Positions 1-64,000 of a stretch of 64,000 nt of DNA are shown here, one piece after another (positions within the stretch are counted from its first letter, which is position 1; every line of letters begins with the position of its first letter). The DNA is from Akkermansia muciniphila (GTDB lineage Bacteria; Verrucomicrobiota; Verrucomicrobiia; Limisphaerales; BJHT01): the NCBI GenBank assembly GCA_945861535.1, contig CAMAUZ010000002.1, positions 62,001 through 126,000 of the forward strand, given 5' to 3'. A program made the position numbers and the translations under genes. The notes below the pieces were generated by a model. That model saw nothing but the letters and a program-made list of their open reading frames with translations. It made no database searches and was not told the DNA's origin.

Positions 1-310
1 CGGTGGTGAAGCGCAGCGGAACCACCGGACCCGCCGCCCCAACCCCACCCTGCGCCCCGGCGGGGCGCGAGAGCCGGGAAAGCGCGCCGACACCGCTCGC
101 CTCTGCGACGGGTCCTCCGGCGCTCGGCTGCCCGGCTGGCGCGCCCACGGGGTTGCCAGCAGGCCGGGAGGTTTTACCGGTGGTTTCGCTACGCTTCACC
201 ACCGGCTAATTTCTTGCGTGCCTCCGGCACGACGCGGACGCGGAGTCGCCCGTCCCGACTCGGGGCGAGACGCCCCGAGAACTCGCAGGCGGGACGCCTG
301 CGGTACCCTG
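1..310. repeat. REP/MITE-like inverted-repeat element at the window edge
   Basis: Two arms at 1-28 and 177-205 are inverted copies of each other with about two mismatches. The right arm runs into the text CCGGCTAATTTCTTGCG. The same junction text, with C for T, occurs at the right end of the 57531-57825 element, so both probably belong to one dispersed family. The window begins inside or at the edge of the left arm. No gene is supported in 1-432; the reading frames here are translations of the repeat. Confidence 0.6.
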
Positions 311-432
311 GCGCCACCGTGCCTTGGTGCGCGGATTTCCGCGCCGTCCGCGGGTGTCGCCTCCGCCTCGTCACCTCGGCGGCTACTTTTCGCACCGCCT
401 GTTCAGGCCGCTGTCTGACGGCCTGGCTGTGG

Positions 433-1332
433 CTAAAAGTGCGTGAGCCGCTTAATGTGGCTGGCGCGGTCTTCGATGGCGGCGCGAGTCGCTTTGGTGG
501 TGCGGCCGAGGCCGAAGCCTTCGCAGCAAAACGAGGCGACGACACTGCCGTAAATGATGGCTTTGCGGAGGTTCTGGTTCACCGAGCCGCGATGGCCGGC
601 CAGGTAGCCGATGAGACCGCCGACGAAGGAATCCCCCGCGCCGGTGGGATCGACGACTTTTTCCAGCGGAAAGGCGGGGGCGATGAAGTGGCCGCCGGGA
701 GCGGAGAGGATGGCACCGTGCTCGCCCTTCTTGACGATGACGTAGGCGGGGCCGAGGCGATGGATTTTCTTGATGGCGAGCGGGAGGTTGTCTTCGCCGG
801 TGAGGTGCCGGGCTTCGCTGTCGTTGACGACGATGGCATCGACGCGGCGGAGGAGTTTCAGGAGGTCGGGGAGCGCGATGTTGATCCAGAGGTCCATGGT
901 GTCGGCGATGACGAATTTGGGCTTGGCCATCTGCTGGAGGACGTGGAGCTGGAGGCCGGGGGAAATGTTCGCCAGCAGCACGTAGGGGATGTGGCGGTAA
1001 TGCGCGGGCAGTTCGGGGGAGAAGTTTTCGATGACGCCCAACTCGGTGAACAGCGTGCGGCGGTTGTTCATGTTCACCTCGTATTCGCCGCCCCAGTGAA
1101 AGGTCTTGCCGGTGGCGCGATGGAGGCCGTCGAGGTTGATGCCGTGCTTGCGGTAGAGCTTGACGTACTTGTCTGGAAAATCCTCGCCCACCACGCCGAC
1201 CAGGTGGACGGGGGCGAAGAAGCTCGCGGCGACGGCGGCGTGACTGGCCGAGCCACCCAGCAGGCGGGGGTTTTCGGCATAGGGAGTCTTGATCGAATCA
1301 AGGGCGGTGGTTCCAACGACAAGGACGCTCAT
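433..1332 (-). CDS. PfkB-family carbohydrate/nucleoside kinase
   Basis: The 299-residue protein is a ribokinase-like (PfkB) ATP-dependent kinase, expected in the cytoplasm. What is seen: an N-terminal strand ending in GTTALDSI, the sugar-binding GGSASHAAVAAS motif near residue 27, and the C-terminal PfkB signature DPTGAGDSFVGG near residue 230, whose second Asp is the catalytic base. The length is normal for the family (about 300). The substrate cannot be read; cytoplasmic PfkB enzymes act on ribose, fructose-6-phosphate, adenosine or similar. The start is the only ATG that places the first beta strand at the N terminus. No operon partner is evident: the next minus-strand gene upstream is far away, and a repeat element follows the stop. 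Confidence 0.9.
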   Translation of the reverse strand: MSVLVVGTTALDSIKTPYAENPRLLGGSASHAAVAASFFAPVHLVGVVGEDFPDKYVKLYRKHGINLDGLHRATGKTFHWGGEYEVNMNNRRTLFTELGVIENFSPELPAHYRHIPYVLLANISPGLQLHVLQQMAKPKFVIADTMDLWINIALPDLLKLLRRVDAIVVNDSEARHLTGEDNLPLAIKKIHRLGPAYVIVKKGEHGAILSAPGGHFIAPAFPLEKVVDPTGAGDSFVGGLIGYLAGHRGSVNQNLRKAIIYGSVVASFCCEGFGLGRTTKATRAAIEDRASHIKRLTHF

Positions 1333-1551
1333 GGATGGGTGGGTTGGGCGGATGCTATTTATCTAAAACGGCCATTTAATTAACTGTGGATAAACCCGGA
1401 GGGACACGGATGGGAACGATGAAATGAAAAACCAAACCATGCACTGGCCTCAGGCGACGCTGAGCTTGCCACCCGAGAACACGGCGCTCCGGAGAGCGGT
1501 ACCACAACAGGTCGCGGGCATCTGAGTAAGGTGCATAGGCCGATTTGAACC

Positions 1552-1610
1552 ACCGGTTTTCACCCGGTCGGTGGTGGAGCAATAGTCGGTTTCGATCCCG
1601 ACTACAACGC
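1552..1610 (+). other. tRNA-like remnant (anticodon-arm and T-arm look-alikes)
   Basis: Bases 1552-1568 form a 5-bp stem with a 7-base loop TTTTCAC, which would place the anticodon TTC (Glu). Bases 1586-1603 form GTCGG/CCGAC around TTTCGATC, close to a T arm but with an 8-base loop. No matching D arm or acceptor stem was found and the variable region would be about 17 bases. It is most likely a degenerate fragment or coincidence, not a working tRNA. Confidence 0.25.
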
Positions 1611-1832
1611 CGCAAGTGGATGACTTTTCTTCCCAAGACTTCCGGCGGCGTCGGCCGCGAGTTTCCAGCCGCCGGCCCGGTGGGCGGCTGAGCCGCAACC
1701 CAGGGAGCGCGACCGGTCCCCGGTCGCAGCGGCTGCGGAAACAGCGAACCAGTGGGAATCTCGCGGTACCCGCTCGCATTTGGAGCCGCCGCAGGCGGGC
1801 ACCGCCCGCGCGCCGAAGGCGGCCCTTCCAAT

Positions 1833-1967
1833 CCAGGTAGGGACCCGTTGCGCGCGTCCCTGACCTTTTCCCTGCAACGCCGCACTCGCCTGCAAACCAG
1901 CGCCCTCGCCAATCCCACGCGCCCGACCCGGTGGATTGCAGTGCCGCGCGCAACGCGGCCCTACCAC
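1833..1967. repeat. inverted pair of GTAGGGACGCGTTGC words
   Basis: The left word at 1833-1865 is itself a near-palindrome (TAGGGACCCGTTGC then GCGCGTCCCT). Its inverted partner is at 1943-1967. A third copy lies at 56001-56033 and a related half-copy near 40756-40781. This is a dispersed intergenic family; no coding function. Confidence 0.6.
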
Positions 1968-2018
1968 GATGCGTTCCCGCGCCACCTCGCATCGTTGCCC
2001 GTCAATCCCTCCCCCATT

Positions 2019-5000
2019 TCAATTCTCCGCCAGCAACCGGATCTGCGCGACCTTGGCGGAGGCGAGTTGCTTGCGGAATTCCTGACTCTTCGCCGCGGGC
2101 ACTTTGGCGGACACGACGTAGGCCAGCGGGCCGAGGGCGGTGTTTTCGGTCTGCAAAAAGAAGCGGGTGAACACCGGCACTTCGTCGTCGCCGAGCACGC
2201 CCAGCGCGTTCACGAAATAGGCGGCGTCAAAGCGCGCCCGCTCCTCGGTTTGCAGCAGGCTCCGGTAGTCCGCCTCGAGCACGCGGCGCTGCTGCAGGGT
2301 GAGCTTGAAGGACGTGCCGCCGTGAAGCGTGTCGTGTGCGGACTTGCGCCCGCTGCGCAGCGTGATGCGGCGCTTGAGCAGGTCGGCGTATTGCGCGAGC
2401 GACTCCTCGAGAGTGGCGCGGTGGCCGAGCCGGCGCAGGACGCTGCCGGCGAGCAGCTTCTCGGAGCCGCGGCGCAGATATTCTTCAATCGCCGGGACCG
2501 CGGCGGCATCGCCGAGTTCGCCGAGGCCGATGAGCGCGGCGCGCAGCAGCGGGACTTCTTTTTCGAGCAGACCCTTCTCGAGCAGCTTGCGGTCGGCGGG
2601 ATTGCGGGCGAGGCCGAGCACCTTGTAGCCGACGGCGCGGAACACCTCGAGGTCCGAGCGCACCAGCTCCTGCCCGAGCGGCGCGAAGGATTTGTCCATG
2701 AACGGCGCGGCGGCATCGAGAATGCCCGAGGCGAGTTCGAGGTCGTTGATCTTCGACCAGTGATTGAGCGCGATGCTGACGGCGGCGCGCGAATTCTCGG
2801 CGTCGATCATGTTCACGCGCGACTCGGCCAGGCGTTGCGCGAGCTTCTTGCTGTCGAGATCGCCGGCTTCGAGCAGCAGTTCTTCGGGCACGGGTTTCTT
2901 GCGGTCGAGCGTGCGTTTCTTCGTCGCGGCGGCCACCACGGTCCGCGCCTCATGCGAAAGGCCGGCGACGCACGCGGCGAGAATCTTCGGCCACTCGGGC
3001 GCGAGCCAGTAGGGCGCGGCGTTCGGCGCGTAGTCGCCCTCGGGATTGATGAGCACTGTGATGACGCGCCCCTTGCCATACGTGCTCGCGACGATGGCCG
3101 GATGCCCGCCCGCCGTGGCGAGAATCTCGACGCCCGGCTTGAGCGGCGAGACATCGACCGTGAAGGCCGCGCCCGCGCGCGACCAGTCGAGGCGGTTCCC
3201 GAAGAAGGCGGCGTTCTTGGCGGCGAGCGGCAGGCCGTTGGTGGCGACGACTAGGTTCCGGTACTTGGTGATGCGGACCGGCAGCAGCTCGGCGAGATAC
3301 GTGCCGTGATCGGAACCCTGCGAGAGATTGAACGAGCCGCCGAAGTACAACAGCGCGCCACCGCTGCGCACGAAGTCCGCGATCAGCGCCCTCCGCCGCG
3401 CGCCCAGATCGACGGCCTGGATGTTGTCGAGCACCAGCAGATCGTTCGCAAACAGTGCCTCATACGTGTCCGGAAAATCTTCCATCGCCCCCGCACCGCC
3501 GAGCCGGAAGCCCACGCGATCCACCCACGACGGCGAATAATTCCCGCCGCCCGCCAGGCTCACCGCGCTCTCGACCGGATTCAGCCAACTGAAAATCCCG
3601 CGCGCGTGATGCGTATCAAGCTGCCCGTCGCGGCGGATGACGAGGCCCTCGGGCCGCACCAGTTTTTTCTCGGCGTCGAGGTCGATGTTCTGCTGGCGCT
3701 CGAAGTCCGCGTAATGCGGCTTCGCGGGCGTGGCCGGCGCGGCGGCGGGCGTCGCGCCGATGCCGGCCTTGGCCTTGTCCGCGGCGAGCTGGGCGTCGTG
3801 CGCCTTCTTCTTTTCCTGCTCGGCAAAATGCGCCGTCGCGTCCTCGACCGGCGTGGTCAATGCGAACACCGGCCCCGCGAGCGCGCCACTGGCCGCGCCG
3901 TATTCCAGCACCGCGATGCTCCACGCGCGCAGTTCCGGGAGCACGACGGACGCGCTGTCGCCTGCGGTTTTGGGCGTGAGATTTTCCCAGCCGTCGAGCA
4001 GGTCCGGCGAAACGTGGAAGGCGCGGAGCAGCTTTGCGCCCGGCGGTGTTTTCGCGGTGAGGGCGACTTGTTTCAGCGTCGTGGGCGGCGGTTGCGAGCG
4101 CAGGCGAAAGGCTTTGTAACCGGGCGGATTCAGCAGATTCACCAGCACCTGCTGACGGCCGTCGGCGAGCTTGCGCAGCCACACGGTCTGCTGCCACAGC
4201 GGCGCGACGTCCTTCGGTCCCTGACCGACGCTCACCTGCAGGTGCGTCTCGGGTTTCGCCACGAGCGCGGTGTCGTCCCATACGAACGCCGAGAAGCGCG
4301 TGAGGAATTTCGGCAGCGAGCCGTAGGTGTAATCGCCGGGCGAGGTCAGATACGTGTAGCGCTGGCCGGCGGCGAGGCCGCTGAGGACGTTCAGATGCAC
4401 GTCCTGCCGGCTGCCGACATCGAAGGTGATGAACAATGGCAGCCCGCCGATGCGCTTTTCATAATCGGCCTCGCGCGCAATCGCCTCGTAAAACGTGGGG
4501 ATAAGGCCGCTGCCGAACTTGCTGAAGTCGCGCACGCTCTCGTCCATGATCACGCCGTGGTCCTTGGCGATGTCGTGGAAGTCGGTCTGGTCGGGCGGGA
4601 GGAAAAGTTTCGATCCGGGGTTGGCGAACGCGACATTGTAGCCGTGCGCGAAGTTCGGGCGCTTCGCATTCACGCGGTCGATGAGCCGGCGCTGGTTGCC
4701 GACGAAATGCCCGTCCCACCGCACGCCGTCCCAGCCGAGCATTTCCGCCGAGCGGATGATTTCATCGGCCCCGAGATCGACGGCCGGGTTGTGATCGAAG
4801 CGCGTCCAGATGCTCGCCCAGTGCTGCCAGCCACCCTGGCTTTTCGGCGCGTGCAGGTTGTAGTCATTGGCCAGCATCCGCTCGAGATAGAAGGTGCTGA
4901 ACGCCTCGCAGCTCGGGCCGTGGCTCGGGCCGTGGCCGAAATATTCGGGGTGCCGCTGATACGTGTTGAAGCCCGCGAGGCCGCCCGCGCAGGCCTTGCC

Positions 5001-6236
5001 ATAGGTGATGCCCTTGATGCCGCGGCGATGCGCTTCGTTCAGCAGATTTTTGAAACCCGTGACCGAGCCGGGATACTGCGTCTGCCCCGAGAAAAAAATC
5101 TCCGTGCCCGGCGTCATCTCCGAGTAATCGCACGGCGCCCACGCGAAGCACTCGAAGTAGTTCGCGTAGTTGCGGTGATTGCCCTCCATGATCCGCGCCG
5201 CCTCCTCGGCCGTGAGTTTGCGCTTGTCCTGCCCCGCGGACGCGCCCGTGATGCCGACGCGATAGACATTGCGGCTCACGCCGAAAAATTCGCCCGCCGC
5301 GTGAACCTCGCGTCCATCCGCCTCGAGCGCGCACCGCAGCTCGCGCCCGAACTCGCGCGCGCCCACGGGAAACTCGAACGCCACGCTGCGCGCCTCGCCC
5401 GCGCCCAGCGTCACGCTCGCGCGAAAGACCTCGCGCTTGTCGTCCGCCTCGGTCCATTCGCGTGCGACCAGTTGGAATGTCCCGCCCGCTCCCAGCCCGA
5501 GCAGCGCCGCGCTGGCCTTCACGGTTTCGCCCGGCAGATAATGCACCTTGTCCACGCTCACCGATTTCACCGCCACCGCGGGCGCGCGGACCTGCGTGAT
5601 CTCGACGTGGTCGCACAGCACGCGCAGATCGAAGGGCTTCAGTGCCGTGACATCGGGCGCGCCTTCGAGCAGTTCGGCGGCGTCGCGATCCAGCAGATCG
5701 TCGCCCGCTTTGCGCTTCGTCCCGCCGAGATCATCGACCTTCAACTCCTTCATCATCGCCGCCTCGTCCGCCGATGTTTCCGTGCGCATTTCCGGAAAAC
5801 CCGTCTTGCCCGAGGCATCGAGCGTGACCGCCAGCTTGCCGCCCGGATGAAACACCCGCAGCGCAAACGGCCGGTAACCCGGCGCGCCATCGAACTGAAA
5901 CGCGTCCATCGTGCGCCCAGCCCCGCCCGCCTTGAACTGCACCGCCAGTGTGTGAATCACGCTTACCGGCACCGCCTCGAGCCACGCTGTCAGGACGTAA
6001 TCGCCCGCCGGCAGCTCCGGCTGCGCGGCGAACAGCCCGCCGCCCGTCGCAAGCTTGAGCAGCGCGCACTTCTTGCCCGACGCGCGATTGTCCACAAACA
6101 CCGCGGCCTCCCTGCCCTTCTGGTTTTCCGCCTCGAGGTTGAGCCGGCCATTGATGAGACCGGGTGCGGCAGTCGCAGCCCCCGACACCGCGAGTGCGCA
6201 CAACAATCCAGCGGCAAAAGTTTTGGAGAAAAGCAT
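2019..6236 (-). CDS. very large secreted multidomain protein: putative GH66-like TIM barrel, GATase-like domain and HEAT repeats
   Basis: The protein has 1405 residues and an N-terminal signal peptide (charged start, AAGLLCALAVSGAATA core, cut near residue 23), so it is exported. Residues about 30-330 look like beta-rich carbohydrate-binding or accessory domains. Residues about 330-760 resemble a TIM-barrel glycosidase of the GH66/clan-D type; an acidic motif DGVRWDGHF sits where a catalytic Asp would be expected. Residues about 890-1090 resemble the class I glutamine-amidotransferase-like (ThuA/BatA-associated) fold (LLVLDNIQAVDLG, SGGALLYFGG). The C-terminal 200 residues are HEAT-like helices (RAALIGLGELGDAAAVPAI). 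The glycosidase assignment is from pattern memory and is not certain. The antisense frame of 1019 codons is a shadow: it has no signal peptide and no domains. It may share a unit with the BatA-vWA gene upstream, but the gap is over 400 bp. Confidence 0.75.
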   Translation of the reverse strand: MLFSKTFAAGLLCALAVSGAATAAPGLINGRLNLEAENQKGREAAVFVDNRASGKKCALLKLATGGGLFAAQPELPAGDYVLTAWLEAVPVSVIHTLAVQFKAGGAGRTMDAFQFDGAPGYRPFALRVFHPGGKLAVTLDASGKTGFPEMRTETSADEAAMMKELKVDDLGGTKRKAGDDLLDRDAAELLEGAPDVTALKPFDLRVLCDHVEITQVRAPAVAVKSVSVDKVHYLPGETVKASAALLGLGAGGTFQLVAREWTEADDKREVFRASVTLGAGEARSVAFEFPVGAREFGRELRCALEADGREVHAAGEFFGVSRNVYRVGITGASAGQDKRKLTAEEAARIMEGNHRNYANYFECFAWAPCDYSEMTPGTEIFFSGQTQYPGSVTGFKNLLNEAHRRGIKGITYGKACAGGLAGFNTYQRHPEYFGHGPSHGPSCEAFSTFYLERMLANDYNLHAPKSQGGWQHWASIWTRFDHNPAVDLGADEIIRSAEMLGWDGVRWDGHFVGNQRRLIDRVNAKRPNFAHGYNVAFANPGSKLFLPPDQTDFHDIAKDHGVIMDESVRDFSKFGSGLIPTFYEAIAREADYEKRIGGLPLFITFDVGSRQDVHLNVLSGLAAGQRYTYLTSPGDYTYGSLPKFLTRFSAFVWDDTALVAKPETHLQVSVGQGPKDVAPLWQQTVWLRKLADGRQQVLVNLLNPPGYKAFRLRSQPPPTTLKQVALTAKTPPGAKLLRAFHVSPDLLDGWENLTPKTAGDSASVVLPELRAWSIAVLEYGAASGALAGPVFALTTPVEDATAHFAEQEKKKAHDAQLAADKAKAGIGATPAAAPATPAKPHYADFERQQNIDLDAEKKLVRPEGLVIRRDGQLDTHHARGIFSWLNPVESAVSLAGGGNYSPSWVDRVGFRLGGAGAMEDFPDTYEALFANDLLVLDNIQAVDLGARRRALIADFVRSGGALLYFGGSFNLSQGSDHGTYLAELLPVRITKYRNLVVATNGLPLAAKNAAFFGNRLDWSRAGAAFTVDVSPLKPGVEILATAGGHPAIVASTYGKGRVITVLINPEGDYAPNAAPYWLAPEWPKILAACVAGLSHEARTVVAAATKKRTLDRKKPVPEELLLEAGDLDSKKLAQRLAESRVNMIDAENSRAAVSIALNHWSKINDLELASGILDAAAPFMDKSFAPLGQELVRSDLEVFRAVGYKVLGLARNPADRKLLEKGLLEKEVPLLRAALIGLGELGDAAAVPAIEEYLRRGSEKLLAGSVLRRLGHRATLEESLAQYADLLKRRITLRSGRKSAHDTLHGGTSFKLTLQQRRVLEADYRSLLQTEERARFDAAYFVNALGVLGDDEVPVFTRFFLQTENTALGPLAYVVSAKVPAAKSQEFRKQLASAKVAQIRLLAEN

Positions 6237-6296
6237 GTCGGCTTTCTACGGACCTCGCGCCGTGACGGCAAAAGCTTTCGGGGCGGGGAGGGGGAG

Positions 6297-6337
6297 GAAG
6301 CTCAAAGAATCAAGCTCAAAGCTCAAGGGAAGCTCCA
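6297..6337 (+). repeat. AGCTCAAAG word repeat (single arm)
   Basis: Three to four imperfect copies of AAGCTCAAAG in tandem, ending in AAGCTCAAGGGAAGCTCCA. It is the same word family as the inverted pair at 47552-47778. It lies between two minus-strand genes (2019-6236 and 6657-8810). Nothing else is recognisable in 6338-6656. Confidence 0.7.
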
Positions 6338-6656
6338 GCCAAGCCCCGCACGCTCCGGTGCATGAGTTGCAGGGGCCGGGGCGGACCCGGTGGGCGAACG
6401 CATTCCGGCCCGTGATTTTTGTGCCTCCGGTCATGGCGGCGCGACGCGACAAGCGCGGACGGACCGGGAGGCTTCGGACCCGACTTGATTTCTGCGCAGC
6501 AGGATTTGGCGGTCAGCAGCGCCAGGCGGGAGCGGTCGCCGAAGCTATTTGGGCAGCGCTTGAGGATCGCGCATCGCGGGAGCGGGCGAGTCGCCCCGCT
6601 CCGGCACCGACGGGCGCACCACTGGCGGTGAGGCAGTGCCGCGGGGTATTTCGGCT

Positions 6657-8810
6657 TCAACCCGCCCCCGCCGCTGCCACCGGGGTCCGCGCGGTGCGGC
6701 CGGCGAGCCAGGACTCGGCGAGCAACACCACGAGGGCGAGGACGATGAGCCAGCGCCAGAGTTTCTGGCGATTCTCGAGTTCGGCGGAGACGAGTTGCCG
6801 GCGCTTGGCTTCCTCGGCTCGGGGGGTGCGGGTGAGCAGTTGTTTCACGGGCACGCCGAGGCGTTCCAAATCTTCGAGTGGCAGCGGAGTCGTGCGGCTT
6901 TCGGTGGCGGCGACGTTCACGGCGAAGCGCCAGGGTTTCGCGCCGCCAGTGACGGCGTAGATGCCGGGCAGGTCGGATTGCGTGAAGTGATTGGTGCCGA
7001 CTGGCACATTCAAGATGGCTCCGTCGGGGCGGCGCACATTCACGCCGACGCTGACGCTCGCATTGGTGCGGATGCTGGGCGCGCCGGGTGGTCCGCTCGG
7101 GGTCGCAGCCGCCAGTGCGGACGCGGGCAATTCCACGCGATCGCCGACGAGGTATTGCGCGGTCTGCGCCTTGAGGCCGCCGCTGGCTTCGAGGATTGAG
7201 TAGAGCAGCGGCACAAACTTCGACGAGAGCGCGAGCTGGCTGTCCGCGGGGTGCCAGCCGCACGCGAGTACCAGCAGGCTGCCGCGACCGATGGCGAGCT
7301 GCAGCAGCGCCGGATCGCCGCTGTCGAATTCCGCGATGACCCGCGCGCCCGGCAGCTTGTCCACGGGCAGCCGGCGGTGTTTCCAGAAATGGATTTTGGT
7401 GAAATCGCTGAAGCGGGGATCGGCGAACGGCGCGAAGAGCGGATGCTGCAAATCAATGCGCCCGAGCATCGCGTAATCTTTCACCGTCGCTTCGGTCGCG
7501 GCGAAATTCTCAACGCCCACGAGCTGACCGACCGTCTCCGCGACGCCCGCGTTTTTCACCACGGCCAGCAGCATTCCGCCGCCTTCCGCAAAGCGCCGCA
7601 ACGCCGCGATGTCGGGTACCGCATCGGCGAAAATCAGCAACGGCGCATTGGTCGCCGCGAGCAGGGCCGCGGCGTCGGCGGGTTTGCGCGGCACGACTTG
7701 CACCACCTGCTTGAGCGTTTGTTGAAAGGCGCGTTTGAGGAAATACAGCGGCTGCGTGGTGTCACTGTCCGCCTCGCTTCCGAGATAGAGCACCGGCACT
7801 TGTTCGATGCGTGTCGGCACGAGAAAAGCGCGATTGTCGAAATCTTCCTCATCGCCCGTGAGCACGAGTTGTTCGCCCGCGCTGCCATCGGCGGGCTTGG
7901 GCGCGAAGACCACGCGGCTCTGGCCGGGAGGCACGTAGATTTCCACGGCGGCAGTTTCCGGCTGGCCGTCCCACCGCACGCGGAACTGCTCACGCTTGGA
8001 TTCGCCGGCGTTGAACACCCGCACCCGCGTGCCGGCATCTGCCGCGCCGCCCGCCGTCGCCTCGAGTTCTGGCAGAAGCTGAAGGCCCGCGTTGGTCGGG
8101 CGTTTGGCCTTGAGCGTCTCGAGCACGACCTCGATGCCCTTCGGCCATTCGTAACCTTGCAGCGCCTCGGTGGTCGCGCCTTCCTGCAAATCGCTCACGA
8201 GCACGATCTGCCGCGGCCCGCGGAGCTTGGCGTTTTTGTCCGCATCCTCCAGCGCCTCGGCGGCACCAATCAGCGCCTGATCCAGGCGCGTCGCAGCCCA
8301 GCCGGCCGAGAGCGACCGCAGCCGGGACAACGTCTCCTCGACCCGTGCGCCCGCGCCCAGCCGCGTCCAGTCGTCGAATTGCAGCACCGCGCGCAGGTCG
8401 CGATCGAAGGCAAAGACCGCCGCGGTTTCCTCGGGCCGCACGTCGCGCAGCACCGCCTCGACCCGCGCCAGCGCCGCCGTCCACAGTCCTTCGCGCCGCA
8501 TGCTCGCGCTGGAGTCGAGGAGCACGACGACCTTGCGGGCCTGTTCGTTTTGCGCGGCGGGATCGACTGGAGTTTGAAAAAACGGTCGGGCAAAACCGAG
8601 GCCCAACAAACACAACGCCAGGCAGCGTAACGCCAGCAGCAGGAGATTTTCCAACCGGCTCCGGCGCGTCACCCGGGGCGGTGACGCCTGCAAAAACATG
8701 AGCGAACTGAACGGCATCCGCTCGCGGGTGGTGCGGCGGATGAGATGAAATAAAACCGGCAGCGCCACGGCCAGCGTGCCGATAAGGAAGAGTGGCGTCA
8801 GAAAGCTCAT
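6657..8810 (-). CDS. BatA/von Willebrand factor A membrane protein
   Basis: The 717-residue protein begins with a BatA-type N-terminal domain: a hydrophobic segment (TPLFLIGTLAVALPVLFHLI), the basic RRTTRERMPFSSLMFL motif, and a second membrane segment around residues 55-78. A vWA domain follows, with a MIDAS-like DSSAS at about residue 100. The middle is a GATase-like periplasmic region and the protein ends with a C-terminal membrane helix. The start was moved to the ATG at 8810, because a longer frame to 9011 only adds an Arg/Pro-rich stretch with no conservation. BatA proteins usually accompany MoxR ATPases and DUF58 proteins, but neither is in the window. A role in envelope stress or complex assembly is inferred from the family only. 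Confidence 0.85.
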   Translation of the reverse strand: MSFLTPLFLIGTLAVALPVLFHLIRRTTRERMPFSSLMFLQASPPRVTRRSRLENLLLLALRCLALCLLGLGFARPFFQTPVDPAAQNEQARKVVVLLDSSASMRREGLWTAALARVEAVLRDVRPEETAAVFAFDRDLRAVLQFDDWTRLGAGARVEETLSRLRSLSAGWAATRLDQALIGAAEALEDADKNAKLRGPRQIVLVSDLQEGATTEALQGYEWPKGIEVVLETLKAKRPTNAGLQLLPELEATAGGAADAGTRVRVFNAGESKREQFRVRWDGQPETAAVEIYVPPGQSRVVFAPKPADGSAGEQLVLTGDEEDFDNRAFLVPTRIEQVPVLYLGSEADSDTTQPLYFLKRAFQQTLKQVVQVVPRKPADAAALLAATNAPLLIFADAVPDIAALRRFAEGGGMLLAVVKNAGVAETVGQLVGVENFAATEATVKDYAMLGRIDLQHPLFAPFADPRFSDFTKIHFWKHRRLPVDKLPGARVIAEFDSGDPALLQLAIGRGSLLVLACGWHPADSQLALSSKFVPLLYSILEASGGLKAQTAQYLVGDRVELPASALAAATPSGPPGAPSIRTNASVSVGVNVRRPDGAILNVPVGTNHFTQSDLPGIYAVTGGAKPWRFAVNVAATESRTTPLPLEDLERLGVPVKQLLTRTPRAEEAKRRQLVSAELENRQKLWRWLIVLALVVLLAESWLAGRTARTPVAAAGAG

Positions 8811-9126
8811 GAACCGGAAACGACCATCAGGGCATTTGAGAGAATCAGTGCGGCATCTTCGCGCGCCCCGCGCGAGGGCCGCAGGAGTATCCCACCCCCC
8901 AGCCCCGTGCAAGCACACCCTGCATCGCGCGCGGTGCGCCGGCGGCCGGCCGGTTCGCGTCAGCCTCAATGCCGACGGGCACCGGCTCATCCGGGTGGCC
9001 ACGCCGATCACCTTCCAGCGTTATGAAGAGCAGCTCAACGAGGCCGTGGGCAAGGGGCTGCTGCTCCTGCTGTTCACCTGCGGTCTCGGGCTGCTGCTCG
9101 CGGCGGTGCTGAATTGGATGAGTTGA
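8809..9126 (+). CDS. possible small single-pass membrane protein (start uncertain)
   Basis: The last 60 or so codons (from about 8940) have strong GC-third-position bias and encode a polar stretch, an ITFQRYEEQLNEAVGKG amphipathic segment, then a hydrophobic helix LLLLLFTCGLGLLLAAVLNW ending the protein. This looks like a C-tail membrane anchor. The first 45 codons from the ATG at 8809 are Arg/Pro-rich and unconvincing. In-frame alternatives are GTG at 8995 or CTG at 8920. With the ATG, it would start divergently and overlap the BatA start codon. No family recognised. Confidence 0.3.
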   Translation: MNRKRPSGHLRESVRHLRAPRARAAGVSHPPAPCKHTLHRARCAGGRPVRVSLNADGHRLIRVATPITFQRYEEQLNEAVGKGLLLLLFTCGLGLLLAAVLNWMS

Positions 9127-9171
9127 ATCGGAGCGGCGATGGCGAGTAGGCCGGCGAGGCTCCGAACGCGC

Positions 9172-9334
9172 CCGGAGCGCGGGCGTCTCGCCCGCTCACG
9201 ACGTCCGCATACCGTTCCGGTGCGTTGGGCGTGCAGCGTGAAATGGTCTTCAGACGGAGAAATGACAAACCCCGGCTGGCCCACCGTTTCCGGCCTCCGC
9301 ACGTCGTGAGCGGGCGGGACGCCCGCGCTCCTGG
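9172..9334. repeat. inverted-repeat element (GAGCGCGGGCGTC family)
   Basis: The arm at 9172-9204 and the arm at 9301-9334 are inverted copies (GGAGCGCGGGCGTC, then CGCCCGCTCACGACGT) with one or two mismatches and a 96-bp spacer. It lies just beyond the end of the NRPS operon on the minus strand and could also act as a transcript-end hairpin. Confidence 0.75.
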
Positions 9335-9348
9335 GGAAGGGTTCGGTC

Positions 9349-12300
9349 TTATTCCACCGGACGATTCAGCAGGTCGGTGAGGATTTCCGCGACGAGGCGG
9401 ACGTGCGGTTCTTCCAGAATTCCCAAGTGACTGCCGGTGACTTGGTGGACGTTGATCGGCCCGCGCACATGGCCGCGCCAGGAGTCTTCCGGCGGGCCGT
9501 TGGTGCGATAGAAATCCTGGGTTTCGCCTGCTTTGAAGAGCGTGATTCCGCCCGCATAGGGCTGCGGCACATAGGTCCGTCGCAGCCGGCCATCATGGAC
9601 GCTGAGGTGTTCGTGGGGGCGGTAACCCGGCGGGGCGTGGTGATGGACCTCGCGCCTGGCGATGGCGACGGCGCGACGGACGACGCCCTGGACGCCCCCC
9701 TTGATCACGTTGCGCGTGACCTCCGCGAGCGGCAGTAGCTTGGGTGCGATGACGAGCCGGGAATCCAAGAGCGCCAGCAGCCGCACCTCTTCCCCAGTTG
9801 CCTTGAGTTGCCGGGCCATTTCAAAGGCCACCACGCCGCCAAAGGAATAGCCCAGCAGCGCGTACGGGCCGCGCGGTTGGAAGCGCCGCATTTCTGCGAG
9901 ATAGTGCGCCGCGAGTTGCTCGAGCGTGTCGGGGAGAGTGAGTTCGTCGTTCCCCGTCTGGGCCGCCAGACCGTAGCGCAGTCCATAGACCGGCTGTTCC
10001 GGTCCGAGATGGGGGATCAAGTTCTGATAACGCAGGAAATGAATGCCGAAGAGTGGCGGCCGGGTACCGGTGGGCTGGATAGGTACCAAAGAACGCCAGG
10101 AGGTGGCGGCTGCCTCGGGTTGCAGTCGGGCGGCGAGTTGCTCGAGAGTCCGGGCTTCAAAAATGGTGGCGAGCGGTAGCTTCCGACCCAACTGCCGCTC
10201 GATGAGTGAGAGTACACGAACGCCGAGCAGAGAGTGTCCGCCCAGGGCGAAGAAGTCATCGTGAATGCCCGCGCGTACCCCGCCCAGCACGTCCTGCCAA
10301 ATCCGGGCCAGTTGCCGCTCAATGTCATTGCGGGGGGCGACATAGTGATCGGCTCCGGCGGTGGCTTCCGACGGTGGCGCCGGGAGTGCCTTGCGGTCGA
10401 TCTTACCATTCGGAGTCAGGGGCAGAGTAGCGAGCGACACGATCCGCGCGGGGATCATGTAATCCGGCAGCCGGTGCTTGAGTGACTCGCGGAGCGTCGT
10501 GGCATCGGGGGTGTGACCGCGGGCGGCAACCACATAGCCCAGGAGACGCTGGTCTCCCGACTTAGTCTCTTCGGCGATCACGACGCAGTCATCCACGCCG
10601 GGGGTCGCGCGCAAGACGGCTTCCACCTCACCCAGCTCGATGCGAAAGCCGCGAATCTTCACCTGAAAATCCTGCCGGCCCATGGACTCGATCATGCCAT
10701 TGGGCAGCAGTCTGCCGAGATCGCCGGAGCGATAGGTTCGGCTGCGGGGTGATTGGGGATCGGAGTGAAAGGCGGCGGCAGTGAGTTCGGGGCGTCGCCA
10801 GTAGCCCACGGCGAGCGCGGGACTACGGATGACAATCTCTCCGAAGACCTGGCCCGGATCACCCGCGGCGTTGATCAGTGAGACTTCGAGGGTGTTGGCG
10901 GTTGCGCGGCAGCGTGTCTCTACCGGGGAGGCGGAGTGGCTCGTCGGAGTTACCGGGTCAGTGACGGGATAGCCAATCGGGATGGCCCCGCCGGTCAGAG
11001 GCGTGTGCGAGTCAAGGAAGCACTGGAGCGCGATCGTGCATTCGGTGGGACCATAGCCATTCACAAAGAGACAATCCCCGCCGAAATACTTTTGAAACAT
11101 CGCGACATCCAGGGGAACCACCTTTTCTCCGCCCATGACGATCAGTCGCAGGCGGGGAAACTGCTGCCGACCGGAGAGCGTTCCGACGAGATAGCGATAG
11201 AGCGTGGGGGTCGAGTGATAGAGGGTAATTTCCTCGGCGACCAGCCAGTCGCCGAGGTGGTCGAGGTTTTCCGCACTGACATTGTAAGGATAGAGCGTTG
11301 CGCCATTGAGCAGGGCGCCATAGATGCCCATGACCGCGGCATCAAAGCCGTACGAGGCGAAGAGCGTGAGGCGGTCGGCCGCGCAGATATGCAGGCTGTT
11401 GGTGTAGTTGCGGATGTGTTGCAGGACATGCCGGTGAAGCTGGGTCACACCCTTGGGCTTGCCCGTGGAACCCGAGGTGTAGAGCAGATACGCCATGGCG
11501 TCGGCCGGTACCGGCGGCAGGGTCGCGCCGACGGCGGCCTGCCAGTCGAGGGCGTTCAGGTTGATCGGCGGCACGCGACCGGGGTTCAGGGTGTGGACTC
11601 GGGCGGCGTTTTTCGCGTCCGTCACGATTACCTCGGCCTGGGCGTCGGCGATGATGCCGGCCAGCCGGTCCTGGGGATGAGTGGGATCGAGCGGAACATA
11701 GACTTTGCCCGCCCGCAACACGCCGAGGAGGGCCGCGATCATGGGTGCATCGTGATCCAGCAAGAGCGCGACGCGGGTGGGACCGCCGCGGCAGACCTGT
11801 AGCAGTTTCTGGGCGATCAGTTGGGAGCGGCGACTTAGCTCACCATAAGTCCAGGTATGGGTGCGGGTTTTGACCGCGAGGCGGTTGGGCGCCAGCCGAA
11901 CCATCTGCTCGAACCGTGCCGGGATGGACTGCTCGGTGTCTTCGAGTGGGAATGAGACAAAAGGATTCCGTGGTCGCACGGGAAGGTCGGTGACGGAATA
12001 GCGGCGGCGATCGGCCGGAGTCAGGAGTGGGAGCCGGCCGATGGGCTGACCAGGATCAAGGGTGATGGCTTCGAGGAGAGTCTGATAACGGGCCAACAGG
12101 CGTTCGATGGCCGGAGCGGTGAACAGGTCGGCATTGTAAAGGGCCCGGAGCTGAATGCGCTCGGCGGTGTCACTCGCGAAGAGAGTGAGATCGAATTTAG
12201 CACCGGGTTCATGCACCGGCACCCGCTCGACTTTCAGCCCGCCGAATGATTCGGGGACAGCGTCGAGGTTGAAGAAGTTGAAGAGTATCTGGAACACCGG

Positions 12301-13470
12301 AGCGTGGCTGCGGTCGCGCTCGGGTTGGAGTTTCTCCACCAGTTTCTCGAAGGGGAGGTCCTGGTGGGAAAAGGCATCCAGCGCGGTGGTGCGGACGCGG
12401 TGAAGGAGTTCCCGAAAGCTGGGATTGCCGGCGAGATCGGTGCGCAGGGCGAGGGCGTTGATGAAGTAACCGATCATGCCTTCCATGGCGGCCTGGTCGC
12501 GGCCGGCGATGGGTGCGCCGATGACAAGGTCAGTCTGTCCGGAGTGGCGGGCGAGGACGACTTTGAAGGCCGCCAGCAGGGTGATGAAGAGAGTGACACC
12601 TTCGCGCTTAGAGAAGGCGCGGAGTGAGTCACTTAGCTGGGGCGAGAGTTCGAGGGTGTGATAAGCGGCGTGCGCCCCGGTGCGGGTGGGACGGGGTCGG
12701 TCGGTCGGGAGAGTTACGAGTGGGGGCGCGCCGCTGAGTTGCTTCACCCAGTAGGTGAGCAGACGGTCGAGTTCCGTGCCCTGTAGTCGTTGTCGCTGGC
12801 GGCGGACATAGTCGCCGTATTGCATCGGCAACGGTGACAGCGGGCCGGGTTTCCCGAGAGAACTGGCGGAATAGAGTGCGGCCAGCTCGCGATTAAAGAC
12901 GCCGATGGACCAACCGTCGCAGACGATGTGATGACAGACGGTGAGGAGAACGTGCTCGTGGGGGCCGAGTTGAAATAGTTTGGCCCGAACCAATGGTCCG
13001 GTGCTGAGATCGAAAGGCCGGGCTATCTCCTGGTCGAGCAGGGGCGAGAGAGTCGTGGCCTGGGTCTGGGCGGGCAGTGAACTAAGGTCCACCAGCGGGA
13101 GTTCTATTCGGAGGGCAGAGTCGATGTGTTGGACTGGCTCACCGGCGATTTCGATGAAATGGGATCGCAGACTGTCGTGACGGGCGATCACAGCGTTGAG
13201 CGCAGTGACCAGGGTCTCGCGGTTTAACTCACCCCGGAGACGCAACGCGTCGGGCACATGATACTGCGTGCTCGAACCATCGAGGCGATCCAACAGCCAC
13301 AGACTGGCTTGGGCGAACGACAGGGGCAGGGGTTGGGCGGGCGACGGTGGCGGGACGGGCGCGGTGGGCGCGGTGGGCGCAGAGACGCCGCGGCGGAGAT
13401 ATTGCCCCAAGAGTTGGCGGCGCTTCTCGGACAACGGCTCGGGAGGCGGTTTGGAATCGACTCCGCTCAT
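9349..13470 (-). CDS. nonribosomal peptide synthetase, C-A-PCP-TE termination module
   Basis: The 1373-residue protein has, in order: a condensation domain (about 50-480) with the catalytic motif HHIVCDGWS near 178; an adenylation domain (about 515-1010) with YLLYTSGSTGKPKG near 660 and NGYGPTECT; a carrier domain with FFALGGHSLLG near 1077, whose Ser carries phosphopantetheine; and a type I thioesterase (about 1120-1370) with GYSFGG near 1208 and a C-terminal GSHLGIL His. It would condense the PCP-bound residue from the upstream A-PCP protein with its own amino acid and release the product. By eye the specificity positions read roughly D-A-M-?-V-G-G-I-A, which I cannot assign. The start ATG lies 2 bases after the P450 stop, so translation is probably coupled. 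No MbtH or phosphopantetheinyl transferase gene is nearby. Confidence 0.95.
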   Translation of the reverse strand: MSGVDSKPPPEPLSEKRRQLLGQYLRRGVSAPTAPTAPVPPPSPAQPLPLSFAQASLWLLDRLDGSSTQYHVPDALRLRGELNRETLVTALNAVIARHDSLRSHFIEIAGEPVQHIDSALRIELPLVDLSSLPAQTQATTLSPLLDQEIARPFDLSTGPLVRAKLFQLGPHEHVLLTVCHHIVCDGWSIGVFNRELAALYSASSLGKPGPLSPLPMQYGDYVRRQRQRLQGTELDRLLTYWVKQLSGAPPLVTLPTDRPRPTRTGAHAAYHTLELSPQLSDSLRAFSKREGVTLFITLLAAFKVVLARHSGQTDLVIGAPIAGRDQAAMEGMIGYFINALALRTDLAGNPSFRELLHRVRTTALDAFSHQDLPFEKLVEKLQPERDRSHAPVFQILFNFFNLDAVPESFGGLKVERVPVHEPGAKFDLTLFASDTAERIQLRALYNADLFTAPAIERLLARYQTLLEAITLDPGQPIGRLPLLTPADRRRYSVTDLPVRPRNPFVSFPLEDTEQSIPARFEQMVRLAPNRLAVKTRTHTWTYGELSRRSQLIAQKLLQVCRGGPTRVALLLDHDAPMIAALLGVLRAGKVYVPLDPTHPQDRLAGIIADAQAEVIVTDAKNAARVHTLNPGRVPPINLNALDWQAAVGATLPPVPADAMAYLLYTSGSTGKPKGVTQLHRHVLQHIRNYTNSLHICAADRLTLFASYGFDAAVMGIYGALLNGATLYPYNVSAENLDHLGDWLVAEEITLYHSTPTLYRYLVGTLSGRQQFPRLRLIVMGGEKVVPLDVAMFQKYFGGDCLFVNGYGPTECTIALQCFLDSHTPLTGGAIPIGYPVTDPVTPTSHSASPVETRCRATANTLEVSLINAAGDPGQVFGEIVIRSPALAVGYWRRPELTAAAFHSDPQSPRSRTYRSGDLGRLLPNGMIESMGRQDFQVKIRGFRIELGEVEAVLRATPGVDDCVVIAEETKSGDQRLLGYVVAARGHTPDATTLRESLKHRLPDYMIPARIVSLATLPLTPNGKIDRKALPAPPSEATAGADHYVAPRNDIERQLARIWQDVLGGVRAGIHDDFFALGGHSLLGVRVLSLIERQLGRKLPLATIFEARTLEQLAARLQPEAAATSWRSLVPIQPTGTRPPLFGIHFLRYQNLIPHLGPEQPVYGLRYGLAAQTGNDELTLPDTLEQLAAHYLAEMRRFQPRGPYALLGYSFGGVVAFEMARQLKATGEEVRLLALLDSRLVIAPKLLPLAEVTRNVIKGGVQGVVRRAVAIARREVHHHAPPGYRPHEHLSVHDGRLRRTYVPQPYAGGITLFKAGETQDFYRTNGPPEDSWRGHVRGPINVHQVTGSHLGILEEPHVRLVAEILTDLLNRPVE

Positions 13471-13472
13471 GG

Positions 13473-14762
13473 CTAGGCCGGGGACGGGTTCGCGCCGGGA
13501 CCGCGAGTTACCGCAGGGTCTGGAGCAGGAGGACCGTTGAAATTAACAGGCAGCGCGGTGAGTCCGCGCAGTCCGAGATTAGTCCTCCAGACCAACGGTC
13601 CTGGCTCGAGGTTCCAGGTGGGGAAACGGCGGATGAGTTCGGTAAAGGCAATCTGAGTTTCCATGCGGGCCAGGGGTGCGCCGAAGCAGAAGTGACCGCC
13701 CCAACCAAAGGCGAGATGGCGATTGTCCTGGCGCGTGATGTCGAGTCGGTCGGGATCGGGGAAGCGTTCGGGATCGCGGTTGGCGGCGGCCATCACAGCC
13801 ATGACGGCATGGCGTTTGCGGATGGGTTTGCCGCCGATCTCGGTGTCTTCCGGGGCGAGCCGGGCGGTGTGTTGGCTCGGGCTTTCGTAGCGCAGCAACT
13901 CTTCGACGGCGGAAGTCATTAGTTCCGGGCGGGCGCGAAGTTTGGCGAGTTGGTCGGGGTTGCGGAGGAGGGAGAGGAGGCCGCAGCCAATGAGATTGGT
14001 CGTAGTCTCCTGGCCGCCGACCATGGTGACAATGCTGTTGGCGATGACTTCATCCTCGGTGAGTCGGTCGCCTTGTATCTCGGCATCCATGAGCGAGCGG
14101 ACGAGGCCGTCGGGGCGAAGAGTGTCGGCGCGCATGTGAGAGCGGAAATAGGAAGTCATCTCCTCGGTGCTCTTGAGAATGCGCGGGACGCGGTCGGGGT
14201 TGTGTTGGAAGTTACCCAGCATCTCGGCGAAGTCCTGGGACCAGAATTTCAACTGGCGATGATCGGCGACGGGGACGCCGAGCATTTCCGCGGTGACGAT
14301 GCACGGCAGCGGTTCGGCAAAGTCGGCGATGACATCCATGCGGCCGGACTGAGTGACTTGATCGAGGAGCGTGGTGACGATCTCGCGGATGTGGGATCGG
14401 AGGACTTCGACGCGGCTGGGAGTGAAGGCTGCCGCCGCGAGACTACGGATGCGGGTGTGCGCGGGCGGGTCGAGAAACAGCATCTGTTTCACCATGACTT
14501 TGGCGATGGGATTCAGCGCGGAGAGTCCCATCTCCGTCAGTTTCTCGGGCGGGGGCGAACGGTCGGCGGAGAAATCGCGCAGCACGCGCATCACATCGGC
14601 GTAACGAGTCACGACCCAGGAATGCAAATAGGGATCCCATTGGACGGGGGCTTCGGTGCGCAGGCGATGATAGAGGGGATAGGGATTGGCCAGGACCTCG
14701 GGATCGAGCAATTGGAAGAGACTGAGAGCGGGCGCGCTTTTTTTCTTCGGGTCGAGGGCCAT
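13473..14762 (-). CDS. cytochrome P450 (NRPS-tailoring)
   Basis: The 429-residue bacterial P450 has the I-helix oxygen-activation motif GGQETT (about residue 247), the K-helix ExxR in EELLRYES, and the haem-binding loop FGWGGHFCFG, with the Cys ligand near residue 360. It is soluble with no membrane anchor, so a class I enzyme that needs ferredoxin and ferredoxin reductase encoded elsewhere. The ATG at 14762 was chosen because it follows the NRPS stop by 25 bases. A GTG at 14843 would add 27 Pro/Asn-rich residues and overlap the upstream gene. Its place between an A-PCP didomain gene and a C-A-PCP-TE gene parallels known pairs in which a P450 beta-hydroxylates a PCP-bound amino acid (NovH/NovI, NikP1/NikQ). 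That role is inferred. Confidence 0.93.
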   Translation of the reverse strand: MALDPKKKSAPALSLFQLLDPEVLANPYPLYHRLRTEAPVQWDPYLHSWVVTRYADVMRVLRDFSADRSPPPEKLTEMGLSALNPIAKVMVKQMLFLDPPAHTRIRSLAAAAFTPSRVEVLRSHIREIVTTLLDQVTQSGRMDVIADFAEPLPCIVTAEMLGVPVADHRQLKFWSQDFAEMLGNFQHNPDRVPRILKSTEEMTSYFRSHMRADTLRPDGLVRSLMDAEIQGDRLTEDEVIANSIVTMVGGQETTTNLIGCGLLSLLRNPDQLAKLRARPELMTSAVEELLRYESPSQHTARLAPEDTEIGGKPIRKRHAVMAVMAAANRDPERFPDPDRLDITRQDNRHLAFGWGGHFCFGAPLARMETQIAFTELIRRFPTWNLEPGPLVWRTNLGLRGLTALPVNFNGPPAPDPAVTRGPGANPSPA

Positions 14763-14787
14763 ACGGGGTGGGTCGGGAGTAGTCAGC

Positions 14788-16743
14788 TTAGTAAGTGGCA
14801 ACGGGTGCGGTGGTGGCGAGTTGTTGTTGGACTTCGGCTTCACTCATGGTTTCTAACTTCGCGACCAGCAGGCTTTCGATCTCGGCGGCGAGTTCGATGA
14901 CAGTCGGGGCTTCGAAGAGAACGCGCAAGGGGAGGTTGATGTCGAAGGTCTCGCGGACGCGGGCGATCAACTGGGTGCCGAGAAGTGAGTGCCCGCCTAA
15001 CTCGAAGAAATTGGCGCCAACATCGACCTGTTCCGGGCTGGTGAGTTTGAGGAGCGGAGCGAGCAAGCCGGCCAGGCAATGTTCCGCGTCGGTCTGGGCG
15101 GGAGTGAATTTGTTTTCGTCGGAGGAATTGGCTAGGTCGGGAGCGGGCAGCGCGGCGCGATCGACTTTGCCGTGAGGAGTAAGTGGGAGCGCGATGAGTG
15201 ACACGAAGGTCGCTGGGATCATGTATTCGGGCAGGCGTGCGGCGAGGAACTCGCGTAACTCGGCGCGCTTGAAGAGTGAGCCGGACTGGGGAACGACATA
15301 GGCGACGAGCCGCGCTTCGCCGGGAGCAGAGTCTCTCGCCAGGACGAAGCTTTGGGAAACAGCGGGGTGCTGATTCAGCGCGGCACCGACTTCGTTGGGT
15401 TCGATACGGTAACCGCGGACTTTGATCTGGTCATCGAGACGGCCGAGAAAGGCTAGCTCGCCGTTGGGTAGGGATTTCCCGAGATCGCCGGTCTTGAAGA
15501 GTTTGGCGGCGAGATTGGCGGGGTTGAAAGGATCGGGAACAAAGCGTTCGGCCGTTAAGTCAGGGCGGTTGCGATAGCCGCGGGCGACACCGATACCGCC
15601 GAGGTAGATTTCACCCGGTTCGCCGGGAGTTACCGGGCGAAGCGAGTCATCCAAGAGATAGAGTTGTATGTTGTCGATGGGGCGGCCGATGGTCGGGAGG
15701 CCGGTGCCTGTGACTCCGTCGGGCATCTTACCCGAGGTTGCCACGACCGTGCATTCGGTGGGGCCGTAATTGTTAATTAACTCAAAGGGCAGGCCGGATG
15801 GAGGATAACTGTGAAGTGTGTCTGCGCCCGTCAGTAGAGTCCGCAGCGCCGTGTTGGCGGGCCAGGCGAGAGTGAGCAGTCGCTCCGCAACGGGCGTCGG
15901 GGCGAAGGCTATGGCGATGCGTTCGGCCACCAACCAGTCACGCAAGGCCTCGGGATTAGCGGTGATTTCATTATCAGCGAGATGGACGCTGGCTCCGGCG
16001 GTGAGATACGGCCAGATTTCCCACACGGCGGCGTCGAAACTGACCTTGGCGATCTGACTGGCCCGGTCCGTGGGTGCGACACTGAAGGCGCGTTGATGCC
16101 AGACGATGAGATTGGCCAGACTGGCGTGGGAGACTTCAACGCCCTTGGGTTGGCCGGTCGAGCCGGAGGTGTAGATGACATAGGCAAGGTCACTCGGGCG
16201 CAGACCTGCTACGGGCGGCGGAGTAGCCAATGGCGGAGAGGCTTCCGCGATTGCCCCAGTCTCGTGGAGGATAACTCGGCGGCTTACCCGCCACGCGATG
16301 CGGGCGGCGATGGCGGGTCCGGTGATAACGACCGAGGCTTGGGCGTTCTCGAGCAGGAAGGCGAGGCGCGCGTCCGGGTAGGATGGGTCCAAGGGCAGAT
16401 AGGCGCCGCCGGCTTTGAGAATGGCCAGCGCGCCGACAATCATGGCGATGGAACGATCCAGACAAAGTCCGACCACAACGTCGGGACCGACGCCGAGGGT
16501 GCGGAGGGTGGCGGCGAGTTCCGAGGAGCGGGCATCCACGGTGCCGTAGGTCAAGGTGGTGGAACCTTGCGCCAACGCCAGATCGTCGGGGTTGGCTTGG
16601 GCGTAGGCGGTGAAGCGTTCCGCCACGAAGCCCGCCGGCGAACCGGTTCGCAGTCCCGCGGGAATCTGGGTCAGATGGGGCTTGGCTGGCCGCACCGTGG
16701 TCGGCGGGATCACACGTTGGATCGGATTTGGATTCAGTGACAT
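14788..16743 (-). CDS. nonribosomal peptide synthetase, A-PCP loading didomain
   Basis: The 651-residue protein has an adenylation domain (about 40-530) with YVIYTSGSTGQPKG near 189, FDAAVWEIW and NNYGPTECTVVATSG, then a carrier domain with FFELGGHSLLG near 581. There is no condensation, epimerisation or TE domain, so it would load the first residue. The substrate positions, read by eye, give D-A-W-F-L-G-N-V-V. That matches a code known for leucine and the surrounding TLLTG and LINNYGPTE text also fits, but alignment of the fourth position is uncertain. It is the first gene of the operon NRPS-P450-NRPS. A short Shine-Dalgarno-like AAGAGG lies just before the ATG and overlaps the tandem 19-bp repeat upstream. 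Confidence 0.95.
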   Translation of the reverse strand: MSLNPNPIQRVIPPTTVRPAKPHLTQIPAGLRTGSPAGFVAERFTAYAQANPDDLALAQGSTTLTYGTVDARSSELAATLRTLGVGPDVVVGLCLDRSIAMIVGALAILKAGGAYLPLDPSYPDARLAFLLENAQASVVITGPAIAARIAWRVSRRVILHETGAIAEASPPLATPPPVAGLRPSDLAYVIYTSGSTGQPKGVEVSHASLANLIVWHQRAFSVAPTDRASQIAKVSFDAAVWEIWPYLTAGASVHLADNEITANPEALRDWLVAERIAIAFAPTPVAERLLTLAWPANTALRTLLTGADTLHSYPPSGLPFELINNYGPTECTVVATSGKMPDGVTGTGLPTIGRPIDNIQLYLLDDSLRPVTPGEPGEIYLGGIGVARGYRNRPDLTAERFVPDPFNPANLAAKLFKTGDLGKSLPNGELAFLGRLDDQIKVRGYRIEPNEVGAALNQHPAVSQSFVLARDSAPGEARLVAYVVPQSGSLFKRAELREFLAARLPEYMIPATFVSLIALPLTPHGKVDRAALPAPDLANSSDENKFTPAQTDAEHCLAGLLAPLLKLTSPEQVDVGANFFELGGHSLLGTQLIARVRETFDINLPLRVLFEAPTVIELAAEIESLLVAKLETMSEAEVQQQLATTAPVATY

Positions 16744-16746
16744 AAA

Positions 16747-16784
16747 CCTCTTAGCAGACTCGCAACCTCTCAGTACTCTCGCAA
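16747..16784 (-). promoter_or_regulatory. two tandem 19-bp repeats directly upstream of the NRPS operon
   Basis: On the minus strand two adjacent 19-bp units share TTGCGAG-N7-AGAGG (15 of 19 bases identical), at 16766-16784 and 16747-16765. The second ends in AGAGG three bases before the ATG. Direct repeats at this place could be an operator, or a duplicated ribosome-binding segment. In the rest of the gap up to 17076 nothing else is recognised. Confidence 0.45.
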
Positions 16785-17076
16785 ACTAAAACACGGAACC
16801 CGCGCAGGTGGCGCGGGAACTGCCTGCGGCCTCGACCGGGGGACGCGAGGACGGCTATTCCCGCCCGGCCGACGCGGGCCGCGGTGGGATTGGACTGACA
16901 GTGTCCCCCGCAAGCCCGCTCGGGGCGGGAGCGCTTTCGCCCGCCCGCACGGATGGCCCGAGACAGGGTCGCCCCGTCGGGAGGGGAATCGGCTGTCGGC
17001 CCGCCGGACTTGAGGTGCGGCGCGCGGTGCGGTTGAAGTCTTTGGCTCCCGGCGGGGATTCTGCTACGGTCGCGGG

Positions 17077-19047
17077 ATGTTCGTTTATCCGAAGGTCTAT
17101 GATGTGATTGTGGTGGGTGCGGGCCATGCCGGCGTGGAGGCGGCGCTGGCGGCGGCGCGCATGGGTTGCCAGACCCTGCTGCTCACGATCAATGCGGACA
17201 CGATCGGGCAGATGTCGTGCAACCCGGCGATTGGCGGTCTGGCCAAGGGGCACCTGACGCGCGAAGTCGATGCGCTGGGCGGAGAAATGGGGAAGACCAC
17301 CGACATGACCGGGCTACAGTTCCGCATGTTGAACACGAGCCGGGGGCCGTCGGTGTGGGCACCGCGAGCGCAGTGCGACAAGAAGGCGTATCAATTTAGG
17401 CTGAAATGGATGTGCGAGCGGCAGGAAAACCTCGATATTAAGCAGGCGCAAACCTTAAAGCTCTTCCATCAAGACGGAGTTGCGTGCGGAGTCGAAACGA
17501 CCTTGGAGGTGCGGTATCTCGGTAAGACCGTGGTGATCACGACGGGGACGTTTTTGCGGGGCCTGATGCACATTGGCGCGAATCAGCAGGCCGGTGGGCG
17601 GGCGGGGGAAGCGGCGGCGATGGGGCTGTCAGGATCGTTAAAGGAAGTCGGATTGGAGCTGGGAAGGCTGAAAACGGGCACGCCGCCGCGGTTATTGCGG
17701 CGTTCCATCGACTTTTCCAAGACCGAGATTCAGCCGGGGGATGAGCCGGTGCCGTACTTTACCTATTGGAAGGATGATTTGTTCCATGTGGAACATTCGT
17801 TTGTTCATCCCAACGACGGAGGGAACTCGCAGGGCCGGTATCCGCGGGGGTCGATCCTGGATCGGATCAATGGGCAACTGCCGTGCCATGTGACCTTTAC
17901 GACGGCCAAGACCGCCGACATCATCCGCGCCAATCTGCACCGGTCGCCGATGTATTCGGGCGTGATTGAGGGGGTGGGACCGCGGTATTGCCCCTCGATT
18001 GAGGACAAGATCGTGAAGTTCGCGGACAAGGAGCGGCATCAGATTTTTCTGGAGCCGGAGGGGATCGCGACGGACGAGATTTACATCAATGGTTTCTCGA
18101 CGTGTCTGCCGTACGAGGTGCAGCTCGAGATGATCAAGACCGTGATTGGCTGTGAGAATGCGGAGATTCTCCGGCCGGCTTACGCGGTGGAGTATGATTT
18201 CTCGTTTCCGACGCAGCTCCTTTCCTCGCTGGAGACGAAGGTTTGCGGGGGCTTGTTTTTGGCGGGGCAGATCAATGGCACGTCGGGATACGAGGAGGCG
18301 GCGGCGCAGGGTTTGATGGCGGGGATCAATGCGGCGCGGAAGGTTCAGGGGGAGGAGGCGCTCGTGCTGGGGCGGGATCAAGCGTACATCGGGGTGCTCA
18401 TTGATGATTTGGTGACGAAGGGGACGGCCGAGCCGTACCGGATGTTTACCTCGCGGGCGGAGTATCGGTTGCTGCTGCGGCAGGATAATGCCGATTTGCG
18501 GCTCGCGGAGATTGGGCATCAGATCGGGCTGCTGCCGGAGCGGAATCATCGGAAGTTCGTAGCCAAGCGGGAGGCAATCGCCGGCGAGGCCGCCCGGCTT
18601 AAGACGGTTCGGCACGGGTCCAATACGTTGGAGGAATTGCTGCGGCGGCCGGAGGTTAACTATCGGAATCTCCCCGGCGAGACGCCGAATTTGCCTGAGG
18701 AGGTGACATTGCAGGTGGAGATTGCGGTTAAATATGCCGGGTATATTGATCGGCAGCAGGGCGAGGTGGCGCGATTTCGGACGATGGAGGACAAGCGGAT
18801 TCCTGATGAGCTGGACTACGACCGGGTTCCCAGTCTCGGTCGCGAGGCCCGGCAGAAGTTAAAAGAAATCCGGCCTAGGACCATCGGTCAGGCCGGACGC
18901 ATCTCAGGGGTTTCGCCGGCGGACATCAGCATCCTGCTGGTGAGCCTGAAGCGCGGCTCTGGGATGACGGTCGAGGCCGGTGCCTGTGCCGTCGAGGAAC
19001 ATGAGAAAGTCCCAAGCGCCCATAACACTTGCTGTGGGGATCTGTGA
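17077..19047 (+). CDS. mnmG: tRNA U34 5-carboxymethylaminomethyl-modifying enzyme MnmG (GidA)
   Basis: The 656-residue FAD enzyme works with MnmE to place (carboxymethyl)aminomethyl groups on the wobble U34 of certain tRNAs. What is seen: the N-terminal dinucleotide-binding [17 protein letters not shown]; the family motif [39 protein letters not shown]; and [13 protein letters not shown] before a C-terminal helical domain. The family is usually about 620-635 residues. Here about 25 extra residues follow the [14 protein letters not shown] ending and cover a sequence rich in Cys, Gly and His. MnmE is not in the window. A parS-like 16-mer sits inside the gene (17780) and another starts two bases after the stop codon. 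mnmG often lies near the replication origin in bacteria. Confidence 0.98.
17780..17795. promoter_or_regulatory. parS-like site 1 (inside mnmG)
   Basis: TGTTCCATGTGGAACA, a near-palindrome similar to the bacterial parS consensus TGTTTCACGTGAAACA. It is one of three identical copies within 1.7 kb. The ParB-binding role is inferred from sequence similarity and from the mnmG context. Confidence 0.65.
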
Positions 19048-19048
19048 T

Positions 19049-19064
19049 TGTTCCATGTGGAACA
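19049..19064. promoter_or_regulatory. parS-like site 2 (just after the mnmG stop)
   Basis: Exact second copy of the 16-mer at 17780, including the following TT. It starts two bases after the mnmG stop codon. Confidence 0.65.
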
Positions 19065-19184
19065 TTTTTCGATTTGGCTGTTGCTGCGTCCGGCGAGACG
19101 GTCGCTGGTTGGCAACTGATGTCCGATCCGCCCGCCAGCGAATCCTCCTCCACCCATTGGCCGCTGGTCTCCCGCTGCAGTGGC

Positions 19185-19288
19185 TCGGAGTCCCGCCTTT
19201 AGGCGGCGGGTGCCACGGAGACGCGCGCCGAGACAATTGGGTCGTCGCGCTGTTTCTCACCTCCCGCCGGCTAAAGCCGGGACTCCGA
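19185..19288. repeat. inverted-repeat element (TCGGAGTCCCG family)
   Basis: The arm at 19185-19210 (TCGGAGTCCCGCCTTTAGG...) and the arm at 19261-19288 (GCCGGCTAAAGCCGGGACTC) are inverted partners with a 50-bp spacer. It lies between parS-like sites 2 and 3. No protein gene is supported between 19048 and 19628. Confidence 0.7.
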
Positions 19289-19468
19289 ACCAGGGACTGC
19301 GGCCGATCCGCCTGCAAATGTCGCTCCTTCCTCTATCGGGTATGTTGGGACCATGCTGCGCCGCGCGGGCGCTCGGGTTTTCCCCACTTCGGCAGCTACG
19401 GACAGGCGGTCACGGAGCCTCTCCGTCCGGCCACAACACTTGTCCCCGTGGGTGCGGAGGCGGGTGAA

Positions 19469-19484
19469 TGTTCCATGTGGAACA
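19469..19484. promoter_or_regulatory. parS-like site 3 (between mnmG and tRNA-Thr)
   Basis: Exact third copy of the 16-mer, again followed by TT. Its spacing from site 2 is 420 bp. Confidence 0.65.
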
Positions 19485-19628
19485 TTTCACCCGTGGCCAC
19501 CGACCGAATCGGCCGCGCATCCATCTTGACCCGTTCGCCTGCCCGGCGTATTGAATTCCCGACAGTTGATCGGCCGATCAAGTCGGATTCCCGGTCCGGC
19601 TCGGTGGAACCGCCGATTCAGCGCACCA

Positions 19629-19703
19629 GCCAGTTTAGCTCAGTGGTAGAGCAACGGTTTTGTAAACCGTCGGTCGTCGGTTCAATCCCGACAACTGGCT
19701 CCA
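19629..19703 (+). tRNA. tRNA-Thr (anticodon TGT)
   Basis: All four arms can be folded. The acceptor GCCAGTT pairs with AACTGGC. The D arm is AGCTCAGTGGTAGAGC. The anticodon stem ACGGT/ACCGT encloses the loop TTTGTAA, giving anticodon TGT. The T arm GTCGG/CCGAC encloses TTCAATC. The CCA end is encoded at 19701-19703. Antisense reading frames across this gene are the usual spurious tRNA shadows. Confidence 0.97.
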
Positions 19704-19762
19704 GCTTCCCTTTCGGCAGTGACCTGTTCCAGCGCGGTGAGTCATCCACAGCGTTACCGAAA

Positions 19763-19838
19763 GGCTGGCAAGGGAATTGGGGGCAAAGGAATGAAAGTTG
19801 GGAGTCGGATTCCTTGGCCTCCATTCCCTTGCCAAACC
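19763..19838. repeat. word-repeat hairpin (GGCAAGGGAATGG family)
   Basis: The left arm at 19763-19790 (GGCAAGGGAATTGGGGGCAA...) and right arm at 19811-19838 (CCATTCCCTTGCC...) are inverted and separated by 20 bp. The same words recur at 50926-51000 and 52640-52676. It lies just after tRNA-Thr and may end its transcript. Confidence 0.7.
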
Positions 19839-19920
19839 TCGCCTAAACACGTTGGGTGGCCCGAGTCTTCGTCCCAGTTTTAGCTTTGCTCATCACCCGG
19901 TTTTGTTAGCGTCGCCGCCA

Positions 19921-20592
19921 ATGGATTCCAGAGCACTTTACGACGGGCTGATTGCCTATCTTTGTTTCCTCCCACTCCTGACTTTTCATGAGTTCGCTCA
20001 TGCGTGGTCGGCTTGGAAGCTGGGGGACGACACCGCCCATTCCCAAGGCCGGGTGACGGTGAATCCAATCTCCCACATGGAACTGGTCGGCACCGTGATC
20101 CTACCGATGCTGGCCATCTTCCTCAGCGCCGCCGGTTCGGGATTCGCAAATTTCATCATCGGCTGGGGACGGCCGGTGCCGGTCGTAAAGAGCCGGCTCG
20201 GGAATCCGCGGCGGGACGATACCTTGGTCGCGTTGGCGGGACCGGCCATGAACCTGTTACTGGCGGTGGTCATTTTGGCCGTGGCGAAGGTGGGCCTCCT
20301 CGCGGGAACGGAGTCGATTGTCAAAGTGGCGAGCCAGATGGCATGGCTGAGTCTGGTGCTGTGTTTCTTCAATCTCCTCCCGATTCCGCCCTTGGATGGC
20401 TCCCATGCCATCAAGAACTGGATCGGAATGAGCGACGAAACCTATCTGCGGTTGTGCCAATATGGCTTTCTGGCGGTCATCATCGCGATCCAGATTCCGA
20501 TCGTCCGCAACCTCGTTGGCGGTGCCACCGCGTTCTCGTTCATCATCATCGCTCGCTCACTCGGCCTCCCGTCTGGTTCCCTGGGCTGGTAA
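19921..20592 (+). CDS. site-2-protease-type M50 metallopeptidase
   Basis: The 223-residue integral membrane protein carries the zinc motif HEFAH (near residue 23) and the second zinc-ligand motif NLLPIPPLDGSH (near residue 150), both typical of M50/S2P rhomboid-like intramembrane peptidases of the short SpoIVFB-like type without a PDZ domain. Four or more hydrophobic segments are visible. The ATG at 19921 places HExxH in the first membrane segment; the upstream in-frame extension covers repeat sequence and was rejected. Its stop is six bases before the GTG of the methyltransferase gene, so the two are probably co-transcribed. The substrate is unknown. Confidence 0.9.
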   Translation: MDSRALYDGLIAYLCFLPLLTFHEFAHAWSAWKLGDDTAHSQGRVTVNPISHMELVGTVILPMLAIFLSAAGSGFANFIIGWGRPVPVVKSRLGNPRRDDTLVALAGPAMNLLLAVVILAVAKVGLLAGTESIVKVASQMAWLSLVLCFFNLLPIPPLDGSHAIKNWIGMSDETYLRLCQYGFLAVIIAIQIPIVRNLVGGATAFSFIIIARSLGLPSGSLGW

Positions 20593-20598
20593 ACGCCG

Positions 20599-21504
20599 GT
20601 GTCGCTGCGCAACGCCTTGCTACCCCGGATGATTTCGACGCCCCCGGCCGGATACCGCATCGTGAAGCTCGCCAGCGGGGCGAAGAGCATCCAAGATTTG
20701 AATTGTGGTGAGACGTTTCATCCGGTGATTGGGCCGGTGGCGGAAGCCAGGGCGCTCTACGTTGAACAGATGCGATTGCCGGACCGGCTTCGAAAGGCGA
20801 CCGAGGAATTCGTCATCTGGGATGTCGGGTTGGGGGCGGCCGCCAATCCGCTGACGATTCTCGCGGCCACGGCAACGATCCCGGCAACCATCCGCATCAT
20901 CAGCTTTGAGCAAACCCTCGAGCCGCTGCGGTTCGCGGTGGAACATCGCGATGAGCTGGGTTATTTCGCGGGATACGAGCCGGCCATCGCCCGCCTGCTG
21001 CAGGATGGTTCAGTGGAATTTGCCAACGGTTCCCAGACCGTTCAGTGGAGCGTGCAGCTCGGCGATTTCCCGGCCCTGCTCCAAGCCGCCGTGGCGAAAC
21101 GGTCGCTGCGTCCTTTCCCAGCTCCGCACGCGATCCTGTTCGATGCCTACTCGCCGGCTCGCAATCCGGCCATGTGGACGCTCCCGCTTTTCCGCGACCT
21201 CTTCCAAATGCTGGCTCCCGACCGGCCCTGCGCCATGCCCACCTACTCGCGCTCGACGATGCTCCGGGTGACGCTTCTGCTGGCGGGATTTTACGTGGGT
21301 GCCGGCCATGCCACCGGGGAAAAGGAAGAAACCACCATCGCGGCTAACACCTTGGCCCTGATCGATCAGCCGCTCGACCGTAAATGGCTGGCCCGCACCG
21401 AACGATCCACCAGTGCCGAGCCGATGGTCGAAGCCCGGTATCGTCAGGCGCCCCTCTCCGCAATTACCCGGGAACTGCTCGCGGCCCACCCCCAATTCCG
21501 ATGA
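20599..21504 (+). CDS. MnmC-like (DUF752) tRNA methyltransferase domain protein
   Basis: The 301-residue protein resembles the methyltransferase half of MnmC, which turns nm5U34 into mnm5U34. Seen: NCGETFHPVIGP near residue 35, a SAM-binding loop IWDVGLGAAANP near 75, FDAYSPARNPAMWT near 180, TYSRSTMLRVTLLLAGF, and a terminal GEKEETTIA. No FAD oxidase half is present, which is known for stand-alone MnmC(m)/MnmD-type enzymes. The start is GTG at 20599; ATG at 20629 is possible. It sits about 1.5 kb from mnmG, whose product makes the precursor nucleoside, so a shared pathway is likely. Confidence 0.82.
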   Translation: MSLRNALLPRMISTPPAGYRIVKLASGAKSIQDLNCGETFHPVIGPVAEARALYVEQMRLPDRLRKATEEFVIWDVGLGAAANPLTILAATATIPATIRIISFEQTLEPLRFAVEHRDELGYFAGYEPAIARLLQDGSVEFANGSQTVQWSVQLGDFPALLQAAVAKRSLRPFPAPHAILFDAYSPARNPAMWTLPLFRDLFQMLAPDRPCAMPTYSRSTMLRVTLLLAGFYVGAGHATGEKEETTIAANTLALIDQPLDRKWLARTERSTSAEPMVEARYRQAPLSAITRELLAAHPQFR

Positions 21505-21767
21505 CCTAACCTCGCCGAAACCGTTGCCTTGGCCGAAGCATCGCGGGAAGGGACACGGCGTTCTCGGAAGTGCAGGCGGGGGAAATGCCACCTCCGGGTC
21601 GCCTCGCCGAACCGTAGGGTAAAACTGAAGACAGCAGAGGGAACTGAGCAACCACGGATAACCGTCGCTAAACTTGGATTCGCCAGTCGCCCAAGAAGCG
21701 CAACTGGAAACCAGTGACCGGCATTAGTGAGGCACCTGCAAAACCTCGGCTTCACAGTTCCGGCTTT

Positions 21768-21855
21768 CCATCTTTTACCCCTCATCTTTTACCCGATGCT
21801 TGGGCCTTGGACGAGTGGACGGGATACAGATGGAAAAGAGGGTGGGTAAAAGATG
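21768..21855. repeat. word-repeat hairpin (CATCTTTTACCC family)
   Basis: Left arm 21768-21794 holds two tandem copies of CATCTTTTACCC. Right arm 21829-21855 holds the inverted words GGGTAAAAGATG. The 21505-22110 gap has no supported gene. Confidence 0.75.
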
Positions 21856-21967
21856 AACCAGCAGGGGTTCTGCAAGTGGCACTAATGAACACCGATAAAT
21901 ATGGCTGAAAACCGCCGGCGGCGGTTTCACCCCCCGGTGAGCACCTGCGGGGAGAATTCCCCGTTCC

Positions 21968-21998
21968 TATCCGTATCCATCCGTGTCCATCTGTGGTT
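21968..21998 (+). repeat. CATCCGTGTC word repeat
   Basis: Tandem words TATCCGTATCCATCCGTGTC followed by CATCTGTGGTT. The same phrase recurs at 56091-56123. No clear inverted partner is seen; a weak one may lie near 21893. Confidence 0.65.
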
Positions 21999-22110
21999 GA
22001 TTGGCCTTTTTTTGAGGTAAAAGGTCAGCGAGGAAGCGACGAGACGATCGGAATGCAATAGCGTTAAAGGGCGGAATTGCCTCTCAAGAACCAAGATACA
22101 TTGCCAAGGA

Positions 22111-22935
22111 TTACTCGAATCCCGGCCCAAAGACACCCACCAAACCCCCAACGAGAATGATCGCTCCAACCGCGATTCGGTACCAACCGAATCCGATAAA
22201 GGTGTGCGACTGGACATATCGCAGCAACCAGCGCACCGCGATAAAGGACACGATCCCGGAAACCACCGTGCCCAGCAGCACCATGCTCCAGTTTTCCGGC
22301 GGCGCACCCTGCTTGAGTGCTTTGAAAATCTTATATCCACCGGCCGCCAGCATGGTCGGGATGCCGACTAGGAAGGAAAACTCGGTCGCCGCCGGACGGC
22401 TCATCCCGAAGAGCAATGCCAACATGATGGTGGTACCTGAGCGCGATGCCCCCGGAAAAATCGCCGCCACCAATTGTCCGAGACCAAAGATCACCGCGAG
22501 CCGCCAAGTCACCTCGTGCTTCCAACGCCGATCATTCACCCGCGACTCGATCAGCAAGATCAGCACGCCGCCGATCAGCAGGGCCATGCCGATGGGGAAC
22601 AACTTCTCCGGCAATTTGAAATTCAGTTTCTCGAGAATCAGGCCACCTACGCCGGTGATCCCGAACGCCACCAGAACCTTCAGCGCGTAGTCCCTCGCCA
22701 CCAAGTCATGCCCGGCCGCCAGCATCTTTTTCAACCGCTCCTTGAACAACGGGATGACCGCGAGCACCGCCGCGCTTTGGATGACGATGTTGAAGAGGGG
22801 GGTCTGCCGCGGCAGCCACTTCTCGGCGATGAGCCACTTCTCGGCGATGAGCAAGTGTCCCGTCGAGGAAATGGGAAGGAACTCGGTGATCCCTTCAATG
22901 ATTCCCAGTAGTATGATGGCTAGCCATTCAGGCAC
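22111..22935 (-). CDS. uppP: undecaprenyl-diphosphatase UppP (BacA)
   Basis: UppP is an integral membrane enzyme that recycles undecaprenyl diphosphate for peptidoglycan and other envelope polymers and gives bacitracin resistance. Motifs seen: EGITEFLPISSTGHL near residue 14 and GASRSGTTI near residue 165, both catalytic. At least seven hydrophobic segments follow. GTG at 22935 gives 274 residues, the family's usual length; a frame starting at 23043 adds 36 unlikely residues. Near the N terminus an exact 18-bp tandem duplication repeats LIAEKW, immediately after SSTGHL, which lengthens a loop. Confidence 0.95.
   Translation of the reverse strand: MPEWLAIILLGIIEGITEFLPISSTGHLLIAEKWLIAEKWLPRQTPLFNIVIQSAAVLAVIPLFKERLKKMLAAGHDLVARDYALKVLVAFGITGVGGLILEKLNFKLPEKLFPIGMALLIGGVLILLIESRVNDRRWKHEVTWRLAVIFGLGQLVAAIFPGASRSGTTIMLALLFGMSRPAATEFSFLVGIPTMLAAGGYKIFKALKQGAPPENWSMVLLGTVVSGIVSFIAVRWLLRYVQSHTFIGFGWYRIAVGAIILVGGLVGVFGPGFE
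22815..22850 (-). repeat. 18-bp exact tandem duplication within uppP
   Basis: The 18-mer GCCACTTCTCGGCGATGA occurs twice back to back, at 22815-22832 and 22833-22850, duplicating six residues in frame. It looks like recent slippage. Confidence 0.9.
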
Positions 22936-23214
22936 AGGCCATATAGAGACGCGAAATTCATTTCCGTGACAAGAAAACTCTTCCGCGCTGGCGCATGGCT
23001 TGCCCTGCCCGTCACGGCCAGCCCCGCCCATTTGGCCACTCAAACTGCCCCCGCGTCCGCCGCCACAGCCTGCGCGGGCATTCCTCGGCCAATTCTCCGG
23101 GCGTGGTGAATAATCCCCGATGCCCCTGTGTCTGGCAAAGCTCGTTCACCGGGAAATATCGTTGGAATAGGGTTCCAACCCCGTGAAATTGTCCGCTCGC
23201 ACAACCGATTTTTC

Positions 23215-25479
23215 ATGAAGCAACGGCCCGTCCTTTCGCTCCGCCGCCCGAGTCTGTTCTCGGCGGTTCTCCCCCCCACCTTCCACAAATTCGTCCTGCT
23301 CTTCACGCTTCTCGCCGGCACCGGTTCGTTGCTGGCCCAAGAGGGGAAAGCCCCCGTCCCCGGTGCCAGTTCCGTCATCGAAGACCGCAAGGCCAAGCAG
23401 ATGATCGAAGCCGGCGACGCCCGCTACGACGCCAACGAGATAGAGCCGGCCATCGAACTCTACAAAGCCGCCATCGACCGCTATCCCGCCAGCAAGTGGC
23501 GCTACCTCGCCCATCTCAAGATCGGCAAGCACGCCTTCCTCAAGGATCGTAAGTACGACCTCGCCCTTGACCAGTTCCGCCGCGTCGCCGCCGTCGAGAA
23601 CAAAGACATCGATCAAGTCGCCGAAGCCAGCCTCTTCATCGGCCGCACGCTGTTCGAGAATCAGAAGTTCGAAGAGTCCTTCACCGCCCTGCGCGACGTC
23701 ATCAAGAACTTCCCCGACACTCCTTATTGCAACGACGCCTACTTCTACATCGGCCAGGGTCACTTCAAACTCGGCCGCTTCAACCGCGCCATCGAAGCCT
23801 TCAAAAACGTCGGCACCGCCCTCGGCAAAGACGCCGCCGAATCCGACCGCCTCGAAATCGGCAAGCGCCTCTACATCCGCATTGACGATCAGGACCTCAC
23901 CGCCATGGCCAGCGCCGAGGGCTTGAAGGTCACCGTCGAAACCACCGCCGGCGACCGTGAAGAAGTCCTCTGCTTTTCCTCCACCCCCGGCTCCCCGACC
24001 CTCATGGGCAGCATCAAGACCGTCCTCGGTGACGCCTCCCGCACCAACGGCGTCCTCGAACTCAGCGGCACCGACACTTTGAAAGTCACTTACCTCGACA
24101 AGCAGACCGCCGACGGCAAGCTCAACCAAATCCGCATCCGCGAAATCCGCGCCGTCGGCCAGGGCCGCGCCGAAGTCGTGGACGGTGCCTTCGCCGATCC
24201 CGTCGGGGCCGTCGTCCTCGAAAAACCCGCCTTCCTCCGCGTCCGTGACGGCGATCGCGATATTACCAAAAAGCAGGACAAACTCGAAGCCATCGTCCGC
24301 ATCAAGCGCCTCGACGACTCCGACGCCACGCCGGCCAAGAGCGCCCAGACCGCCGCCGCCACCGACCCGGACGAAAAACCCGTCGCCAAGTACAAAGTCA
24401 TCCAGGAGAAAACCATCACCCTCAGCGAACAAGTCCTGAATCCCACGAACGCCTCGGTCCACGCCGAAGCCTTCATCGGTTCCATCCTCATTGTCCGCGA
24501 AGGCACCACCAACGCCGCCGCCCTCCACGCCAACGTCGGTGACTACCTCGAAATCGAGTACCGCGATGAACTCAATCTCACCGCCAAGTCCACCAACCGC
24601 GTCTATCTCGCCAAGGTCATCGAGGGCAACCTCAGCCCCCTCCAAGTCGCCGAGGCCAACGTCGCCGACGAAGAGTTGAAGATTCGCATCCCGCTCGAGA
24701 CCACCGAGGCCCTGACCAAGATCGGTAACATCTACAAAGAGATGGGTTTGAACCTCCAGGCCAAGGATAAGTACAAGCAGGCCCTCGACGAAGTTCAGCG
24801 CGTCGCCCGCACCCACGGCACGATGAACCCGCGCCTCCTCGAACGCACCTACGTGCAGACTTGGAAAATCTACTACGCCATGGACGACCTCAACCGCGCC
24901 GCCGCCCAGTGCGTCGAACTCCAGCGTCGCTTCCCCAACAGCCCCTTCGTCGGCGACGCCCTCCTTCTCATGGCCCAGGTCGCTCAGAAAAAAGGCAACT
25001 ACATGGAAGCCGTCGGCGTCTTCCGTCGCCTCGCCGGCATCAAGAGTCCCCTCGCCGCCGAAGCTCAGTTCGGCATCGGCGCCGCCCTCGAAGCCGCCGC
25101 CGAATCACAAAAGCAAAAATCCCACCTCGACGAGGCCTTCCGCGCCTACAAAACCTGCGCCGAGAAATTCCCCGCCTCCAAGTTCGCCGGCGACGCCCTC
25201 TCGCGCATGGCTGACTATTATTACAACAAGGAAGACTACAGCCGCGCCATCGACATCTACGAGGAAGCCATCAAGATGAATCAGGACTCCAAGTTCTTGG
25301 ATAACATCCTGTATGGTTACGGCCGTTGCCTCGTTAAGATGAAGCGCCTCGACCAGGCCCTCGAGAAATTCCGCAGCCTCATCCTCACCTATCCCAACAG
25401 TCCGCTCGCCCCCAAGGCCAAGCAGATCGCCGACGCCATCGAGAAGAAACTCGTCGGTGGAACCGCCAAGGCCGAGTGA
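23215..25479 (+). CDS. secreted TPR protein with beta modules (envelope operon gene 1)
   Basis: The 754-residue protein opens with a basic N terminus and hydrophobic core (FVLLFTLLAGTGSLLAQ) that form a signal peptide, ending at about residue 38-42. TPR-like helices of YbgF/BamD type (for example AIELYKAAIDRYP, ALDQFRRVAAV) fill residues about 60-215 and 490-750. Between them, from about 219 to 420, are two beta modules beginning RIDDQDLTAMAS and RVRDGDRDITKK, related to those in the next gene. The ATG at 23215 was chosen because a longer frame adds only upstream non-signal sequence. It is first of seven co-oriented genes; the next starts 47 bp after its stop. Confidence 0.85.
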   Translation: MKQRPVLSLRRPSLFSAVLPPTFHKFVLLFTLLAGTGSLLAQEGKAPVPGASSVIEDRKAKQMIEAGDARYDANEIEPAIELYKAAIDRYPASKWRYLAHLKIGKHAFLKDRKYDLALDQFRRVAAVENKDIDQVAEASLFIGRTLFENQKFEESFTALRDVIKNFPDTPYCNDAYFYIGQGHFKLGRFNRAIEAFKNVGTALGKDAAESDRLEIGKRLYIRIDDQDLTAMASAEGLKVTVETTAGDREEVLCFSSTPGSPTLMGSIKTVLGDASRTNGVLELSGTDTLKVTYLDKQTADGKLNQIRIREIRAVGQGRAEVVDGAFADPVGAVVLEKPAFLRVRDGDRDITKKQDKLEAIVRIKRLDDSDATPAKSAQTAAATDPDEKPVAKYKVIQEKTITLSEQVLNPTNASVHAEAFIGSILIVREGTTNAAALHANVGDYLEIEYRDELNLTAKSTNRVYLAKVIEGNLSPLQVAEANVADEELKIRIPLETTEALTKIGNIYKEMGLNLQAKDKYKQALDEVQRVARTHGTMNPRLLERTYVQTWKIYYAMDDLNRAAAQCVELQRRFPNSPFVGDALLLMAQVAQKKGNYMEAVGVFRRLAGIKSPLAAEAQFGIGAALEAAAESQKQKSHLDEAFRAYKTCAEKFPASKFAGDALSRMADYYYNKEDYSRAIDIYEEAIKMNQDSKFLDNILYGYGRCLVKMKRLDQALEKFRSLILTYPNSPLAPKAKQIADAIEKKLVGGTAKAE

Positions 25480-25526
25480 GTCAGCCAATCAATTACCTTC
25501 CCGTGACCTTTCAGTCCATCCCTGCC

Positions 25527-28500
25527 ATGAAATTCTCCCTCGCGCTCACCTGCGCCGCCCTCGTCGGCGTCGCCTCAACTCACGCCGCCGCCCTTGACGA
25601 CGTCCGCGCCCTTAACAGCAAGGGTCAGTTCGCCGAAGCCATCACCAAAGCGGAAACTGCCGCCCGGGCGAGCGGCAAAGATACCGCCGCACTTCAGGCC
25701 GAGTTAGTCGATGCCTACCTCGGTGCCGGCCGGTTGCTCGCTGCCAACCAGTTGGCTGACAAACTCCTCAAAGACATCCCCACCGGTCCGCTCAAAGCCC
25801 GCCTGCTTTTCGCCTGCGCGCGCGCCAAGGAAGCCAACGGCTGGAGCGCCAAAGCCCTCGCTCTCTACCGCACAGCCGCCGAAGTCGTCCCGCCCACTCC
25901 CGAACGTCCCGAGGCATTGATCGCCGCCGCCCGCGTCGCTTCCACCCTTGTCCGCGATGCTCGCGAAGAGGCCCGCGCCCTCCGTGATTTCGTCGAATCC
26001 TACTCCAAAGATCCCCGCGCCCGGGACGCCCACGAACGCCTCGTCTCCCATCTTATCCGTCAGAACGATCACAAAAACGCCGCCGCCTTCATCGCCAGCT
26101 ACACCAAGACTTACCCGGATGATCCCGCCTGCGCGGCGATGAATGAGTACTATCATCTCCGTCAGATCAACGACCTTCCCGCCGCCGTCGCCGCCTGGGA
26201 TCGCAAACGTCAGTCGCCGCACTTCGTTCTCGATGCCGGGACCGTCGCCCAATCCTTTGATCTTCTCCGCCAGAACAAAGACTACTTCGTTCGTTTGGAA
26301 AAACTCTGCCAAGACTATCAGGAAGCGACCGGCGATCCCGCCTATCTCCTCAGTCTGATAACTCAAGTCTATGAGCCGGCCAATGAAATGGACCGCGTCA
26401 TCCGTCTCGGCTCCGCCCTGATGCAGAAATATCCTAACACCACGCTGTCCCGTCAGGTGCGCCTCGCCGTCGCGTCGGCCCAGCAGAAAATCAACAAGAT
26501 CGCGGACGCCGAAAAACTCCTCGTCGCCGCCATCGCCGACGAACCCGCGAACATGACCGCCTGGTCGCGTTACGATCTCTTGGTCACAGTGGATAAGCGC
26601 CCCGCCGCCTTCACCCAGCTCGCCACCGCCACCCTTGCGGCCAATGCCAATCAAGCCAACCCGGCGATCAAGGCCATCGTCGCCAACGAACTGACTTATG
26701 CCCTCGCCCGCAAAGCCGCCCAAGCCAAGGATCACCCCGCCACGCTCAAACTCGCCACCACCTATCTCGAGACGACCGGTCTCGCACACTCTGGCGAACT
26801 GATCGGCTGGGCGTTCGACTCCAGCTTCGCTGTCACCAATAATTTCGATACGCTCACCGCCTCGCTCGAAAAATATTTCACCCGCCTTCCCGCGGCGTGG
26901 AACCCCGCCGTTGCCTACACGGAAGGTGTCGCGCGGGAATGGGCCAAGGGCGGCAAGCAGGCTCCGCATCCCGTCGAAGGCAAGAAGCTCTTGGAAATGC
27001 TGACCCGCGTCCGCGGCACCGATGCCCAAAAGCAGATGAGTCAGTTGCAACAGGCCCGCTCTACCAGCAAATGGAAAAACGCCGGCGAACTCGGTGCCGC
27101 CCTCGCTCCCACGTTGCCCGCTGGTTCCCTACTCCAAACTGAGATCGGTATCTCCGCCATCGAGGCCCTTACTTCCGCCAGCCAGTTCGAAAAAGCCGGC
27201 GACCTGGCCAAGACCCTCGCGCCCGCCAGCAAAGGTCACACCCCGCTCCTCTGGGCCGGCGCCCAAGCCTACCTCCGGCTCGCCAAACCCAAAAGCGCCG
27301 ATGCGATTCCGTTGCTCAAGGAAATTGCCCAGCGCGGCTACGCCCCGCTCGATCCCGCCGCCGTACGCGGCACTCTCTTCCAAGTCTATGAGGCCAACGG
27401 TCTCCTTGCCGAAGCCCAGACCGAACTGACTGAAATCTCCAAACTCTCTCCCGGCAGTCTCAACAATCGCGAACTCGAACGCCGTCTTGCCGTCGCCCTC
27501 GCCACCGCCGGCAAAACCAACGAAGCCACCCAGATCATCCAGAAGCTGGCCAAGCTCGCCAAACCCTACAACGGAGATCTCGCCCTTATCAGTGACTTCA
27601 CCCCGGTCAACGCCGCTCACGCAGCGTGGATCGTCCCGATTCTCGATGACTATCTCAAGCGCCCAAACCGCGGCCCCAACCAGATCGTCGCCCTCAACAC
27701 CAAGGGCCGCTTCACCCATTACGCCCTCACTAACAACGCCGCCGCCGAGAAAATTCTCCGCGAACAATCCGCCCGTTCCGCTGACTATCTTTTCGCCGCC
27801 CGCGGCCCGCATGTGGATTGGATGGATGCCACCATCAGCCGCATCACCAGCACGCCCGACTACACCGCGGACCAGCTTCAGCTCATCAAGGATGGGATCA
27901 AGATTTACACCGCCTACCCGACCTGGATCAAAGCCGCCCTCACCGGTTCCGCCCGGCTCAACCAACCCATCGAGTTCGCCCAATATCTCAACCGGTTCGC
28001 CTCCTCTTTCGGCCCTTCTGATGCCGGACGCTTCACCGAACTCGTGACGCTGGCCCGGCAGCTTGCCGACGACAAAACACCCGAACTGGCCGGCATGGTC
28101 CTCCTCAAGGCTGACTCGCATTTCAAGAGTGTCGATGAAAAGACCCGCGCCCAGGGCCGCCAGTTCCTCTACACCTTGAACAAGGATTCCGCCCTCGGTC
28201 TCGGCACTGTTATCATTGATCCCAGCGTGCCTTACTCCGTCTTCCTCGTCGCCGCCGAAAGCTTCCGTAACAGCGAACTGGAATCCGCCTGGAAAGCTTA
28301 CACCGTCAACGAAGCCATCTTCCCCAAGAACCTCGATAACATCCCCGTTGACTACATCCGCTATGTCGCCGGCCGCCTCATGCTCCTCGAAGATGAAGTC
28401 TCCCGCGAAAAGGCCGAGTCCTATCTTCGCCGCTGGATCATCGCCAACGACGCCGTCACCGCCATCTCCGCCGACGAGAAGGCCCTCACCCAGCAACAAC

Positions 28501-31500
28501 TGGGCTCGCTCTACTTCAAGTCCCAACGCTACGACCTGGCCCGCTCGGAGTTCACCGCCTTGCGGAATAAGTACCCCGGCACAGCCGCCGCCGGCGACGC
28601 CATCTTCCGCATCGGTGAGTGTTACATGGAACAGAAGATGTACAGCGATGCTTTCAAGATCTTCGAGAAGCTCGCCGGCTCCAAAGTCCGCGAAGAAGTC
28701 GCCCGCGCCGAATTCCTCATGGGCGTCCTCGCGCTCCGCAAAGGTGACTCCGAGGAAGCCAAGAATCGCTTCCGTTCTGTCATGGATCTCAGCCCTTCCA
28801 GCGATGTCTCCAACCAAGTTCTCTTCCGCCTCAGCGAACTCTACGGTGCGGACGGCCGCTTCGGCGATCAGTTGAACCTCCTCCGCAGCGTCGGACTCAT
28901 CGGCTCGTCCGCCAAACGTTGGATGCTACCCGGCGGTCCGCTCAACATCGTCATCCATGACGCCGACCTCGGTGTCAGCCGCGGCCAGAGCTATGTGCCC
29001 GTTATTGTCACCACCTCGAGCGGTGACCGTGAAACCGTCCGCCTCGAATCCGGCACCGCTGGCAAAGGCTTCTTCCGCGCCGACCTCCTCACCGAACTGG
29101 GCGATGTGAAAGCCGGCGACGGGAAACTCCAGGTCAATGGCAAGGACGTCATCAACTACGACTACCCGGACGACTTCAAGAAACAGTTCTCCAACATTCC
29201 CCCGCTGCCCTCCAACATCCAAGTCGCCTCCGACGGGAAATTCATGGTCTCCGCCACGGAGATCAAAGAAGACGACGAGGCCGAAGGCAAACCCGTCGCC
29301 ACCAAGCGAAAAGCCGATGACGACGACAACCGCATCCAATATCGCCAAGGCAACGAGATCAAACCCGGCAACAACATCTACCTCTATGTGAAAGATGCCG
29401 ACCGCGACACCTCCGGCGAAGCCGATGTGATTGAGGTCTTGGTCGAGACTTCCAATGGTAACACCGCCCGCGCCCGCCTGACCGAAACCGGCCCGCACAC
29501 CGGCACCTTCTTCGGAACGCTCAAGACCTACGAACTCACCCAAAACGCAATGGCCAGCGATCAGTCGCTGAACAACCAACCGTTCAAGGCCGTGGACAAC
29601 GACCGCAGTACCGCTTGGGAAGGTCAGAACGATGGTAACACCCCCAAGACCCTCACCCTCGACCTGCGGGAGAAACTCGGCCTCGCCGGCATCCGCTGGT
29701 GGCCCGATCCCACCACGCCGGAAAAGACTCCGCTCGAATACGTGATCCAGATTTCCGACGATCAACAGACTTGGAAGACTGTCGCCACCACCGTCGGCGC
29801 GTCGGGCGCCACCAAGGCACTCACCGATATCATCAAACCCATCCCTGGCGAAAATGCCCTCGGAACCGTCATTGCTCTCGGCACCAACGCCACGGCCCGG
29901 TATGTCCGCTTCGTTATTGAGAAATTCAACGGCAGCGCCCCGCGCATCACCGAAGTCGAAATCACCGACCCCGCCGGCAAAGTTCTGCTCCCGTTGAAGT
30001 CCACCCCGAAACCCGCCGATGGCCAGGCCCTCGCCGTTTCCCCCGGTGAGACAGTCACTGCGACCTACGCCGACGAAGTGAACCTCATCAACCCCGGCAA
30101 GCCCCGCAATCTCAGCCAGGCGCTCAAGGCCACTTACTACAACGGCAAGGTCGCCGCCATCGGCTACCATTTCAGTGACTCCGGCGGCGGCGGCATCCCG
30201 CAGTCCCATGTCAAAGCCGTCCGTCGTGTGGAACCGGGCGACCGCATTATTGTCCAGATCACTGACTATGACGCCGACACCACCAACCAACGTGACAAGA
30301 TCCAGTTCACCGTAAAAACCAGCGGTGGCCAGACCTTCAAATCGGAAGCCACCGAGACCGAGAGTTACACCGGCGTCTTCACCAAGGAAGTGGACATCAA
30401 AGGCGAGAAACGCCCCGACGGCATCGCCCTCGCCCCCGGCGAAACCCTCGAGATCACCTATCTCGACGAGCAGAACACCCAGCCCGGCACGCCGACTGTC
30501 CGCAGTACGGCTGTCGAGGCTGTCACCCATGTCGAACCCAAGATCAGCGTCATGGAATCACGGGTCATCTATAACAAGGAAGGCAAGGAGACTAAGTTCG
30601 ACTTCGCTTCCACTCTTGGGCAGGATCTTCCGGTGAAATCCGTCGCCTTCACCGCGCCTTTCGTGTTCGAGGTCCTCGATCCCACGGCGGCCAAGGATTC
30701 CTTCAGCGAGGTTAAAGTCACTCTCACCACCTCCGGCGGTGCTTCGGTGGAAGTGATCTGTCCGCTCTCCCTCAGCCTCAGCGGGGCCAAGGCCAAAAAA
30801 GCCGGTACCACTCCCGACACGGCCCTTGATCTCGGTCGCTTTGTCGGTCAGATCGTCTTGGCGCTGGGTGACAAGGATTCCCCCAACACCACCTCGCTGG
30901 ATCCTTGGGACCTCCGGCTGACCACCCAGATCTCCCGCTCGACGCCGTTCCGAAAAGGCGACTCGCTCGCCGACAACGTCGTCCCCGTCCTGAACCTCAA
31001 CGGCCGCGACATCATCACCACGTCCTACAAGCGCCTGACCACCCAGACCAACATTCCCGCCGCCGAGGCCAAAGATCAGGCCCGCCTCGCCGTCCCCGTC
31101 GTCGTCGGCTATTTCGACAGCGCCTACGACCGCCCGATGACCAACGCCCATGTCGGCGAAAAAATCTATCTGCGCATCGAAGACCTCGCCGCCGATGTCT
31201 CGGGCGAACTCGACGCCATCGACGTTGAAGTCACTACCTCCTCCGGCGAGAAGCTCAAACTCAAGCTCAAGGAAACCCTCGGGCACAGCGGTATCTTCAC
31301 CGGCAACCTGCTCCTCGAACCCGGCCAGAAACCCGATCCTGCCGATGACAAACTCACCGCCTGGTTCGGTGACACCATCACCACCTCCTACAAGCCCGGC
31401 GGCACCAACACCACCACCCCGGCTGTCACCATGGACCTGCCGGTGGCCCGCGGCACCGATGGCGTCCTCGCCAGCTTCCAGAAGAAATTCAGCGGCGAAA

Positions 31501-32285
31501 ACATCGCCGTCGAAACCCAGTTCCGCATGGCTGAAGCCTGCTTCGAACTGTTCAAAAACTTCCGCGCCCTCAAGCAACAGCAACAGGCCGATGATGTCCT
31601 GCGCGACGGGATGCAAATCCTCCGCGAACTTACCGAGGAATACGGCGCCACCACCTATCGCGCCCGCATGAGCTATCTCCTCGCCCAGTTCGCCCAGGAG
31701 CTGAAGAACTACGACGAAGCCATCACTCACTACCAGCGCATCGTCCGCCAGCACGCCGAAAGCACCCTCGCCCCGGACGCCCACTACAAACTCGCGCAAT
31801 GCTACGAGGAGAAAGGCGACATCAACACCGCCACCGAGCAATATGTCACCTTGGCGTACACTTATCCCGACAGTCCCTTGGTCGCCAATGTCATGGTTCG
31901 TATCAGTGACTACTTCTACAAAAAAGAGGACTACGAAACCGCCGCCCAGACCGCGCGCAAATTCGTCGAACGTTTCCCGACCCATGAATGGGCCGAGCGC
32001 CTGGCCTTCCGCACCGCGCAATCCTACTCCAAGGCCAGCAAGTTCGCCGAGGCCGCCAAGGAGTTCGATGCCTTCGTCGAGGCCTACCCCAAGAGCACCT
32101 TCCGTCCGATGGCCCTCTTCTGGTCCGGCGAATCCTACCGCAGCGCCAGCGTCCTCAAATCCGCCTACCAACGCTACAAGCGCACCACTTGGGACTATCC
32201 GGAATCCGAGGCCGCCAAATACGCCCGCGGCCGCCTCGTCCAGCCTGAGATGGCCAACATGGCGGACAGTGACAATAACAACTGA
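25527..32285 (+). CDS. giant secreted TPR/beta-module/discoidin protein (envelope operon gene 2)
   Basis: The protein has 2252 residues with a signal peptide (MKFSLALTCAALVGVAS, cut near residue 22), so it is periplasmic or outer-membrane associated. Residues about 25-1110 and 1978-2250 are TPR-like helices (EFTALRNKYPGTAAAGDAIF; ITHYQRIVRQHAES). The middle third has four copies of a beta module that starts with an acidic strand (HDADLGVS near 1138; VKDADRDTSGEADV near 1285; ITDYDADTTNQRDK near 1573; EDLAADVSGELDA near 1880) and continues T-S-G...ETG-x-x-TG-x-F. A discoidin (F5/8 type C) domain lies at about 1340-1478 (FKAVDNDRSTAWEG, ARYVRFVIEKF). The acidic starts might bind calcium. Such domains suggest binding to glycans or surface polymers. 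The start is the ATG at 25527 with the signal peptide. The next gene starts two bases after the stop. Confidence 0.87.
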   Translation: MKFSLALTCAALVGVASTHAAALDDVRALNSKGQFAEAITKAETAARASGKDTAALQAELVDAYLGAGRLLAANQLADKLLKDIPTGPLKARLLFACARAKEANGWSAKALALYRTAAEVVPPTPERPEALIAAARVASTLVRDAREEARALRDFVESYSKDPRARDAHERLVSHLIRQNDHKNAAAFIASYTKTYPDDPACAAMNEYYHLRQINDLPAAVAAWDRKRQSPHFVLDAGTVAQSFDLLRQNKDYFVRLEKLCQDYQEATGDPAYLLSLITQVYEPANEMDRVIRLGSALMQKYPNTTLSRQVRLAVASAQQKINKIADAEKLLVAAIADEPANMTAWSRYDLLVTVDKRPAAFTQLATATLAANANQANPAIKAIVANELTYALARKAAQAKDHPATLKLATTYLETTGLAHSGELIGWAFDSSFAVTNNFDTLTASLEKYFTRLPAAWNPAVAYTEGVAREWAKGGKQAPHPVEGKKLLEMLTRVRGTDAQKQMSQLQQARSTSKWKNAGELGAALAPTLPAGSLLQTEIGISAIEALTSASQFEKAGDLAKTLAPASKGHTPLLWAGAQAYLRLAKPKSADAIPLLKEIAQRGYAPLDPAAVRGTLFQVYEANGLLAEAQTELTEISKLSPGSLNNRELERRLAVALATAGKTNEATQIIQKLAKLAKPYNGDLALISDFTPVNAAHAAWIVPILDDYLKRPNRGPNQIVALNTKGRFTHYALTNNAAAEKILREQSARSADYLFAARGPHVDWMDATISRITSTPDYTADQLQLIKDGIKIYTAYPTWIKAALTGSARLNQPIEFAQYLNRFASSFGPSDAGRFTELVTLARQLADDKTPELAGMVLLKADSHFKSVDEKTRAQGRQFLYTLNKDSALGLGTVIIDPSVPYSVFLVAAESFRNSELESAWKAYTVNEAIFPKNLDNIPVDYIRYVAGRLMLLEDEVSREKAESYLRRWIIANDAVTAISADEKALTQQQLGSLYFKSQRYDLARSEFTALRNKYPGTAAAGDAIFRIGECYMEQKMYSDAFKIFEKLAGSKVREEVARAEFLMGVLALRKGDSEEAKNRFRSVMDLSPSSDVSNQVLFRLSELYGADGRFGDQLNLLRSVGLIGSSAKRWMLPGGPLNIVIHDADLGVSRGQSYVPVIVTTSSGDRETVRLESGTAGKGFFRADLLTELGDVKAGDGKLQVNGKDVINYDYPDDFKKQFSNIPPLPSNIQVASDGKFMVSATEIKEDDEAEGKPVATKRKADDDDNRIQYRQGNEIKPGNNIYLYVKDADRDTSGEADVIEVLVETSNGNTARARLTETGPHTGTFFGTLKTYELTQNAMASDQSLNNQPFKAVDNDRSTAWEGQNDGNTPKTLTLDLREKLGLAGIRWWPDPTTPEKTPLEYVIQISDDQQTWKTVATTVGASGATKALTDIIKPIPGENALGTVIALGTNATARYVRFVIEKFNGSAPRITEVEITDPAGKVLLPLKSTPKPADGQALAVSPGETVTATYADEVNLINPGKPRNLSQALKATYYNGKVAAIGYHFSDSGGGGIPQSHVKAVRRVEPGDRIIVQITDYDADTTNQRDKIQFTVKTSGGQTFKSEATETESYTGVFTKEVDIKGEKRPDGIALAPGETLEITYLDEQNTQPGTPTVRSTAVEAVTHVEPKISVMESRVIYNKEGKETKFDFASTLGQDLPVKSVAFTAPFVFEVLDPTAAKDSFSEVKVTLTTSGGASVEVICPLSLSLSGAKAKKAGTTPDTALDLGRFVGQIVLALGDKDSPNTTSLDPWDLRLTTQISRSTPFRKGDSLADNVVPVLNLNGRDIITTSYKRLTTQTNIPAAEAKDQARLAVPVVVGYFDSAYDRPMTNAHVGEKIYLRIEDLAADVSGELDAIDVEVTTSSGEKLKLKLKETLGHSGIFTGNLLLEPGQKPDPADDKLTAWFGDTITTSYKPGGTNTTTPAVTMDLPVARGTDGVLASFQKKFSGENIAVETQFRMAEACFELFKNFRALKQQQQADDVLRDGMQILRELTEEYGATTYRARMSYLLAQFAQELKNYDEAITHYQRIVRQHAESTLAPDAHYKLAQCYEEKGDINTATEQYVTLAYTYPDSPLVANVMVRISDYFYKKEDYETAAQTARKFVERFPTHEWAERLAFRTAQSYSKASKFAEAAKEFDAFVEAYPKSTFRPMALFWSGESYRSASVLKSAYQRYKRTTWDYPESEAAKYARGRLVQPEMANMADSDNNN

Positions 32286-32287
32286 GC

Positions 32288-32713
32288 ATGAAAGCCGCCA
32301 CCGTCGCCACCGCTCCCCGACCCGCCCTCCCCAAATCACCCTTGTGGAAGTGGACCGGGGTATCCGCAGCAGGCCATGCTGTTTTCCTCGCACTGCTCTG
32401 TCTGATCTCCCATCAGATCGAGAAGCAAAAGCAGGCCAAACTCAAAGCCGAGACCGAGCAAAAGGCCGCCGCCGCCGCGGCTGCCGAAAAAGCCGCCGCT
32501 GAGAAAGCCGCCGCCGACAAGGCCGCGGCCGACAAAAAGAAAGCCGCCGCTCCTGAGTCTCCCAAGACGGCTTCCGCCGGACCTGCCACCGGCACGACCA
32601 ACGACGTCAAGTCGGCGGAGAAAATCCTCGGCATCGACAAGGTCGCGTCGCCGGAGGAACTCAAGAAGGGCCTCAAGTCCAAGGACGACGATCTCCTGAA
32701 GGATCTTAAGTAG
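32288..32713 (+). CDS. TolA/TonB-like membrane-anchored linker protein (envelope operon gene 3)
   Basis: The 141-residue protein has one N-terminal membrane helix (about residues 22-42) preceded by a basic cytoplasmic tail, then an Ala/Lys/Glu-rich segment (KAETEQKAAAAAAAEKAAAE) predicted to be a long helix, and a short charged C-terminal tail. This layout resembles TolA or TonB without a C-terminal receptor-binding domain. With ExbB- and ExbD-like genes downstream, it is a candidate energy-transducing rod. It starts two bases after the stop of the giant gene. Confidence 0.75.
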   Translation: MKAATVATAPRPALPKSPLWKWTGVSAAGHAVFLALLCLISHQIEKQKQAKLKAETEQKAAAAAAAEKAAAEKAAADKAAADKKKAAAPESPKTASAGPATGTTNDVKSAEKILGIDKVASPEELKKGLKSKDDDLLKDLK

Positions 32714-32744
32714 TCCCGAATTCCTTGCCCTGCGGTTTCCGGCC

Positions 32745-33791
32745 ATGCCCCCGCCTGTTCCCAAAACCTCTCGTGTGTGGAATCCATTCCGCGCCCAAGC
32801 TTGGTTCTGGCAGGGGCGGCACGGCGATTTCCGCCGCTGGTGGGCCATCTCCTTACTCGGTCACGTTGGGCTGGTCGCTCTGACATCCTTGGTTCTTCTT
32901 ATCCCTGGCTGCCGCCGTTCCTATGACTTGGTCAAAGGTTCCGGCAAACCCAAGGCGATGATGAAGCAGATGAAGGTCCAGAAGGTTCACGTTGAGAAGA
33001 AGAAGCGCATCCTCGTCAACCCCAACAGCTCCGTCCTCTTCCACATTCCCGACGTCGATGCCACCCCGCTCCAGCTCAAGGAAATCACCGCCAACGAATA
33101 TAAGATCGGTCAGGGTGACGGCGATGGCCCGCCGGGTTATGCGGCTGGAAAAGCGGGTGCCAAGTTTCTCTTTGTCCGTGTCAGTACCAAGGGCGGCGAC
33201 TGGGACCTAAATCTCCGCAATGGTGCCGACGCCAATCTCATCAAACGCTTCGGCCAGGACTCCAAGATGCCCGTCTCGCCACTGAGCATTGACGTGCCGC
33301 TCAACGAAATCGACCGCTACAAGTCCGCCAAAGCGCCACCCGTGGTTTTCTTCACGGGCAGCAAGGGATTTCAATTTGATGCCAAGGATCCCAAGCGGCT
33401 CCGTTCCTATCTCCTGGATAATCACGGCATGGTCTTCGCCGACCACGGTGGCAATCAGTTCCACAATGTCTTCATGCAGTTGCTCCGCGCCGCCCTTCCC
33501 GAAGTGCAGCCGGTCGCCGTGCCCGATGACGATCCGCTCTACGGCGCGCCGCATTACATGGAAGGCTGCCCGCCACTTTGGGCGCACAACGGCACGCAGG
33601 CGCTGGGTTGGAAGAAAAACGGCCGTTGGGTGGTCTTCTATCACCAAGGTGCGATCACGGACGCTTGGAAGGATAATCACGGCGGCACTTCCGCCGAATC
33701 CGCCGAGCTGGCCTACCGGCTAGGTGTCAATGTTTTGGCTCAGGCCATGGCCTCCTATAGTGAGTGGGTCATGGGGCGGCAGGGTAAATAA
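32745..33791 (+). CDS. DUF4159 membrane protein (envelope operon gene 4)
   Basis: The 348-residue protein has an N-terminal cytoplasmic tail, a membrane helix near residues 33-54 (WAISLLGHVGLVALTSLVLL), a basic linker, and a C-terminal domain of the DUF4159 type: FLFVRVSTKGGDWDLN, YLLDNHGMVFADHGG, VPDDDPLYGAPHYMEG and WVVFYHQGAITDAW. DUF4159 proteins occur with ExbBD and TPR genes in Planctomycetes and Verrucomicrobia (family knowledge); function is unknown. The gap to the preceding gene is 31 bp. Confidence 0.85.
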   Translation: MPPPVPKTSRVWNPFRAQAWFWQGRHGDFRRWWAISLLGHVGLVALTSLVLLIPGCRRSYDLVKGSGKPKAMMKQMKVQKVHVEKKKRILVNPNSSVLFHIPDVDATPLQLKEITANEYKIGQGDGDGPPGYAAGKAGAKFLFVRVSTKGGDWDLNLRNGADANLIKRFGQDSKMPVSPLSIDVPLNEIDRYKSAKAPPVVFFTGSKGFQFDAKDPKRLRSYLLDNHGMVFADHGGNQFHNVFMQLLRAALPEVQPVAVPDDDPLYGAPHYMEGCPPLWAHNGTQALGWKKNGRWVVFYHQGAITDAWKDNHGGTSAESAELAYRLGVNVLAQAMASYSEWVMGRQGK

Positions 33792-33806
33792 ACGAAAGGC
33801 AATTAT

Positions 33807-34460
33807 ATGTTGTGGGAATGGATTGTTGCAGGCGGGATGACGATGGGGATGTTGATCATATGCTCCACCATCAGCATTGGGGTCGTCCTCGAGCGCACCT
33901 CGTTCTTCCGGCGCATCCGCGCCGCCACCCAGACCCTCGAGGGCGAGATCAATAACGCCCTCGCCGGCAAAAAACCCGAGCTGATCCCGACCCTCTGCGC
34001 CCAAAGCGAGTCGCCCCTCGCCAAGCTCGTCCTCGCCGAGATCGAGTCCAACAAAGCCCCTGACAGCGAGGAAGCCCGTCGCACCCTCGAGCTCACCATG
34101 CGCGGCGAGATTGGCCGCCTGAAAAGCTACCTCCCTGTTTTGGCCACCATCGCCTCCGTCTCGCCCTTCATCGGCCTATTCGGCACCTGCAAAGGCATCA
34201 TCGTCGCCTTCTCCGACATCGCCACCCAAGGCATGGGCGGCCCCGCCGTGATCGCTGCCGGCATTTCCGAAGCCCTCGTCGCCACCGCCACCGGCCTCGT
34301 CGTCGCCATTCCCGCCCTGCTCTTCTTCAACTTCTTCTCCCGCACCATCAGCACCTACGCCCTCGAACTCGAGTCGCTCGCCTTCGCCACCTACCGGCAC
34401 TACACCAGCGCGCTCGGCGACACTGCGGCCAAGGTCGTCGGCAAGTTAAAAGTTCATTGA
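33807..34460 (+). CDS. MotA/TolQ/ExbB-family proton channel protein
   Basis: The 217-residue protein has three membrane segments: near residues 4-27, near 115-145, and near 155-185. The TolQ/ExbB motif is LPVLATIASVSPFIGLFGTC, where the family uses its Thr and Gly in proton flow. A GAAAGG seven bases before the ATG is one of the few clear Shine-Dalgarno sites here. It probably forms the motor stator with the next gene. A TolQ or ExbB assignment cannot be separated. Confidence 0.95.
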   Translation: MLWEWIVAGGMTMGMLIICSTISIGVVLERTSFFRRIRAATQTLEGEINNALAGKKPELIPTLCAQSESPLAKLVLAEIESNKAPDSEEARRTLELTMRGEIGRLKSYLPVLATIASVSPFIGLFGTCKGIIVAFSDIATQGMGGPAVIAAGISEALVATATGLVVAIPALLFFNFFSRTISTYALELESLAFATYRHYTSALGDTAAKVVGKLKVH

Positions 34461-34512
34461 TCTGTCCCGTCCCCCACGCGTCCACCACCGCTAACCAAAC
34501 CAAACCAAACTT

Positions 34513-34920
34513 ATGGCTTTTGACCCCGGCGGCGATTCCGATGAAGTCATCGCGAGCATCAACTTCATCCCGATGATCGACATCTCCCTCGTGTTGCTGA
34601 TCATTTTCATGGTCGCCACCACTTTCGTAAATGTCACGGGCATCGACCTCAAGCTACCCAAGGCCACCACCGCAAAAAACTCCGAGCTCAAAACCGTCAC
34701 CATCCAAGTCTCGACGATGAAGGATGTTTTCCTCAACGGCGAGAAGACCACGCTCGATGTGCTTAAAGCCGGCATCAATGAGAAGCTTATCGGTGCCAAA
34801 GACCGCTCGGTAGTCGTCAACATAGACACCTCGGTGGACTACGGCCTCGCTGTGAAAGTCATGGACATCGTCAATCAGGCCGACGCCGCCATCATCCTCG
34901 CCACGGAGATCGACAAATGA
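34513..34920 (+). CDS. ExbD/TolR-family proton channel protein
   Basis: The 135-residue protein has a single N-terminal membrane helix in INFIPMIDISLVLLIIFMVA, with the conserved channel Asp at residue 23, and a periplasmic alpha/beta domain ending DIVNQADAAIILATE. Length and layout are those of ExbD/TolR. It follows the ExbB gene by 52 bp and its last codons overlap the ATG of the next gene (ATGA overlap at 34917-34920). Confidence 0.95.
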   Translation: MAFDPGGDSDEVIASINFIPMIDISLVLLIIFMVATTFVNVTGIDLKLPKATTAKNSELKTVTIQVSTMKDVFLNGEKTTLDVLKAGINEKLIGAKDRSVVVNIDTSVDYGLAVKVMDIVNQADAAIILATEIDK

Positions 34921-36434
34921 AAACGCGCCCCCTGGTCATCGTTCTCACCGCCCTCGCCTTCCTGCTCCACTTCTCCCTCGCCGCCGCGCCCCGCGCCAAG
35001 GCCGCCACCCTCGCTGCCGACCGCTGGGGTTCCATGACCGAGGAAGAACGCTATGCCATGAAACAGGCCGAGCAGTTTTTCACCAAGAAGGACTACAAGG
35101 CCGCCAAGTCCTCCTACGAACACTTCCTCCAGCTTTACAACAAATCGGCCGCCGCTTCCTACGCCCTCCTCAAGTCCGCCGAATGCACCCGCCAGCTCGG
35201 TCAGGTCAACACCGCCGCCAAGGAATTCCGCGATGTCATGGATTATTATCCCGACTCGCCCGAAGCCATCGAGGCGCTCTACTCCGTCGGCGTCTGCTTC
35301 ACCCAGTCCGGCGATGCCGATGCTTCCGCCGCCGCCTTCGAGAAAGTCATTGATACCTTCCCCAAAACCACCGCCGCCACCCGCGGCCGCTGGAAACTCG
35401 TCAGCATCTACTGGGGCCTGAAGAAACCCCTCAAATCCCTCGAACATCTCCGCTTCCTTGCCGAACAACCCTACCCGGACGTCGAGCAAATCCGCTCCTC
35501 CGCCCTCCAGCGTTACACCTGGCAGTTGCTCTACGAAAACAAATTCGCCGAAGCCTACGAACTCGCCGTCAAGAACCAGGGGAAAGACGCCGCCGTCCAC
35601 ATCGCCGCCGAGTCCTGGAACACGATGCAGCATCATTACATCCATCCTATCTACGGCGACGCCGGCATGACAAAACGCCGCTCCATCGCCATCGGCATCG
35701 CCGGCTTTCTGGACCAGAAAGTCGCGGAAGCCAAAGACCATCCCGGCTTCAAATCCATCAATCTCTACATGGCCCGTAACTTCTCCGCGGTCGGAACCAA
35801 CGAGCTGGCCGGCAAACGCTATGAGTCACTCCTCACCAAATATCCCGACGACGACGGCATCAAATTCGAATTCGCCGACTACCTCCTCGGCATCGGCAAA
35901 GCCAGCCAGGCCCGCCACTACTATCAGCAGGCCAAGGACCGCTATGCGGGCGACGGTCGCGTCGCCGAGAGCTTCAATCACGAAGGCAACACCAAGGAAG
36001 CCGTCAGCCGCTACCGCGCGATGATCGAGCGCTACCCGAAGAACGCCGCCGGCCTGAACTGGCGCCTGGCCGAAATCTGCCACAAGGCCGGCATGCTGCC
36101 GGATGCCATCGCCGCCTTCCAACAATCCCAGCGCGAACCCGAGAGTCTCTTCCGCATCTCCCAATGCCAGGCCTCGCTTAAGCAGTACGACGCCTCCCTC
36201 CAGACCCTCGTCACCGTCATGAACTTCTTCCCCGACCGTGCCGCCGAAGCCCTCTTCCGCTCCGGCAAAGTCCAGGAAACCAAAGGGGACAAAAACGCCG
36301 CCATCAATTCCTACAAAAAGGTCTGCAAAAACTTCCTCACCACCCACTGGGCCGGCCAGGCGCACCAAGTCCTCGCCCGCGACTTCGGCATCGAAGTCAC
36401 CCTCGGCGGCGCTGCCAAGAAAAAGGACGAATAG
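34917..36434 (+). CDS. secreted TPR protein (envelope operon gene 7)
   Basis: The 505-residue protein starts with a signal peptide (PLVIVLTALAFLLHFSLAAAPRA) and continues as TPR-like helices throughout (ALLKSAECTRQLGQV, AIEALYSVGVCF, SQCQASLKQYDASL). It resembles YbgF/CpoB-type periplasmic helpers of Tol systems. The start overlaps the ExbD stop by four bases, so the two are translationally coupled. It is the last gene of the operon; a DUF1501 gene follows after 75 bp and may be separate. Confidence 0.85.
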   Translation: MKTRPLVIVLTALAFLLHFSLAAAPRAKAATLAADRWGSMTEEERYAMKQAEQFFTKKDYKAAKSSYEHFLQLYNKSAAASYALLKSAECTRQLGQVNTAAKEFRDVMDYYPDSPEAIEALYSVGVCFTQSGDADASAAAFEKVIDTFPKTTAATRGRWKLVSIYWGLKKPLKSLEHLRFLAEQPYPDVEQIRSSALQRYTWQLLYENKFAEAYELAVKNQGKDAAVHIAAESWNTMQHHYIHPIYGDAGMTKRRSIAIGIAGFLDQKVAEAKDHPGFKSINLYMARNFSAVGTNELAGKRYESLLTKYPDDDGIKFEFADYLLGIGKASQARHYYQQAKDRYAGDGRVAESFNHEGNTKEAVSRYRAMIERYPKNAAGLNWRLAEICHKAGMLPDAIAAFQQSQREPESLFRISQCQASLKQYDASLQTLVTVMNFFPDRAAEALFRSGKVQETKGDKNAAINSYKKVCKNFLTTHWAGQAHQVLARDFGIEVTLGGAAKKKDE

Positions 36435-36509
36435 GCCTTGCCTAGTTTCCTTGCCAGTTTGATCCCTCCCGCTCCTTGCCCCTAAGTTGCCGGGTTACTA
36501 AGTTCGGCC

Positions 36510-37958
36510 ATGTCACACTGCAAAAACTTCTCCCCCCGCCCGCTCACACGGCGTGCGATGCTCACGCAGTGCGCGAGCGGTTTTGGTGGCCTGTCCCTGC
36601 TGGCGCTGCTGGCCGACAAATCCTTTGGCGCGGCCATCCAGTCCGGCGCGACGACGACGGTCCGTCCGCTCGCACCGCGCCGCCCGCACTTCGCCGCCAA
36701 GGCGCGCAACGTCATCTTTCTCTACATGGACGGCGGCCCGTCGCAGGTGGACACGTTCGATCCCAAGCCGCGGCTGGACTTGGAGAGCGGGAAGAAATTT
36801 GGCGACAAGATCGAGCCGACGCAGTTCAACAACATCGGCAACACGCTCAAAAGCCCATGGGCCTTCCGGCAGTATGGCCAGAGCGGCATTCCCGTCAGCG
36901 ACCTTTTTCCCCACGTCGCACGGTGCGTGGATGACCTGGCCGTGGTGCGCTCGATGACGAGCAATTTTTCCGAGCACACGAACGCCAATTACTTTCTCCA
37001 CACCGGCAGCGGTCTCCAAGGCCGCCCCAGCATGGGCGCGTGGATCGGCTACGGCCTCGGCAGTCCCAACGCCGATCTCCCCGGTTTTATCGTCCTCAAT
37101 GGCGGGCTGATCCCGCCGGGCGGCCTCGACAATTTCAACAGCGGCTTCCTGCCCGCCAGCTATCAAGGCTCGGTGTTCAAGCCCAGCGGCCAGGCCGTCG
37201 CGAACGTCACGCCGTCCGAACCCAAGCCGGAGCTGCAGGCCGCCAAGCTCGCCTTGATGCGCAAACTCGACGCCGGCGTGCTGGAGCGCTTTGGCAAAAT
37301 CGACGCCCTCGAGAGCGCCATCGCCAACTACGAACTCGCCGGCCAGATGCAGCTCGCCGTCCCCGAACTGATGAACCTCGCCGGCGAAACCGACGTGACG
37401 AAAGAGTTGTACGGCCTCAACTCGAAAACCCCCGGCACGCGCACCTTCGGCACCCAATGCCTGCTGGCCCGCCGCATGGTCGAGCGCGGCGTGCGCTTCA
37501 TCGAACTGACCTGCCCGAGCGGCGCGGGCGACCGCTGGGACCAGCACGGCGACCTTAAAAACGGCCATGAGAAAAACTCGCTCTTCGTCGATCAGCCCAT
37601 CGCCGGCCTGCTCACCGACCTCAAAGGCCGCGGCCTGCTCGACAGCACGCTGGTCATCTGGGCGGGCGAGTTCGGGCGCACGCCCTTCGCGCAGGGCAGC
37701 AACGGGCGCGATCACAATCCCTTCGGCTTCACAATCTGGCTCGCGGGCGGCGGCGTGAAAGGCGGCACCATTTACGGCGCGACCGACGAATACGGCTACA
37801 AGGCGCTGCCGGAATACAAGGTCACCATCCACGATCTCCACGCGACGCTGCTGCATCTGCTCGGCCTCGAACACACGCAGCTCACCTATCGGTTCAGCGG
37901 TCGCGACATGCGTCTGACCGACGTACATGGCGAGGTGCTGTTACCGATTCTGGCCTGA
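36510..37958 (+). CDS. DUF1501 secreted protein (sulfatase/alkaline phosphatase-like fold)
   Basis: The 482-residue protein has a Tat-type start (LTRRAMLTQCASGFGGLSLLALLA) and the typical DUF1501 motifs YMDGGPSQVDTFDPKP near residue 70, PHVARCVDDLAVVRSM near 130, FIELTCPSGAGDRWDQHG near 332, VIWAGEFGRTPFAQ near 385 and NPFGFTIWLAGGGVKGG near 405. The family fold resembles alkaline phosphatase/sulfatase, and it is normally paired with a PSCyt1/DUF1549/DUF1553 gene. Here it stands without one next to it. Function unknown; exported, probably folded before export. Confidence 0.95.
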   Translation: MSHCKNFSPRPLTRRAMLTQCASGFGGLSLLALLADKSFGAAIQSGATTTVRPLAPRRPHFAAKARNVIFLYMDGGPSQVDTFDPKPRLDLESGKKFGDKIEPTQFNNIGNTLKSPWAFRQYGQSGIPVSDLFPHVARCVDDLAVVRSMTSNFSEHTNANYFLHTGSGLQGRPSMGAWIGYGLGSPNADLPGFIVLNGGLIPPGGLDNFNSGFLPASYQGSVFKPSGQAVANVTPSEPKPELQAAKLALMRKLDAGVLERFGKIDALESAIANYELAGQMQLAVPELMNLAGETDVTKELYGLNSKTPGTRTFGTQCLLARRMVERGVRFIELTCPSGAGDRWDQHGDLKNGHEKNSLFVDQPIAGLLTDLKGRGLLDSTLVIWAGEFGRTPFAQGSNGRDHNPFGFTIWLAGGGVKGGTIYGATDEYGYKALPEYKVTIHDLHATLLHLLGLEHTQLTYRFSGRDMRLTDVHGEVLLPILA

Positions 37959-37993
37959 CCGAAGCGCGCGAAGACGTCCGCCCGCTCGCCGAC

Positions 37994-38100
37994 GGAGCGC
38001 GGCGTTCACGCCGCAGAAACGCGGAGAGGGAAGGGCGCGCTGGTTTATCTGGAACCCCTCGTTCCATGCGGACGTCTCTGCGGCGTGAACGCCGCGCTCC
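37994..38100. repeat. perfect 23-bp inverted repeat after the DUF1501 gene
   Basis: GGAGCGCGGCGTTCACGCCG... at 37994-38016 is repeated perfectly in inverse at 38078-38100, separated by 61 bp. GGCGTTCACGCC at the centre of each arm is itself palindromic. It begins about 36 bp after the DUF1501 stop, so it could form the end of that transcript. Confidence 0.85.
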
Positions 38101-38217
38101 TCAGCCGCGCGCCGACGGCCTCCCACTCGTCCGCACAACCCCTGCCACCCGTTGACACTGCAACGTCGTTTTGCCCACAGTTCGCACGCTAAAAATTTCC
38201 ACCACCCCGCACCGACC

Positions 38218-39021
38218 ATGAGCAAAACCAAAACCTCCTCCGCTAAAACCCCGCCCGCACCCGCGCCCGCGTTCCGTCTCGACGGCCGCGTCGCGCTCGT
38301 CACCGGCAGCAGCAAAGGCCTCGGCAAGGCCATGGCCATGGCCCTCGGCGCGGCCGGCGCGAAGGTCGTCATCAATTACGCCAACAGCCGCGCCGCGGCG
38401 GAGGCGACGTTCCGCGAATTCACCGCCAAGGGCTACACCGGCCTCCTTGCGCAAGCGGACGTGACGGATCAGGACAGCGTCGAAGCCATGATCGCGCAGG
38501 CCACCAAGAAGCTCGGCCCCATCGACATCGTCGTATGCAACGCCACCTGCGCCCAGCCGCAGAAGCCGATCGAGCAATACGACTGGGCCTTCTACCAATC
38601 CATGCTCGATTTCTTCATCAAGAGTCCTTACCTCCTCACCCGCGCCACCCTCGCCCACATGAAGGCGCAGCGCTGGGGCCGCATCATCAACATCGGCTCG
38701 GAAGTCTTCCAACGCGGCGTGCCCAACTTCAGCGCCTACGTCGCGGCCAAGGGCGGACAAAACGGTTGGACCCGCAGCATGGCCACCGAACTCGCCCCCT
38801 TCGGCATCACCGTGAACATGATCTCGCCCGGCTGGATTCCCGTCGACCGCCACGCGAACGATCCGCAGGCCGTGAAGGATGGCTACAAAGCTCTCATCCC
38901 CGCCGCCCGCTGGGGCGTGCCGGAAGATGTCGGCGGCGCGGTGGTCTTCCTGGCCAGCGAGCAGGCCTCATTCGTCACCGGGCAAAACCTCGCGGTAAAC
39001 GGCGGCATGACTGTGGCGTAA
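38218..39021 (+). CDS. short-chain dehydrogenase/reductase (SDR)
   Basis: The 267-residue NAD(P)-dependent oxidoreductase has TGSSKGLGKA for cofactor binding, CNAT in the NNAG position, a catalytic Ser in NIGSEVF, and the YVAAKGG catalytic Tyr/Lys pair. The C terminus SFVTGQNLAVNGGMTV is the usual SDR ending. A short Lys/Pro/Ala-rich leader (SKTKTSSAKTPPAPAPA) precedes the fold. The ATG at 38218 was chosen because upstream codons are unlike the family. The substrate is not readable. Confidence 0.93.
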   Translation: MSKTKTSSAKTPPAPAPAFRLDGRVALVTGSSKGLGKAMAMALGAAGAKVVINYANSRAAAEATFREFTAKGYTGLLAQADVTDQDSVEAMIAQATKKLGPIDIVVCNATCAQPQKPIEQYDWAFYQSMLDFFIKSPYLLTRATLAHMKAQRWGRIINIGSEVFQRGVPNFSAYVAAKGGQNGWTRSMATELAPFGITVNMISPGWIPVDRHANDPQAVKDGYKALIPAARWGVPEDVGGAVVFLASEQASFVTGQNLAVNGGMTVA

Positions 39022-39067
39022 ACACTCCGGCGCAGTCGGTTCCCAACTCGCCAGCCTTATTCCCCCT

Positions 39068-40468
39068 TCACTCCCCCGCTGCTTCGTACAGATCATCCAG
39101 ACTGTGCCACCGCTGGTTGCCGCCCTTGGTCTCCGTCACCTTCACCGGCGCGCGGGTGAAGAAACGCTGGCCCAGGGTGGCCTGACGCGTGTTGGGAAAA
39201 TGGCCTAGCCGCGCGGCCAGTTCCCCGCGCATCTCCGTGGGCGAACGCACCGCACCCCATTTGCATTCGCCCAAGTCGGTCCAGCCGTCCTGCCGCAGAC
39301 CCACGATGTCGATCTGCGCGTCCTTGTCCCAGTATTCTCCGATCTCGCAGGCGGCGCTGACACCTTCCCGGGCATAAAGCAACGGCAGCGCCTCACGGCA
39401 CAGCCGCTCAAACGCATGCCCGAAGAACGCATCCATCTGGGGACGCACGAACTGCTGCACGGCGCGCTGCGGGCCGAGCAGCGCGATCTGGCTCGTGTGC
39501 GGAAACACAAACCGAAACCAAAAGCGGAGCAGCGGATCCTCGAGCGAATAACGCACCTGTCGCGTCTGCGGTGGCGCGCCGGTCAGCGGGTAACGGCGCA
39601 GCACATAGCCCAGCTCCATCAAGGTGGTCAGATAAAACTGCAGCGCGCGGTCACCGATCCCGGTGGCCCCGGACAACCCCGCGTTTGTCACCTGCCCGGC
39701 CGCCAGCGCCATGAGGATCGAGTGATAGTTGGCGACCTCGCGAAGCTCCTCCCGCAGCAAAAACTCAGGCTCGCGGAACAACGGCCCCAGCTCATCGAAC
39801 ATCGCCGCGGCGAGATTCTGCTCCACCGACAGCGCCGGCGAAAAACACCGCAGGTAGAACGGCAGCCCGCCACAGATGAAGTAGGCCCGGGCCTGGTCCA
39901 CCCGTGACCAGCGCGGATGAAACTGCGCCGCCTCCCCGTAGCCAAACGGCTTCAGAAGCATCTGCCCGGTGCGCCGGCCGAAGAGCGGACTTTTCTTTCC
40001 GAGCACCTCCCGCTCCATGAAACCGAGGTAGGAGCCGCAAAGAATGAGCATGATCTTGCCCGACTTCCAACGCTGGTCCCAACACGCTTGAATGACCGAG
40101 GGCAGCTCCGGACTGGCGCCCGCCATCCATTGAAACTCGTCGAGCGAGAGGATGAACTTCCCCGGACCGCGCCAGCGGTCCTCGACCGCCCGGAACGCGG
40201 CGGACCAGTCAGCCGCCGGGTAAGTCGCCAGCAGCGGTTCGCCAAGCGCCTCGGCGGCAGCTTCGAGAAACTCCCGCATTTGCAGCGCGCCCGGGGCCTG
40301 TTTGCCCACGTAATAAAGGCCCGGCTTGCCGCGCATGAAGTGAACGATCAGCTCGCTCTTCCCGACCCGGCGACGGCCATAGACCGGCCACAGCGCGCCT
40401 CCCTCGGCTTGCCACGCCGCTTCCAGCGCGGCCAGTTCCCGCTGCCGCCCGACGAATTCAGTGCTCAT
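39068..40468 (-). CDS. AAA-type ATPase with DUF234-like C-terminal domain
   Basis: The 466-residue protein belongs to the archaeal/bacterial ATPase family that carries a C-terminal DUF234 domain. Seen: the Walker A GRRRVGKSE near residue 33, Walker B FILSLDEFQWM near 110, a winged-helix-like middle (GATGIGDRALQFYL), and a C-terminal nuclease-like part with FERLCREALP, DIVGLRQDGWTDLGECKW, where D...E.K matches a PD-(D/E)xK pattern. Such genes often move between genomes and may be in selfish or defence contexts (inference). The start was set at the ATG for STEFVGRQRE; an ATG at 40483 is possible. A longer frame reads the repeats upstream as SHDL peptides. Confidence 0.85.
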   Translation of the reverse strand: MSTEFVGRQRELAALEAAWQAEGGALWPVYGRRRVGKSELIVHFMRGKPGLYYVGKQAPGALQMREFLEAAAEALGEPLLATYPAADWSAAFRAVEDRWRGPGKFILSLDEFQWMAGASPELPSVIQACWDQRWKSGKIMLILCGSYLGFMEREVLGKKSPLFGRRTGQMLLKPFGYGEAAQFHPRWSRVDQARAYFICGGLPFYLRCFSPALSVEQNLAAAMFDELGPLFREPEFLLREELREVANYHSILMALAAGQVTNAGLSGATGIGDRALQFYLTTLMELGYVLRRYPLTGAPPQTRQVRYSLEDPLLRFWFRFVFPHTSQIALLGPQRAVQQFVRPQMDAFFGHAFERLCREALPLLYAREGVSAACEIGEYWDKDAQIDIVGLRQDGWTDLGECKWGAVRSPTEMRGELAARLGHFPNTRQATLGQRFFTRAPVKVTETKGGNQRWHSLDDLYEAAGE

Positions 40469-40487
40469 GACGAGGAGGTTCATAATC

Positions 40488-40546
40488 AAGTCATGACTTG
40501 TCAAGTCGTGACTTGACAAGTTATGCCATGACAAGTCGTGACTTTG
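40488..40546. promoter_or_regulatory. array of AAGTCRTGACTT palindromes upstream of the ATPase gene
   Basis: Three copies of the 12-mer AAGTC(A/G)TGACTT lie at 40488-40499, 40503-40514 and 40533-40544, with a further TGCCATGACA half-site between. They begin about 20 bp upstream of the start codon, where a promoter/operator would be. Palindromic multi-copy arrays here suggest repressor sites. No -10/-35 was identified. Confidence 0.5.
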
Positions 40547-40550
40547 GATA

Positions 40551-40800
40551 GGTTCCGAGACGGGAAAGCAGAAGGGGCACGCCGCGCTCCGTAGTTGGGC
40601 AACGCCTCGAGCCAGCCAGCACCGCCGGGAGGGCGCGTCTGCCCTCAGCACGCCGCCGAACCGTCAGGCGGGAAGTCAGAGCCAAAGGGCCGGCACGCCC
40701 GCGTGCAACCGCCGCCCGCGCCAATCCTCCTGCGTCCGAATGGGACCAAGTCAGAGCCGCGCGCAACGCGGCCCTACCACAAGGAAGGCTCCCGCTCGCC
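40551..40800. other. intergenic stretch with repeat half-copies
   Basis: It holds a half-copy of the GGGCGCGTCTG...CAGCACGCCGCCG element at 40628-40672 (compare 54661-54742) and a reversed GTAGGGCCGCGTTGCGCGCGG word at 40756-40781 (compare 1943-1967). No gene is supported. Confidence 0.5.
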
Positions 40801-41967
40801 TCACAAATCCCGCGCGTGCAGATTCATCAATGACATCCCCGCGCCGGTATCGCGCAGGCCGAAGGCGCCGCGGGCGGGCGTCCCGGCGGGCAGCGTCTCC
40901 TTCTGCGTTTCCTTGTCGTTGATCTTCACCACCAACTCGCGCCCTTGAAGATGGACGACCACGCGCTGATACCGTCCAGGCACCACACTCGTGAGCTTCA
41001 CCTCGGCGCCCTTGCCCTCCTGGCCGCGCACGAACACCGCGGGCGGCACGATCTCTTTCCCCGCCGCCGGTTTCGCCGGACTGCAATCAAAGAGCAACTC
41101 CGCATCGCCATATTCCTTCGCCGTCCAGAGCGTCGCGTCGCTGTTCGCCGCGCCCTCTTTCAAACCAATCCGCCCGCCCGCGGTCCAGCGCGTGGCCGTG
41201 GCCGCGTTCGTGCGCCAGCCGCGCAGATCGAGGCCGGTGAACAAATTCTGCCAGCCCGGATCGAGCGGCGCGACCAGCTCCGGCGCGGGATTGCCCGACG
41301 GCGTTTCCTTGATGCGCACATTGCGGAACTCGATCGGGGCACCCTCAGATTCCAGCGCGAGATAGCCCTTGCGATAATTGCAGTCATCGCCGCCGGAGAC
41401 CTCCTTGCCGTTCACATGCAGGCGGAGCGAACCGTTGTTACAAACGATGCGATAATGATTCCACTCGCCCACGCCCTTGCTGCGGTCCTCGGACGGAAAG
41501 CTGCGGCTGCCCTTGTGTCTGCCCAGCGGAATCATGGTCGCGCCATGAATCGGGAAGACATCGCCGTGCGTGGTGAACCAGTCGGATTTCTTGCCGTTCT
41601 GTTTCTCGTAATTCGTGGCGTACCCGTGATCGAGCACCTGCACCTCGATGCCGCGCAGGAACGGCACACCCGGCGCCGAGATCGGCGTGCCCCAGATGAA
41701 CACGCCCGAGTTGCCGCCGCTCTGGAGATGCCGCCACTCGACCTCGAGGATGAAGTTCTCGTACTGCCGCGTCGTGCGCAGCGCGCCGACGGGCTGCCCG
41801 GTGCAGAAGATTTTTCCCTCGCGCACGCTCCACGTCTCGGGCGCACAATTCGCATTCACCCAGCCGGTCAGATCGCGGCCGTTGAACAAAGGCACAAAAC
41901 CATCTTCATCCGCGGCGACCGCAATGCGCGCCACGGCCAGGAGGAGAACTACGAGCAGGTGTTTCAT
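40801..41967 (-). CDS. secreted protein with two DUF1080 (3-keto-disaccharide hydrolase-like) domains
   Basis: The 388-residue protein opens with a signal peptide (KHLLVVLLLAVARIAVAA) and the DUF1080 start LFNGRDLTGWVN. A first domain covers about 24-235 (QSGGNSGVFIWG; EWNHYRIVCNNGSLRLHVNG), and a second, shorter, starts at LFTGLDLRGWRTN near 260. DUF1080 is a jelly-roll family linked to 3-keto-disaccharide hydrolysis and sugar breakdown. The ATG at 41967 was chosen for the signal peptide. No sugar-gene neighbours were seen. Confidence 0.9.
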   Translation of the reverse strand: MKHLLVVLLLAVARIAVAADEDGFVPLFNGRDLTGWVNANCAPETWSVREGKIFCTGQPVGALRTTRQYENFILEVEWRHLQSGGNSGVFIWGTPISAPGVPFLRGIEVQVLDHGYATNYEKQNGKKSDWFTTHGDVFPIHGATMIPLGRHKGSRSFPSEDRSKGVGEWNHYRIVCNNGSLRLHVNGKEVSGGDDCNYRKGYLALESEGAPIEFRNVRIKETPSGNPAPELVAPLDPGWQNLFTGLDLRGWRTNAATATRWTAGGRIGLKEGAANSDATLWTAKEYGDAELLFDCSPAKPAAGKEIVPPAVFVRGQEGKGAEVKLTSVVPGRYQRVVVHLQGRELVVKINDKETQKETLPAGTPARGAFGLRDTGAGMSLMNLHARDL

Positions 41968-42199
41968 GCCGCGACGCTGCCCCCACCCGCGCCCAAATGC
42001 ACGCACGAAGCAAAGCGCCCGGGGCCGAATTCAGGCGTCGCGCGCCGCTCACGCCGCAGGAGCGTGGGCGATCAAGCGAGGGTTGGAGTTACCAGCAACT
42101 CGCCGGACCGGCGGACGTCGCGACGGCGCTCCCGGCGATTCCGTTGACGATCAGAGGGCCGTCGGCTAACACCGCTGAAACTTCACCCAAGCCCGCACC

Positions 42200-43966
42200 A
42201 TGAACTCACCCCTGCCTCCCGCGCCCGAAACAGCGCCCACCCTGAACCGACCGAGCCTGGCCGTCGCGAGCCTGGTTCTCGGCATTCTCGCGCTGATCCT
42301 GAGCTTGGTCCTGATCGGGGGCGTGCTCGGCATGGTGGGGCTTGGACTGGGCGTGCTGCACCTGCGACAACGGCGCGGGCCGGGCGGCATGGCGAGATGG
42401 GGAATCGGCCTCTCGGTGGTGGGCATCGTTGCGAGCCTGGTACTCGCAGTCGGATATTATCAGCTCTTCCAGCAGGTGCAGAAGAGCATGAAGGCCGGCG
42501 GCGGCGGCGCGGCATTGACCGAGTGGGAAGGCGTGGCGGCGCCGGACCTCACGGTGACGACGCTCGACGGGCGGAAGCTTTCGCTCGCCGACCTCCGCGG
42601 CAAACGCGTGGTGTTGGATTTCTGGGCGACGTGGTGTCCGCCCTGCGTGAAGGAGATTCCGCACTTCATCGAGTTGTATAAGCAAACCTCGCGCGACGAG
42701 GTGGAAATCGTCGGCATCAGTTCGGAGGCGGCGACGGTGCTCAAGCCGTTCGTCGAGCAGAAGGGAATTAATTATCCCATCGCGACCGCGGACAAGCTGG
42801 TCCCGCCGTTCAGCGATGTGCGGTCCATTCCCACGACGTTTTTCGTGGATCGCAAAGGCGTCATCCAGTCGGTGGCGATCGGCTACCACGATCTGGCCGC
42901 GCTGCGCGCGCGGGCGCTGGGGAAAGATTTTGAGGGCGCGCCGAAAGCCGCGCCGACGCCGCCAGCCGATGAGACCACGACCGCGTCCGCTCCGGCCACC
43001 AGTGGATTGAAAGAGCCGACCAAGGTTCGCCGCAGCGAAAAGCTGTGGACGAAGGCGGTGCCGCGCGCGCAGGCGTTGTGCGTGGGCGACTGGGATGGCG
43101 ATGGCCGGACGGAAATCCTCGTGCTCGCGGATCGCCAGTTGCAGGTGCTGACGAGCGAGGGCAAGGAGCTCGCCACGGTGACGCTGCCCGACCGCTTCGC
43201 GACGATCGAGATGGGCCGGCACCAGACCGGCGGTGCGCGGTTGTTGGGTTATTCCAACTGGGGCCCGCAGGTGCGGGTGATGGATTCGACCGGGAAGGAA
43301 TTGTGGGCTTTTCCCTGCAAGCTCGGGGTGGACGGCGCGCACTGGGGCGATCTCGACGGCGACGGCACCGACGAACTGATCGTTGGCCTTAACGGCGGCG
43401 GCGGCCTGCACGCGGTCTCCGCCGAGGGCAAGACGCTGTGGTCAGTGATGAGTCTGGCCAACGTGTGGAATCAGGCAGTCGTTCCCGCGGCCAAGGGTCG
43501 TCCGGCGCGCGTCTTCGCCACCGAGGCGGGCGGGACCGTGCGCGTTTACGACGCGCTCGGGGAATTGCTCCAGACGATCCGGCCGCTGGGAAAATATTGT
43601 TCGCAGATGGCCGCGACCGCGGTGGACGCCGCCGGCACAATTCAGGCCGTCGCCGTGGGCGAGGACACGGCCATCGCGTTCAATGAAACCGGGCAGGTGG
43701 CGTGGTCCACACCGGTCACCAAAAACAACGGTTCGTGGCGGAGCGCGACTTTTTCGAGTGGCGATCTGGATGGGGATGGCGTGAAGGACTGGGCCTTTCT
43801 CGAAGCGAGCGGTGAACTGGTGGTGGCGAGCGCCGCCGGCGAACGGCTGGCCGCTCTGCCGGCCGACAAAGGCCTCGGCGCATTTGCCATTGTCCCCGGC
43901 AAGGACGGCCCCGGACTGCTGGTCGTGCTGACGGGGGGCGCGGTGCGGGCGTATCGGTTCGAGTGA
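42200..43966 (+). CDS. membrane-anchored thioredoxin-like protein fused to an FG-GAP/VCBS-like beta propeller
   Basis: The 588-residue protein starts with two membrane segments (DUF4190-like; about residues 14-40 and 58-82), then a TlpA/ResA thioredoxin domain at about 110-240 with FWATWCPPCVKEIPHF, whose CPPC is the redox site, and FSDVRSIPTTFFVDRKG with the cis-Pro. From about 290 on, repeats with VGDWDGDGRTEILV, WGDLDGDGTDELIVG and DLDGDGVKDWAF are FG-GAP blades, where D-x-D-x-D binds calcium in the family. It may reduce disulfides of envelope proteins and use the propeller to bind partners. Confidence 0.88.
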   Translation: MNSPLPPAPETAPTLNRPSLAVASLVLGILALILSLVLIGGVLGMVGLGLGVLHLRQRRGPGGMARWGIGLSVVGIVASLVLAVGYYQLFQQVQKSMKAGGGGAALTEWEGVAAPDLTVTTLDGRKLSLADLRGKRVVLDFWATWCPPCVKEIPHFIELYKQTSRDEVEIVGISSEAATVLKPFVEQKGINYPIATADKLVPPFSDVRSIPTTFFVDRKGVIQSVAIGYHDLAALRARALGKDFEGAPKAAPTPPADETTTASAPATSGLKEPTKVRRSEKLWTKAVPRAQALCVGDWDGDGRTEILVLADRQLQVLTSEGKELATVTLPDRFATIEMGRHQTGGARLLGYSNWGPQVRVMDSTGKELWAFPCKLGVDGAHWGDLDGDGTDELIVGLNGGGGLHAVSAEGKTLWSVMSLANVWNQAVVPAAKGRPARVFATEAGGTVRVYDALGELLQTIRPLGKYCSQMAATAVDAAGTIQAVAVGEDTAIAFNETGQVAWSTPVTKNNGSWRSATFSSGDLDGDGVKDWAFLEASGELVVASAAGERLAALPADKGLGAFAIVPGKDGPGLLVVLTGGAVRAYRFE

Positions 43967-44141
43967 ACCCGGCGGACGCTGGATGGGTAGGCTGAATTGG
44001 AAATGCCGCGCGTCAGAAAAATCCCCGGAAGGAAGCGGCGGTTCTCAGGGATTTTCCGGTGGCGGGCGGCAATCGCGGGAGGGTGCCGGGGGAATTTCTC
44101 GTGGGGCTGCGGATTTTTTCGGACCGCGCTCTGCCGAGGGT

Positions 44142-44229
44142 GGTAGGGCGGGGTGTCCTCACCCCGCCGTCGGCCACACTGGCATCGCCTCGGCATTCGG
44201 CGGCGCGGTGAGGACACCGCGCCCTACCC
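44142..44229. repeat. inverted-repeat element (GGTAGGGCG family)
   Basis: Left arm 44142-44168 (GGTAGGGCGGGGTGTCCTCA...) and right arm 44202-44229 (GGTGAGGACACCGCGCCCTA...) are inverted partners around a 33-bp spacer. It has the same design as 54661-54742. It lies between convergent ends of the thioredoxin-like and DUF4926 genes. Confidence 0.8.
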
Positions 44230-44250
44230 ACCGGTGGTTCACGCCAGCAA

Positions 44251-44487
44251 TCAGGCCGCTTGCAGTTCGCGGGCGTGGGGAATGTCGCGGGTCTGGAGCG
44301 GCCGCACTTGGGCACGCTCCAACGTCAGTAGCGCGACGGTGTGACCGTCGTAGCCGACAAATTCCACTTCAAAGGCCACGCCATTCCCATGCACCAGCAC
44401 GGCGGTGCCCACATCGCCGCGCATCAACCCATGTCTAGCCAGGTCACAGGTCAGCGCGACGGCGTCCAGTTCATTGATGGTGCTCAT
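44251..44487 (-). CDS. DUF4926 small protein
   Basis: The 78-residue protein follows the DUF4926 pattern: INELDAVALTCDLARHGLM, a GDVGTAVLVHGNG turn and AFEVEFVGYDGHTVALLTLE. DUF4926 proteins are small beta-barrel-like and function is unknown; they often occur next to toxin-antitoxin or defence genes, but none is adjacent here. The ATG at 44487 was chosen, as the 14 upstream codons are unlike the family. ileS starts upstream of it on the same strand and ends 64 bp away. Confidence 0.8.
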   Translation of the reverse strand: MSTINELDAVALTCDLARHGLMRGDVGTAVLVHGNGVAFEVEFVGYDGHTVALLTLERAQVRPLQTRDIPHARELQAA

Positions 44488-44551
44488 AATTTGGGCAATG
44501 GGTGTGCGGTCAAAAAAGCGGCGCAGCATCGGGCAGTTTCATTCCGCCGCC

Positions 44552-47467
44552 TCACGCCGGGTATGCGCTCACCGCCTCGACGCAGCGCGGGCACAGCGTC
44601 GGGTGCGCGGGGGTGAGGCCGACGGCGAGTTCCCAGTGCCAGCAGCGTTCGCATTTCTGGCCGGCGGCTTTGAGGATCACGGTGCTCGTGGCGACAGCGT
44701 CACTGTCGGGATTGGCGTGGATTTCGAGCTGCGAAATGTTGAGGAGTTCGCGCAGGGCTTCGGCGTGGGTTTTGCCGTCGGTGAAGAGCGGGCCGGAGCC
44801 GTTGAGGATGGCCTGGGCGTCGAGGGCTTTGCCGATTTCCTTGGCCTGCCGCGCTTTTTCGAGATGGGGGAGAACCTGCACGCGGAGGAGGAAGAGGCCT
44901 TCCCACGCGGATTGTTCGGCCGCCGAACGATGGAAAGGACGGGGTTGCCAGGTCGAGGCGTGGACGGAGGGCGCGGGTTTGCCGGGGATGAAATCCCACG
45001 CCTCGTCGGCGGTAAACGCGAGCAGCGGCGCGAGCATCTGGCTGAGGCCAATGACGAGGCGGTGCAGCGCGGTCTGCGTCGAGCGGCGGCGCGGCGAGTG
45101 GGCGGGGTCGGTGTAGAGCCGGTCTTTGACAGCGTCGTGGTACATCGAGCTGAGTTCGACCGCGGCGAACTGGCTCAGGCGCTGATAGACGACGTGAAAT
45201 TCGTAGGCGTCGTAGGCCTTGATGATGTCCGTCTCAAGCTCGGCGAAGCGCCCGAGAATCCAGCGGTCAAGGCCGGTCAGGTCGGCGTCGGCGACGGTGT
45301 GCTTGGCGGGGTCGAAGTCGTAGAGATTCGAGAGCTGGTAGCGCAGGGTGTTGCGCAGGAGGCGATAGGTCTCGGCGACTTTTTCAATGCGGTCGTCGCC
45401 GACCCAGATGTCGCCGCGATAGTCCTGGGACGCAACCCAGAGGCGCACAACATCCGCGCCGAATTGGTTCACGTAGCGATCGGCGGTCTCGGGTTTTTCG
45501 TAGGTGGCCTGCGCGGACTTGGAGACTTTTTCCTTTTGCTTCGGATCGACCTTGCTGGCTTTGACCATGAAGCCGTGGGTGAGCACGGTTTTGTACGGGG
45601 CCCCACCGTTGCCGGCGAGCGAGAGGAGCAGCGAGGACTGGAACCAGCCGCGATGCTGGTCGGATCCTTCGAGATAAACGTCGGCCTGCCATTTCTCGGT
45701 AGGGCCGCGCTGCTGCGCGGCCTTGGCTGATTGGTCGGCGGGAATCTCGGCGGAAGCGCGGAAGCCCGTCCCTACCGCGTGTTGGAGTTCCTCCCGCCGC
45801 ATCAGCACGGCGCGGCTCGAGCTGCCCGAGTCAATCCACACGTCGAGCGTGTCGGCGGATTTGGCGACGGCGGTGGGGCCGGTCCAGTCGGCGGGTTGGA
45901 CGAGCGCCCACAGTTCGGCGGCGGTTTTCTCGAACCACACATTCGAGCCGTGCTGCTCGATGAGCGCGGCGACGGAGCGGACGATGCGCGCGTCGAGGAG
46001 CGGATTGCCGGACGCATCGTAAAACGCCGGGATCGGCACGCCCCACGAGCGCTGGCGAGAGATGCACCAGTCGGGGCGGGTCTTCACCGCGCCTTCGATG
46101 CGGTTCTTGCCCCAGTCGGGAATCCAGTGGACGCGGTCGATCTCGGCGAGGGCGGTCTCGCGAAAAGTTTTTCCATCGCGCTCGTGGTCGATCTTGATGA
46201 ACCACTGGTCCATCGCGCGGAAGATCACAGGCGTCTTGCTGCGCCAGCAGTGCGGGTAGCTGTGGTGATAATTCTCCTGATGCAGCAGCGCCGTGCGGAC
46301 GCGGAGTTCGTGGAGGACGGCGTTGTTCGCGTCGCTCTGGCCGTGTTTTTCGAGGATCGATTTGCCGACCATTTCAGCGGGCAGTTGCTGGTCGCGCGGG
46401 AGGTCATCCGTCGGCGTGAGACAGCCGTTGTCATCGACGGGCGAATAGATGGGCAGGCCGACCTGGCGGCCGAGTTGATAGTCCTCCATGCCGTGGCCGG
46501 GCGCGATGTGAACGAAGCCCGTGCCCGTGCTGTTCTCGACGAAGCCGGCGGGAAAAAGCCGTCCCGTGCGCGGGCAGAAGGGATGTTCGTAAACCAGCGT
46601 CGCGAGCTCTTCAGCGCTGGCCGTGCGGATGATCTGGTAACTGCTCCAGCCGCACTTTTTGGAAACCGCTTCCAACAGCGCATCGCAGACCAGATACGTC
46701 GCCTCGTCGGCCTGCACGTAGGAGTAGAAGAAGCTCGGATTGAAGGCGACGGCGAGGTTCGCGGGCAAGGTCCACGGCGTGGTGGTCCAGATGATGACGT
46801 AAGTGTTCGGCTCGCCCTGCAGGCGGTAGCGCACATACACGCTCTGGCTGACGTGATCGGCGTATTCCACCTCCGCTTCGGCCAGCGCGGTGCGGCACGG
46901 GATGCTCCAATACACGGGCTTCTTCCCGCGATAGACGAAGCCCTGCTCGACCAGGTCCGCGAAGAGGCGCAGTTCGTCGGCTTCGTATTCTTTGTTGAGC
47001 GTGAGGTAAGGATTCGCCCAATCGCCGAGCACGCCGAGGCGTTGGAATTGCGTGCGCTGGATGTCGATGTATTTGCGCGCGTAAGCCTCGCACGCGGTGC
47101 GGATGGTCGCGGGATCGGCGGCGGTGTTGCCGACCTTGCGCATCTCCTGACTGACCTTGAATTCGATGGGCAATCCGTGGCAGTCCCAGCCGGGAACGTA
47201 AGGAGCATCAAACCCGCGCAGGGTTTTGTATTTGATGATGATGTCCTTGAGAATTTTGTTGAGCGCGGTGCCGATGTGGACATCGCCATTGGCGAAGGGC
47301 GGGCCGTCGTGCAGGACAAATTTCTCCGCCCCGGTGCGCGCCGCACGGATGGTGTCGTAGAGGCCGGTGGCCTGCCATTTTTCGAGTCGTTGCGGTTCGC
47401 GCAAGACGAGGTCCGCCTTCATGGGGAAGTCGGTTTTAGGCAGGTTGAGTGTGTTTTTATAGTCCAT
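44552..47467 (-). CDS. ileS: isoleucyl-tRNA synthetase
   Basis: The 971-residue class I synthetase charges tRNA-Ile. Seen: the HIGH-like HIGTAL near residue 65, the CP1 editing domain (TTPWTLPANLAVAF), WCISRQRSWGVPIPA, the KMSKS-like KVSKS near residue 650, and a C-terminal zinc-binding region CERCWHWE...CPRC. Length matches bacterial IleRS (about 930-1040). The start MDYKNTLNLPKTDFPMKA is typical. The editing domain is intact. No neighbour bears on its function. Confidence 0.98.
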   Translation of the reverse strand: MDYKNTLNLPKTDFPMKADLVLREPQRLEKWQATGLYDTIRAARTGAEKFVLHDGPPFANGDVHIGTALNKILKDIIIKYKTLRGFDAPYVPGWDCHGLPIEFKVSQEMRKVGNTAADPATIRTACEAYARKYIDIQRTQFQRLGVLGDWANPYLTLNKEYEADELRLFADLVEQGFVYRGKKPVYWSIPCRTALAEAEVEYADHVSQSVYVRYRLQGEPNTYVIIWTTTPWTLPANLAVAFNPSFFYSYVQADEATYLVCDALLEAVSKKCGWSSYQIIRTASAEELATLVYEHPFCPRTGRLFPAGFVENSTGTGFVHIAPGHGMEDYQLGRQVGLPIYSPVDDNGCLTPTDDLPRDQQLPAEMVGKSILEKHGQSDANNAVLHELRVRTALLHQENYHHSYPHCWRSKTPVIFRAMDQWFIKIDHERDGKTFRETALAEIDRVHWIPDWGKNRIEGAVKTRPDWCISRQRSWGVPIPAFYDASGNPLLDARIVRSVAALIEQHGSNVWFEKTAAELWALVQPADWTGPTAVAKSADTLDVWIDSGSSSRAVLMRREELQHAVGTGFRASAEIPADQSAKAAQQRGPTEKWQADVYLEGSDQHRGWFQSSLLLSLAGNGGAPYKTVLTHGFMVKASKVDPKQKEKVSKSAQATYEKPETADRYVNQFGADVVRLWVASQDYRGDIWVGDDRIEKVAETYRLLRNTLRYQLSNLYDFDPAKHTVADADLTGLDRWILGRFAELETDIIKAYDAYEFHVVYQRLSQFAAVELSSMYHDAVKDRLYTDPAHSPRRRSTQTALHRLVIGLSQMLAPLLAFTADEAWDFIPGKPAPSVHASTWQPRPFHRSAAEQSAWEGLFLLRVQVLPHLEKARQAKEIGKALDAQAILNGSGPLFTDGKTHAEALRELLNISQLEIHANPDSDAVATSTVILKAAGQKCERCWHWELAVGLTPAHPTLCPRCVEAVSAYPA

Positions 47468-47551
47468 CGCAGCAGCGGTTAAAGAGCGGCGACGCTAACA
47501 GGGGAAACCGGGTTATCAAGGTTTCGGTGCGCGGCGACGGGAGAGTTGGGG

Positions 47552-47778
47552 GCGAAGCTCAAAGCTCAAAGATTAAAGCTCAAGGGAAACACCAAGCTCC
47601 AGGACCGAGCTGCGGAAACCATGCCGGGCGCAGTGAAACTCCCGTCCCAGCGGTCAACCGGACCGCGTCGCCTGTTTCCGCCGTTGGCGTCACGTGCGCC
47701 ACCGCCCTGTCCACCTTGGTTCTTGAACCTGTTTGGCTCTTCCCTTGAGCTTTGAGCTTTATCCTTGGAGCTTCCTCC
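47552..47778. repeat. word-repeat hairpin (AGCTCAAAG family)
   Basis: The left arm at 47552-47603 has tandem AAGCTCAAAG words and ends in AAGCTCCAGGA. The right arm at 47735-47778 has the inverted words CTTGAGCTTTGAGCTTT. The spacer is about 130 bp. The words match those at 6297-6337. Between 47779 and 47998 nothing else is recognised. Confidence 0.8.
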
Positions 47779-47998
47779 CTTTCTCCACCGTGCGTCGCTT
47801 CTTGATCCCGCCGCCACAAGCCGGGCGGCCGAGGCCCACGGCGGCGAAGGGGAAGACCCAGAGGTCGCAGCGCGCGCATCAGCCGTGGGTGCGGTGCAGG
47901 CGGCGCGCGCCGCCATCGGCCTGGCGGGTCGCGGTCCAGCCGATGGTGACGTTCGGCCTGCCGGACAGCGAGGTCTGCAAGAAAAAACATCACCGCGG

Positions 47999-48026
47999 TT
48001 GAATCAGCCGGGAGAGGTGCTACTCT
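47999..48026 (+). promoter_or_regulatory. candidate sigma70-type promoter for the PEP-CTERM gene
   Basis: TTGAAT at 47999-48004 and TACTCT at 48021-48026 are 16 bp apart, 58 bp before the start codon. Matches are partial, so this is a weak call. Confidence 0.35.
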
Positions 48027-48084
48027 GTTCCAACCTGAAAGGGCAGGCGGATCGTTCAAACACAAGAAACAGAAACAACACCGG

Positions 48085-48813
48085 ATGAAAACCAACACTC
48101 TCGCACACAAACTTCTCGGCCTCGTCCTCGTCGGCGGGACTTTGGCGACCTTCTCGGCCCGGGCCGATTTGCTCTCCTTTTCGGCCAGCTACCCGGCCCC
48201 CCTCGGCGAATTTCAGATTCCCGACTGGACCTCGTCGGTGACGCTGCCACGGTTCGACCCATCGCTCGGAACCCTCAACAGCATCACCTTTCGCCTCTCC
48301 GGCACGGTGCAAGGCTCGGCCCAGTCCGAGAACACCAGCCCGTCGGCGGGCAACGACATCACGCTCAACCTGTCCGCCGCGTTGCAGCTCTTCCGCCCCG
48401 GCAGCCTGGACCTCGCCAACCGGTTGGTGGTCACCACGCCCACAGTCGCCAACACCTTCACGGCCTCCGTGTATGACAGCGTGACCGATTTCGCCGGCAC
48501 CTCCGGCGTGACCTACGCCGGACTGAGCGCCACCAAGGTAAACAAGACGGTCTTCAGTTCCGACGCCGACAAAGCCCTCTTCACTGGCTTGGGCACGATC
48601 GATCTGCCGCTGACGGCCATCGGCAAATCCAGGGCCACCGGCGGCGGCTCGGCCATCTCGGTGTTCGACACCCAGGCGCGTGGCGAAGTGACCGTGACCT
48701 ACAATTACGGCGCCTCGGCGGTGCCCGAACCCCGGGTTTACGGCGCGTTCGGCGTCCTCGTCTGCGCGGGGCTGGCTGCGCTGCGCCGCCGCACGTCGGC
48801 GAAAAAGGCCTGA
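48085..48813 (+). CDS. PEP-CTERM sorted secreted protein
   Basis: The 242-residue protein has a signal peptide (LLGLVLVGGTLATFSARA), a choice-of-anchor-like beta domain (LPRFDPSLGTLNSITFRLSG), and a C-terminal sorting signal: VPEP near residue 213, a hydrophobic helix (YGAFGVLVCAGLAAL), then an RRR cluster. PEP-CTERM proteins are cut and attached by exosortase; the exosortase gene lies about 460 bp downstream, so it is a likely substrate. A strong terminator follows. Confidence 0.93.
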   Translation: MKTNTLAHKLLGLVLVGGTLATFSARADLLSFSASYPAPLGEFQIPDWTSSVTLPRFDPSLGTLNSITFRLSGTVQGSAQSENTSPSAGNDITLNLSAALQLFRPGSLDLANRLVVTTPTVANTFTASVYDSVTDFAGTSGVTYAGLSATKVNKTVFSSDADKALFTGLGTIDLPLTAIGKSRATGGGSAISVFDTQARGEVTVTYNYGASAVPEPRVYGAFGVLVCAGLAALRRRTSAKKA

Positions 48814-48836
48814 GCCACACGATCCCTCCCTTCTTC

Positions 48837-48872
48837 AAGGACGCAGGTTTCACCTGCGTCCTTTTTGCTTTT
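48837..48872 (+). terminator. Rho-independent terminator after the PEP-CTERM gene
   Basis: A perfect 12-bp stem AAGGACGCAGGT/ACCTGCGTCCTT with a three-base loop TTC is followed by a T-rich tail (TTTGCTTTT). It starts about 25 bp after the stop codon. Confidence 0.92.
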
Positions 48873-48924
48873 CTGCGACCGGAGCGGTCGGAATCGGGTT
48901 CAGCTTGGAAACGGCACTCACGGC

Positions 48925-49054
48925 GAACCACGAAAAACACGAAACCAGAGAACCAGATCGCGGGCGGGCGGAGCCGAATGAACTCACCCCACCGAAGACC
49001 TTACATTTCCGCCGGCGCTTCCTCTTTCGTGCATTTCGTGTCTTTCGTGGTTCC
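48925..49054. repeat. word-repeat hairpin (TTTCGTGTCTTTCGTGG family)
   Basis: Left arm 48925-48951 (GAACCACGAAAAACACGAAA) and right arm 49022-49054 (TCGTGTCTTTCGTGGTTCC) are inverted partners about 70 bp apart. The right-arm phrase recurs at 54813-54843. Confidence 0.8.
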
Positions 49055-49239
49055 AACCGCCTTTTCTAGCTTCTGAATTCTGCCGCCTTCCTGCCGCCCC
49101 GCTTTTTATTTCAGCGACCCCGCTTTCGCACCGATAGCCCAACCAAGCGCCGCACCACCGCGCCCCGCCCGCCCGCCATGATCCGGCGTGGTCCCCCAGC
49201 GAACCAAACCAACGCGGTGAGCATAAAAAAGTTAGACAA

Positions 49240-49269
49240 TTGCACGACCGCCACGTGGACCAATACAGT
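49240..49269 (+). promoter_or_regulatory. candidate promoter for the exosortase gene (possibly leaderless)
   Basis: TTGCAC at 49240-49245 and TACAGT at 49264-49269 are separated by 18 bp. The ATG follows the -10 by seven bases, so the transcript would be leaderless or nearly so. Confidence 0.3.
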
Positions 49270-49276
49270 CCCGCGG

Positions 49277-50881
49277 ATGGCGCTCCCGTTTCCGCAACTG
49301 CCCGGCTGGCTCCTGCTCGCTGCGGGCGCGCTGTGGGCGCTCCTCTTTCTCCAAGTCCACACCGTGTGGACCTCCGCGCCACAATACAACTACGGCTGGG
49401 CCGTCCCCCTCCTCGCCCTCTACCTCTTCTGGAATCGCTGGGAAACCCGCCCCGCGCCGTCGGCTCCACCATCGTCGTCGCTCTGCCTCGCCATCGCGGG
49501 CGCGCTGCTGTTCGCGCTGCTACCCGTGAGCATCATCCACGAAGCCAACCACGACTGGCGCTTGCTGAACTGGGCCTTCGCCCTCGCCGTCGCCGGCCTC
49601 ACCGCCCTCGCCCTCACCTGGGCCGGCGGCCGCGCCTGGCTCCGGCACTTTGCTTTTCCCAGCACCTTTCCACTCCTCGCCGTCCCGTGGCCGACCGTGA
49701 TCGAAGACCCGCTCGTGCTGAGCCTCATGCACGTCGTCAGTTTCGTCGCCGTCGAGGGATTGAACCTCTGCCACGTCCCCGCCATCCAGCGCGGCAACGT
49801 CATCGAAATCGGCCCCGGCATGGTCGGCGTGAATGAAGCGTGCAGCGGCATCCAGTCCTTTCAGTCCGCCCTCATGGTCTCGCTCTTTCTTGGCGAGCTT
49901 TTTCAATTCACCCGCTCCCGGCGCCTCGGACTCCTCGGCGGCGCAGTCCTGTGGGCCTTTCTTTGCAATCTCGCCCGCGCTTTTTTCCTCGCGTGGATCA
50001 GCCACCGGGAAGGCCTCCGCGCCCTCGACCGCTGGCACGACCACACCGGCCTCGCCCTCATGTTCGCCTGTTACGGCGGCATCATCGCCCTCGCCCTCGC
50101 GCTCGGCCGTCGCCCAGCCGCAGTCGCGGCCGAACCCGCTCCTCCCGCGCCACCCCCATCCGCGGGCGTCCCTCCACGCACCATCCCCCGCCCCATTCTC
50201 CTCGGCATCCTCGCGTGGCTCGCCCTCGTGCAACTCGGCACCGAAGCCTGGTATCGTCGCAACGAACACGGCGTCGCCTCGCAGCCCGCGTGGTCCGTCG
50301 CGTGGCCGCAGCAAATGCCGGGATTCAAAACCGAGGAATTCTCCGACCCCGTCCGCCGCATGTTGCTCTACAACGAAGCCGAGGGCGCCTCGTGGAATGA
50401 CCCCGACGGCCCGCACTGGCTCGCCTATTTCTTCCGCTGGCTGCCCGGAAATTCCCGCGCCAAAACCACGCAAGTTCACAACCCCGAAGTCTGCCTGCCC
50501 AGCAGCGGCATGACCAAAATCGCCGCCCACGGCCGCCGCGAATATCCCGTTGGCGCGCTGCGAATCCCCTTCGAGACCTTCACCTTCCGCGATCAAAACC
50601 ACATCGCCCACGTCTTCTACTGCCTCTGGCAAAACAAAATCAGCACCTCCGCGACTGCCACCGCCGCCACCCCCATGTCCGCCACTGGCGCACCCGCAGC
50701 CACTGCCGAACACGCTCCAATGGGCGATTGGAAAACCCGCGACCGCCTCCGCAACGTCCTCCGCGGCGAACGCCACTTCGGCCAGCAAGTCCTCGAAATC
50801 ATCATCTTCGACACCCCCGATTTTCCCCGGGCCGAAGCCGCCTTCCTCCTCCGCCTCCCCGACCTCATCAAACCCCGCTGA
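49277..50881 (+). CDS. exosortase fused to an EpsI (DUF3485) domain
   Basis: The 534-residue protein has about eight membrane segments and the exosortase catalytic triad: Cys in NEACSGIQSFQ near residue 188, Arg in NLARAFFLAW near 234, His in RWHDHTG near 253. From about 340 to 530 there is an EpsI-type domain (QMPGFKTEEF; VHNPEVCLPSSGM). Exosortases cut PEP-CTERM proteins; EpsI domains are typical fusion or neighbour partners in EPS loci. The ATG at 49277 was chosen because the upstream 33 codons are polar and before the first membrane segment. The neighbours are a PEP-CTERM gene and glycosyltransferases. Confidence 0.93.
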   Translation: MALPFPQLPGWLLLAAGALWALLFLQVHTVWTSAPQYNYGWAVPLLALYLFWNRWETRPAPSAPPSSSLCLAIAGALLFALLPVSIIHEANHDWRLLNWAFALAVAGLTALALTWAGGRAWLRHFAFPSTFPLLAVPWPTVIEDPLVLSLMHVVSFVAVEGLNLCHVPAIQRGNVIEIGPGMVGVNEACSGIQSFQSALMVSLFLGELFQFTRSRRLGLLGGAVLWAFLCNLARAFFLAWISHREGLRALDRWHDHTGLALMFACYGGIIALALALGRRPAAVAAEPAPPAPPPSAGVPPRTIPRPILLGILAWLALVQLGTEAWYRRNEHGVASQPAWSVAWPQQMPGFKTEEFSDPVRRMLLYNEAEGASWNDPDGPHWLAYFFRWLPGNSRAKTTQVHNPEVCLPSSGMTKIAAHGRREYPVGALRIPFETFTFRDQNHIAHVFYCLWQNKISTSATATAATPMSATGAPAATAEHAPMGDWKTRDRLRNVLRGERHFGQQVLEIIIFDTPDFPRAEAAFLLRLPDLIKPR

Positions 50882-50925
50882 GGCCGACATGAAACCGCAC
50901 CCGCTCACGATCCGGGAGAACAACT

Positions 50926-51000
50926 GGCAAAGGAATGGAGGCAATGGAATAAGCAGGAGTGAATCCCCTGTCCCCATTCCTTTGCCTCCATTCCCTTGCC
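50926..51000. repeat. word-repeat hairpin (GGCAAAGGAATGGAGG family)
   Basis: Left arm 50926-50949 and right arm 50973-51000 (CCATTCCTTTGCCTCCATTC) are inverted and about 23 bp apart. The following TTGCCCCAAATTCCCCTGCC repeats the same kind of words as 52640-52676. Confidence 0.75.
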
Positions 51001-51103
51001 CCAAATTCCCCTGCCCAACTCTGCCGCACTCACGAGTCGCAGCGTCCCGCCGTGGGCACCGGGCGTCTGCCGCGCGAGTGTGGGGCATTTCCCTCGGCTC
51101 CTT

Positions 51104-51207
51104 CCCTCTCTGCGTTCCATCCGATCTCTGCGGTGTTCCACTCCGCGCCACCCCGATCGGAGCGTTTCCTGAAAACACCGCAGAGATCGGAAGGAACGCA
51201 GAGAGGG
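51104..51207. repeat. 34-bp inverted repeat hairpin (CTCTGCGTTCC family)
   Basis: Arm 51104-51137 (CCCTCTCTGCGTTCCATCCG...) and arm 51174-51207 are inverted copies matching at 33 of 34 positions, around a 36-bp spacer. It lies about 140 bp upstream of a glycosyltransferase start. A related phrase GTCTCTGCGGTCCC occurs at about 51326. No gene is supported in 50882-51349. Confidence 0.88.
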
Positions 51208-51349
51208 AAAGGGCGGAAGCGCGCACATCACGTACTCACTGCGGAGGCTGTCAGAGTTTTGCATCCACCCTTGCCGCCCCACGCGCTCCACGTCGGTTGC
51301 GGCCCTGCCGCCGTGCGGCCATCGCGTCTCTGCGGTCCCTCCCCCGCCC

Positions 51350-52465
51350 ATGAGCGCCGCCCAACCCCGCGTCCTCATCCTCCCCGCCTCCTACTTTGCC
51401 CGCGATCGCACCGTCGGCGGCGGCGAACGCTACGCGCTCGAGTACGCCCGCGCCCTCGCCGAACTCACCCCCACCACGCTCGCCCTCTTCGACCCCACGC
51501 CCACCCGCGAAACCCTCGGACGCCTCACCATCGAGACCTTCCCCATCCGCCACTTCCACCAACGCCGCCTCTTCCCCCTAACCCGCGCCGGCCTCCGCGC
51601 CACCGCCCCGTTCGACGTCCTGCACGCGATGGTTTTCCCCACGCCCGCCACTGATCTCCTCATCTGCGCGGCAAAAATGCGCGGACAAAAAATCGTCCTC
51701 ACCGACGTCGGCGGCGGCGGCACCTGCTGGAGCACCTATCTCCGCAAACTCCACCGCGCCCTCGACCTCAACCGCCGCGCCCACGGCCTCGCACTGCTCT
51801 CCCGCCACGCCGCGCGCTTCTTCGACGACTGGCCCCAACCCCGCACCCTCCTCTACGGCGGCGTCAACCTCACCGAGTTCACGCCCGCGACCGAACCGCC
51901 CCACGGCTACGCCCTCTTCGTCGGCCGCCTCCTCCCGCACAAAGGCGTCCTCGAACTCATCCACGCCCTCGGCCCCGAAACCCCGCTCCACGTCGTCGGC
52001 CGCCCCTACGACGACGCCTACGCGAAACAACTCCAGCGCGCCGCCTCCGGCAAAGACGTCCTCTTCATCTTCAACGCCGACGATCCCGAACTCCGCCGCC
52101 AATACGCCGGCGCCAATGTCGTCCTCCAGCCCTCCCTCCCCAGCTTCAATCCCGACGACGACAAATCCGAACTCCTCGGCCTCGTCACCCTCGAAGCCAT
52201 GGCCTGCGCCAAACCCGTCATCGTCACCCAGACCGCCAGCCTCCCCGAACTCGTCCTCGACTCCGAAACCGGCTTCATCGTCCCCCCGCACCACGCCGAA
52301 ACCCTCCGCGCCCGCGTCGAACTTTTCCTGCAACAACCCGCCCTCACCCAGCGCATGGGCGCCGCCGCCCGCCGCCACATCGAGCAAAATTTCACCTGGG
52401 AAAAAGTCGCCCGCCGCGGCCTTGAATTCTACCGCTCCCTTGACCCTCACCCCGCCGCTGCCTAG
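51350..52465 (+). CDS. glycosyltransferase family 4
   Basis: The 371-residue GT-B enzyme has an N-terminal acceptor-binding half (GGGERYALEYARALAEL) and a C-terminal nucleotide-sugar half with FVGRLLPHKGVLELI near residue 190 and DDKSELLGLVTLEAMACAKP near 285, the E-x7-E-type motif of GT4. It probably adds a sugar to a lipid-linked or growing exopolysaccharide in the cytoplasm. It is the first of the EPS gene series downstream of the exosortase. Confidence 0.92.
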   Translation: MSAAQPRVLILPASYFARDRTVGGGERYALEYARALAELTPTTLALFDPTPTRETLGRLTIETFPIRHFHQRRLFPLTRAGLRATAPFDVLHAMVFPTPATDLLICAAKMRGQKIVLTDVGGGGTCWSTYLRKLHRALDLNRRAHGLALLSRHAARFFDDWPQPRTLLYGGVNLTEFTPATEPPHGYALFVGRLLPHKGVLELIHALGPETPLHVVGRPYDDAYAKQLQRAASGKDVLFIFNADDPELRRQYAGANVVLQPSLPSFNPDDDKSELLGLVTLEAMACAKPVIVTQTASLPELVLDSETGFIVPPHHAETLRARVELFLQQPALTQRMGAAARRHIEQNFTWEKVARRGLEFYRSLDPHPAAA

Positions 52466-52552
52466 CGTCGCAACAGTGGAAAATCCACCAACGCAATGCC
52501 CCACTCCCGCCCGTCACCAAAGGAAACCCTGAACCCGAATGCGAACGACAAC

Positions 52553-52611
52553 CTTCAACGCTCAACTTCCGACTTTGAACGTTCAACGTTGAACGTTGAG
52601 CGTTGGACGTT
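52553..52611. repeat. AACGTTGA word repeat (palindromic)
   Basis: Words TTCAACGCTCAACTTCC, AACGTTCAACGTTGAACGTT and GAGCGTTGG run together, with self-complementary halves. The same words form the inverted pair at 63822-63938. A separate phrase ATTCCCCTGCCCCAAATTCC lies at about 52640-52676. Both sit upstream of the next start codon. Confidence 0.75.
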
Positions 52612-52708
52612 CCCCTTCCTTCCCCCTCGTTCCTCCGCCAATTCCCATTCCCCTGCCCCAAATTCCCCTGCCAAATCCCTGCTCTCATGTCCGCCCCCGT
52701 CCGGTCCG

Positions 52709-53611
52709 ATGAACCCTGATATGCCTTTCGCGCGCCTCCAGCGGTTCTGCCAACGCCGGCTCCTCCTGCCGCTGCTCAAGCGCTTCCACCCCTGCGTGCC
52801 AGCCCGCGTCGGCCCGTGGACCCTGCGCGTCGATTTGCGCGACGACATCATCGGCTACCTCCTCTACACCACCGGCGAATACGAAGCCCACGTCCAGCGC
52901 CTCTTCACCGCCATGGAACTCTCCGGCGCCACCTGCATCGACGTCGGCGCGAACCTCGGGCTCCACACCCTCGCCCTGCGCGACTGCGTCGGCCCCCGCG
53001 GACGCGTCATCGCCTTCGAACCCGAGCCGCACAACTTCGAGCTCCTCACCGAAAACCTCCGCACCAACGGCCCCTCGCCCCAAGTCACCACCCACCGCCA
53101 AGCCGTCGGCGCCGCCCCCGGCACCTGCCGACTCACGCTGCATCCCACCAACTTCGGCGACCACCGCGTCACTACCGCCACCACGGGCAACACCGCCGCC
53201 AGCACCGTCGAAGTCCCCATCGTCCGCCTCGACGACACCCTCGCCGACCTCCCAGTCGGCGCAATCCGCCTCATCAAGATCGATGTCCAAGGCTTCGAGA
53301 TGAGCGTCCTCGCCGGCATGACCCACACCCTCGACCGCCACCCCGACGCGCTTCTCATGATCGAAGTCTTCCCCGAAGCCCTGCGCGCCGCCGGTTCCTC
53401 CGGCACGGCCCTCGTCGCGCGCCTCGGCGAACTCGGCCTCACCGGCTGGGAATTTCACGAACACCGCCTCCTCCCCATCACCCCCGCCTGGGCCTACGAC
53501 CTCCTTGAGGATGGCAAAGACGTGAACCTCATCCTCTCGCGCAACGCCGAAAAACTCCGCGCCGTCATGGTCCGCTGGTGGGGCCGCCCTCTCCCGCTCC
53601 CCACCCGCTGA
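52709..53611 (+). CDS. FkbM-family methyltransferase
   Basis: The 300-residue SAM-dependent O-methyltransferase has DVGANLGLHTLALRDCVG near residue 75 with the SAM loop, VIAFEPEPHNFELL, and a conserved IRLIKIDVQGFEMSVLAG near 185, then DALLMIEVFPEALR. FkbM enzymes methylate sugars or other polymers; here probably a sugar of the EPS. The ATG at 52709 was selected, as the first 71 codons of a longer frame read the word repeat upstream. It overlaps the following glycosyltransferase start by one base. Confidence 0.9.
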   Translation: MNPDMPFARLQRFCQRRLLLPLLKRFHPCVPARVGPWTLRVDLRDDIIGYLLYTTGEYEAHVQRLFTAMELSGATCIDVGANLGLHTLALRDCVGPRGRVIAFEPEPHNFELLTENLRTNGPSPQVTTHRQAVGAAPGTCRLTLHPTNFGDHRVTTATTGNTAASTVEVPIVRLDDTLADLPVGAIRLIKIDVQGFEMSVLAGMTHTLDRHPDALLMIEVFPEALRAAGSSGTALVARLGELGLTGWEFHEHRLLPITPAWAYDLLEDGKDVNLILSRNAEKLRAVMVRWWGRPLPLPTR

Positions 53612-54570
53612 TGAACGCCGCCCCCCAATCCAGCCCCGTCCCACCGGCCTCCGCGCCTGCTCCCCGCAGCGCCGCCGCCGCCCTTGTCAGCGTCGTCATC
53701 CCCGCGTTCAACCACGAAAAATTCATCGCCGAAGCCATCGCCAGCGCCGTCGCCCAAGGCGAGTACGTCGCCGAAATCCTCGTCGTCGATGACGGCTCCA
53801 CCGACCGCACTGCCGCGGTCGTCGAGCAGATTCGCGAACCCCGCCTCCGTCTCCTCCGCCAGCCCAATGCCGGTCCCTCCGCCGCGCGCAACACCGGCTG
53901 GCGCGCCGCCCGCGGCGAGTGGATTCAATTCCTCGACGCCGACGACACGCTCCCGCCCAACGCCCTCAACGCCCTGCTCGCCGCCGCGCACCATGCGCCC
54001 GGCAAAATCCCCTTCGGCATCCAAACCGTCCACGGCCCCGACCTCACCGCCGCGCCCGCCTTCACCGCCACGCTCGCGACCCACGGCGGCAGCCTCCTCG
54101 ACGACATCGCCCTCCGCTACCAAGGCAGTATCTTTACCGCCCTGATTCCCCGCGCCGCATTGCAGGCCCTCGACGGCTTCCGCGAAACCATCCGCTACGG
54201 CGAAGACTTCGACCTCGCCCTCCGCCTCGCGCAACGCCACGAATTCGTCCCCGTCGCGCAGCCCACCTACCGCGCCCGGATGCACGGCCAGAACCGCCAC
54301 GCAGGCTTCAGCATCTCCGCCCGCGAGCAATATCTCCAAATCATCCACGACAATCTCAGCGCCGCCACCGACCCCACCGGACGCCGCCGCTACCACCGCG
54401 CCCTCGCCAACTGGCTCTGGCAGCTCGGCCGCCGCGCCCAGCACGACGGCGCACCCGACCGCGCCCACGCCTACTTCCGCCAATCCTGGCAACACCAGCC
54501 CCTCAAACTCGGCGCCTGGCGCGGCTGGCTCGAAACCCTCTTCGCCCGCCCCGCGCCCCCCGCCGCATGA
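53611..54570 (+). CDS. glycosyltransferase family 2
   Basis: The 319-residue GT-A enzyme has SVVIPAFNHEKFIAEAIASA near residue 27, the VVDDGSTD nucleotide-sugar motif near 60, WIQFLDADDT (DXD) near 105, and an RYGEDFDLALRLAQ segment near 195 with the catalytic acid. A Pro/Ala-rich leader of about 25 residues precedes the fold. The stop and start codons overlap with the upstream FkbM gene (TGATG), so translation is coupled. The acceptor is not known. Confidence 0.94.
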   Translation: MNAAPQSSPVPPASAPAPRSAAAALVSVVIPAFNHEKFIAEAIASAVAQGEYVAEILVVDDGSTDRTAAVVEQIREPRLRLLRQPNAGPSAARNTGWRAARGEWIQFLDADDTLPPNALNALLAAAHHAPGKIPFGIQTVHGPDLTAAPAFTATLATHGGSLLDDIALRYQGSIFTALIPRAALQALDGFRETIRYGEDFDLALRLAQRHEFVPVAQPTYRARMHGQNRHAGFSISAREQYLQIIHDNLSAATDPTGRRRYHRALANWLWQLGRRAQHDGAPDRAHAYFRQSWQHQPLKLGAWRGWLETLFARPAPPAA

Positions 54571-54660
54571 AACCCGCGCCACCAGCCCTGGAGCGCGGGC
54601 GGCCCGCCCGCGTAGCCGCCGACGTGAGGAGGCGGACGGCCCACGCCGGACTTCCTAGAA

Positions 54661-54742
54661 TGGTAGGGCGCGTCTGTCCCCAGCGCGCCGCCGAACCGTG
54701 CGAACGCCCCACCGGCGCGCTGAGGACAGACGCGCCCTACCC
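54661..54742. repeat. inverted-repeat element (GGTAGGGCGCGTCTG family)
   Basis: Left arm 54661-54690 (TGGTAGGGCGCGTCTGTCCC...) and right arm 54713-54742 (GCTGAGGACAGACGCGCCCT...) are inverted with one mismatch around 22 bp. It is the same design as 44142-44229. Confidence 0.85.
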
Positions 54743-54812
54743 ACCGCAGCCCCGTCGTTCTCGCCGCGCGAGTGGTAACGCCTGGCCCTCCGGTTCATCC
54801 ACACGCCTCCCC

Positions 54813-54843
54813 TTTTCGTGTCTTTCGTGTCTTTCGTGGTTCC
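54813..54843 (+). repeat. TTTCGTGTC word repeat before a glycosyltransferase start
   Basis: Three tandem TTTCGTGTC words end in TTTCGTGGTTCC. The start codon of the next gene follows 17 bases later. The same phrase forms the right arm at 49022-49054. Confidence 0.75.
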
Positions 54844-54859
54844 AATCCCTCGCCCACAC

Positions 54860-55981
54860 ATGACCCCCCGCGTTGCCATCGCCTGCTCCGGCCTCGGCCA
54901 CATCCGCCGGGGCAACGAAACCTGGGCCGCCACCGTCGCCGATGCCCTCCACCACGCCGGCACCGCCGTCACCCTCCTCGGCGGCGGCCCCGACACTTAC
55001 GCCGCGTGCCCGTTCGTCCGTCTCAAGAATCTCCCGCGCGAAACCCCTATCACCCGCGCCTGGCTTTCGTGGCACCACCGCTATCTCCTCGAACAACGCA
55101 CCTTCGCCCGCAGCCTCATCCGCTGGCTCCGCGAGCATCCGCACGACATCGTCCACGCCGCCGACCCCGCGCTCGCGTGGATTCTCCAACGCACCACCAC
55201 CACCCACGGCGCACGCGTCATCTACAAAGACGGCCTCCTCCTCGGCCCGCCGTGGTGCAGCAAATTCGACCACGTCCAAGTCCTCGCTCCCTACTATCTC
55301 GAACAAGCCCAGGCCGCCGGGGTCAACACCCGCGGCTGGCACGTCATACCGCACCTCGTTAATCCCACCGACTTCCAAGGCCCGGGCCGCGGCGCCGCGC
55401 TAGCCGCGATGTTCCCGTACCGTCTCCACACCGGCTCTTTCCATGTCCTCGCCGTCGGCGACTTCTCGCCGCAAAGCAACAAGCGCCTCGACTGGATCGT
55501 CAGCGAAATCGCCCGCCTGCCCGACGCGAACAACGTCCACCTCATCCTCGCCGGCCAAGACTCACCCGCCAATCGCGCCGCCCTCGAAGCCCGCACCCGC
55601 AGGACACTCGGTGCGCGCGTCACCTTCGCGCCGAATGTCCCCGCCGATGAAATGCCGCACCTCTACGCCTGCGCCGACGCCTTCGCGCACGCCGCGCTGC
55701 GCGAGCCGTTCGGCATTGTCTTCCTCGAAGCCCTCGCCAGCGGACTGCCCGTCGTCGCGCACCATTTTCCCGTCACCCGCTGGATCATCGGCGACGGCGG
55801 CACCACCGTGGACGCCGAATCCCCCGGCGCAATGACATCGGTACTCGCCGAGTGGCAGCGCGACCCCGCCGCGCGCCGCGCCGTCGGCCAGCGCGCCCGC
55901 GCCCGCGCCGTCACCACCTTCGCCCCGGAAAAAATCGTCCCCCTCTACCAAAGCCTGTATCAAACTGTCCGCAGCAGTTGA
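54860..55981 (+). CDS. glycosyltransferase family 4
   Basis: The 373-residue GT-B protein starts with RVAIACSGLGHIRRGNETWA and has a donor-binding C half: HVLAVGDFSPQSNKRLDWIV near 195, and REPFGIVFLEALASGLPVVA near 285, the GT4 E-x7-E motif. Middle portion HAADPALAWILQ and LVNPTDF also fit. The ATG at 54860 is preferred because the upstream 14 codons are a translation of the word repeat. It belongs to the EPS series. Confidence 0.93.
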   Translation: MTPRVAIACSGLGHIRRGNETWAATVADALHHAGTAVTLLGGGPDTYAACPFVRLKNLPRETPITRAWLSWHHRYLLEQRTFARSLIRWLREHPHDIVHAADPALAWILQRTTTTHGARVIYKDGLLLGPPWCSKFDHVQVLAPYYLEQAQAAGVNTRGWHVIPHLVNPTDFQGPGRGAALAAMFPYRLHTGSFHVLAVGDFSPQSNKRLDWIVSEIARLPDANNVHLILAGQDSPANRAALEARTRRTLGARVTFAPNVPADEMPHLYACADAFAHAALREPFGIVFLEALASGLPVVAHHFPVTRWIIGDGGTTVDAESPGAMTSVLAEWQRDPAARRAVGQRARARAVTTFAPEKIVPLYQSLYQTVRSS

Positions 55982-56000
55982 AATGAACCTTCTTCAAAAT

Positions 56001-56033
56001 CCAGGTAGGGACGCGTTGCCGCGCGTCCGTACC
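56001..56033 (+). repeat. CCAGGTAGGGACGCG near-palindrome
   Basis: CCAGGTAGGGACGCGTTGCC followed by GCGCGTCCGTACC forms a small hairpin. A close copy is at 1833-1865. Confidence 0.65.
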
Positions 56034-56090
56034 TCTACCCGAAACCGCTCGCCAATGCCGGACGCCTCAATTCAGCCGATCCCCGCCCCC

Positions 56091-56123
56091 CATCCGTGTC
56101 CATCCGTGTCCATCCGTGGTTTC
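56091..56123 (+). repeat. CATCCGTGTC word repeat before a glycosyltransferase start
   Basis: Three tandem CATCCGTGTC words ending in CATCCGTGGTTTC. The next start codon is 48 bases on. The phrase also occurs at 21968-21998. Confidence 0.75.
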
Positions 56124-56171
56124 AAAATCCCCTTCCCCTCGACCGCCGCCACCGCGACCCACGCCTGACCG

Positions 56172-57296
56172 ATGCACGTCGTCTTCATCAACGAAAACAC
56201 GCTGGGACACGCCTCCTACCTGCTCCCCTTCGTGGCGCATCTCGAGCAACATCCGGAGCTGGGCATCCACCCGCGCGTGCTCAACGCCACGCCGATCCCC
56301 GAATCCCTCCGCGCCCAGGCCGACCGCACCGTCCCCGGCCTCCGCCGCTTCGGCCTCGACCTCCACTCCGCCCGCTGGCGACGCCTCGTCAGCCGCCATG
56401 TCCGCCACCAGCTCGATGAGATTCGCCGCCAGCACCGCGTCGATGCCGTCGTCGTCAACACCCAGAGCGTCGCCCTCGCCCTCGCCGACCTCGCGCCGGG
56501 ACTCCCGCTCTTCGTCTGCCTCGACGCCACCTTCGCGCAGCTCGCCCGCAGCCGCTGGTTCGCGCCCAACGCCGTCAGCCGCGCCCTCCTGCCGATGACC
56601 CTCTCGCCCATCCGCGGCCGCGAGCGCACCCTCTTCCGCAACGCCCACAAACTCCTCGCATGGTCCGAACCCGTGCGCCAATCCCTGCTCACCGACTACC
56701 GCCTCGCGCCCGACCGCATCGCCATCCTCCCGCCCTCGCTCGAAATCCCGCCGCGCCGCGACCCGCAACGCCCCGTCCACCACCGCCCGCAACTCCTCTT
56801 CGTCGGCGGCGATTTCCGGCGAAAAGGCGGCCTCGTGCTCTCCGAAACCTTCCGCATGCACTTCGCCGGCAGTTGCGACCTCCACCTCGTCACCCACTCG
56901 ACCATCCGCGAAGAACCCGGCGTGTTCATCCACCACGGCGTCCTCGCGCAATCCGCGGAATGGCGACACCGCTGGGAAGAGGCCGACCTCTTCATCTTCC
57001 CCTCGACCCTCGAAACCTTCGGCATCGTCCTCCTCGAAGCCCTCGCCTTCCAAGTCCCCGTCATCTCCGCCGACGTCGGCGCCGCTCGCGCCATCCTCGA
57101 CAACGGTGCCGCCGGCACCCTCCTGCCCGAAGTCACCCGCCCCGCCCTCGCCCGAGAAATCAAGGCCGTCCTCACCCACGCGGACCTCGCCCGCGCCCGC
57201 GCCGCCCACGGCTGGCAAAGCGTCCGCGACCACTTCAACCTCGACACCAACACCCGCCACCTCGCCACCTGGCTCCACGCCGCCCACCGCAAGTGA
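56172..57296 (+). CDS. glycosyltransferase family 4-like
   Basis: The 374-residue protein has a GT-B layout: FINENTLGHASYLLPFVAHL at the N terminus, LFVGGDFRRKGGLVLSE near residue 212, and the GT4-type FPSTLETFGIVLLEALAFQVP near 275. The conserved acceptor half (AWSEPVRQSLLTDYRL) is seen. It fits the EPS series on the same strand. No membrane segment. The acceptor and donor sugars are not known. Confidence 0.9.
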   Translation: MHVVFINENTLGHASYLLPFVAHLEQHPELGIHPRVLNATPIPESLRAQADRTVPGLRRFGLDLHSARWRRLVSRHVRHQLDEIRRQHRVDAVVVNTQSVALALADLAPGLPLFVCLDATFAQLARSRWFAPNAVSRALLPMTLSPIRGRERTLFRNAHKLLAWSEPVRQSLLTDYRLAPDRIAILPPSLEIPPRRDPQRPVHHRPQLLFVGGDFRRKGGLVLSETFRMHFAGSCDLHLVTHSTIREEPGVFIHHGVLAQSAEWRHRWEEADLFIFPSTLETFGIVLLEALAFQVPVISADVGAARAILDNGAAGTLLPEVTRPALAREIKAVLTHADLARARAAHGWQSVRDHFNLDTNTRHLATWLHAAHRK

Positions 57297-57418
57297 TCGC
57301 GATGAACCGCATTTGTAGGAGACGACGTAAGGAGACTCTCACCTCCTTCCACCCCACGACGCTACCCGCGCGATCACCAGCCACCTAACCCGTAAGTTTT
57401 CATTCGGAGAATCCCGAT

Positions 57419-58033
57419 GGACCACAGAGACACGATGAACACAGTGCGGAGAAGCCGCAACCGAACTACTTGGGAACGCCAGTCCCGCCCCGGGGATTTC
57501 CCTTGGTCGGTGCGTGGTCGCCCGTTTCCCGTCCCGGAGGGACGCCGGAGGAGATTAGCCGGGGGCAAGTCCGCGCCAGCGGACGCCGCCCCCGGAAACC
57601 GTGCCGATTTGTTCCGTGCCCCAGCGGGGCATCGAAGAAATGGCCCGGGAGGTTGGCCGATCTGCCCGAGGCGACGGGTGGTGACGGGGATGCTGCGGGA
57701 CGGGCGACGCCAAGAAATTCTCCGATGCCCCGCTGGGGCATGGACGGTTAGGCGTGGGAACCGGGGGCCGCGCCCGCTGGCGCGGGCTTGCCCCCGGCTA
57801 ATTTCCTGCGGCGTCCCTCCGGGACCAAGGACCAGTCGTCAGCGCCAATTTTTCGGTTGCCTGGTTGTTGCCAGTGCAACGGCAAGATCCTCGCGGCGCG
57901 CGAGGATTTTGCAGAGTTGTAGTACAGAGAAAACCAAGCTTGGGAAGATCAGTTCCAATTCACTGACGGCTGAACGCTGGGAGCGGTTGCAGCCATTCGT
58001 CTTCCTCTGTGTCCATCGTGTCTCTGTGGTTTC
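57419..58033. repeat. outer word-repeat pair flanking an inner element
   Basis: GGACCACAGAGACACGATGA at 57419-57438 (extended to 57446) and its inverted partner CTCTGTGTCCATCGTGTCTC at 58005-58024 (extended to 58033) are about 560 bp apart. They bracket the inner inverted element at 57531-57825. The gap 57297-58066 has no supported gene. Confidence 0.7.
57531..57825. repeat. 295-bp element with two ~100-bp inverted arms (MITE-like)
   Basis: Left arm 57531-57634 and right arm 57722-57825 are long inverted partners with scattered mismatches. Shared words include GTCCCGGAGGGACGCC, ATTAGCCGGGGGCAAG and GCCCCAGCGGGGCATCG. The right-arm end is related to the element at 1-310. It has the size and structure of a MITE or REP cluster, but no transposase or target duplication is seen. 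Confidence 0.82.
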
Positions 58034-58066
58034 AATGCCCTAGTTCCTGCCCCCACCCCGCCACCC

Positions 58067-58906
58067 ATGAGCGAAACCCTCTTCCAAAAAATCTGGCGCA
58101 CCTCGCCCGCCTCGGCTTTCCAAGCCGCGCGCCAGCGCTTCGCCAATCGCCACGGCCCGCGCCGCATCCCGCCCGCGTGGGTGCGCATCCAGACCGGTGC
58201 CCTTAAGGACCGCGAATTCCTCCTCGCCGCCGAACTTGGGGGCAGTTGGCGCGAAATGCTCGAAGGCACCTACGACCGCGACCTCTTCACACGCCTCACC
58301 GCCGCCGTCCCGCTCGCGGGCGCGACCATCTGGGACATCGGCGCGCACTTCGGCTACCACACCCTCGGCTTCGCCGCACTCGTCGGCAGCGCCGGCAAAG
58401 TCGTCGCCTTCGAGCCAAACCCCTTCAACCGCGAAAGCCTCGCGCTCAACCTCGAACGCAACCGCGACCTCGCCAAACTCATCACCGTCATCCCCCAGGC
58501 CGTCGCCGCCGCGGACGGCACCGCCGAGTTCGTCTTCAGCGCCGACATCGACAGCGGCGACAGCAGTTGCAGCCACCTCGACGCCGCGCTCCCGCCGCGC
58601 CCCGCCGACGCCTACGCGCACTTCCGCCGCGAAACCGTCCCCACCGTCCGCATCGACACCCTCCTCACCCAGCGCCCCGGCGAGATTCCCAAAGTCCTCA
58701 AAATCGACGTCGAAGGCGCCGAATGGCTCGTCCTGCAAGGCGGCCGCGAATTCTTCTCCCGCCACAAACCCGCCATCCTCATGGAAGTCCACGACATCCG
58801 CCTCATGCTCCACGTCGGCAGCTTCCTCCGCGACCACGGCTACCAAATCCTCGGCGTCGATGAAGCCCACGCCACCCCCTCCCGCTGCTTCATCGTGGCG
58901 AAGTAA
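58067..58906 (+). CDS. FkbM-family methyltransferase
   Basis: The 279-residue enzyme has IWDIGAHFGYHTLGFAALVG near residue 88 for SAM binding, VVAFEPNPFNRESLALNL, and KVLKIDVEGAEWLVLQGG near 205, then AILMEVHDIRLMLH. It is only distantly like the FkbM protein at 52709. It closes the EPS series and probably methylates a polysaccharide or lipid-linked sugar. The start fits the family; a word repeat lies 33 bases upstream. Confidence 0.92.
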   Translation: MSETLFQKIWRTSPASAFQAARQRFANRHGPRRIPPAWVRIQTGALKDREFLLAAELGGSWREMLEGTYDRDLFTRLTAAVPLAGATIWDIGAHFGYHTLGFAALVGSAGKVVAFEPNPFNRESLALNLERNRDLAKLITVIPQAVAAADGTAEFVFSADIDSGDSSCSHLDAALPPRPADAYAHFRRETVPTVRIDTLLTQRPGEIPKVLKIDVEGAEWLVLQGGREFFSRHKPAILMEVHDIRLMLHVGSFLRDHGYQILGVDEAHATPSRCFIVAK

Positions 58907-59253
58907 TCCGCAATCAGCGGGGACCACACGCGCCCCCGCGCGTTGCCGGATGCGCCCTCGCATCCGGCCTCCGGCTCCGCTCACCCGGCATGGAAACTCC
59001 GCACGCTCTCGTGCCACGCGGGTTTTCCGCGAGGGCGCGGAAAATCCGGTGCGTTTGGGCATGCAGCTACGACGAACCCTCGAGGCCCATGCGGCCGCCC
59101 TGACCGATGGCGGATTCGCCAGCCAGCTCGGCTATCATCCCGACCTCAACGCCGAGGAACTCGTCGCCACCCTCGCCGCCCGGCTGCCTGCGGTGCAACG
59201 TTCGCTGTTGGGTTCTTTGCGAATGACCTGCTCCGTTTGCCATCCACGCGTTG
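58907..59253 (+). other. gap with a possible coding remnant at 59060-59253
   Basis: From an ATG at 59060 the frame reads QLRRTLEAHAAALTDGGFAS and AEELVATLAARLPAVQRSLL, with strong GC third-position bias up to about 59230, but no family was recognised. It may be a truncated gene. The rest of the gap holds nothing recognisable. Confidence 0.3.
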
Positions 59254-59439
59254 CTATATCGTGGCCATTTTGAGCCGCTCATCCTCCATGGTGAAGCCCT
59301 TCACCAAATACTCGTTCCAGCGCCCGATGGCCCACTGGCGGAACTGCGTGCCCCGGTGGGGGCGCACGCGGAATCCGGCGGCGGGGATTGCGTCCAAGTT
59401 GTGATGCTCCATCTCGCGGGCGACCTGCTGGCACGTCAT
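59254..59439 (-). pseudogene. RhuM-family fragment
   Basis: A minus-strand frame reads REMEHHNLDAIPAAGFRVRP and HRGTQFRQWAIGRWNEYLVK with GFTMEDERLK, which is the central N-terminal part of RhuM/virulence proteins (associated with Fic or Bro-N-like genes). Only about 60 residues remain, from a family of about 330, and it stops after MATI. The upstream part is absent, so this is a truncated remnant. Confidence 0.75.
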
Positions 59440-59524
59440 GTTCGCGCCCGTGCCCGGTCATTCAACCCGCCCACAGACCGTGCTTGTTGCACGGCGTGCG
59501 TCGTCTTATACCTGTCGGGTCACC

Positions 59525-60643
59525 ATGAAAATCACCAACGTCGAAGCCATCTACGTCTCCCAAAAAGTCGTCCGCGAACAGTGCGACAGCGGGCAGGACG
59601 CGCTCATCATCAAGGTCTCGACCGACGCCGGCATCACGGGCATCGGCGAGGTCGATTCCGCGCCGCTCGCGGCGAAGGCCGTCATCGAGGGGCCGTTCTC
59701 GCACACGATCAGCACCGGACTGAAACACCTGCTCATCGGCCAGGACCCGTTCGAGACCGAGCGGCTCTGGCACCTGATGTATCACCGCACGATCTACTCG
59801 AGCCGGCGCGGCATCGGCCTGCACGCGATGAGCGGCATCGACCTCGCGCTCTGGGACATCAAGGGCAAGGCGCTCGGCCTGCCGGTCTGGAAACTCCTCG
59901 GCGGCGGTTTTCAAAAACAAATCCGCTGCTACGCCAGCTCGCTCTTCGGCGCGACGCCCAAGGCCACCGGCGAACTCGCCAAGCGCATCCGCGCGAAAGG
60001 ATTTAATGCCGTGAAATTCGGCTGGGCACCGATGGGCACCGACGCGAAGACCGACGTGGATTTGGTGCGCCAGGCGCGCAAAGGCTTCGGCGCGGATGGC
60101 GACGTGATGATCGACGCCGGCCTCGTGTGGGACGCGCGCACGGCCATTCAACGCGCGAAAGCCTTCGCCGAGTTCGGCATCTTCTGGCTTGAGGAGCCGC
60201 TCCCGCCCGATGACTACGAAGGCTACGCCAAGCTCACCGCCGCCAGCCCCGTCCACATCGCCGCCGGCGAGCAGGAGAGCGGTCGGCAATCGTTCCTCGA
60301 CCTGATGGACAAGGGCCGCGTGGACATCGCGCAGGTGGACCTCACGCGCTGCGGCGGTTTCACCGAGGCGATGAAAATCGCGAGCCTCGCCGCCGACCGC
60401 GGCCTCAAGGTGGCCAACCACGGCTTCAGCACCTACATCAACGTTCACGCCGCGCTGCACTGGCTCAACGCGATTCCCAACGCGCTCATCGCCGAGTTCG
60501 TCGTGCAGGAGAACACGAGCCTCCGCGAGTTCCTCACCAAGGGTCACGTCCGCATGAAGAATGGCTTCCTCCCCGTGCCCGACGCGCCGGGGCTGGGGCT
60601 GGAGTTGAATGAAGAGGAAGTGAGGAAACATCGCGTCGCGTAA
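59525..60643 (+). CDS. mandelate racemase/muconate lactonizing family (enolase superfamily) dehydratase or epimerase
   Basis: The 372-residue enzyme has a capping domain (ITNVEAIYVSQKVV; GITGIGEVDS), then a TIM barrel. Catalytic and metal residues seen: K in NAVKFGW near residue 162, D in MIDAGLVWD near 197, E in FWLEEPLPPDDYEG near 225, E in HIAAGEQESG near 247, and H in VANHGF near 300, all typical for the superfamily. MR/MLE-type sugar acid dehydratases are the most likely kind. The start MKITNVEAI at 59525 is the family start. It precedes the PSCyt1 gene by 8 bp, so both may be one transcript. Confidence 0.92.
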   Translation: MKITNVEAIYVSQKVVREQCDSGQDALIIKVSTDAGITGIGEVDSAPLAAKAVIEGPFSHTISTGLKHLLIGQDPFETERLWHLMYHRTIYSSRRGIGLHAMSGIDLALWDIKGKALGLPVWKLLGGGFQKQIRCYASSLFGATPKATGELAKRIRAKGFNAVKFGWAPMGTDAKTDVDLVRQARKGFGADGDVMIDAGLVWDARTAIQRAKAFAEFGIFWLEEPLPPDDYEGYAKLTAASPVHIAAGEQESGRQSFLDLMDKGRVDIAQVDLTRCGGFTEAMKIASLAADRGLKVANHGFSTYINVHAALHWLNAIPNALIAEFVVQENTSLREFLTKGHVRMKNGFLPVPDAPGLGLELNEEEVRKHRVA

Positions 60644-60651
60644 AGGAGCCA

Positions 60652-63600
60652 ATGTTTCATCCGCGTTTCATCCGTGGCTCACTTGCTCTGTCCGTCCTGC
60701 TCGTCGGCTCCGTCGAACTCCTCGCTGCCAGCCCCGACGGCCCCGCCTTTTTCGAATCCAAAATCCGCCCGCTCTTCATCGAGCACTGCCAGAAATGCCA
60801 CGGTGAAAAAAGGCAGGAAGGCGGCCTGCGTCTCGACACGAAGGCCGGCTGGCAAAAAGGCGGCGAGCACGGCCCGGCGATCGTCCCCGGCGATCCCGAG
60901 AAAAGCCGGCTGATTCTCGCGGTCCGTCGCACCGACAAAGATTTCCAAATGCCGCCCAAGCGCGCTCTCGCGGCTGAGGAAATCGCCGCGCTCGAACAGT
61001 GGGTGAAGCTCGGCGCACCGGATCCACGCGAGGGAATCACGGTCGCGAAATCCGGCGTGGACATGGCCGCCGGCCGCAAGCACTGGGCCTTCCAGCCCCT
61101 CACCAAACCCCAACCGCCATCGCTCCCCGCCAACGCCACGAGCCAGCAATCGCTCGACCGCTTCGTGCTCGCCCGCCTGCACCAGCAGGGTCTCCAGCCC
61201 AATCCCCCCGCCGACGCGCGCACGCTCATCCGCCGCATGACCTTCGATCTCACCGGCCTGCCGCCGACGCCCGATGAACTCGCAGCGTTCGAGCGCGACC
61301 TCTCCCCGTCTCCCCCTCTCTCCGTCTCTCCATCTAGACCGCGAGACGGAGGGACGGAGGGACAGAGAGAACGAGCGATCGCCGCCGCCATCGACCGCCT
61401 CCTCGCCAGCCCCGCTTACGGCGAGCGCTGGGGCCGCCACTGGCTCGACGTCGCGCGTTACGCCGACACCGCGGGCGACGGTGCTGACTACCCCGTGCGC
61501 GAGGCCGTGAAGTATCGCGACTGGGTCGTCAACGCCCTCAACGCCGACCAGCCCTTCAACGAGTTCATCCGCGAGCAAATCGCCGGCGACATCCTCGCGG
61601 CGCAGGGTTCGCCGGCCGACTACGCCCGCCGCATCACTGCCACCGGCTTCCTCGCCATCGGCAAGCGGTATGGCTACCGCCCGTCGCCCGACTACCAGCA
61701 CCTCGATTTTGCCGACGCGATTGACTCCGTGGGCCGCTCGCTGCTCGGGCTCTCGCTCGGCTGCGCGCGCTGTCACGATCACAAATACGACCCCGTGACC
61801 GCGGCCGATTACTACGCGCTCTACGGCATTTTCCAGAGCACCAAGTGGGCCTTCCCCGGTGGCGAGGAACAGAAGCGTCCCTCTGATTTTCCCCCGCTCG
61901 TCTCGCGCGACGAAGCGGCGCGACTCGACAAAGTGAAAGCGGCCGAACTCGCCCGAGTTGACGGCCAGCTCGCGAAGCTCAAGGCCGACCGCGCCGCCCT
62001 CGACGGCAAATCCATCGGCGGCGGCCCCGACCTCGGCTTCGAATCGCAGAGCCTCGGGAAACCGCCCGCCACGCCGTGGTTCGCCGCCGGTCCGAATCAG
62101 ATTCTCGCCGCGGCGCAAAGCCCCTTCACGCACATCCACCCCGCCGGCACGCGCGGCGTGCGCGTGGGCAGCGGCGACGCGCGCGACGGCGTGCGCTACG
62201 TTTTCGCCCGCCAACTCAAAGGCACTGCGGGCAAGCAGATTCATTTCACCGTCGATTTCCGCACCGTCGCTCCGACCGACAAGACGGGCGCGTATCGCTT
62301 CTACCTCGGGCGCGGCGTGGTCCAGTCGCTCGCCGTCGAAGTCAGCGTCACCGCCTCGGAAATCGCCATCCGCGACGGTGCGAAATGGGAGGTCGTCCGC
62401 AAGCCCGCGGCTGGCGCATGGCAGACGCTGCGCCTCACGCTCGACTACGCGAAGAAGACCTACTCGGGCGTGGTCGGCGCGCCCGGCGATCTCACCCCGT
62501 TTGAAAACAAGGCGCTCGGCCCGACCTGGGACGGCATCGCCGACACGTTCATCTGCGACGCCCTCGGGCACGTCCGCGGCCCCGCGCCCGCGCGCGATCT
62601 CGACAATATCGGCCTGCAAGACACGGCGTTCGCCGCGCCCGGCAGCGCGCCCGTCGTCACTCCCGCCGCGCCTCCTGTCGACCTCGTCGATCGCCTCAAA
62701 AAGCTCGATGCCGACATCGTCGCCGCGACCAAGCTCCGCGACGCCGAGGCGATGAAAGACCTTTACCCCGTGGCCTACGGCGTCAGCGAAGACAAGCCCG
62801 TCAACGTCCGCATCCAGTTGCGCGGCGAACCCGACAAGCTCGGCGACGAAGTGCCGCGCCGCTTTCTCGAAATCCTCGGCGGCGACAAACTTCCTGCCGG
62901 CTCGACCAACAGCGGCCGCCTCGAACTCGCCGACTGGCTCACGCGCCCGACCAACCCGCTCACCGCCCGCGTGTTCGTGAACCGCGTCTGGCAGTGGCAT
63001 TTCGGCCAGGGCCTCGTCCCGACGCCGAGCGACTTCGGCCTGCGCGGCGATCCGCCCACGCACCCCGAATTGCTCGACTGGCTGACGTCCGAATTCATCG
63101 CCTCAGGCTGGTCCATCAAGGCGCTGCACCGGCTCATCCTGCGTTCGCAGACCTACCAGCTTGCGAGCGACGACCATGCCGCGAATCTCAAGCAAGACCC
63201 GACCAACCGCTGGCTCTGGCGACACGCCCGCCGTCCGCTCGACGCCGAATCCATCCGCGACGCCATGCTCGCCGTGAGCGGCCGCCTCGACCGCGCCGTG
63301 CCCGGCCCGCACCCGTTTCCCGACGTGCAAAAATGGGGCTACACCATCCACAAGCCCTTCCACGAAGTTTACCACTCCGACCACCGCAGCCTCTACCTCA
63401 TGCTCCAGCGCACGCGCCGTCATCCGTTCCTCGCGCTCTTCGACGCCGCCGATCCGAACCTGAGCGTCGCCGAACGTCTGCCCACCACCACGCCCACGCA
63501 GACGCTTTACCTGATGAACTCGCCCTTCGTGCAAACGCAGTCCGAAGCCTTCGCCCGCCGTCTCCTCGCCACGCCCGGCGACGACACCGCCCGCGTGCGA

Positions 63601-63789
63601 CTCGCCTTCGAACTGGCCCACGCCCGCGTCCCCTCCAGCGTGGAAACCACCGACGCCCTCGCCTTTCTCAACGCCTACCGCACCAAACTCACCGGCCTAG
63701 AAAAGCCTCCCGCCGCCGCCGCCGAACTCGCCTGGGCCGGCCTCACGCGTGTGCTGCTGACGAGCAATGCCTTCTTGTATGTGGACTGA
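60652..63789 (+). CDS. PSCyt1/DUF1549/DUF1553 secreted protein with in-frame repeat insertion
   Basis: The 1045-residue protein has a signal peptide (LALSVLLVGSVELLAA) and a c-type haem motif CQKCH in a PSCyt1 domain (about 30-125). DUF1549 follows (RFVLARLHQQGLQPNPPADA; YGERWGRHWLDVARYADTAG), then a beta-rich insert (about 460-670), and DUF1553 (RLELADWLTRPTNPLTARVF; THPELLDWLTSEFIASGW). A good Shine-Dalgarno AAAGGAG lies before the ATG. A word-repeat hairpin at 61301-61370 is translated in frame as a Ser/Pro/Arg-rich stretch inside DUF1549. It is normally followed by a DUF1501 gene, and one begins at 63969. Confidence 0.94.
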   Translation: MFHPRFIRGSLALSVLLVGSVELLAASPDGPAFFESKIRPLFIEHCQKCHGEKRQEGGLRLDTKAGWQKGGEHGPAIVPGDPEKSRLILAVRRTDKDFQMPPKRALAAEEIAALEQWVKLGAPDPREGITVAKSGVDMAAGRKHWAFQPLTKPQPPSLPANATSQQSLDRFVLARLHQQGLQPNPPADARTLIRRMTFDLTGLPPTPDELAAFERDLSPSPPLSVSPSRPRDGGTEGQRERAIAAAIDRLLASPAYGERWGRHWLDVARYADTAGDGADYPVREAVKYRDWVVNALNADQPFNEFIREQIAGDILAAQGSPADYARRITATGFLAIGKRYGYRPSPDYQHLDFADAIDSVGRSLLGLSLGCARCHDHKYDPVTAADYYALYGIFQSTKWAFPGGEEQKRPSDFPPLVSRDEAARLDKVKAAELARVDGQLAKLKADRAALDGKSIGGGPDLGFESQSLGKPPATPWFAAGPNQILAAAQSPFTHIHPAGTRGVRVGSGDARDGVRYVFARQLKGTAGKQIHFTVDFRTVAPTDKTGAYRFYLGRGVVQSLAVEVSVTASEIAIRDGAKWEVVRKPAAGAWQTLRLTLDYAKKTYSGVVGAPGDLTPFENKALGPTWDGIADTFICDALGHVRGPAPARDLDNIGLQDTAFAAPGSAPVVTPAAPPVDLVDRLKKLDADIVAATKLRDAEAMKDLYPVAYGVSEDKPVNVRIQLRGEPDKLGDEVPRRFLEILGGDKLPAGSTNSGRLELADWLTRPTNPLTARVFVNRVWQWHFGQGLVPTPSDFGLRGDPPTHPELLDWLTSEFIASGWSIKALHRLILRSQTYQLASDDHAANLKQDPTNRWLWRHARRPLDAESIRDAMLAVSGRLDRAVPGPHPFPDVQKWGYTIHKPFHEVYHSDHRSLYLMLQRTRRHPFLALFDAADPNLSVAERLPTTTPTQTLYLMNSPFVQTQSEAFARRLLATPGDDTARVRLAFELAHARVPSSVETTDALAFLNAYRTKLTGLEKPPAAAAELAWAGLTRVLLTSNAFLYVD
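61301..61370. repeat. word-repeat hairpin inside the PSCyt1 coding region
   Basis: Left arm 61301-61330 (CTCTCCGTCTCTC words) and right arm 61343-61370 (GAGACGGAGGGACGGAGGGA) are inverted, matching at about 22 of 28 positions with a 14-bp loop. They are in frame within the gene; the inserted peptide is about 24 residues rich in Ser, Pro, Arg and Glu. Confidence 0.8.
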
Positions 63790-63821
63790 CAGCCAACGAC
63801 ACCCACCGCAATTTTCGGAAT

Positions 63822-63938
63822 GAAACGTTCAACGTCCAACGCTCAACGCTCAACGTTCAAAGCCCGCCGCGCGCGCGCCGCGACACCCAAGCGCGAAGCT
63901 CTGAACGTTGAGCGTTGGAAGTTGAACGTTGAACGTTC
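63822..63938. repeat. word-repeat hairpin (AACGTTGA family)
   Basis: Left arm 63822-63863 (AACGTTCAACGTCCAACGCT) and right arm 63898-63938 (GAACGTTGAGCGTTGG and further) are inverted around about 34 bp. The same words occur at 52553-52611. It lies between the PSCyt1 stop and the next start. Confidence 0.82.
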
Positions 63939-63968
63939 CCCCTTCTTTTCCCCCACTTCCCCCTGCTC

Positions 63969-64000
63969 ATGAACTCCGCCTTTCCCTCCCGCCGCGACTT
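63969..64000 (+). CDS. start of a DUF1501 protein (truncated by window end)
   Basis: ATG at 63969 opens MNSAFPSRRDF, the usual beginning of the DUF1501 gene that accompanies PSCyt1/DUF1549/DUF1553 genes; RRDF is the start of a Tat signal. Only 11 codons are in the window. Confidence 0.7.
   Translation, partial: MNSAFPSRRD

Follow-up and report, generated by a model that had tools for sequence, protein, structure and literature searches.

A leucine-type A-PCP protein, a cytochrome P450 and a C-A-PCP-TE protein form a predicted two-module pathway to an oxidised-leucine dipeptide

What does a compact operon that joins a cytochrome P450 to two nonribosomal peptide synthetase (NRPS) proteins make, and is it peculiar to the verrucomicrobial genome in which it lies? 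We addressed this question in a stretch of 64,000 nucleotides (the window). Three genes are transcribed from the minus strand in the order A-PCP (16743-14788), P450 (14762-13473), and C-A-PCP-TE (13470-9349), separated by 25 bp (14763-14787) and 2 bp (13471-13472). All three frames are open, encoding 651, 429, and 1373 aa, respectively, and the Pfam matches are far above the cut-offs: AMP-binding, AMP-binding_C, and PP-binding in the A-PCP gene, p450 in the second gene, and Condensation, AMP-binding, AMP-binding_C, PP-binding, and Thioesterase in the third (NRPS2). The core motifs of the A, PCP (GGHSLL), C (HHIVCDG), and TE (GYSFGG) domains are all present. Gene integrity and domain order are established at the level of sequence, and the arrangement, with catalytic motifs in both A-PCP and C-A-PCP-TE, is that of a dimodular NRPS with release by the TE. 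The sequence-only reading, which had described three minus-strand genes with gaps of 25 and 2 bases and a C-A-PCP-TE module at 9349-13470, was borne out; it had named frame breaks or an inactive P450 or A domain as grounds for refutation, and when these were looked for, the frames were open and the core motifs in place.

The first module consists of the following features:
14788..16743, minus strand: stand-alone A-PCP didomain of 651 aa, first module, predicted to activate leucine (ORF and Pfam)
15166..16611, minus strand: adenylation domain A1, residues 45-526 (Pfam AMP-binding and AMP-binding_C)
14881..15072, minus strand: PCP1, residues 558-621, motif FFELGGHSLLG (Pfam PP-binding)

Alignment of the A4-A5 region gave the ten-residue specificity code DAWFLGNVVK for A1, the positions being assigned to those of GrsA by way of the motifs. 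This code has been assigned to Leu in two studies (PMC7524897; PMC12283262). Hence, leucine is the predicted first residue, and its loading is well supported by the A1 code. The earlier proposal of an oxidised first residue stands as the most likely case, and the code sharpens that residue to leucine.

The P450 gene and its diagnostic sites are as follows:
13473..14762, minus strand: cytochrome P450 of 429 aa, the only P450 of the genome (ORF, Pfam, AlphaFold2 model with pLDDT 85)
14196..14216, minus strand: GNFQHNP, predicted F-G loop, residues 183-189, near-invariant in the family
13686..13688, minus strand: codon of the haem-ligand Cys359 in FGWGGHFCFG, an invariant alignment column

The start was taken at the ATG at 14762; use of the alternative GTG at 14843 would create an overlap with the A-PCP gene. 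The haem, ExxR, and I-helix motifs had been reported as intact, and indeed the haem loop FGWGGHFCFG, EELLR, and VGGQETT are near-invariant in the family. In the AlphaFold2 model, GNFQHNP lies between helices 165-187 and 189-212. The family signature at this predicted F-G loop is WSQDFAEMLGNFQHNP, and that of the I helix is VGGQETTTNLI. By both sequence and fold, the best PDB match was P450BioI solved with acyl-ACP (39% identity, 4e-79, Z 46.4), the top structural Z-scores being near-tied, and many of the nearest neighbours of BioI in sequence, PikC, EryF, and PksS among them, are P450s with free substrates. The usual rule for a P450 subfamily is more than 55% identity, against which the 39% places the window enzyme outside that of P450BioI (CYP107H). 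A ferredoxin dedicated to the P450 was not identified.

The second and last module comprises:
9349..13470, minus strand: C-A-PCP-TE protein of 1373 aa (ORF and Pfam)
12007..13329, minus strand: condensation domain, residues 48-488, HHIVCDG intact, the only C domain of the genome (Pfam and motif)
10402..11913, minus strand: adenylation domain A2, residues 520-1023, code DAMHVGGIAK (Pfam and code alignment)
10123..10314, minus strand: PCP2, residues 1053-1116 (Pfam)
9379..10035, minus strand: thioesterase domain, residues 1146-1364 (Pfam)

The A2 code DAMHVGGIAK is shared only with the genus mate L020 and nearly so with the acidobacterial locus L027 (DAMHVGGVT), and no match to it was found in the literature searched.

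We propose that the A-PCP protein would activate L-leucine and load it onto its own PCP, that the P450 would oxidise Leu-S-PCP, most likely to beta-hydroxy-Leu-S-PCP, that the C domain of NRPS2 would use the oxidised aminoacyl group as the donor and join it to the residue loaded by A2, and that the TE would release the dipeptide by hydrolysis or cyclisation. To this reading, a two-module NRPS with on-carrier oxidation of leucine, condensation with the A2 residue, and TE release, we assign a probability of about 0.72. The pairing and co-variation described below suggest that the P450 acts on carrier-bound leucine, and the product would be a dipeptide containing an oxidised leucine. The beta position is the most probable site by analogy with Sky32 and NovI, which are P450s of no demonstrated close kinship to the window P450. 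Sky32 is an established case of a P450 that beta-hydroxylates PCP-bound Leu, and Tem23 a reported one (PMC9321520); NovI acts on tyrosyl-S-NovH, as cited in PMC13200230.

The same Leu-S-PCP could instead undergo gamma- or delta-hydroxylation, desaturation, or N-oxidation, which we regard as possible though unlikely. Such chemistry would be consistent with the family's own invariant F-G loop (GNFQHNP) and I helix (GGQETTTN), and with BioI as the best PDB match; BioI came first, and none of NovI, P450sky (a beta-hydroxylase), and OxyD was among the best 60 PDB sequence matches. However, the PCP-dependent leucine P450s named in the literature surveyed are all beta-hydroxylases.

Relatives were collected by a scan of one genome per species. 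Orthologues of the P450 with 62-96% identity were found at 46 loci in at least seven phyla, their hosts being Verrucomicrobiota, Acidobacteriota, Actinomycetota, Pseudomonadota, Chloroflexota, Dormibacterota, Vulcanimicrobiota (Eremiobacterota), and an ANGP1 bin; many of the loci come from metagenome bins, and those of Sphingomonas from isolates. At each of the 45 loci for which upstream sequence is available, the gene immediately before the P450 encodes an A-PCP (A-PCP-TE in L042), and the A1 code is exactly DAWFLGNVVK in 40 of the 44 readable proteins, the window included, and differs at one position in the remaining four. Nine further Sphingomonas loci (L084 proved to be the same locus as L054, hence nine of ten Leu-type check loci were new) have the Leu code, a P450 of 62-66% identity, and C-A(Gly)-PCP-TE in 9/9, with a phosphopantetheinyl transferase in nearly all. 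The conserved pairing and the Leu code are thereby established in sequence terms. The operon is not a one-off, and its uniqueness to the host genome was rejected, because the 46 related loci make the A-PCP/P450 pair a conserved cassette in many phyla.

The cassette is patchily distributed: it occurs in 3 of the 196 genomes scanned from the order, in 1 of 388 in a draw from the phylum, and, at 62-65% identity, in 21 of 295 Sphingomonas-genus genomes. The short FQHNP DNA pattern was uninformative across the order, where 95 of 192 genomes match by chance. A tree of the P450s places the family in a single starred clade with a long stem, with Verrucomicrobiota in two places; the window groups with Acidobacteriota and Verrucomicrobiota with support of 100/98. 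Horizontal transfer is the likeliest explanation, although bins may contain wrong contigs and gene loss can look like transfer.

The protein behind the P450 varies. C-A-PCP-TE with a Gly code occurs in Acidobacteriota, Rhodospirillales, Dormibacterota, and Sphingomonas, and other C-A-PCP-TE partners have Val/Ile-like or other codes, these assignments other than Leu being presumed from published codes; one position of the Gly-domain code in the Sphingomonas alignment reads C through a gap and L in the other alignment. Elsewhere, L021, L022, and L025 have C-PCP-TE, which has no A domain; L033 and L037 have a separate C protein together with C-A-PCP-TE; Acidimicrobiaceae have a C domain joined to a degenerate A domain; and some loci have longer lines. 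Pairwise identities of the P450 correlate with those of A1 at 0.89 (Pearson) and 0.79 (Spearman) and with those of the downstream C domain at 0.71 and 0.47, so that by this sequence measure the P450 tracks A1 more closely than C. The best explanation of these comparisons is that the Leu-A-PCP/P450 pair is a conserved, horizontally spread unit with an exchangeable second half.

These data bear on the possibility that oxidation follows assembly, with the P450 acting on the dipeptide, either released or still bound to PCP2, as CypX does on cyclo-Leu-Leu, rather than on Leu-S-PCP1. The P450 does score 181 bits with TIGR04538 (cyclodipeptide-synthase-associated P450), and CypX orthologues are among its structural matches. 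However, this score is far under the curated cut-off of 500, which places the enzyme outside that family, and the structural alignment with CypX shows only 20% identity; a CypX-like role was weighed and put low on both counts. Furthermore, relatives differ in the second residue and even in the type of the second module but share the P450 and Leu code, and therefore a dipeptide-acting enzyme would meet very different substrates. We consider post-assembly oxidation improbable.

Oxidation on the first carrier is also favoured by sister P450s with 47-49% identity, which adjoin A-PCPs with other codes (DFWLIGCVH and DASTLGNIA); the P450 type therefore follows the A1 substrate. P450 lineage and A1 code change together at the sequence level, as on-carrier oxidation predicts. 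One such sister cassette, in Rhodanobacteraceae (L071, 3588-11166), consists of A-PCP (DFWLIGCVH), a P450 of 49% identity with a GNFEHDP loop, and C-A(Gly)-PCP-TE. The DFWLIGCVH cassette sits in the genome of L057, which also has the Leu pair. The Sphingomonas sister cassettes (L074, 6283-9362; L075, 5449-8531) have a P450 of 47% identity and an A-PCP with the code DASTLGNIA, a different substrate class in a like layout. The nearest outgroup found was a pair of Nostoc plasmid P450s (45%) behind an FAAL-ACP didomain, again activation domain, carrier, and P450. In these loci (L067, 12676-24736; L068, 9759-22177), FAAL-ACP and P450 accompany a PKS/NRPS line ending in C-A-PCP-TE; one plasmid is mobilizable and the other conjugative.

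Several observations on the second half deserve mention. In many relatives, the second, catalytic His is missing from the C domain that immediately follows the P450; the window copy is intact. Such domains are present in L033 (9854-11299), L058 (11286-12737), L062 (11259-12782), L023 (3370-4797), L021 (9520-12135), L022 (3689-6034), L025 (11266-13863), and L027 (8572-13482), with the motifs HQxxxDG, HLxxxDG, HDIVFDD, HFLVYDD, and HTLIYDD. By analogy with glycopeptide X domains, they could be non-condensing domains that recruit the P450, or else altered catalysts. In Acidimicrobiaceae, fusions of C with a degenerate A domain are found in L044 (11212-13773), L056 (11279-13918), L072 (13182-15830), and L073 (3651-6479); L072 and L073 have a broken A3 motif and no longer have Asp235, and neither PCP nor TE was matched in the C-A partner of L044 and L056. 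Three actinobacterial/Rhodanobacteraceae relatives were considered as C-less two-gene pathways and rejected: in L043 and L048 the one C domain of each genome, that of the C-degenerate A partner, lies about 10 kb downstream of the P450, and in L057 the one C domain of the genome is on another contig, inside the sister cassette. In L057, a membrane H+-pyrophosphatase gene (11607-13949) directly follows the A-PCP/P450 pair, perhaps by chance. In the Chloroflexi locus L042 (2-9929), the module with the Leu A-PCP comes last, carries a fused TE, and precedes the P450, a layout suggesting that the P450 accompanies the Leu carrier and not a position in the assembly line.

NikP1/NikQ together with a thioesterase supply hydroxyhistidine, and the cassette might likewise supply free oxidised leucine, its C domain making no peptide bond. 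This would suit the relatives whose second protein has no A domain (L021, L022, and L025, with C-PCP-TE), whose C domain lacks the catalytic His, or whose C domain is joined to a dead A domain. In the window, however, C (HHIVCDG), A2, PCP2, and TE look intact, and the dN/dS of NRPS2 (0.16) is that of a gene under purifying selection; we hold a supply of free oxidised leucine to be distinctly improbable there.

The operon is flanked by divergent mnmG (17077-19047, plus strand) and a BatA/VWA gene (6657-9011, minus strand), and it is found with its mnmG side also in L020. Elsewhere in the window lies a very long ORF of 2269 aa (25476-32285, plus strand). In the comparison with L020, the P450, A-PCP, and NRPS2 genes had dN/dS values of 0.05, 0.20, and 0.16, respectively, and the adjoining housekeeping gene mnmG had 0.07; the operon genes are under purifying selection, which is strong on the P450. 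A decaying or silent cluster is thus scarcely credible: its rarity (the 3/196 and 1/388 genomes above) would fit, but all frames are intact in both genus members, with dN/dS of 0.05-0.20. In the host genome (7.9 Mb, 96.6% complete), the single condensation domain and the single P450 are those of the operon. The absence of MbtH, noted before for the neighbourhood, extends to the entire genome. It is also true that no phosphopantetheinyl transferase gene lies nearby, which had seemed odd; the genome has two genes of that superfamily, one of them a 258-aa Sfp/AASDHPPT-type located away from the operon (G000:C18; L066 2454-3230). Because the genome has this copy and about half of the related loci (23 of 46) carry an Sfp-like transferase in the cluster, its absence nearby is no puzzle.

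Neither a description nor a product of the cassette was found in the literature searched, by paper search alone. The principle of on-carrier oxidation is already known (NovH/NovI, Sky32); the lineage, distribution, and products of the cassette appear undescribed as judged against that literature. We suggest tentatively, at somewhat less than even odds, that Leu-PCP/P450 is a widespread undescribed system of soil bacteria, single-purpose and making small metabolites of oxidised leucine, that has spread horizontally through at least seven phyla, is usually its host's sole NRPS, and has its own P450 subfamily specialised for leucyl-PCP and a new product class. If so, the product would be Leu*-Gly (Leu*, oxidised leucine) in Sphingomonas, several Acidobacteriota, and others, and Leu*-X in the window. 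Of the 11 genomes checked, 9 have exactly one C domain; hosts in which no further condensation domain is detectable retain this module pair, and the Leu/P450 unit occurs from Verrucomicrobiota to Sphingomonas with differing second halves. It would therefore be a natural, exchangeable NRPS starter cassette with built-in oxidation. Since cultured Sphingomonas strains carry the compact form (A-PCP, P450, C-A(Gly)-PCP-TE, and phosphopantetheinyl transferase), the chemistry and product are directly testable without the uncultured host.

Among known systems, NovH/NovI (novobiocin) and NikP1/NikQ (nikkomycin) share the layout of a stand-alone A-PCP followed by a P450, where oxidation is expected on the aminoacyl-S-PCP; the window has both a stand-alone A-PCP with intact core motifs and an adjacent complete P450. 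In contrast to these systems, which use Tyr and His, the window cassette is predicted to use leucine, its P450 matches BioI best in the PDB instead of a known beta-hydroxylase, and it has exchangeable condensation modules in at least seven phyla. The predicted substrate, PCP-bound leucine, is that of the Streptomyces PCP-dependent leucine beta-hydroxylases P450sky (Sky32), Tem23, and EpcB, which act inside long assembly lines, whereas here a free A-PCP protein is matched one-to-one with the P450. P450BioI (CYP107H1), the best match in sequence and fold, also has a carrier-protein-bound substrate; it cleaves a carbon-carbon bond of acyl-ACP in biotin synthesis, whereas the window P450, 39% identical, is predicted to act on an aminoacyl-PCP. 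The Nostoc loci likewise combine an activation and carrier didomain, a related P450 (45%), and a line ending in C-A-PCP-TE, but they activate a fatty acid instead of an amino acid and have PKS modules in between.

Follow-up and report, generated by a model that had tools for sequence, protein, structure and literature searches.

Ig-like modules of S-layer type, one of them interrupted by a discoidin domain, in a giant TPR protein encoded with an ExbB/ExbD motor in Verrucomicrobiota

The repeated modules of a giant TPR protein encoded in the window (the whole stretch of DNA that was analysed, 64,000 nt) are Ig-like beta-sandwich domains of the S-layer type known from thaumarchaeal NmSLP and anammox Kustd1514, as established by sequence profile and by the predicted fold of module C; the fold is not new. 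By alignment, one of these homologous modules is interrupted by a discoidin domain. The genes form a patchy but recurring cluster, which comprises the giant, two TPR proteins, ExbB, one or two copies of ExbD, a small TolA-like protein with a motor-binding TM motif, and a DUF4159 protein. The interest of the system lies in the interrupted-module architecture and in the motor-linked cluster, the domain itself being known in kind.

The features of the cluster are listed in Table 1. The giant is a protein of 2269 aa whose N-terminus resembles a signal peptide (by inspection only), and it is probably exported. The gene of the companion protein directly precedes it. The modules of the giant had been described as lying inside a TPR superstructure, and Pfam TPR matches indeed flank the module region on both sides. 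The TPR stretches of both proteins exceeded the cut-off of the TIGR02795 (tol-pal YbgF) model (90.1 bits), with 155.0 bits for the giant and 109.1 bits for the companion, and the companion also exceeded that of the BamD model (102.3 bits vs 81.4); these matches are confined to the TPR parts of the two proteins. The two motor proteins scored above the Pfam cut-offs of PF01618 and PF02472 and belong to the ExbB and ExbD families, respectively, while the Pfam scan of the 141-aa membrane protein returned no domain above cut-off. A DUF1501 gene follows the cluster (window positions 36510-37958); its relatives adjoin the companion gene in the related loci L024 and L025, a short match was seen in L021, and none was seen in L062-L077.

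Table 1. Positions of the giant, its modules and the neighbouring genes in the window
Feature	Position	Strand	Basis and remarks
Companion TPR protein with modules E and F	23215..25479	+	Pfam TPR matches; start codon ATG 23215; ORF open from GTG 23128
Module E	23851..24129	+	104 bits to the 20-module profile, which itself contains this E
Module F, variable internal linker	24208..24597	+	Alignment, profile-profile comparison
Giant TPR / Ig-like / discoidin protein	25527..32285	+	ATG 25527, stop 32285; ORF open from GTG 25476
Best-scoring TPR_6 repeat, helical region ahead of the modules	28596..28676	+	Pfam, residues 1041-1067
Module A (HDADLG)	28926..29180	+	Alignment with relatives, profile-profile comparison
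Module B, first part B1 (KDADRD)	29352..29543	+	Alignment; rejoining test
Discoidin (F5/8 type C) domain inside module B	29544..30005	+	Pfam stretch 29553-29936
Module B, second part B2	30021..30107	+	Alignment; rejoining test
Module C (TDYDAD), structure modelled	30222..30506	+	Alignment, model, superposition
X, possible diverged seventh module	30642..31043	+	Best profile-profile probability 59
Module D (EDLAAD)	31140..31421	+	Alignment, profile-profile comparison
C-terminal TPR block of the giant	31674..32237	+	Pfam: TPR_16 from residue 2067; YfiO to residue 2254
141-aa TolA-like membrane protein	32288..32713	+	TM helix S-x3-H-x6-L-x3-S, K/A/E-rich stretch, acidic/hydrophobic C-terminus
DUF4159 protein	32745..33791	+	Pfam; S-x3-H hydrophobic helix near the N-terminus, also in L021
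ExbB/TolQ-like motor protein	33807..34460	+	PF01618, 112.7 bits, cut-off 22.9
ExbD/TolR-like motor protein	34513..34920	+	PF02472, 88.5 bits, cut-off 25.4
505-aa TPR protein of the cluster	34917..36434	+	Pfam; homologues in related loci

Modules A to F were delimited by alignments with four relatives. The four acidic starts that the earlier note had read in the giant were located as claimed, one in each of A to D, and the two further modules that it had assigned to the preceding gene were recovered there as E and F. When module families of five genomes each (among them the window and L021, which are 94% identical) were compared profile against profile, A, B, C, D and E matched one another at 62-99% probability, and F matched B, C and D at 94-98% but scored low with A (9-13) and E (22). 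As column-shuffled controls (n = 147) reached at most 10.6, the relatedness of the modules is not due to chance, and the proposal that one module is common to the two adjacent genes holds for all six copies. Since X does not rise above the probability given in Table 1, it is only a possible seventh copy and is unproven.

To what known family these modules belong was examined by profile and structure searches. A profile built from 20 modules matched a single significant sequence in the PDB, the S-layer protein of Nitrosopumilus maritimus (8c8k_A, E 1.9e-4), with profile positions 11-87 of 95 aligned to residues 1518-1595, with the acidic and E-T-x-x-x-x-G-x-F positions in register, and with the next PDB match at E 0.17. 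Of the 20 modules, 11 were matched by the NCBIfam model of the Kustd1514 S-layer protein (NF052345) at E<=1, the lowest E being 5.4e-11. With the whole giant, this model scored 37.8 bits, far below its cut-off of 1400; Kustd1514 and the giant thus have a domain in common and are different proteins. The structure of module C was predicted from 12 sequences (pLDDT 72.6, pTM 0.60). Superposition by VIA-align placed this model on NmSLP residues 1508-1610 with Z 10.4 and rmsd 1.7 over 91 of 95 residues, and on residues 1374-1492 with Z 10.3 (domains 9 and 8 of NmSLP, respectively), compared with Z 5.7 for the best unrelated chain; the same fold thus extends over the whole module in the predicted model of module C, the one module to which this comparison applies. 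NmSLP was also ranked first by Foldseek (probability 1.00, E 0.04), with nothing below E 0.001. Separately, sub-threshold pieces of NmSLP hint that one NmSLP domain may be interrupted near profile position 59-65, the scores being not significant.

The absence of a known family, on which the suggestion of a new domain had been based, was borne out in Pfam: the best match, Cadherin-like, scored 17.3 bits vs a cut-off of 24.2, and Calx-beta and the other Pfam Ig families, tried as candidates, gave nothing above cut-off and, in a scan of the 20 modules, nothing better than E 0.0057. The suggestion itself is contradicted by the NmSLP profile match, the superposition of module C and the matches to the Kustd1514 model. 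The proposed profile search was productive in the PDB and NCBIfam and not in Pfam. The existing Ig-like family with full coverage that was to speak against novelty is in substance a solved structure and not a named Pfam family. That the modules form a truly new family unrelated to S-layer Ig domains, their match being a generic beta-sandwich resemblance, is very improbable; the lack of a Pfam family and the Foldseek E of only 0.04 would fit such a reading, but sequence profile and predicted structure converge on the same NmSLP domain with the signature positions in register, and Z 10.4 lies well above the next unrelated value, by which it is largely refuted. The modules are accordingly treated below as S-layer-type Ig domains, that is, as a domain without a Pfam entry common to archaeal, anammox and verrucomicrobial proteins.

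The acidic starts were scored at profile positions 15, 17, 19 and 25. In the window, all four positions are acidic in B, C and F, position 17 is not in D, two are in A, and three are in E, the last being Glu. When relatives were scored with the window left out, the four positions were acidic in 20, 20, 20 and 20 of 20 sequences for module C, in 18, 11, 19 and 20 of 20 for D, and in 16/16 at each position for F (the first half could be scored in 16 of the 19 companions); the counts were 20, 19, 5 and 14 of 20 for B, 20, 4, 0 and 0 of 20 for A, and 19, 19, 0 and 8 of 19 for E. Across relatives, C and F thus have the complete acidic set, D has almost all of it, and B, A and E have part of it. Graded by these counts in the window and in its relatives, a putative calcium or other cation site is plausible in C, D, F and the window's B, and A and E are poor candidates for one.

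The discoidin domain named in the earlier note is real by Pfam (PF00754, 48.9 bits vs a cut-off of 28.2, residues 1360-1487), although it lies within module B and not beside it. An insert was found at about the same place of module B in 21/21 giants examined. All 20 giants outside the window gave a first-half match of B followed by a separate second-half match; the first ended at profile position 59-81 (59-68 in 16/20 giants), and the second started at position 22-67 (63-67 in 13/20, earlier in the other seven). With the bounds fixed by us at profile positions 60 and 66, the inserts of these 20 giants were 162-515 aa long (median 327). They can be aligned at their beginning and end, both of which are discoidin-like; at E<=0.1, F5/8 type C was matched by 13/20 inserts and the NedA-like family by 9/20. 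A PA14-like middle segment looked plausible by eye in the longer inserts, and it was dropped as a candidate when neither the Pfam scan nor a profile search for a PA14 structure returned one; the best match of that profile was unrelated (E 0.26). When the two halves of B were rejoined and scored with a profile trained without any B sequence, the median was 68.6 bits. The medians of the first and second halves by themselves were 46.5 and 14.0 bits, respectively, and reversed sequences did not exceed 9.3 bits; joining gained at least 12.9 bits in 21/21 cases, the window included. The predicted structure of module B with the discoidin domain was too poor to use (mean pLDDT 46.7), for which reason the nesting is argued here from sequence: judged in this way, each giant examined has one module into which a domain is inserted at roughly the same loop.

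Of the 23 other module-bearing genomes in the phylum sample, 18 supplied 20 stretches. The 19 related loci, from 17 genomes, consist of 15 of these stretches (13 genomes) together with L021, L022, L023 and L025; L024, left out of the 19, is probably the companion half of a cluster whose giant lies in L023, on another contig. On the same strand as the giant, ExbB was found in 18/19 loci, ExbD in 16/19 (two downstream copies in 14), DUF4159 in 15/19, and the companion and the homologue of the 505-aa TPR protein in 18/19 each, in several gene orders. No ExbB, ExbD or DUF4159 was present in locus L064. L072 and L074 run to contig ends and L073 to the end of the stretch taken, about 2.5 kb past which a DUF4159 gene lies. 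In the genome of L073, two giants flank one companion gene. In five of the 18 genomes (L071 and L078-L081), the cluster was not found in the stretch looked at. Three of these stretches (L078, L079 and L080, from other genomes of the class) hold open frames of 4343-6349 aa with two module copies each, and no TPR/ExbBD cluster gene was found in them.

A 903-aa query matched 5 of 39 genomes at E<=0.001, the window's own genome included. The contig search with the giant gave one locus from the same genus (94% identical), and the plasmid search gave nothing at E<=0.01. At E<=1e-4, the module profile matched 24 of the 288 phylum genomes, and it matched 80 of 196 genomes of the order, 18 of them with at least 75 bits among the matches listed. 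DUF4159 spreads far wider than the module (110/288 genomes of the phylum), so it is not specific to the cluster. Weak module matches were also seen in two subtilisin-like (Peptidase_S8) proteins, L098:3226-8832 (own genome, contig C54, 1868 aa) and L097:3515-8665 (1716 aa), and many further open frames of about this length, each with one or two such matches, came up in the order-wide search.

The small membrane protein, in several cases picked by eye, was present in all 17 clusters examined (the window and 16 loci; L064, L073 and L074 were left out). Its stop-to-stop length is 139-248 aa, with 405 aa in L063, and its short C-terminal tail is by eye mostly acidic and hydrophobic. Its TM helix carries His in 14/17 clusters and does not in L023, L025 and L070. 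In L023 and L025, where the TM helix is without His, the protein also has a long N-terminal extension, which we take to resemble a GYF_2 domain. By eye, the SHLS motor-binding motif is present as S-x3-H-x6-L-x3-S, the spacing of E. coli TonB, in the small proteins of the window, L021 and L022; the SHLS transducer TM motif is named in the part of PMC12204202 consulted. A strict S-x3-H TM helix in the small or the DUF4159 protein was found in 11/19 loci, against a background of 9 in 2150 unlabelled ORFs, 5 of which were the clusters' own small ORFs; of the eight loci without it, three have the transducer genes absent or cut off. The three DUF4159 proteins scanned with Pfam matched DUF4159 only, and TonB_C gave no match up to E 1 in the two transducer candidates of the window. 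The own genome contains ten ExbD matches, one of them in this cluster. At E<=0.001 it also contains five TonB_C matches, of which four exceed the cut-off and none lies in this cluster; the motor of the cluster is thus one among several.

This coexistence of motors, together with the discoidin insert, ExbBD and the S-x3-H TM helices, would suit a system for uptake of polysaccharide or another large substrate, in which the discoidin and Ig domains would capture glycan, the motor would drive import and the DUF4159 protein would replace TonB. The missing TonB_C in both candidates argues against it, and we consider such an importer quite unlikely. The reading preferred here, to which we give moderate confidence, is a TonB/Tol-like, proton-driven trans-envelope system with Ig-like modules of S-layer type, in which the TPR/Ig giant is the periplasmic load. 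The ExbB/ExbD motor, fuelled by proton motive force, would pull via the TolA-like protein and the membrane-anchored DUF4159 protein on a periplasmic TPR complex of the giant, the companion and the 505-aa protein, and the C-terminal tail of the small protein would dock on the TPRs. The modules, which sit between two TPR regions of the probably exported giant, one of them holding the inserted domain, would be stiff spacers or lattice contacts, partly stabilised by cations, and the discoidin domain may hold envelope glycan. That the small transducer has no recognised globular end suggests that it passes force to its partner differently. Counted against this mechanism are the patchy occurrence of the cluster, the 3/17 TM helices without His, the 8/19 loci without a strict S-x3-H helix, the absence of a motor gene from L064 and the wide spread of DUF4159.

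Its periplasmic load was weighed against a location at the cell surface, where the Ig modules would form an S-layer-like outer lattice packed or anchored by the TPRs and the motor would serve another system, e.g., a TonB-type importer. In favour of the surface, the modules have S-layer proteins as their closest relatives in both structure and sequence, and the two subtilisin-like proteins with weak matches (1716 and 1868 aa) indicate that the module need not go with the motor. ExbB, however, accompanies the giant in 18/19 loci in several gene orders, and the TPR parts of the giant and companion exceed the TIGR02795 cut-off, those of the companion also the BamD cut-off; we therefore regard the surface location as unlikely. 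If the trans-envelope reading is followed further, the system might be a separate class of proton-driven machine in Verrucomicrobiota, defined by ExbBD, a TolA-like protein with a bare acidic docking tail, a DUF4159 transducer, and a giant of S-layer modules always with a discoidin-like guest; this is a tentative idea, towards which we lean less than away. The cluster brings Ig modules of S-layer type together with an energised envelope motor, and it offers a defined set of genes with which to study the role of the uncharacterised ExbBD copies in this group.

Among known systems, the giant is like NmSLP (PDB 8c8k, 8c8o) in its Ig-like modules, with matching signature and fold, and in their tandem array. 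According to the part of PMC11153153 consulted, NmSLP is an archaeal lattice protein with an array of Ig-like domains, its domain 4 is nestled within domain 3, and TPR or discoidin domains are unmentioned there. The differences are that the insert of the giant is a discoidin domain and that the genes of the giant sit with an ExbBD motor. The likeness to Kustd1514, an anammox S-layer glycoprotein (PMC5088730, consulted in part), lies in the sequence match of the module, and the difference in the full-length model, whose cut-off the giant is far from reaching. That NmSLP and Kustd1514 both build surface lattices speaks against a Tol-like role, for which the giant would have to be periplasmic. 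Tol-Pal and TonB-ExbBD resemble the present cluster in ExbB and ExbD by Pfam, in the TM motif and in the TPR partner, which in Tol-Pal is CpoB; TonB-ExbBD differs in that the two transducer candidates of the window have no TonB_C domain.

In the open-access literature searched, no description of such a giant or of a transducer lacking a recognisable globular end was found, nor anything on DUF4159, alone or with ExbB; the motor-linked cluster may be an undescribed envelope machine. The PVC force-transducer clusters published in 2025 hold, in the part of PMC12204202 consulted, a TPR gene, a tolQ-like gene, two tolR-like genes and an SHLS transducer with a vWA end, and the force-transducer section contains no mention of a giant Ig/discoidin protein. 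The TPR gene, the tolQ/tolR-like genes and the SHLS TM motif are also present in our cluster, whereas the candidate transducers here, in place of those that end in vWA, are a protein of the DUF4159 family and a small membrane protein in which no globular end was recognised. The present cluster resembles that system and may have a common origin with it, and what Pfam labels DUF4159 here could be the family of the published vWA transducers under another name.
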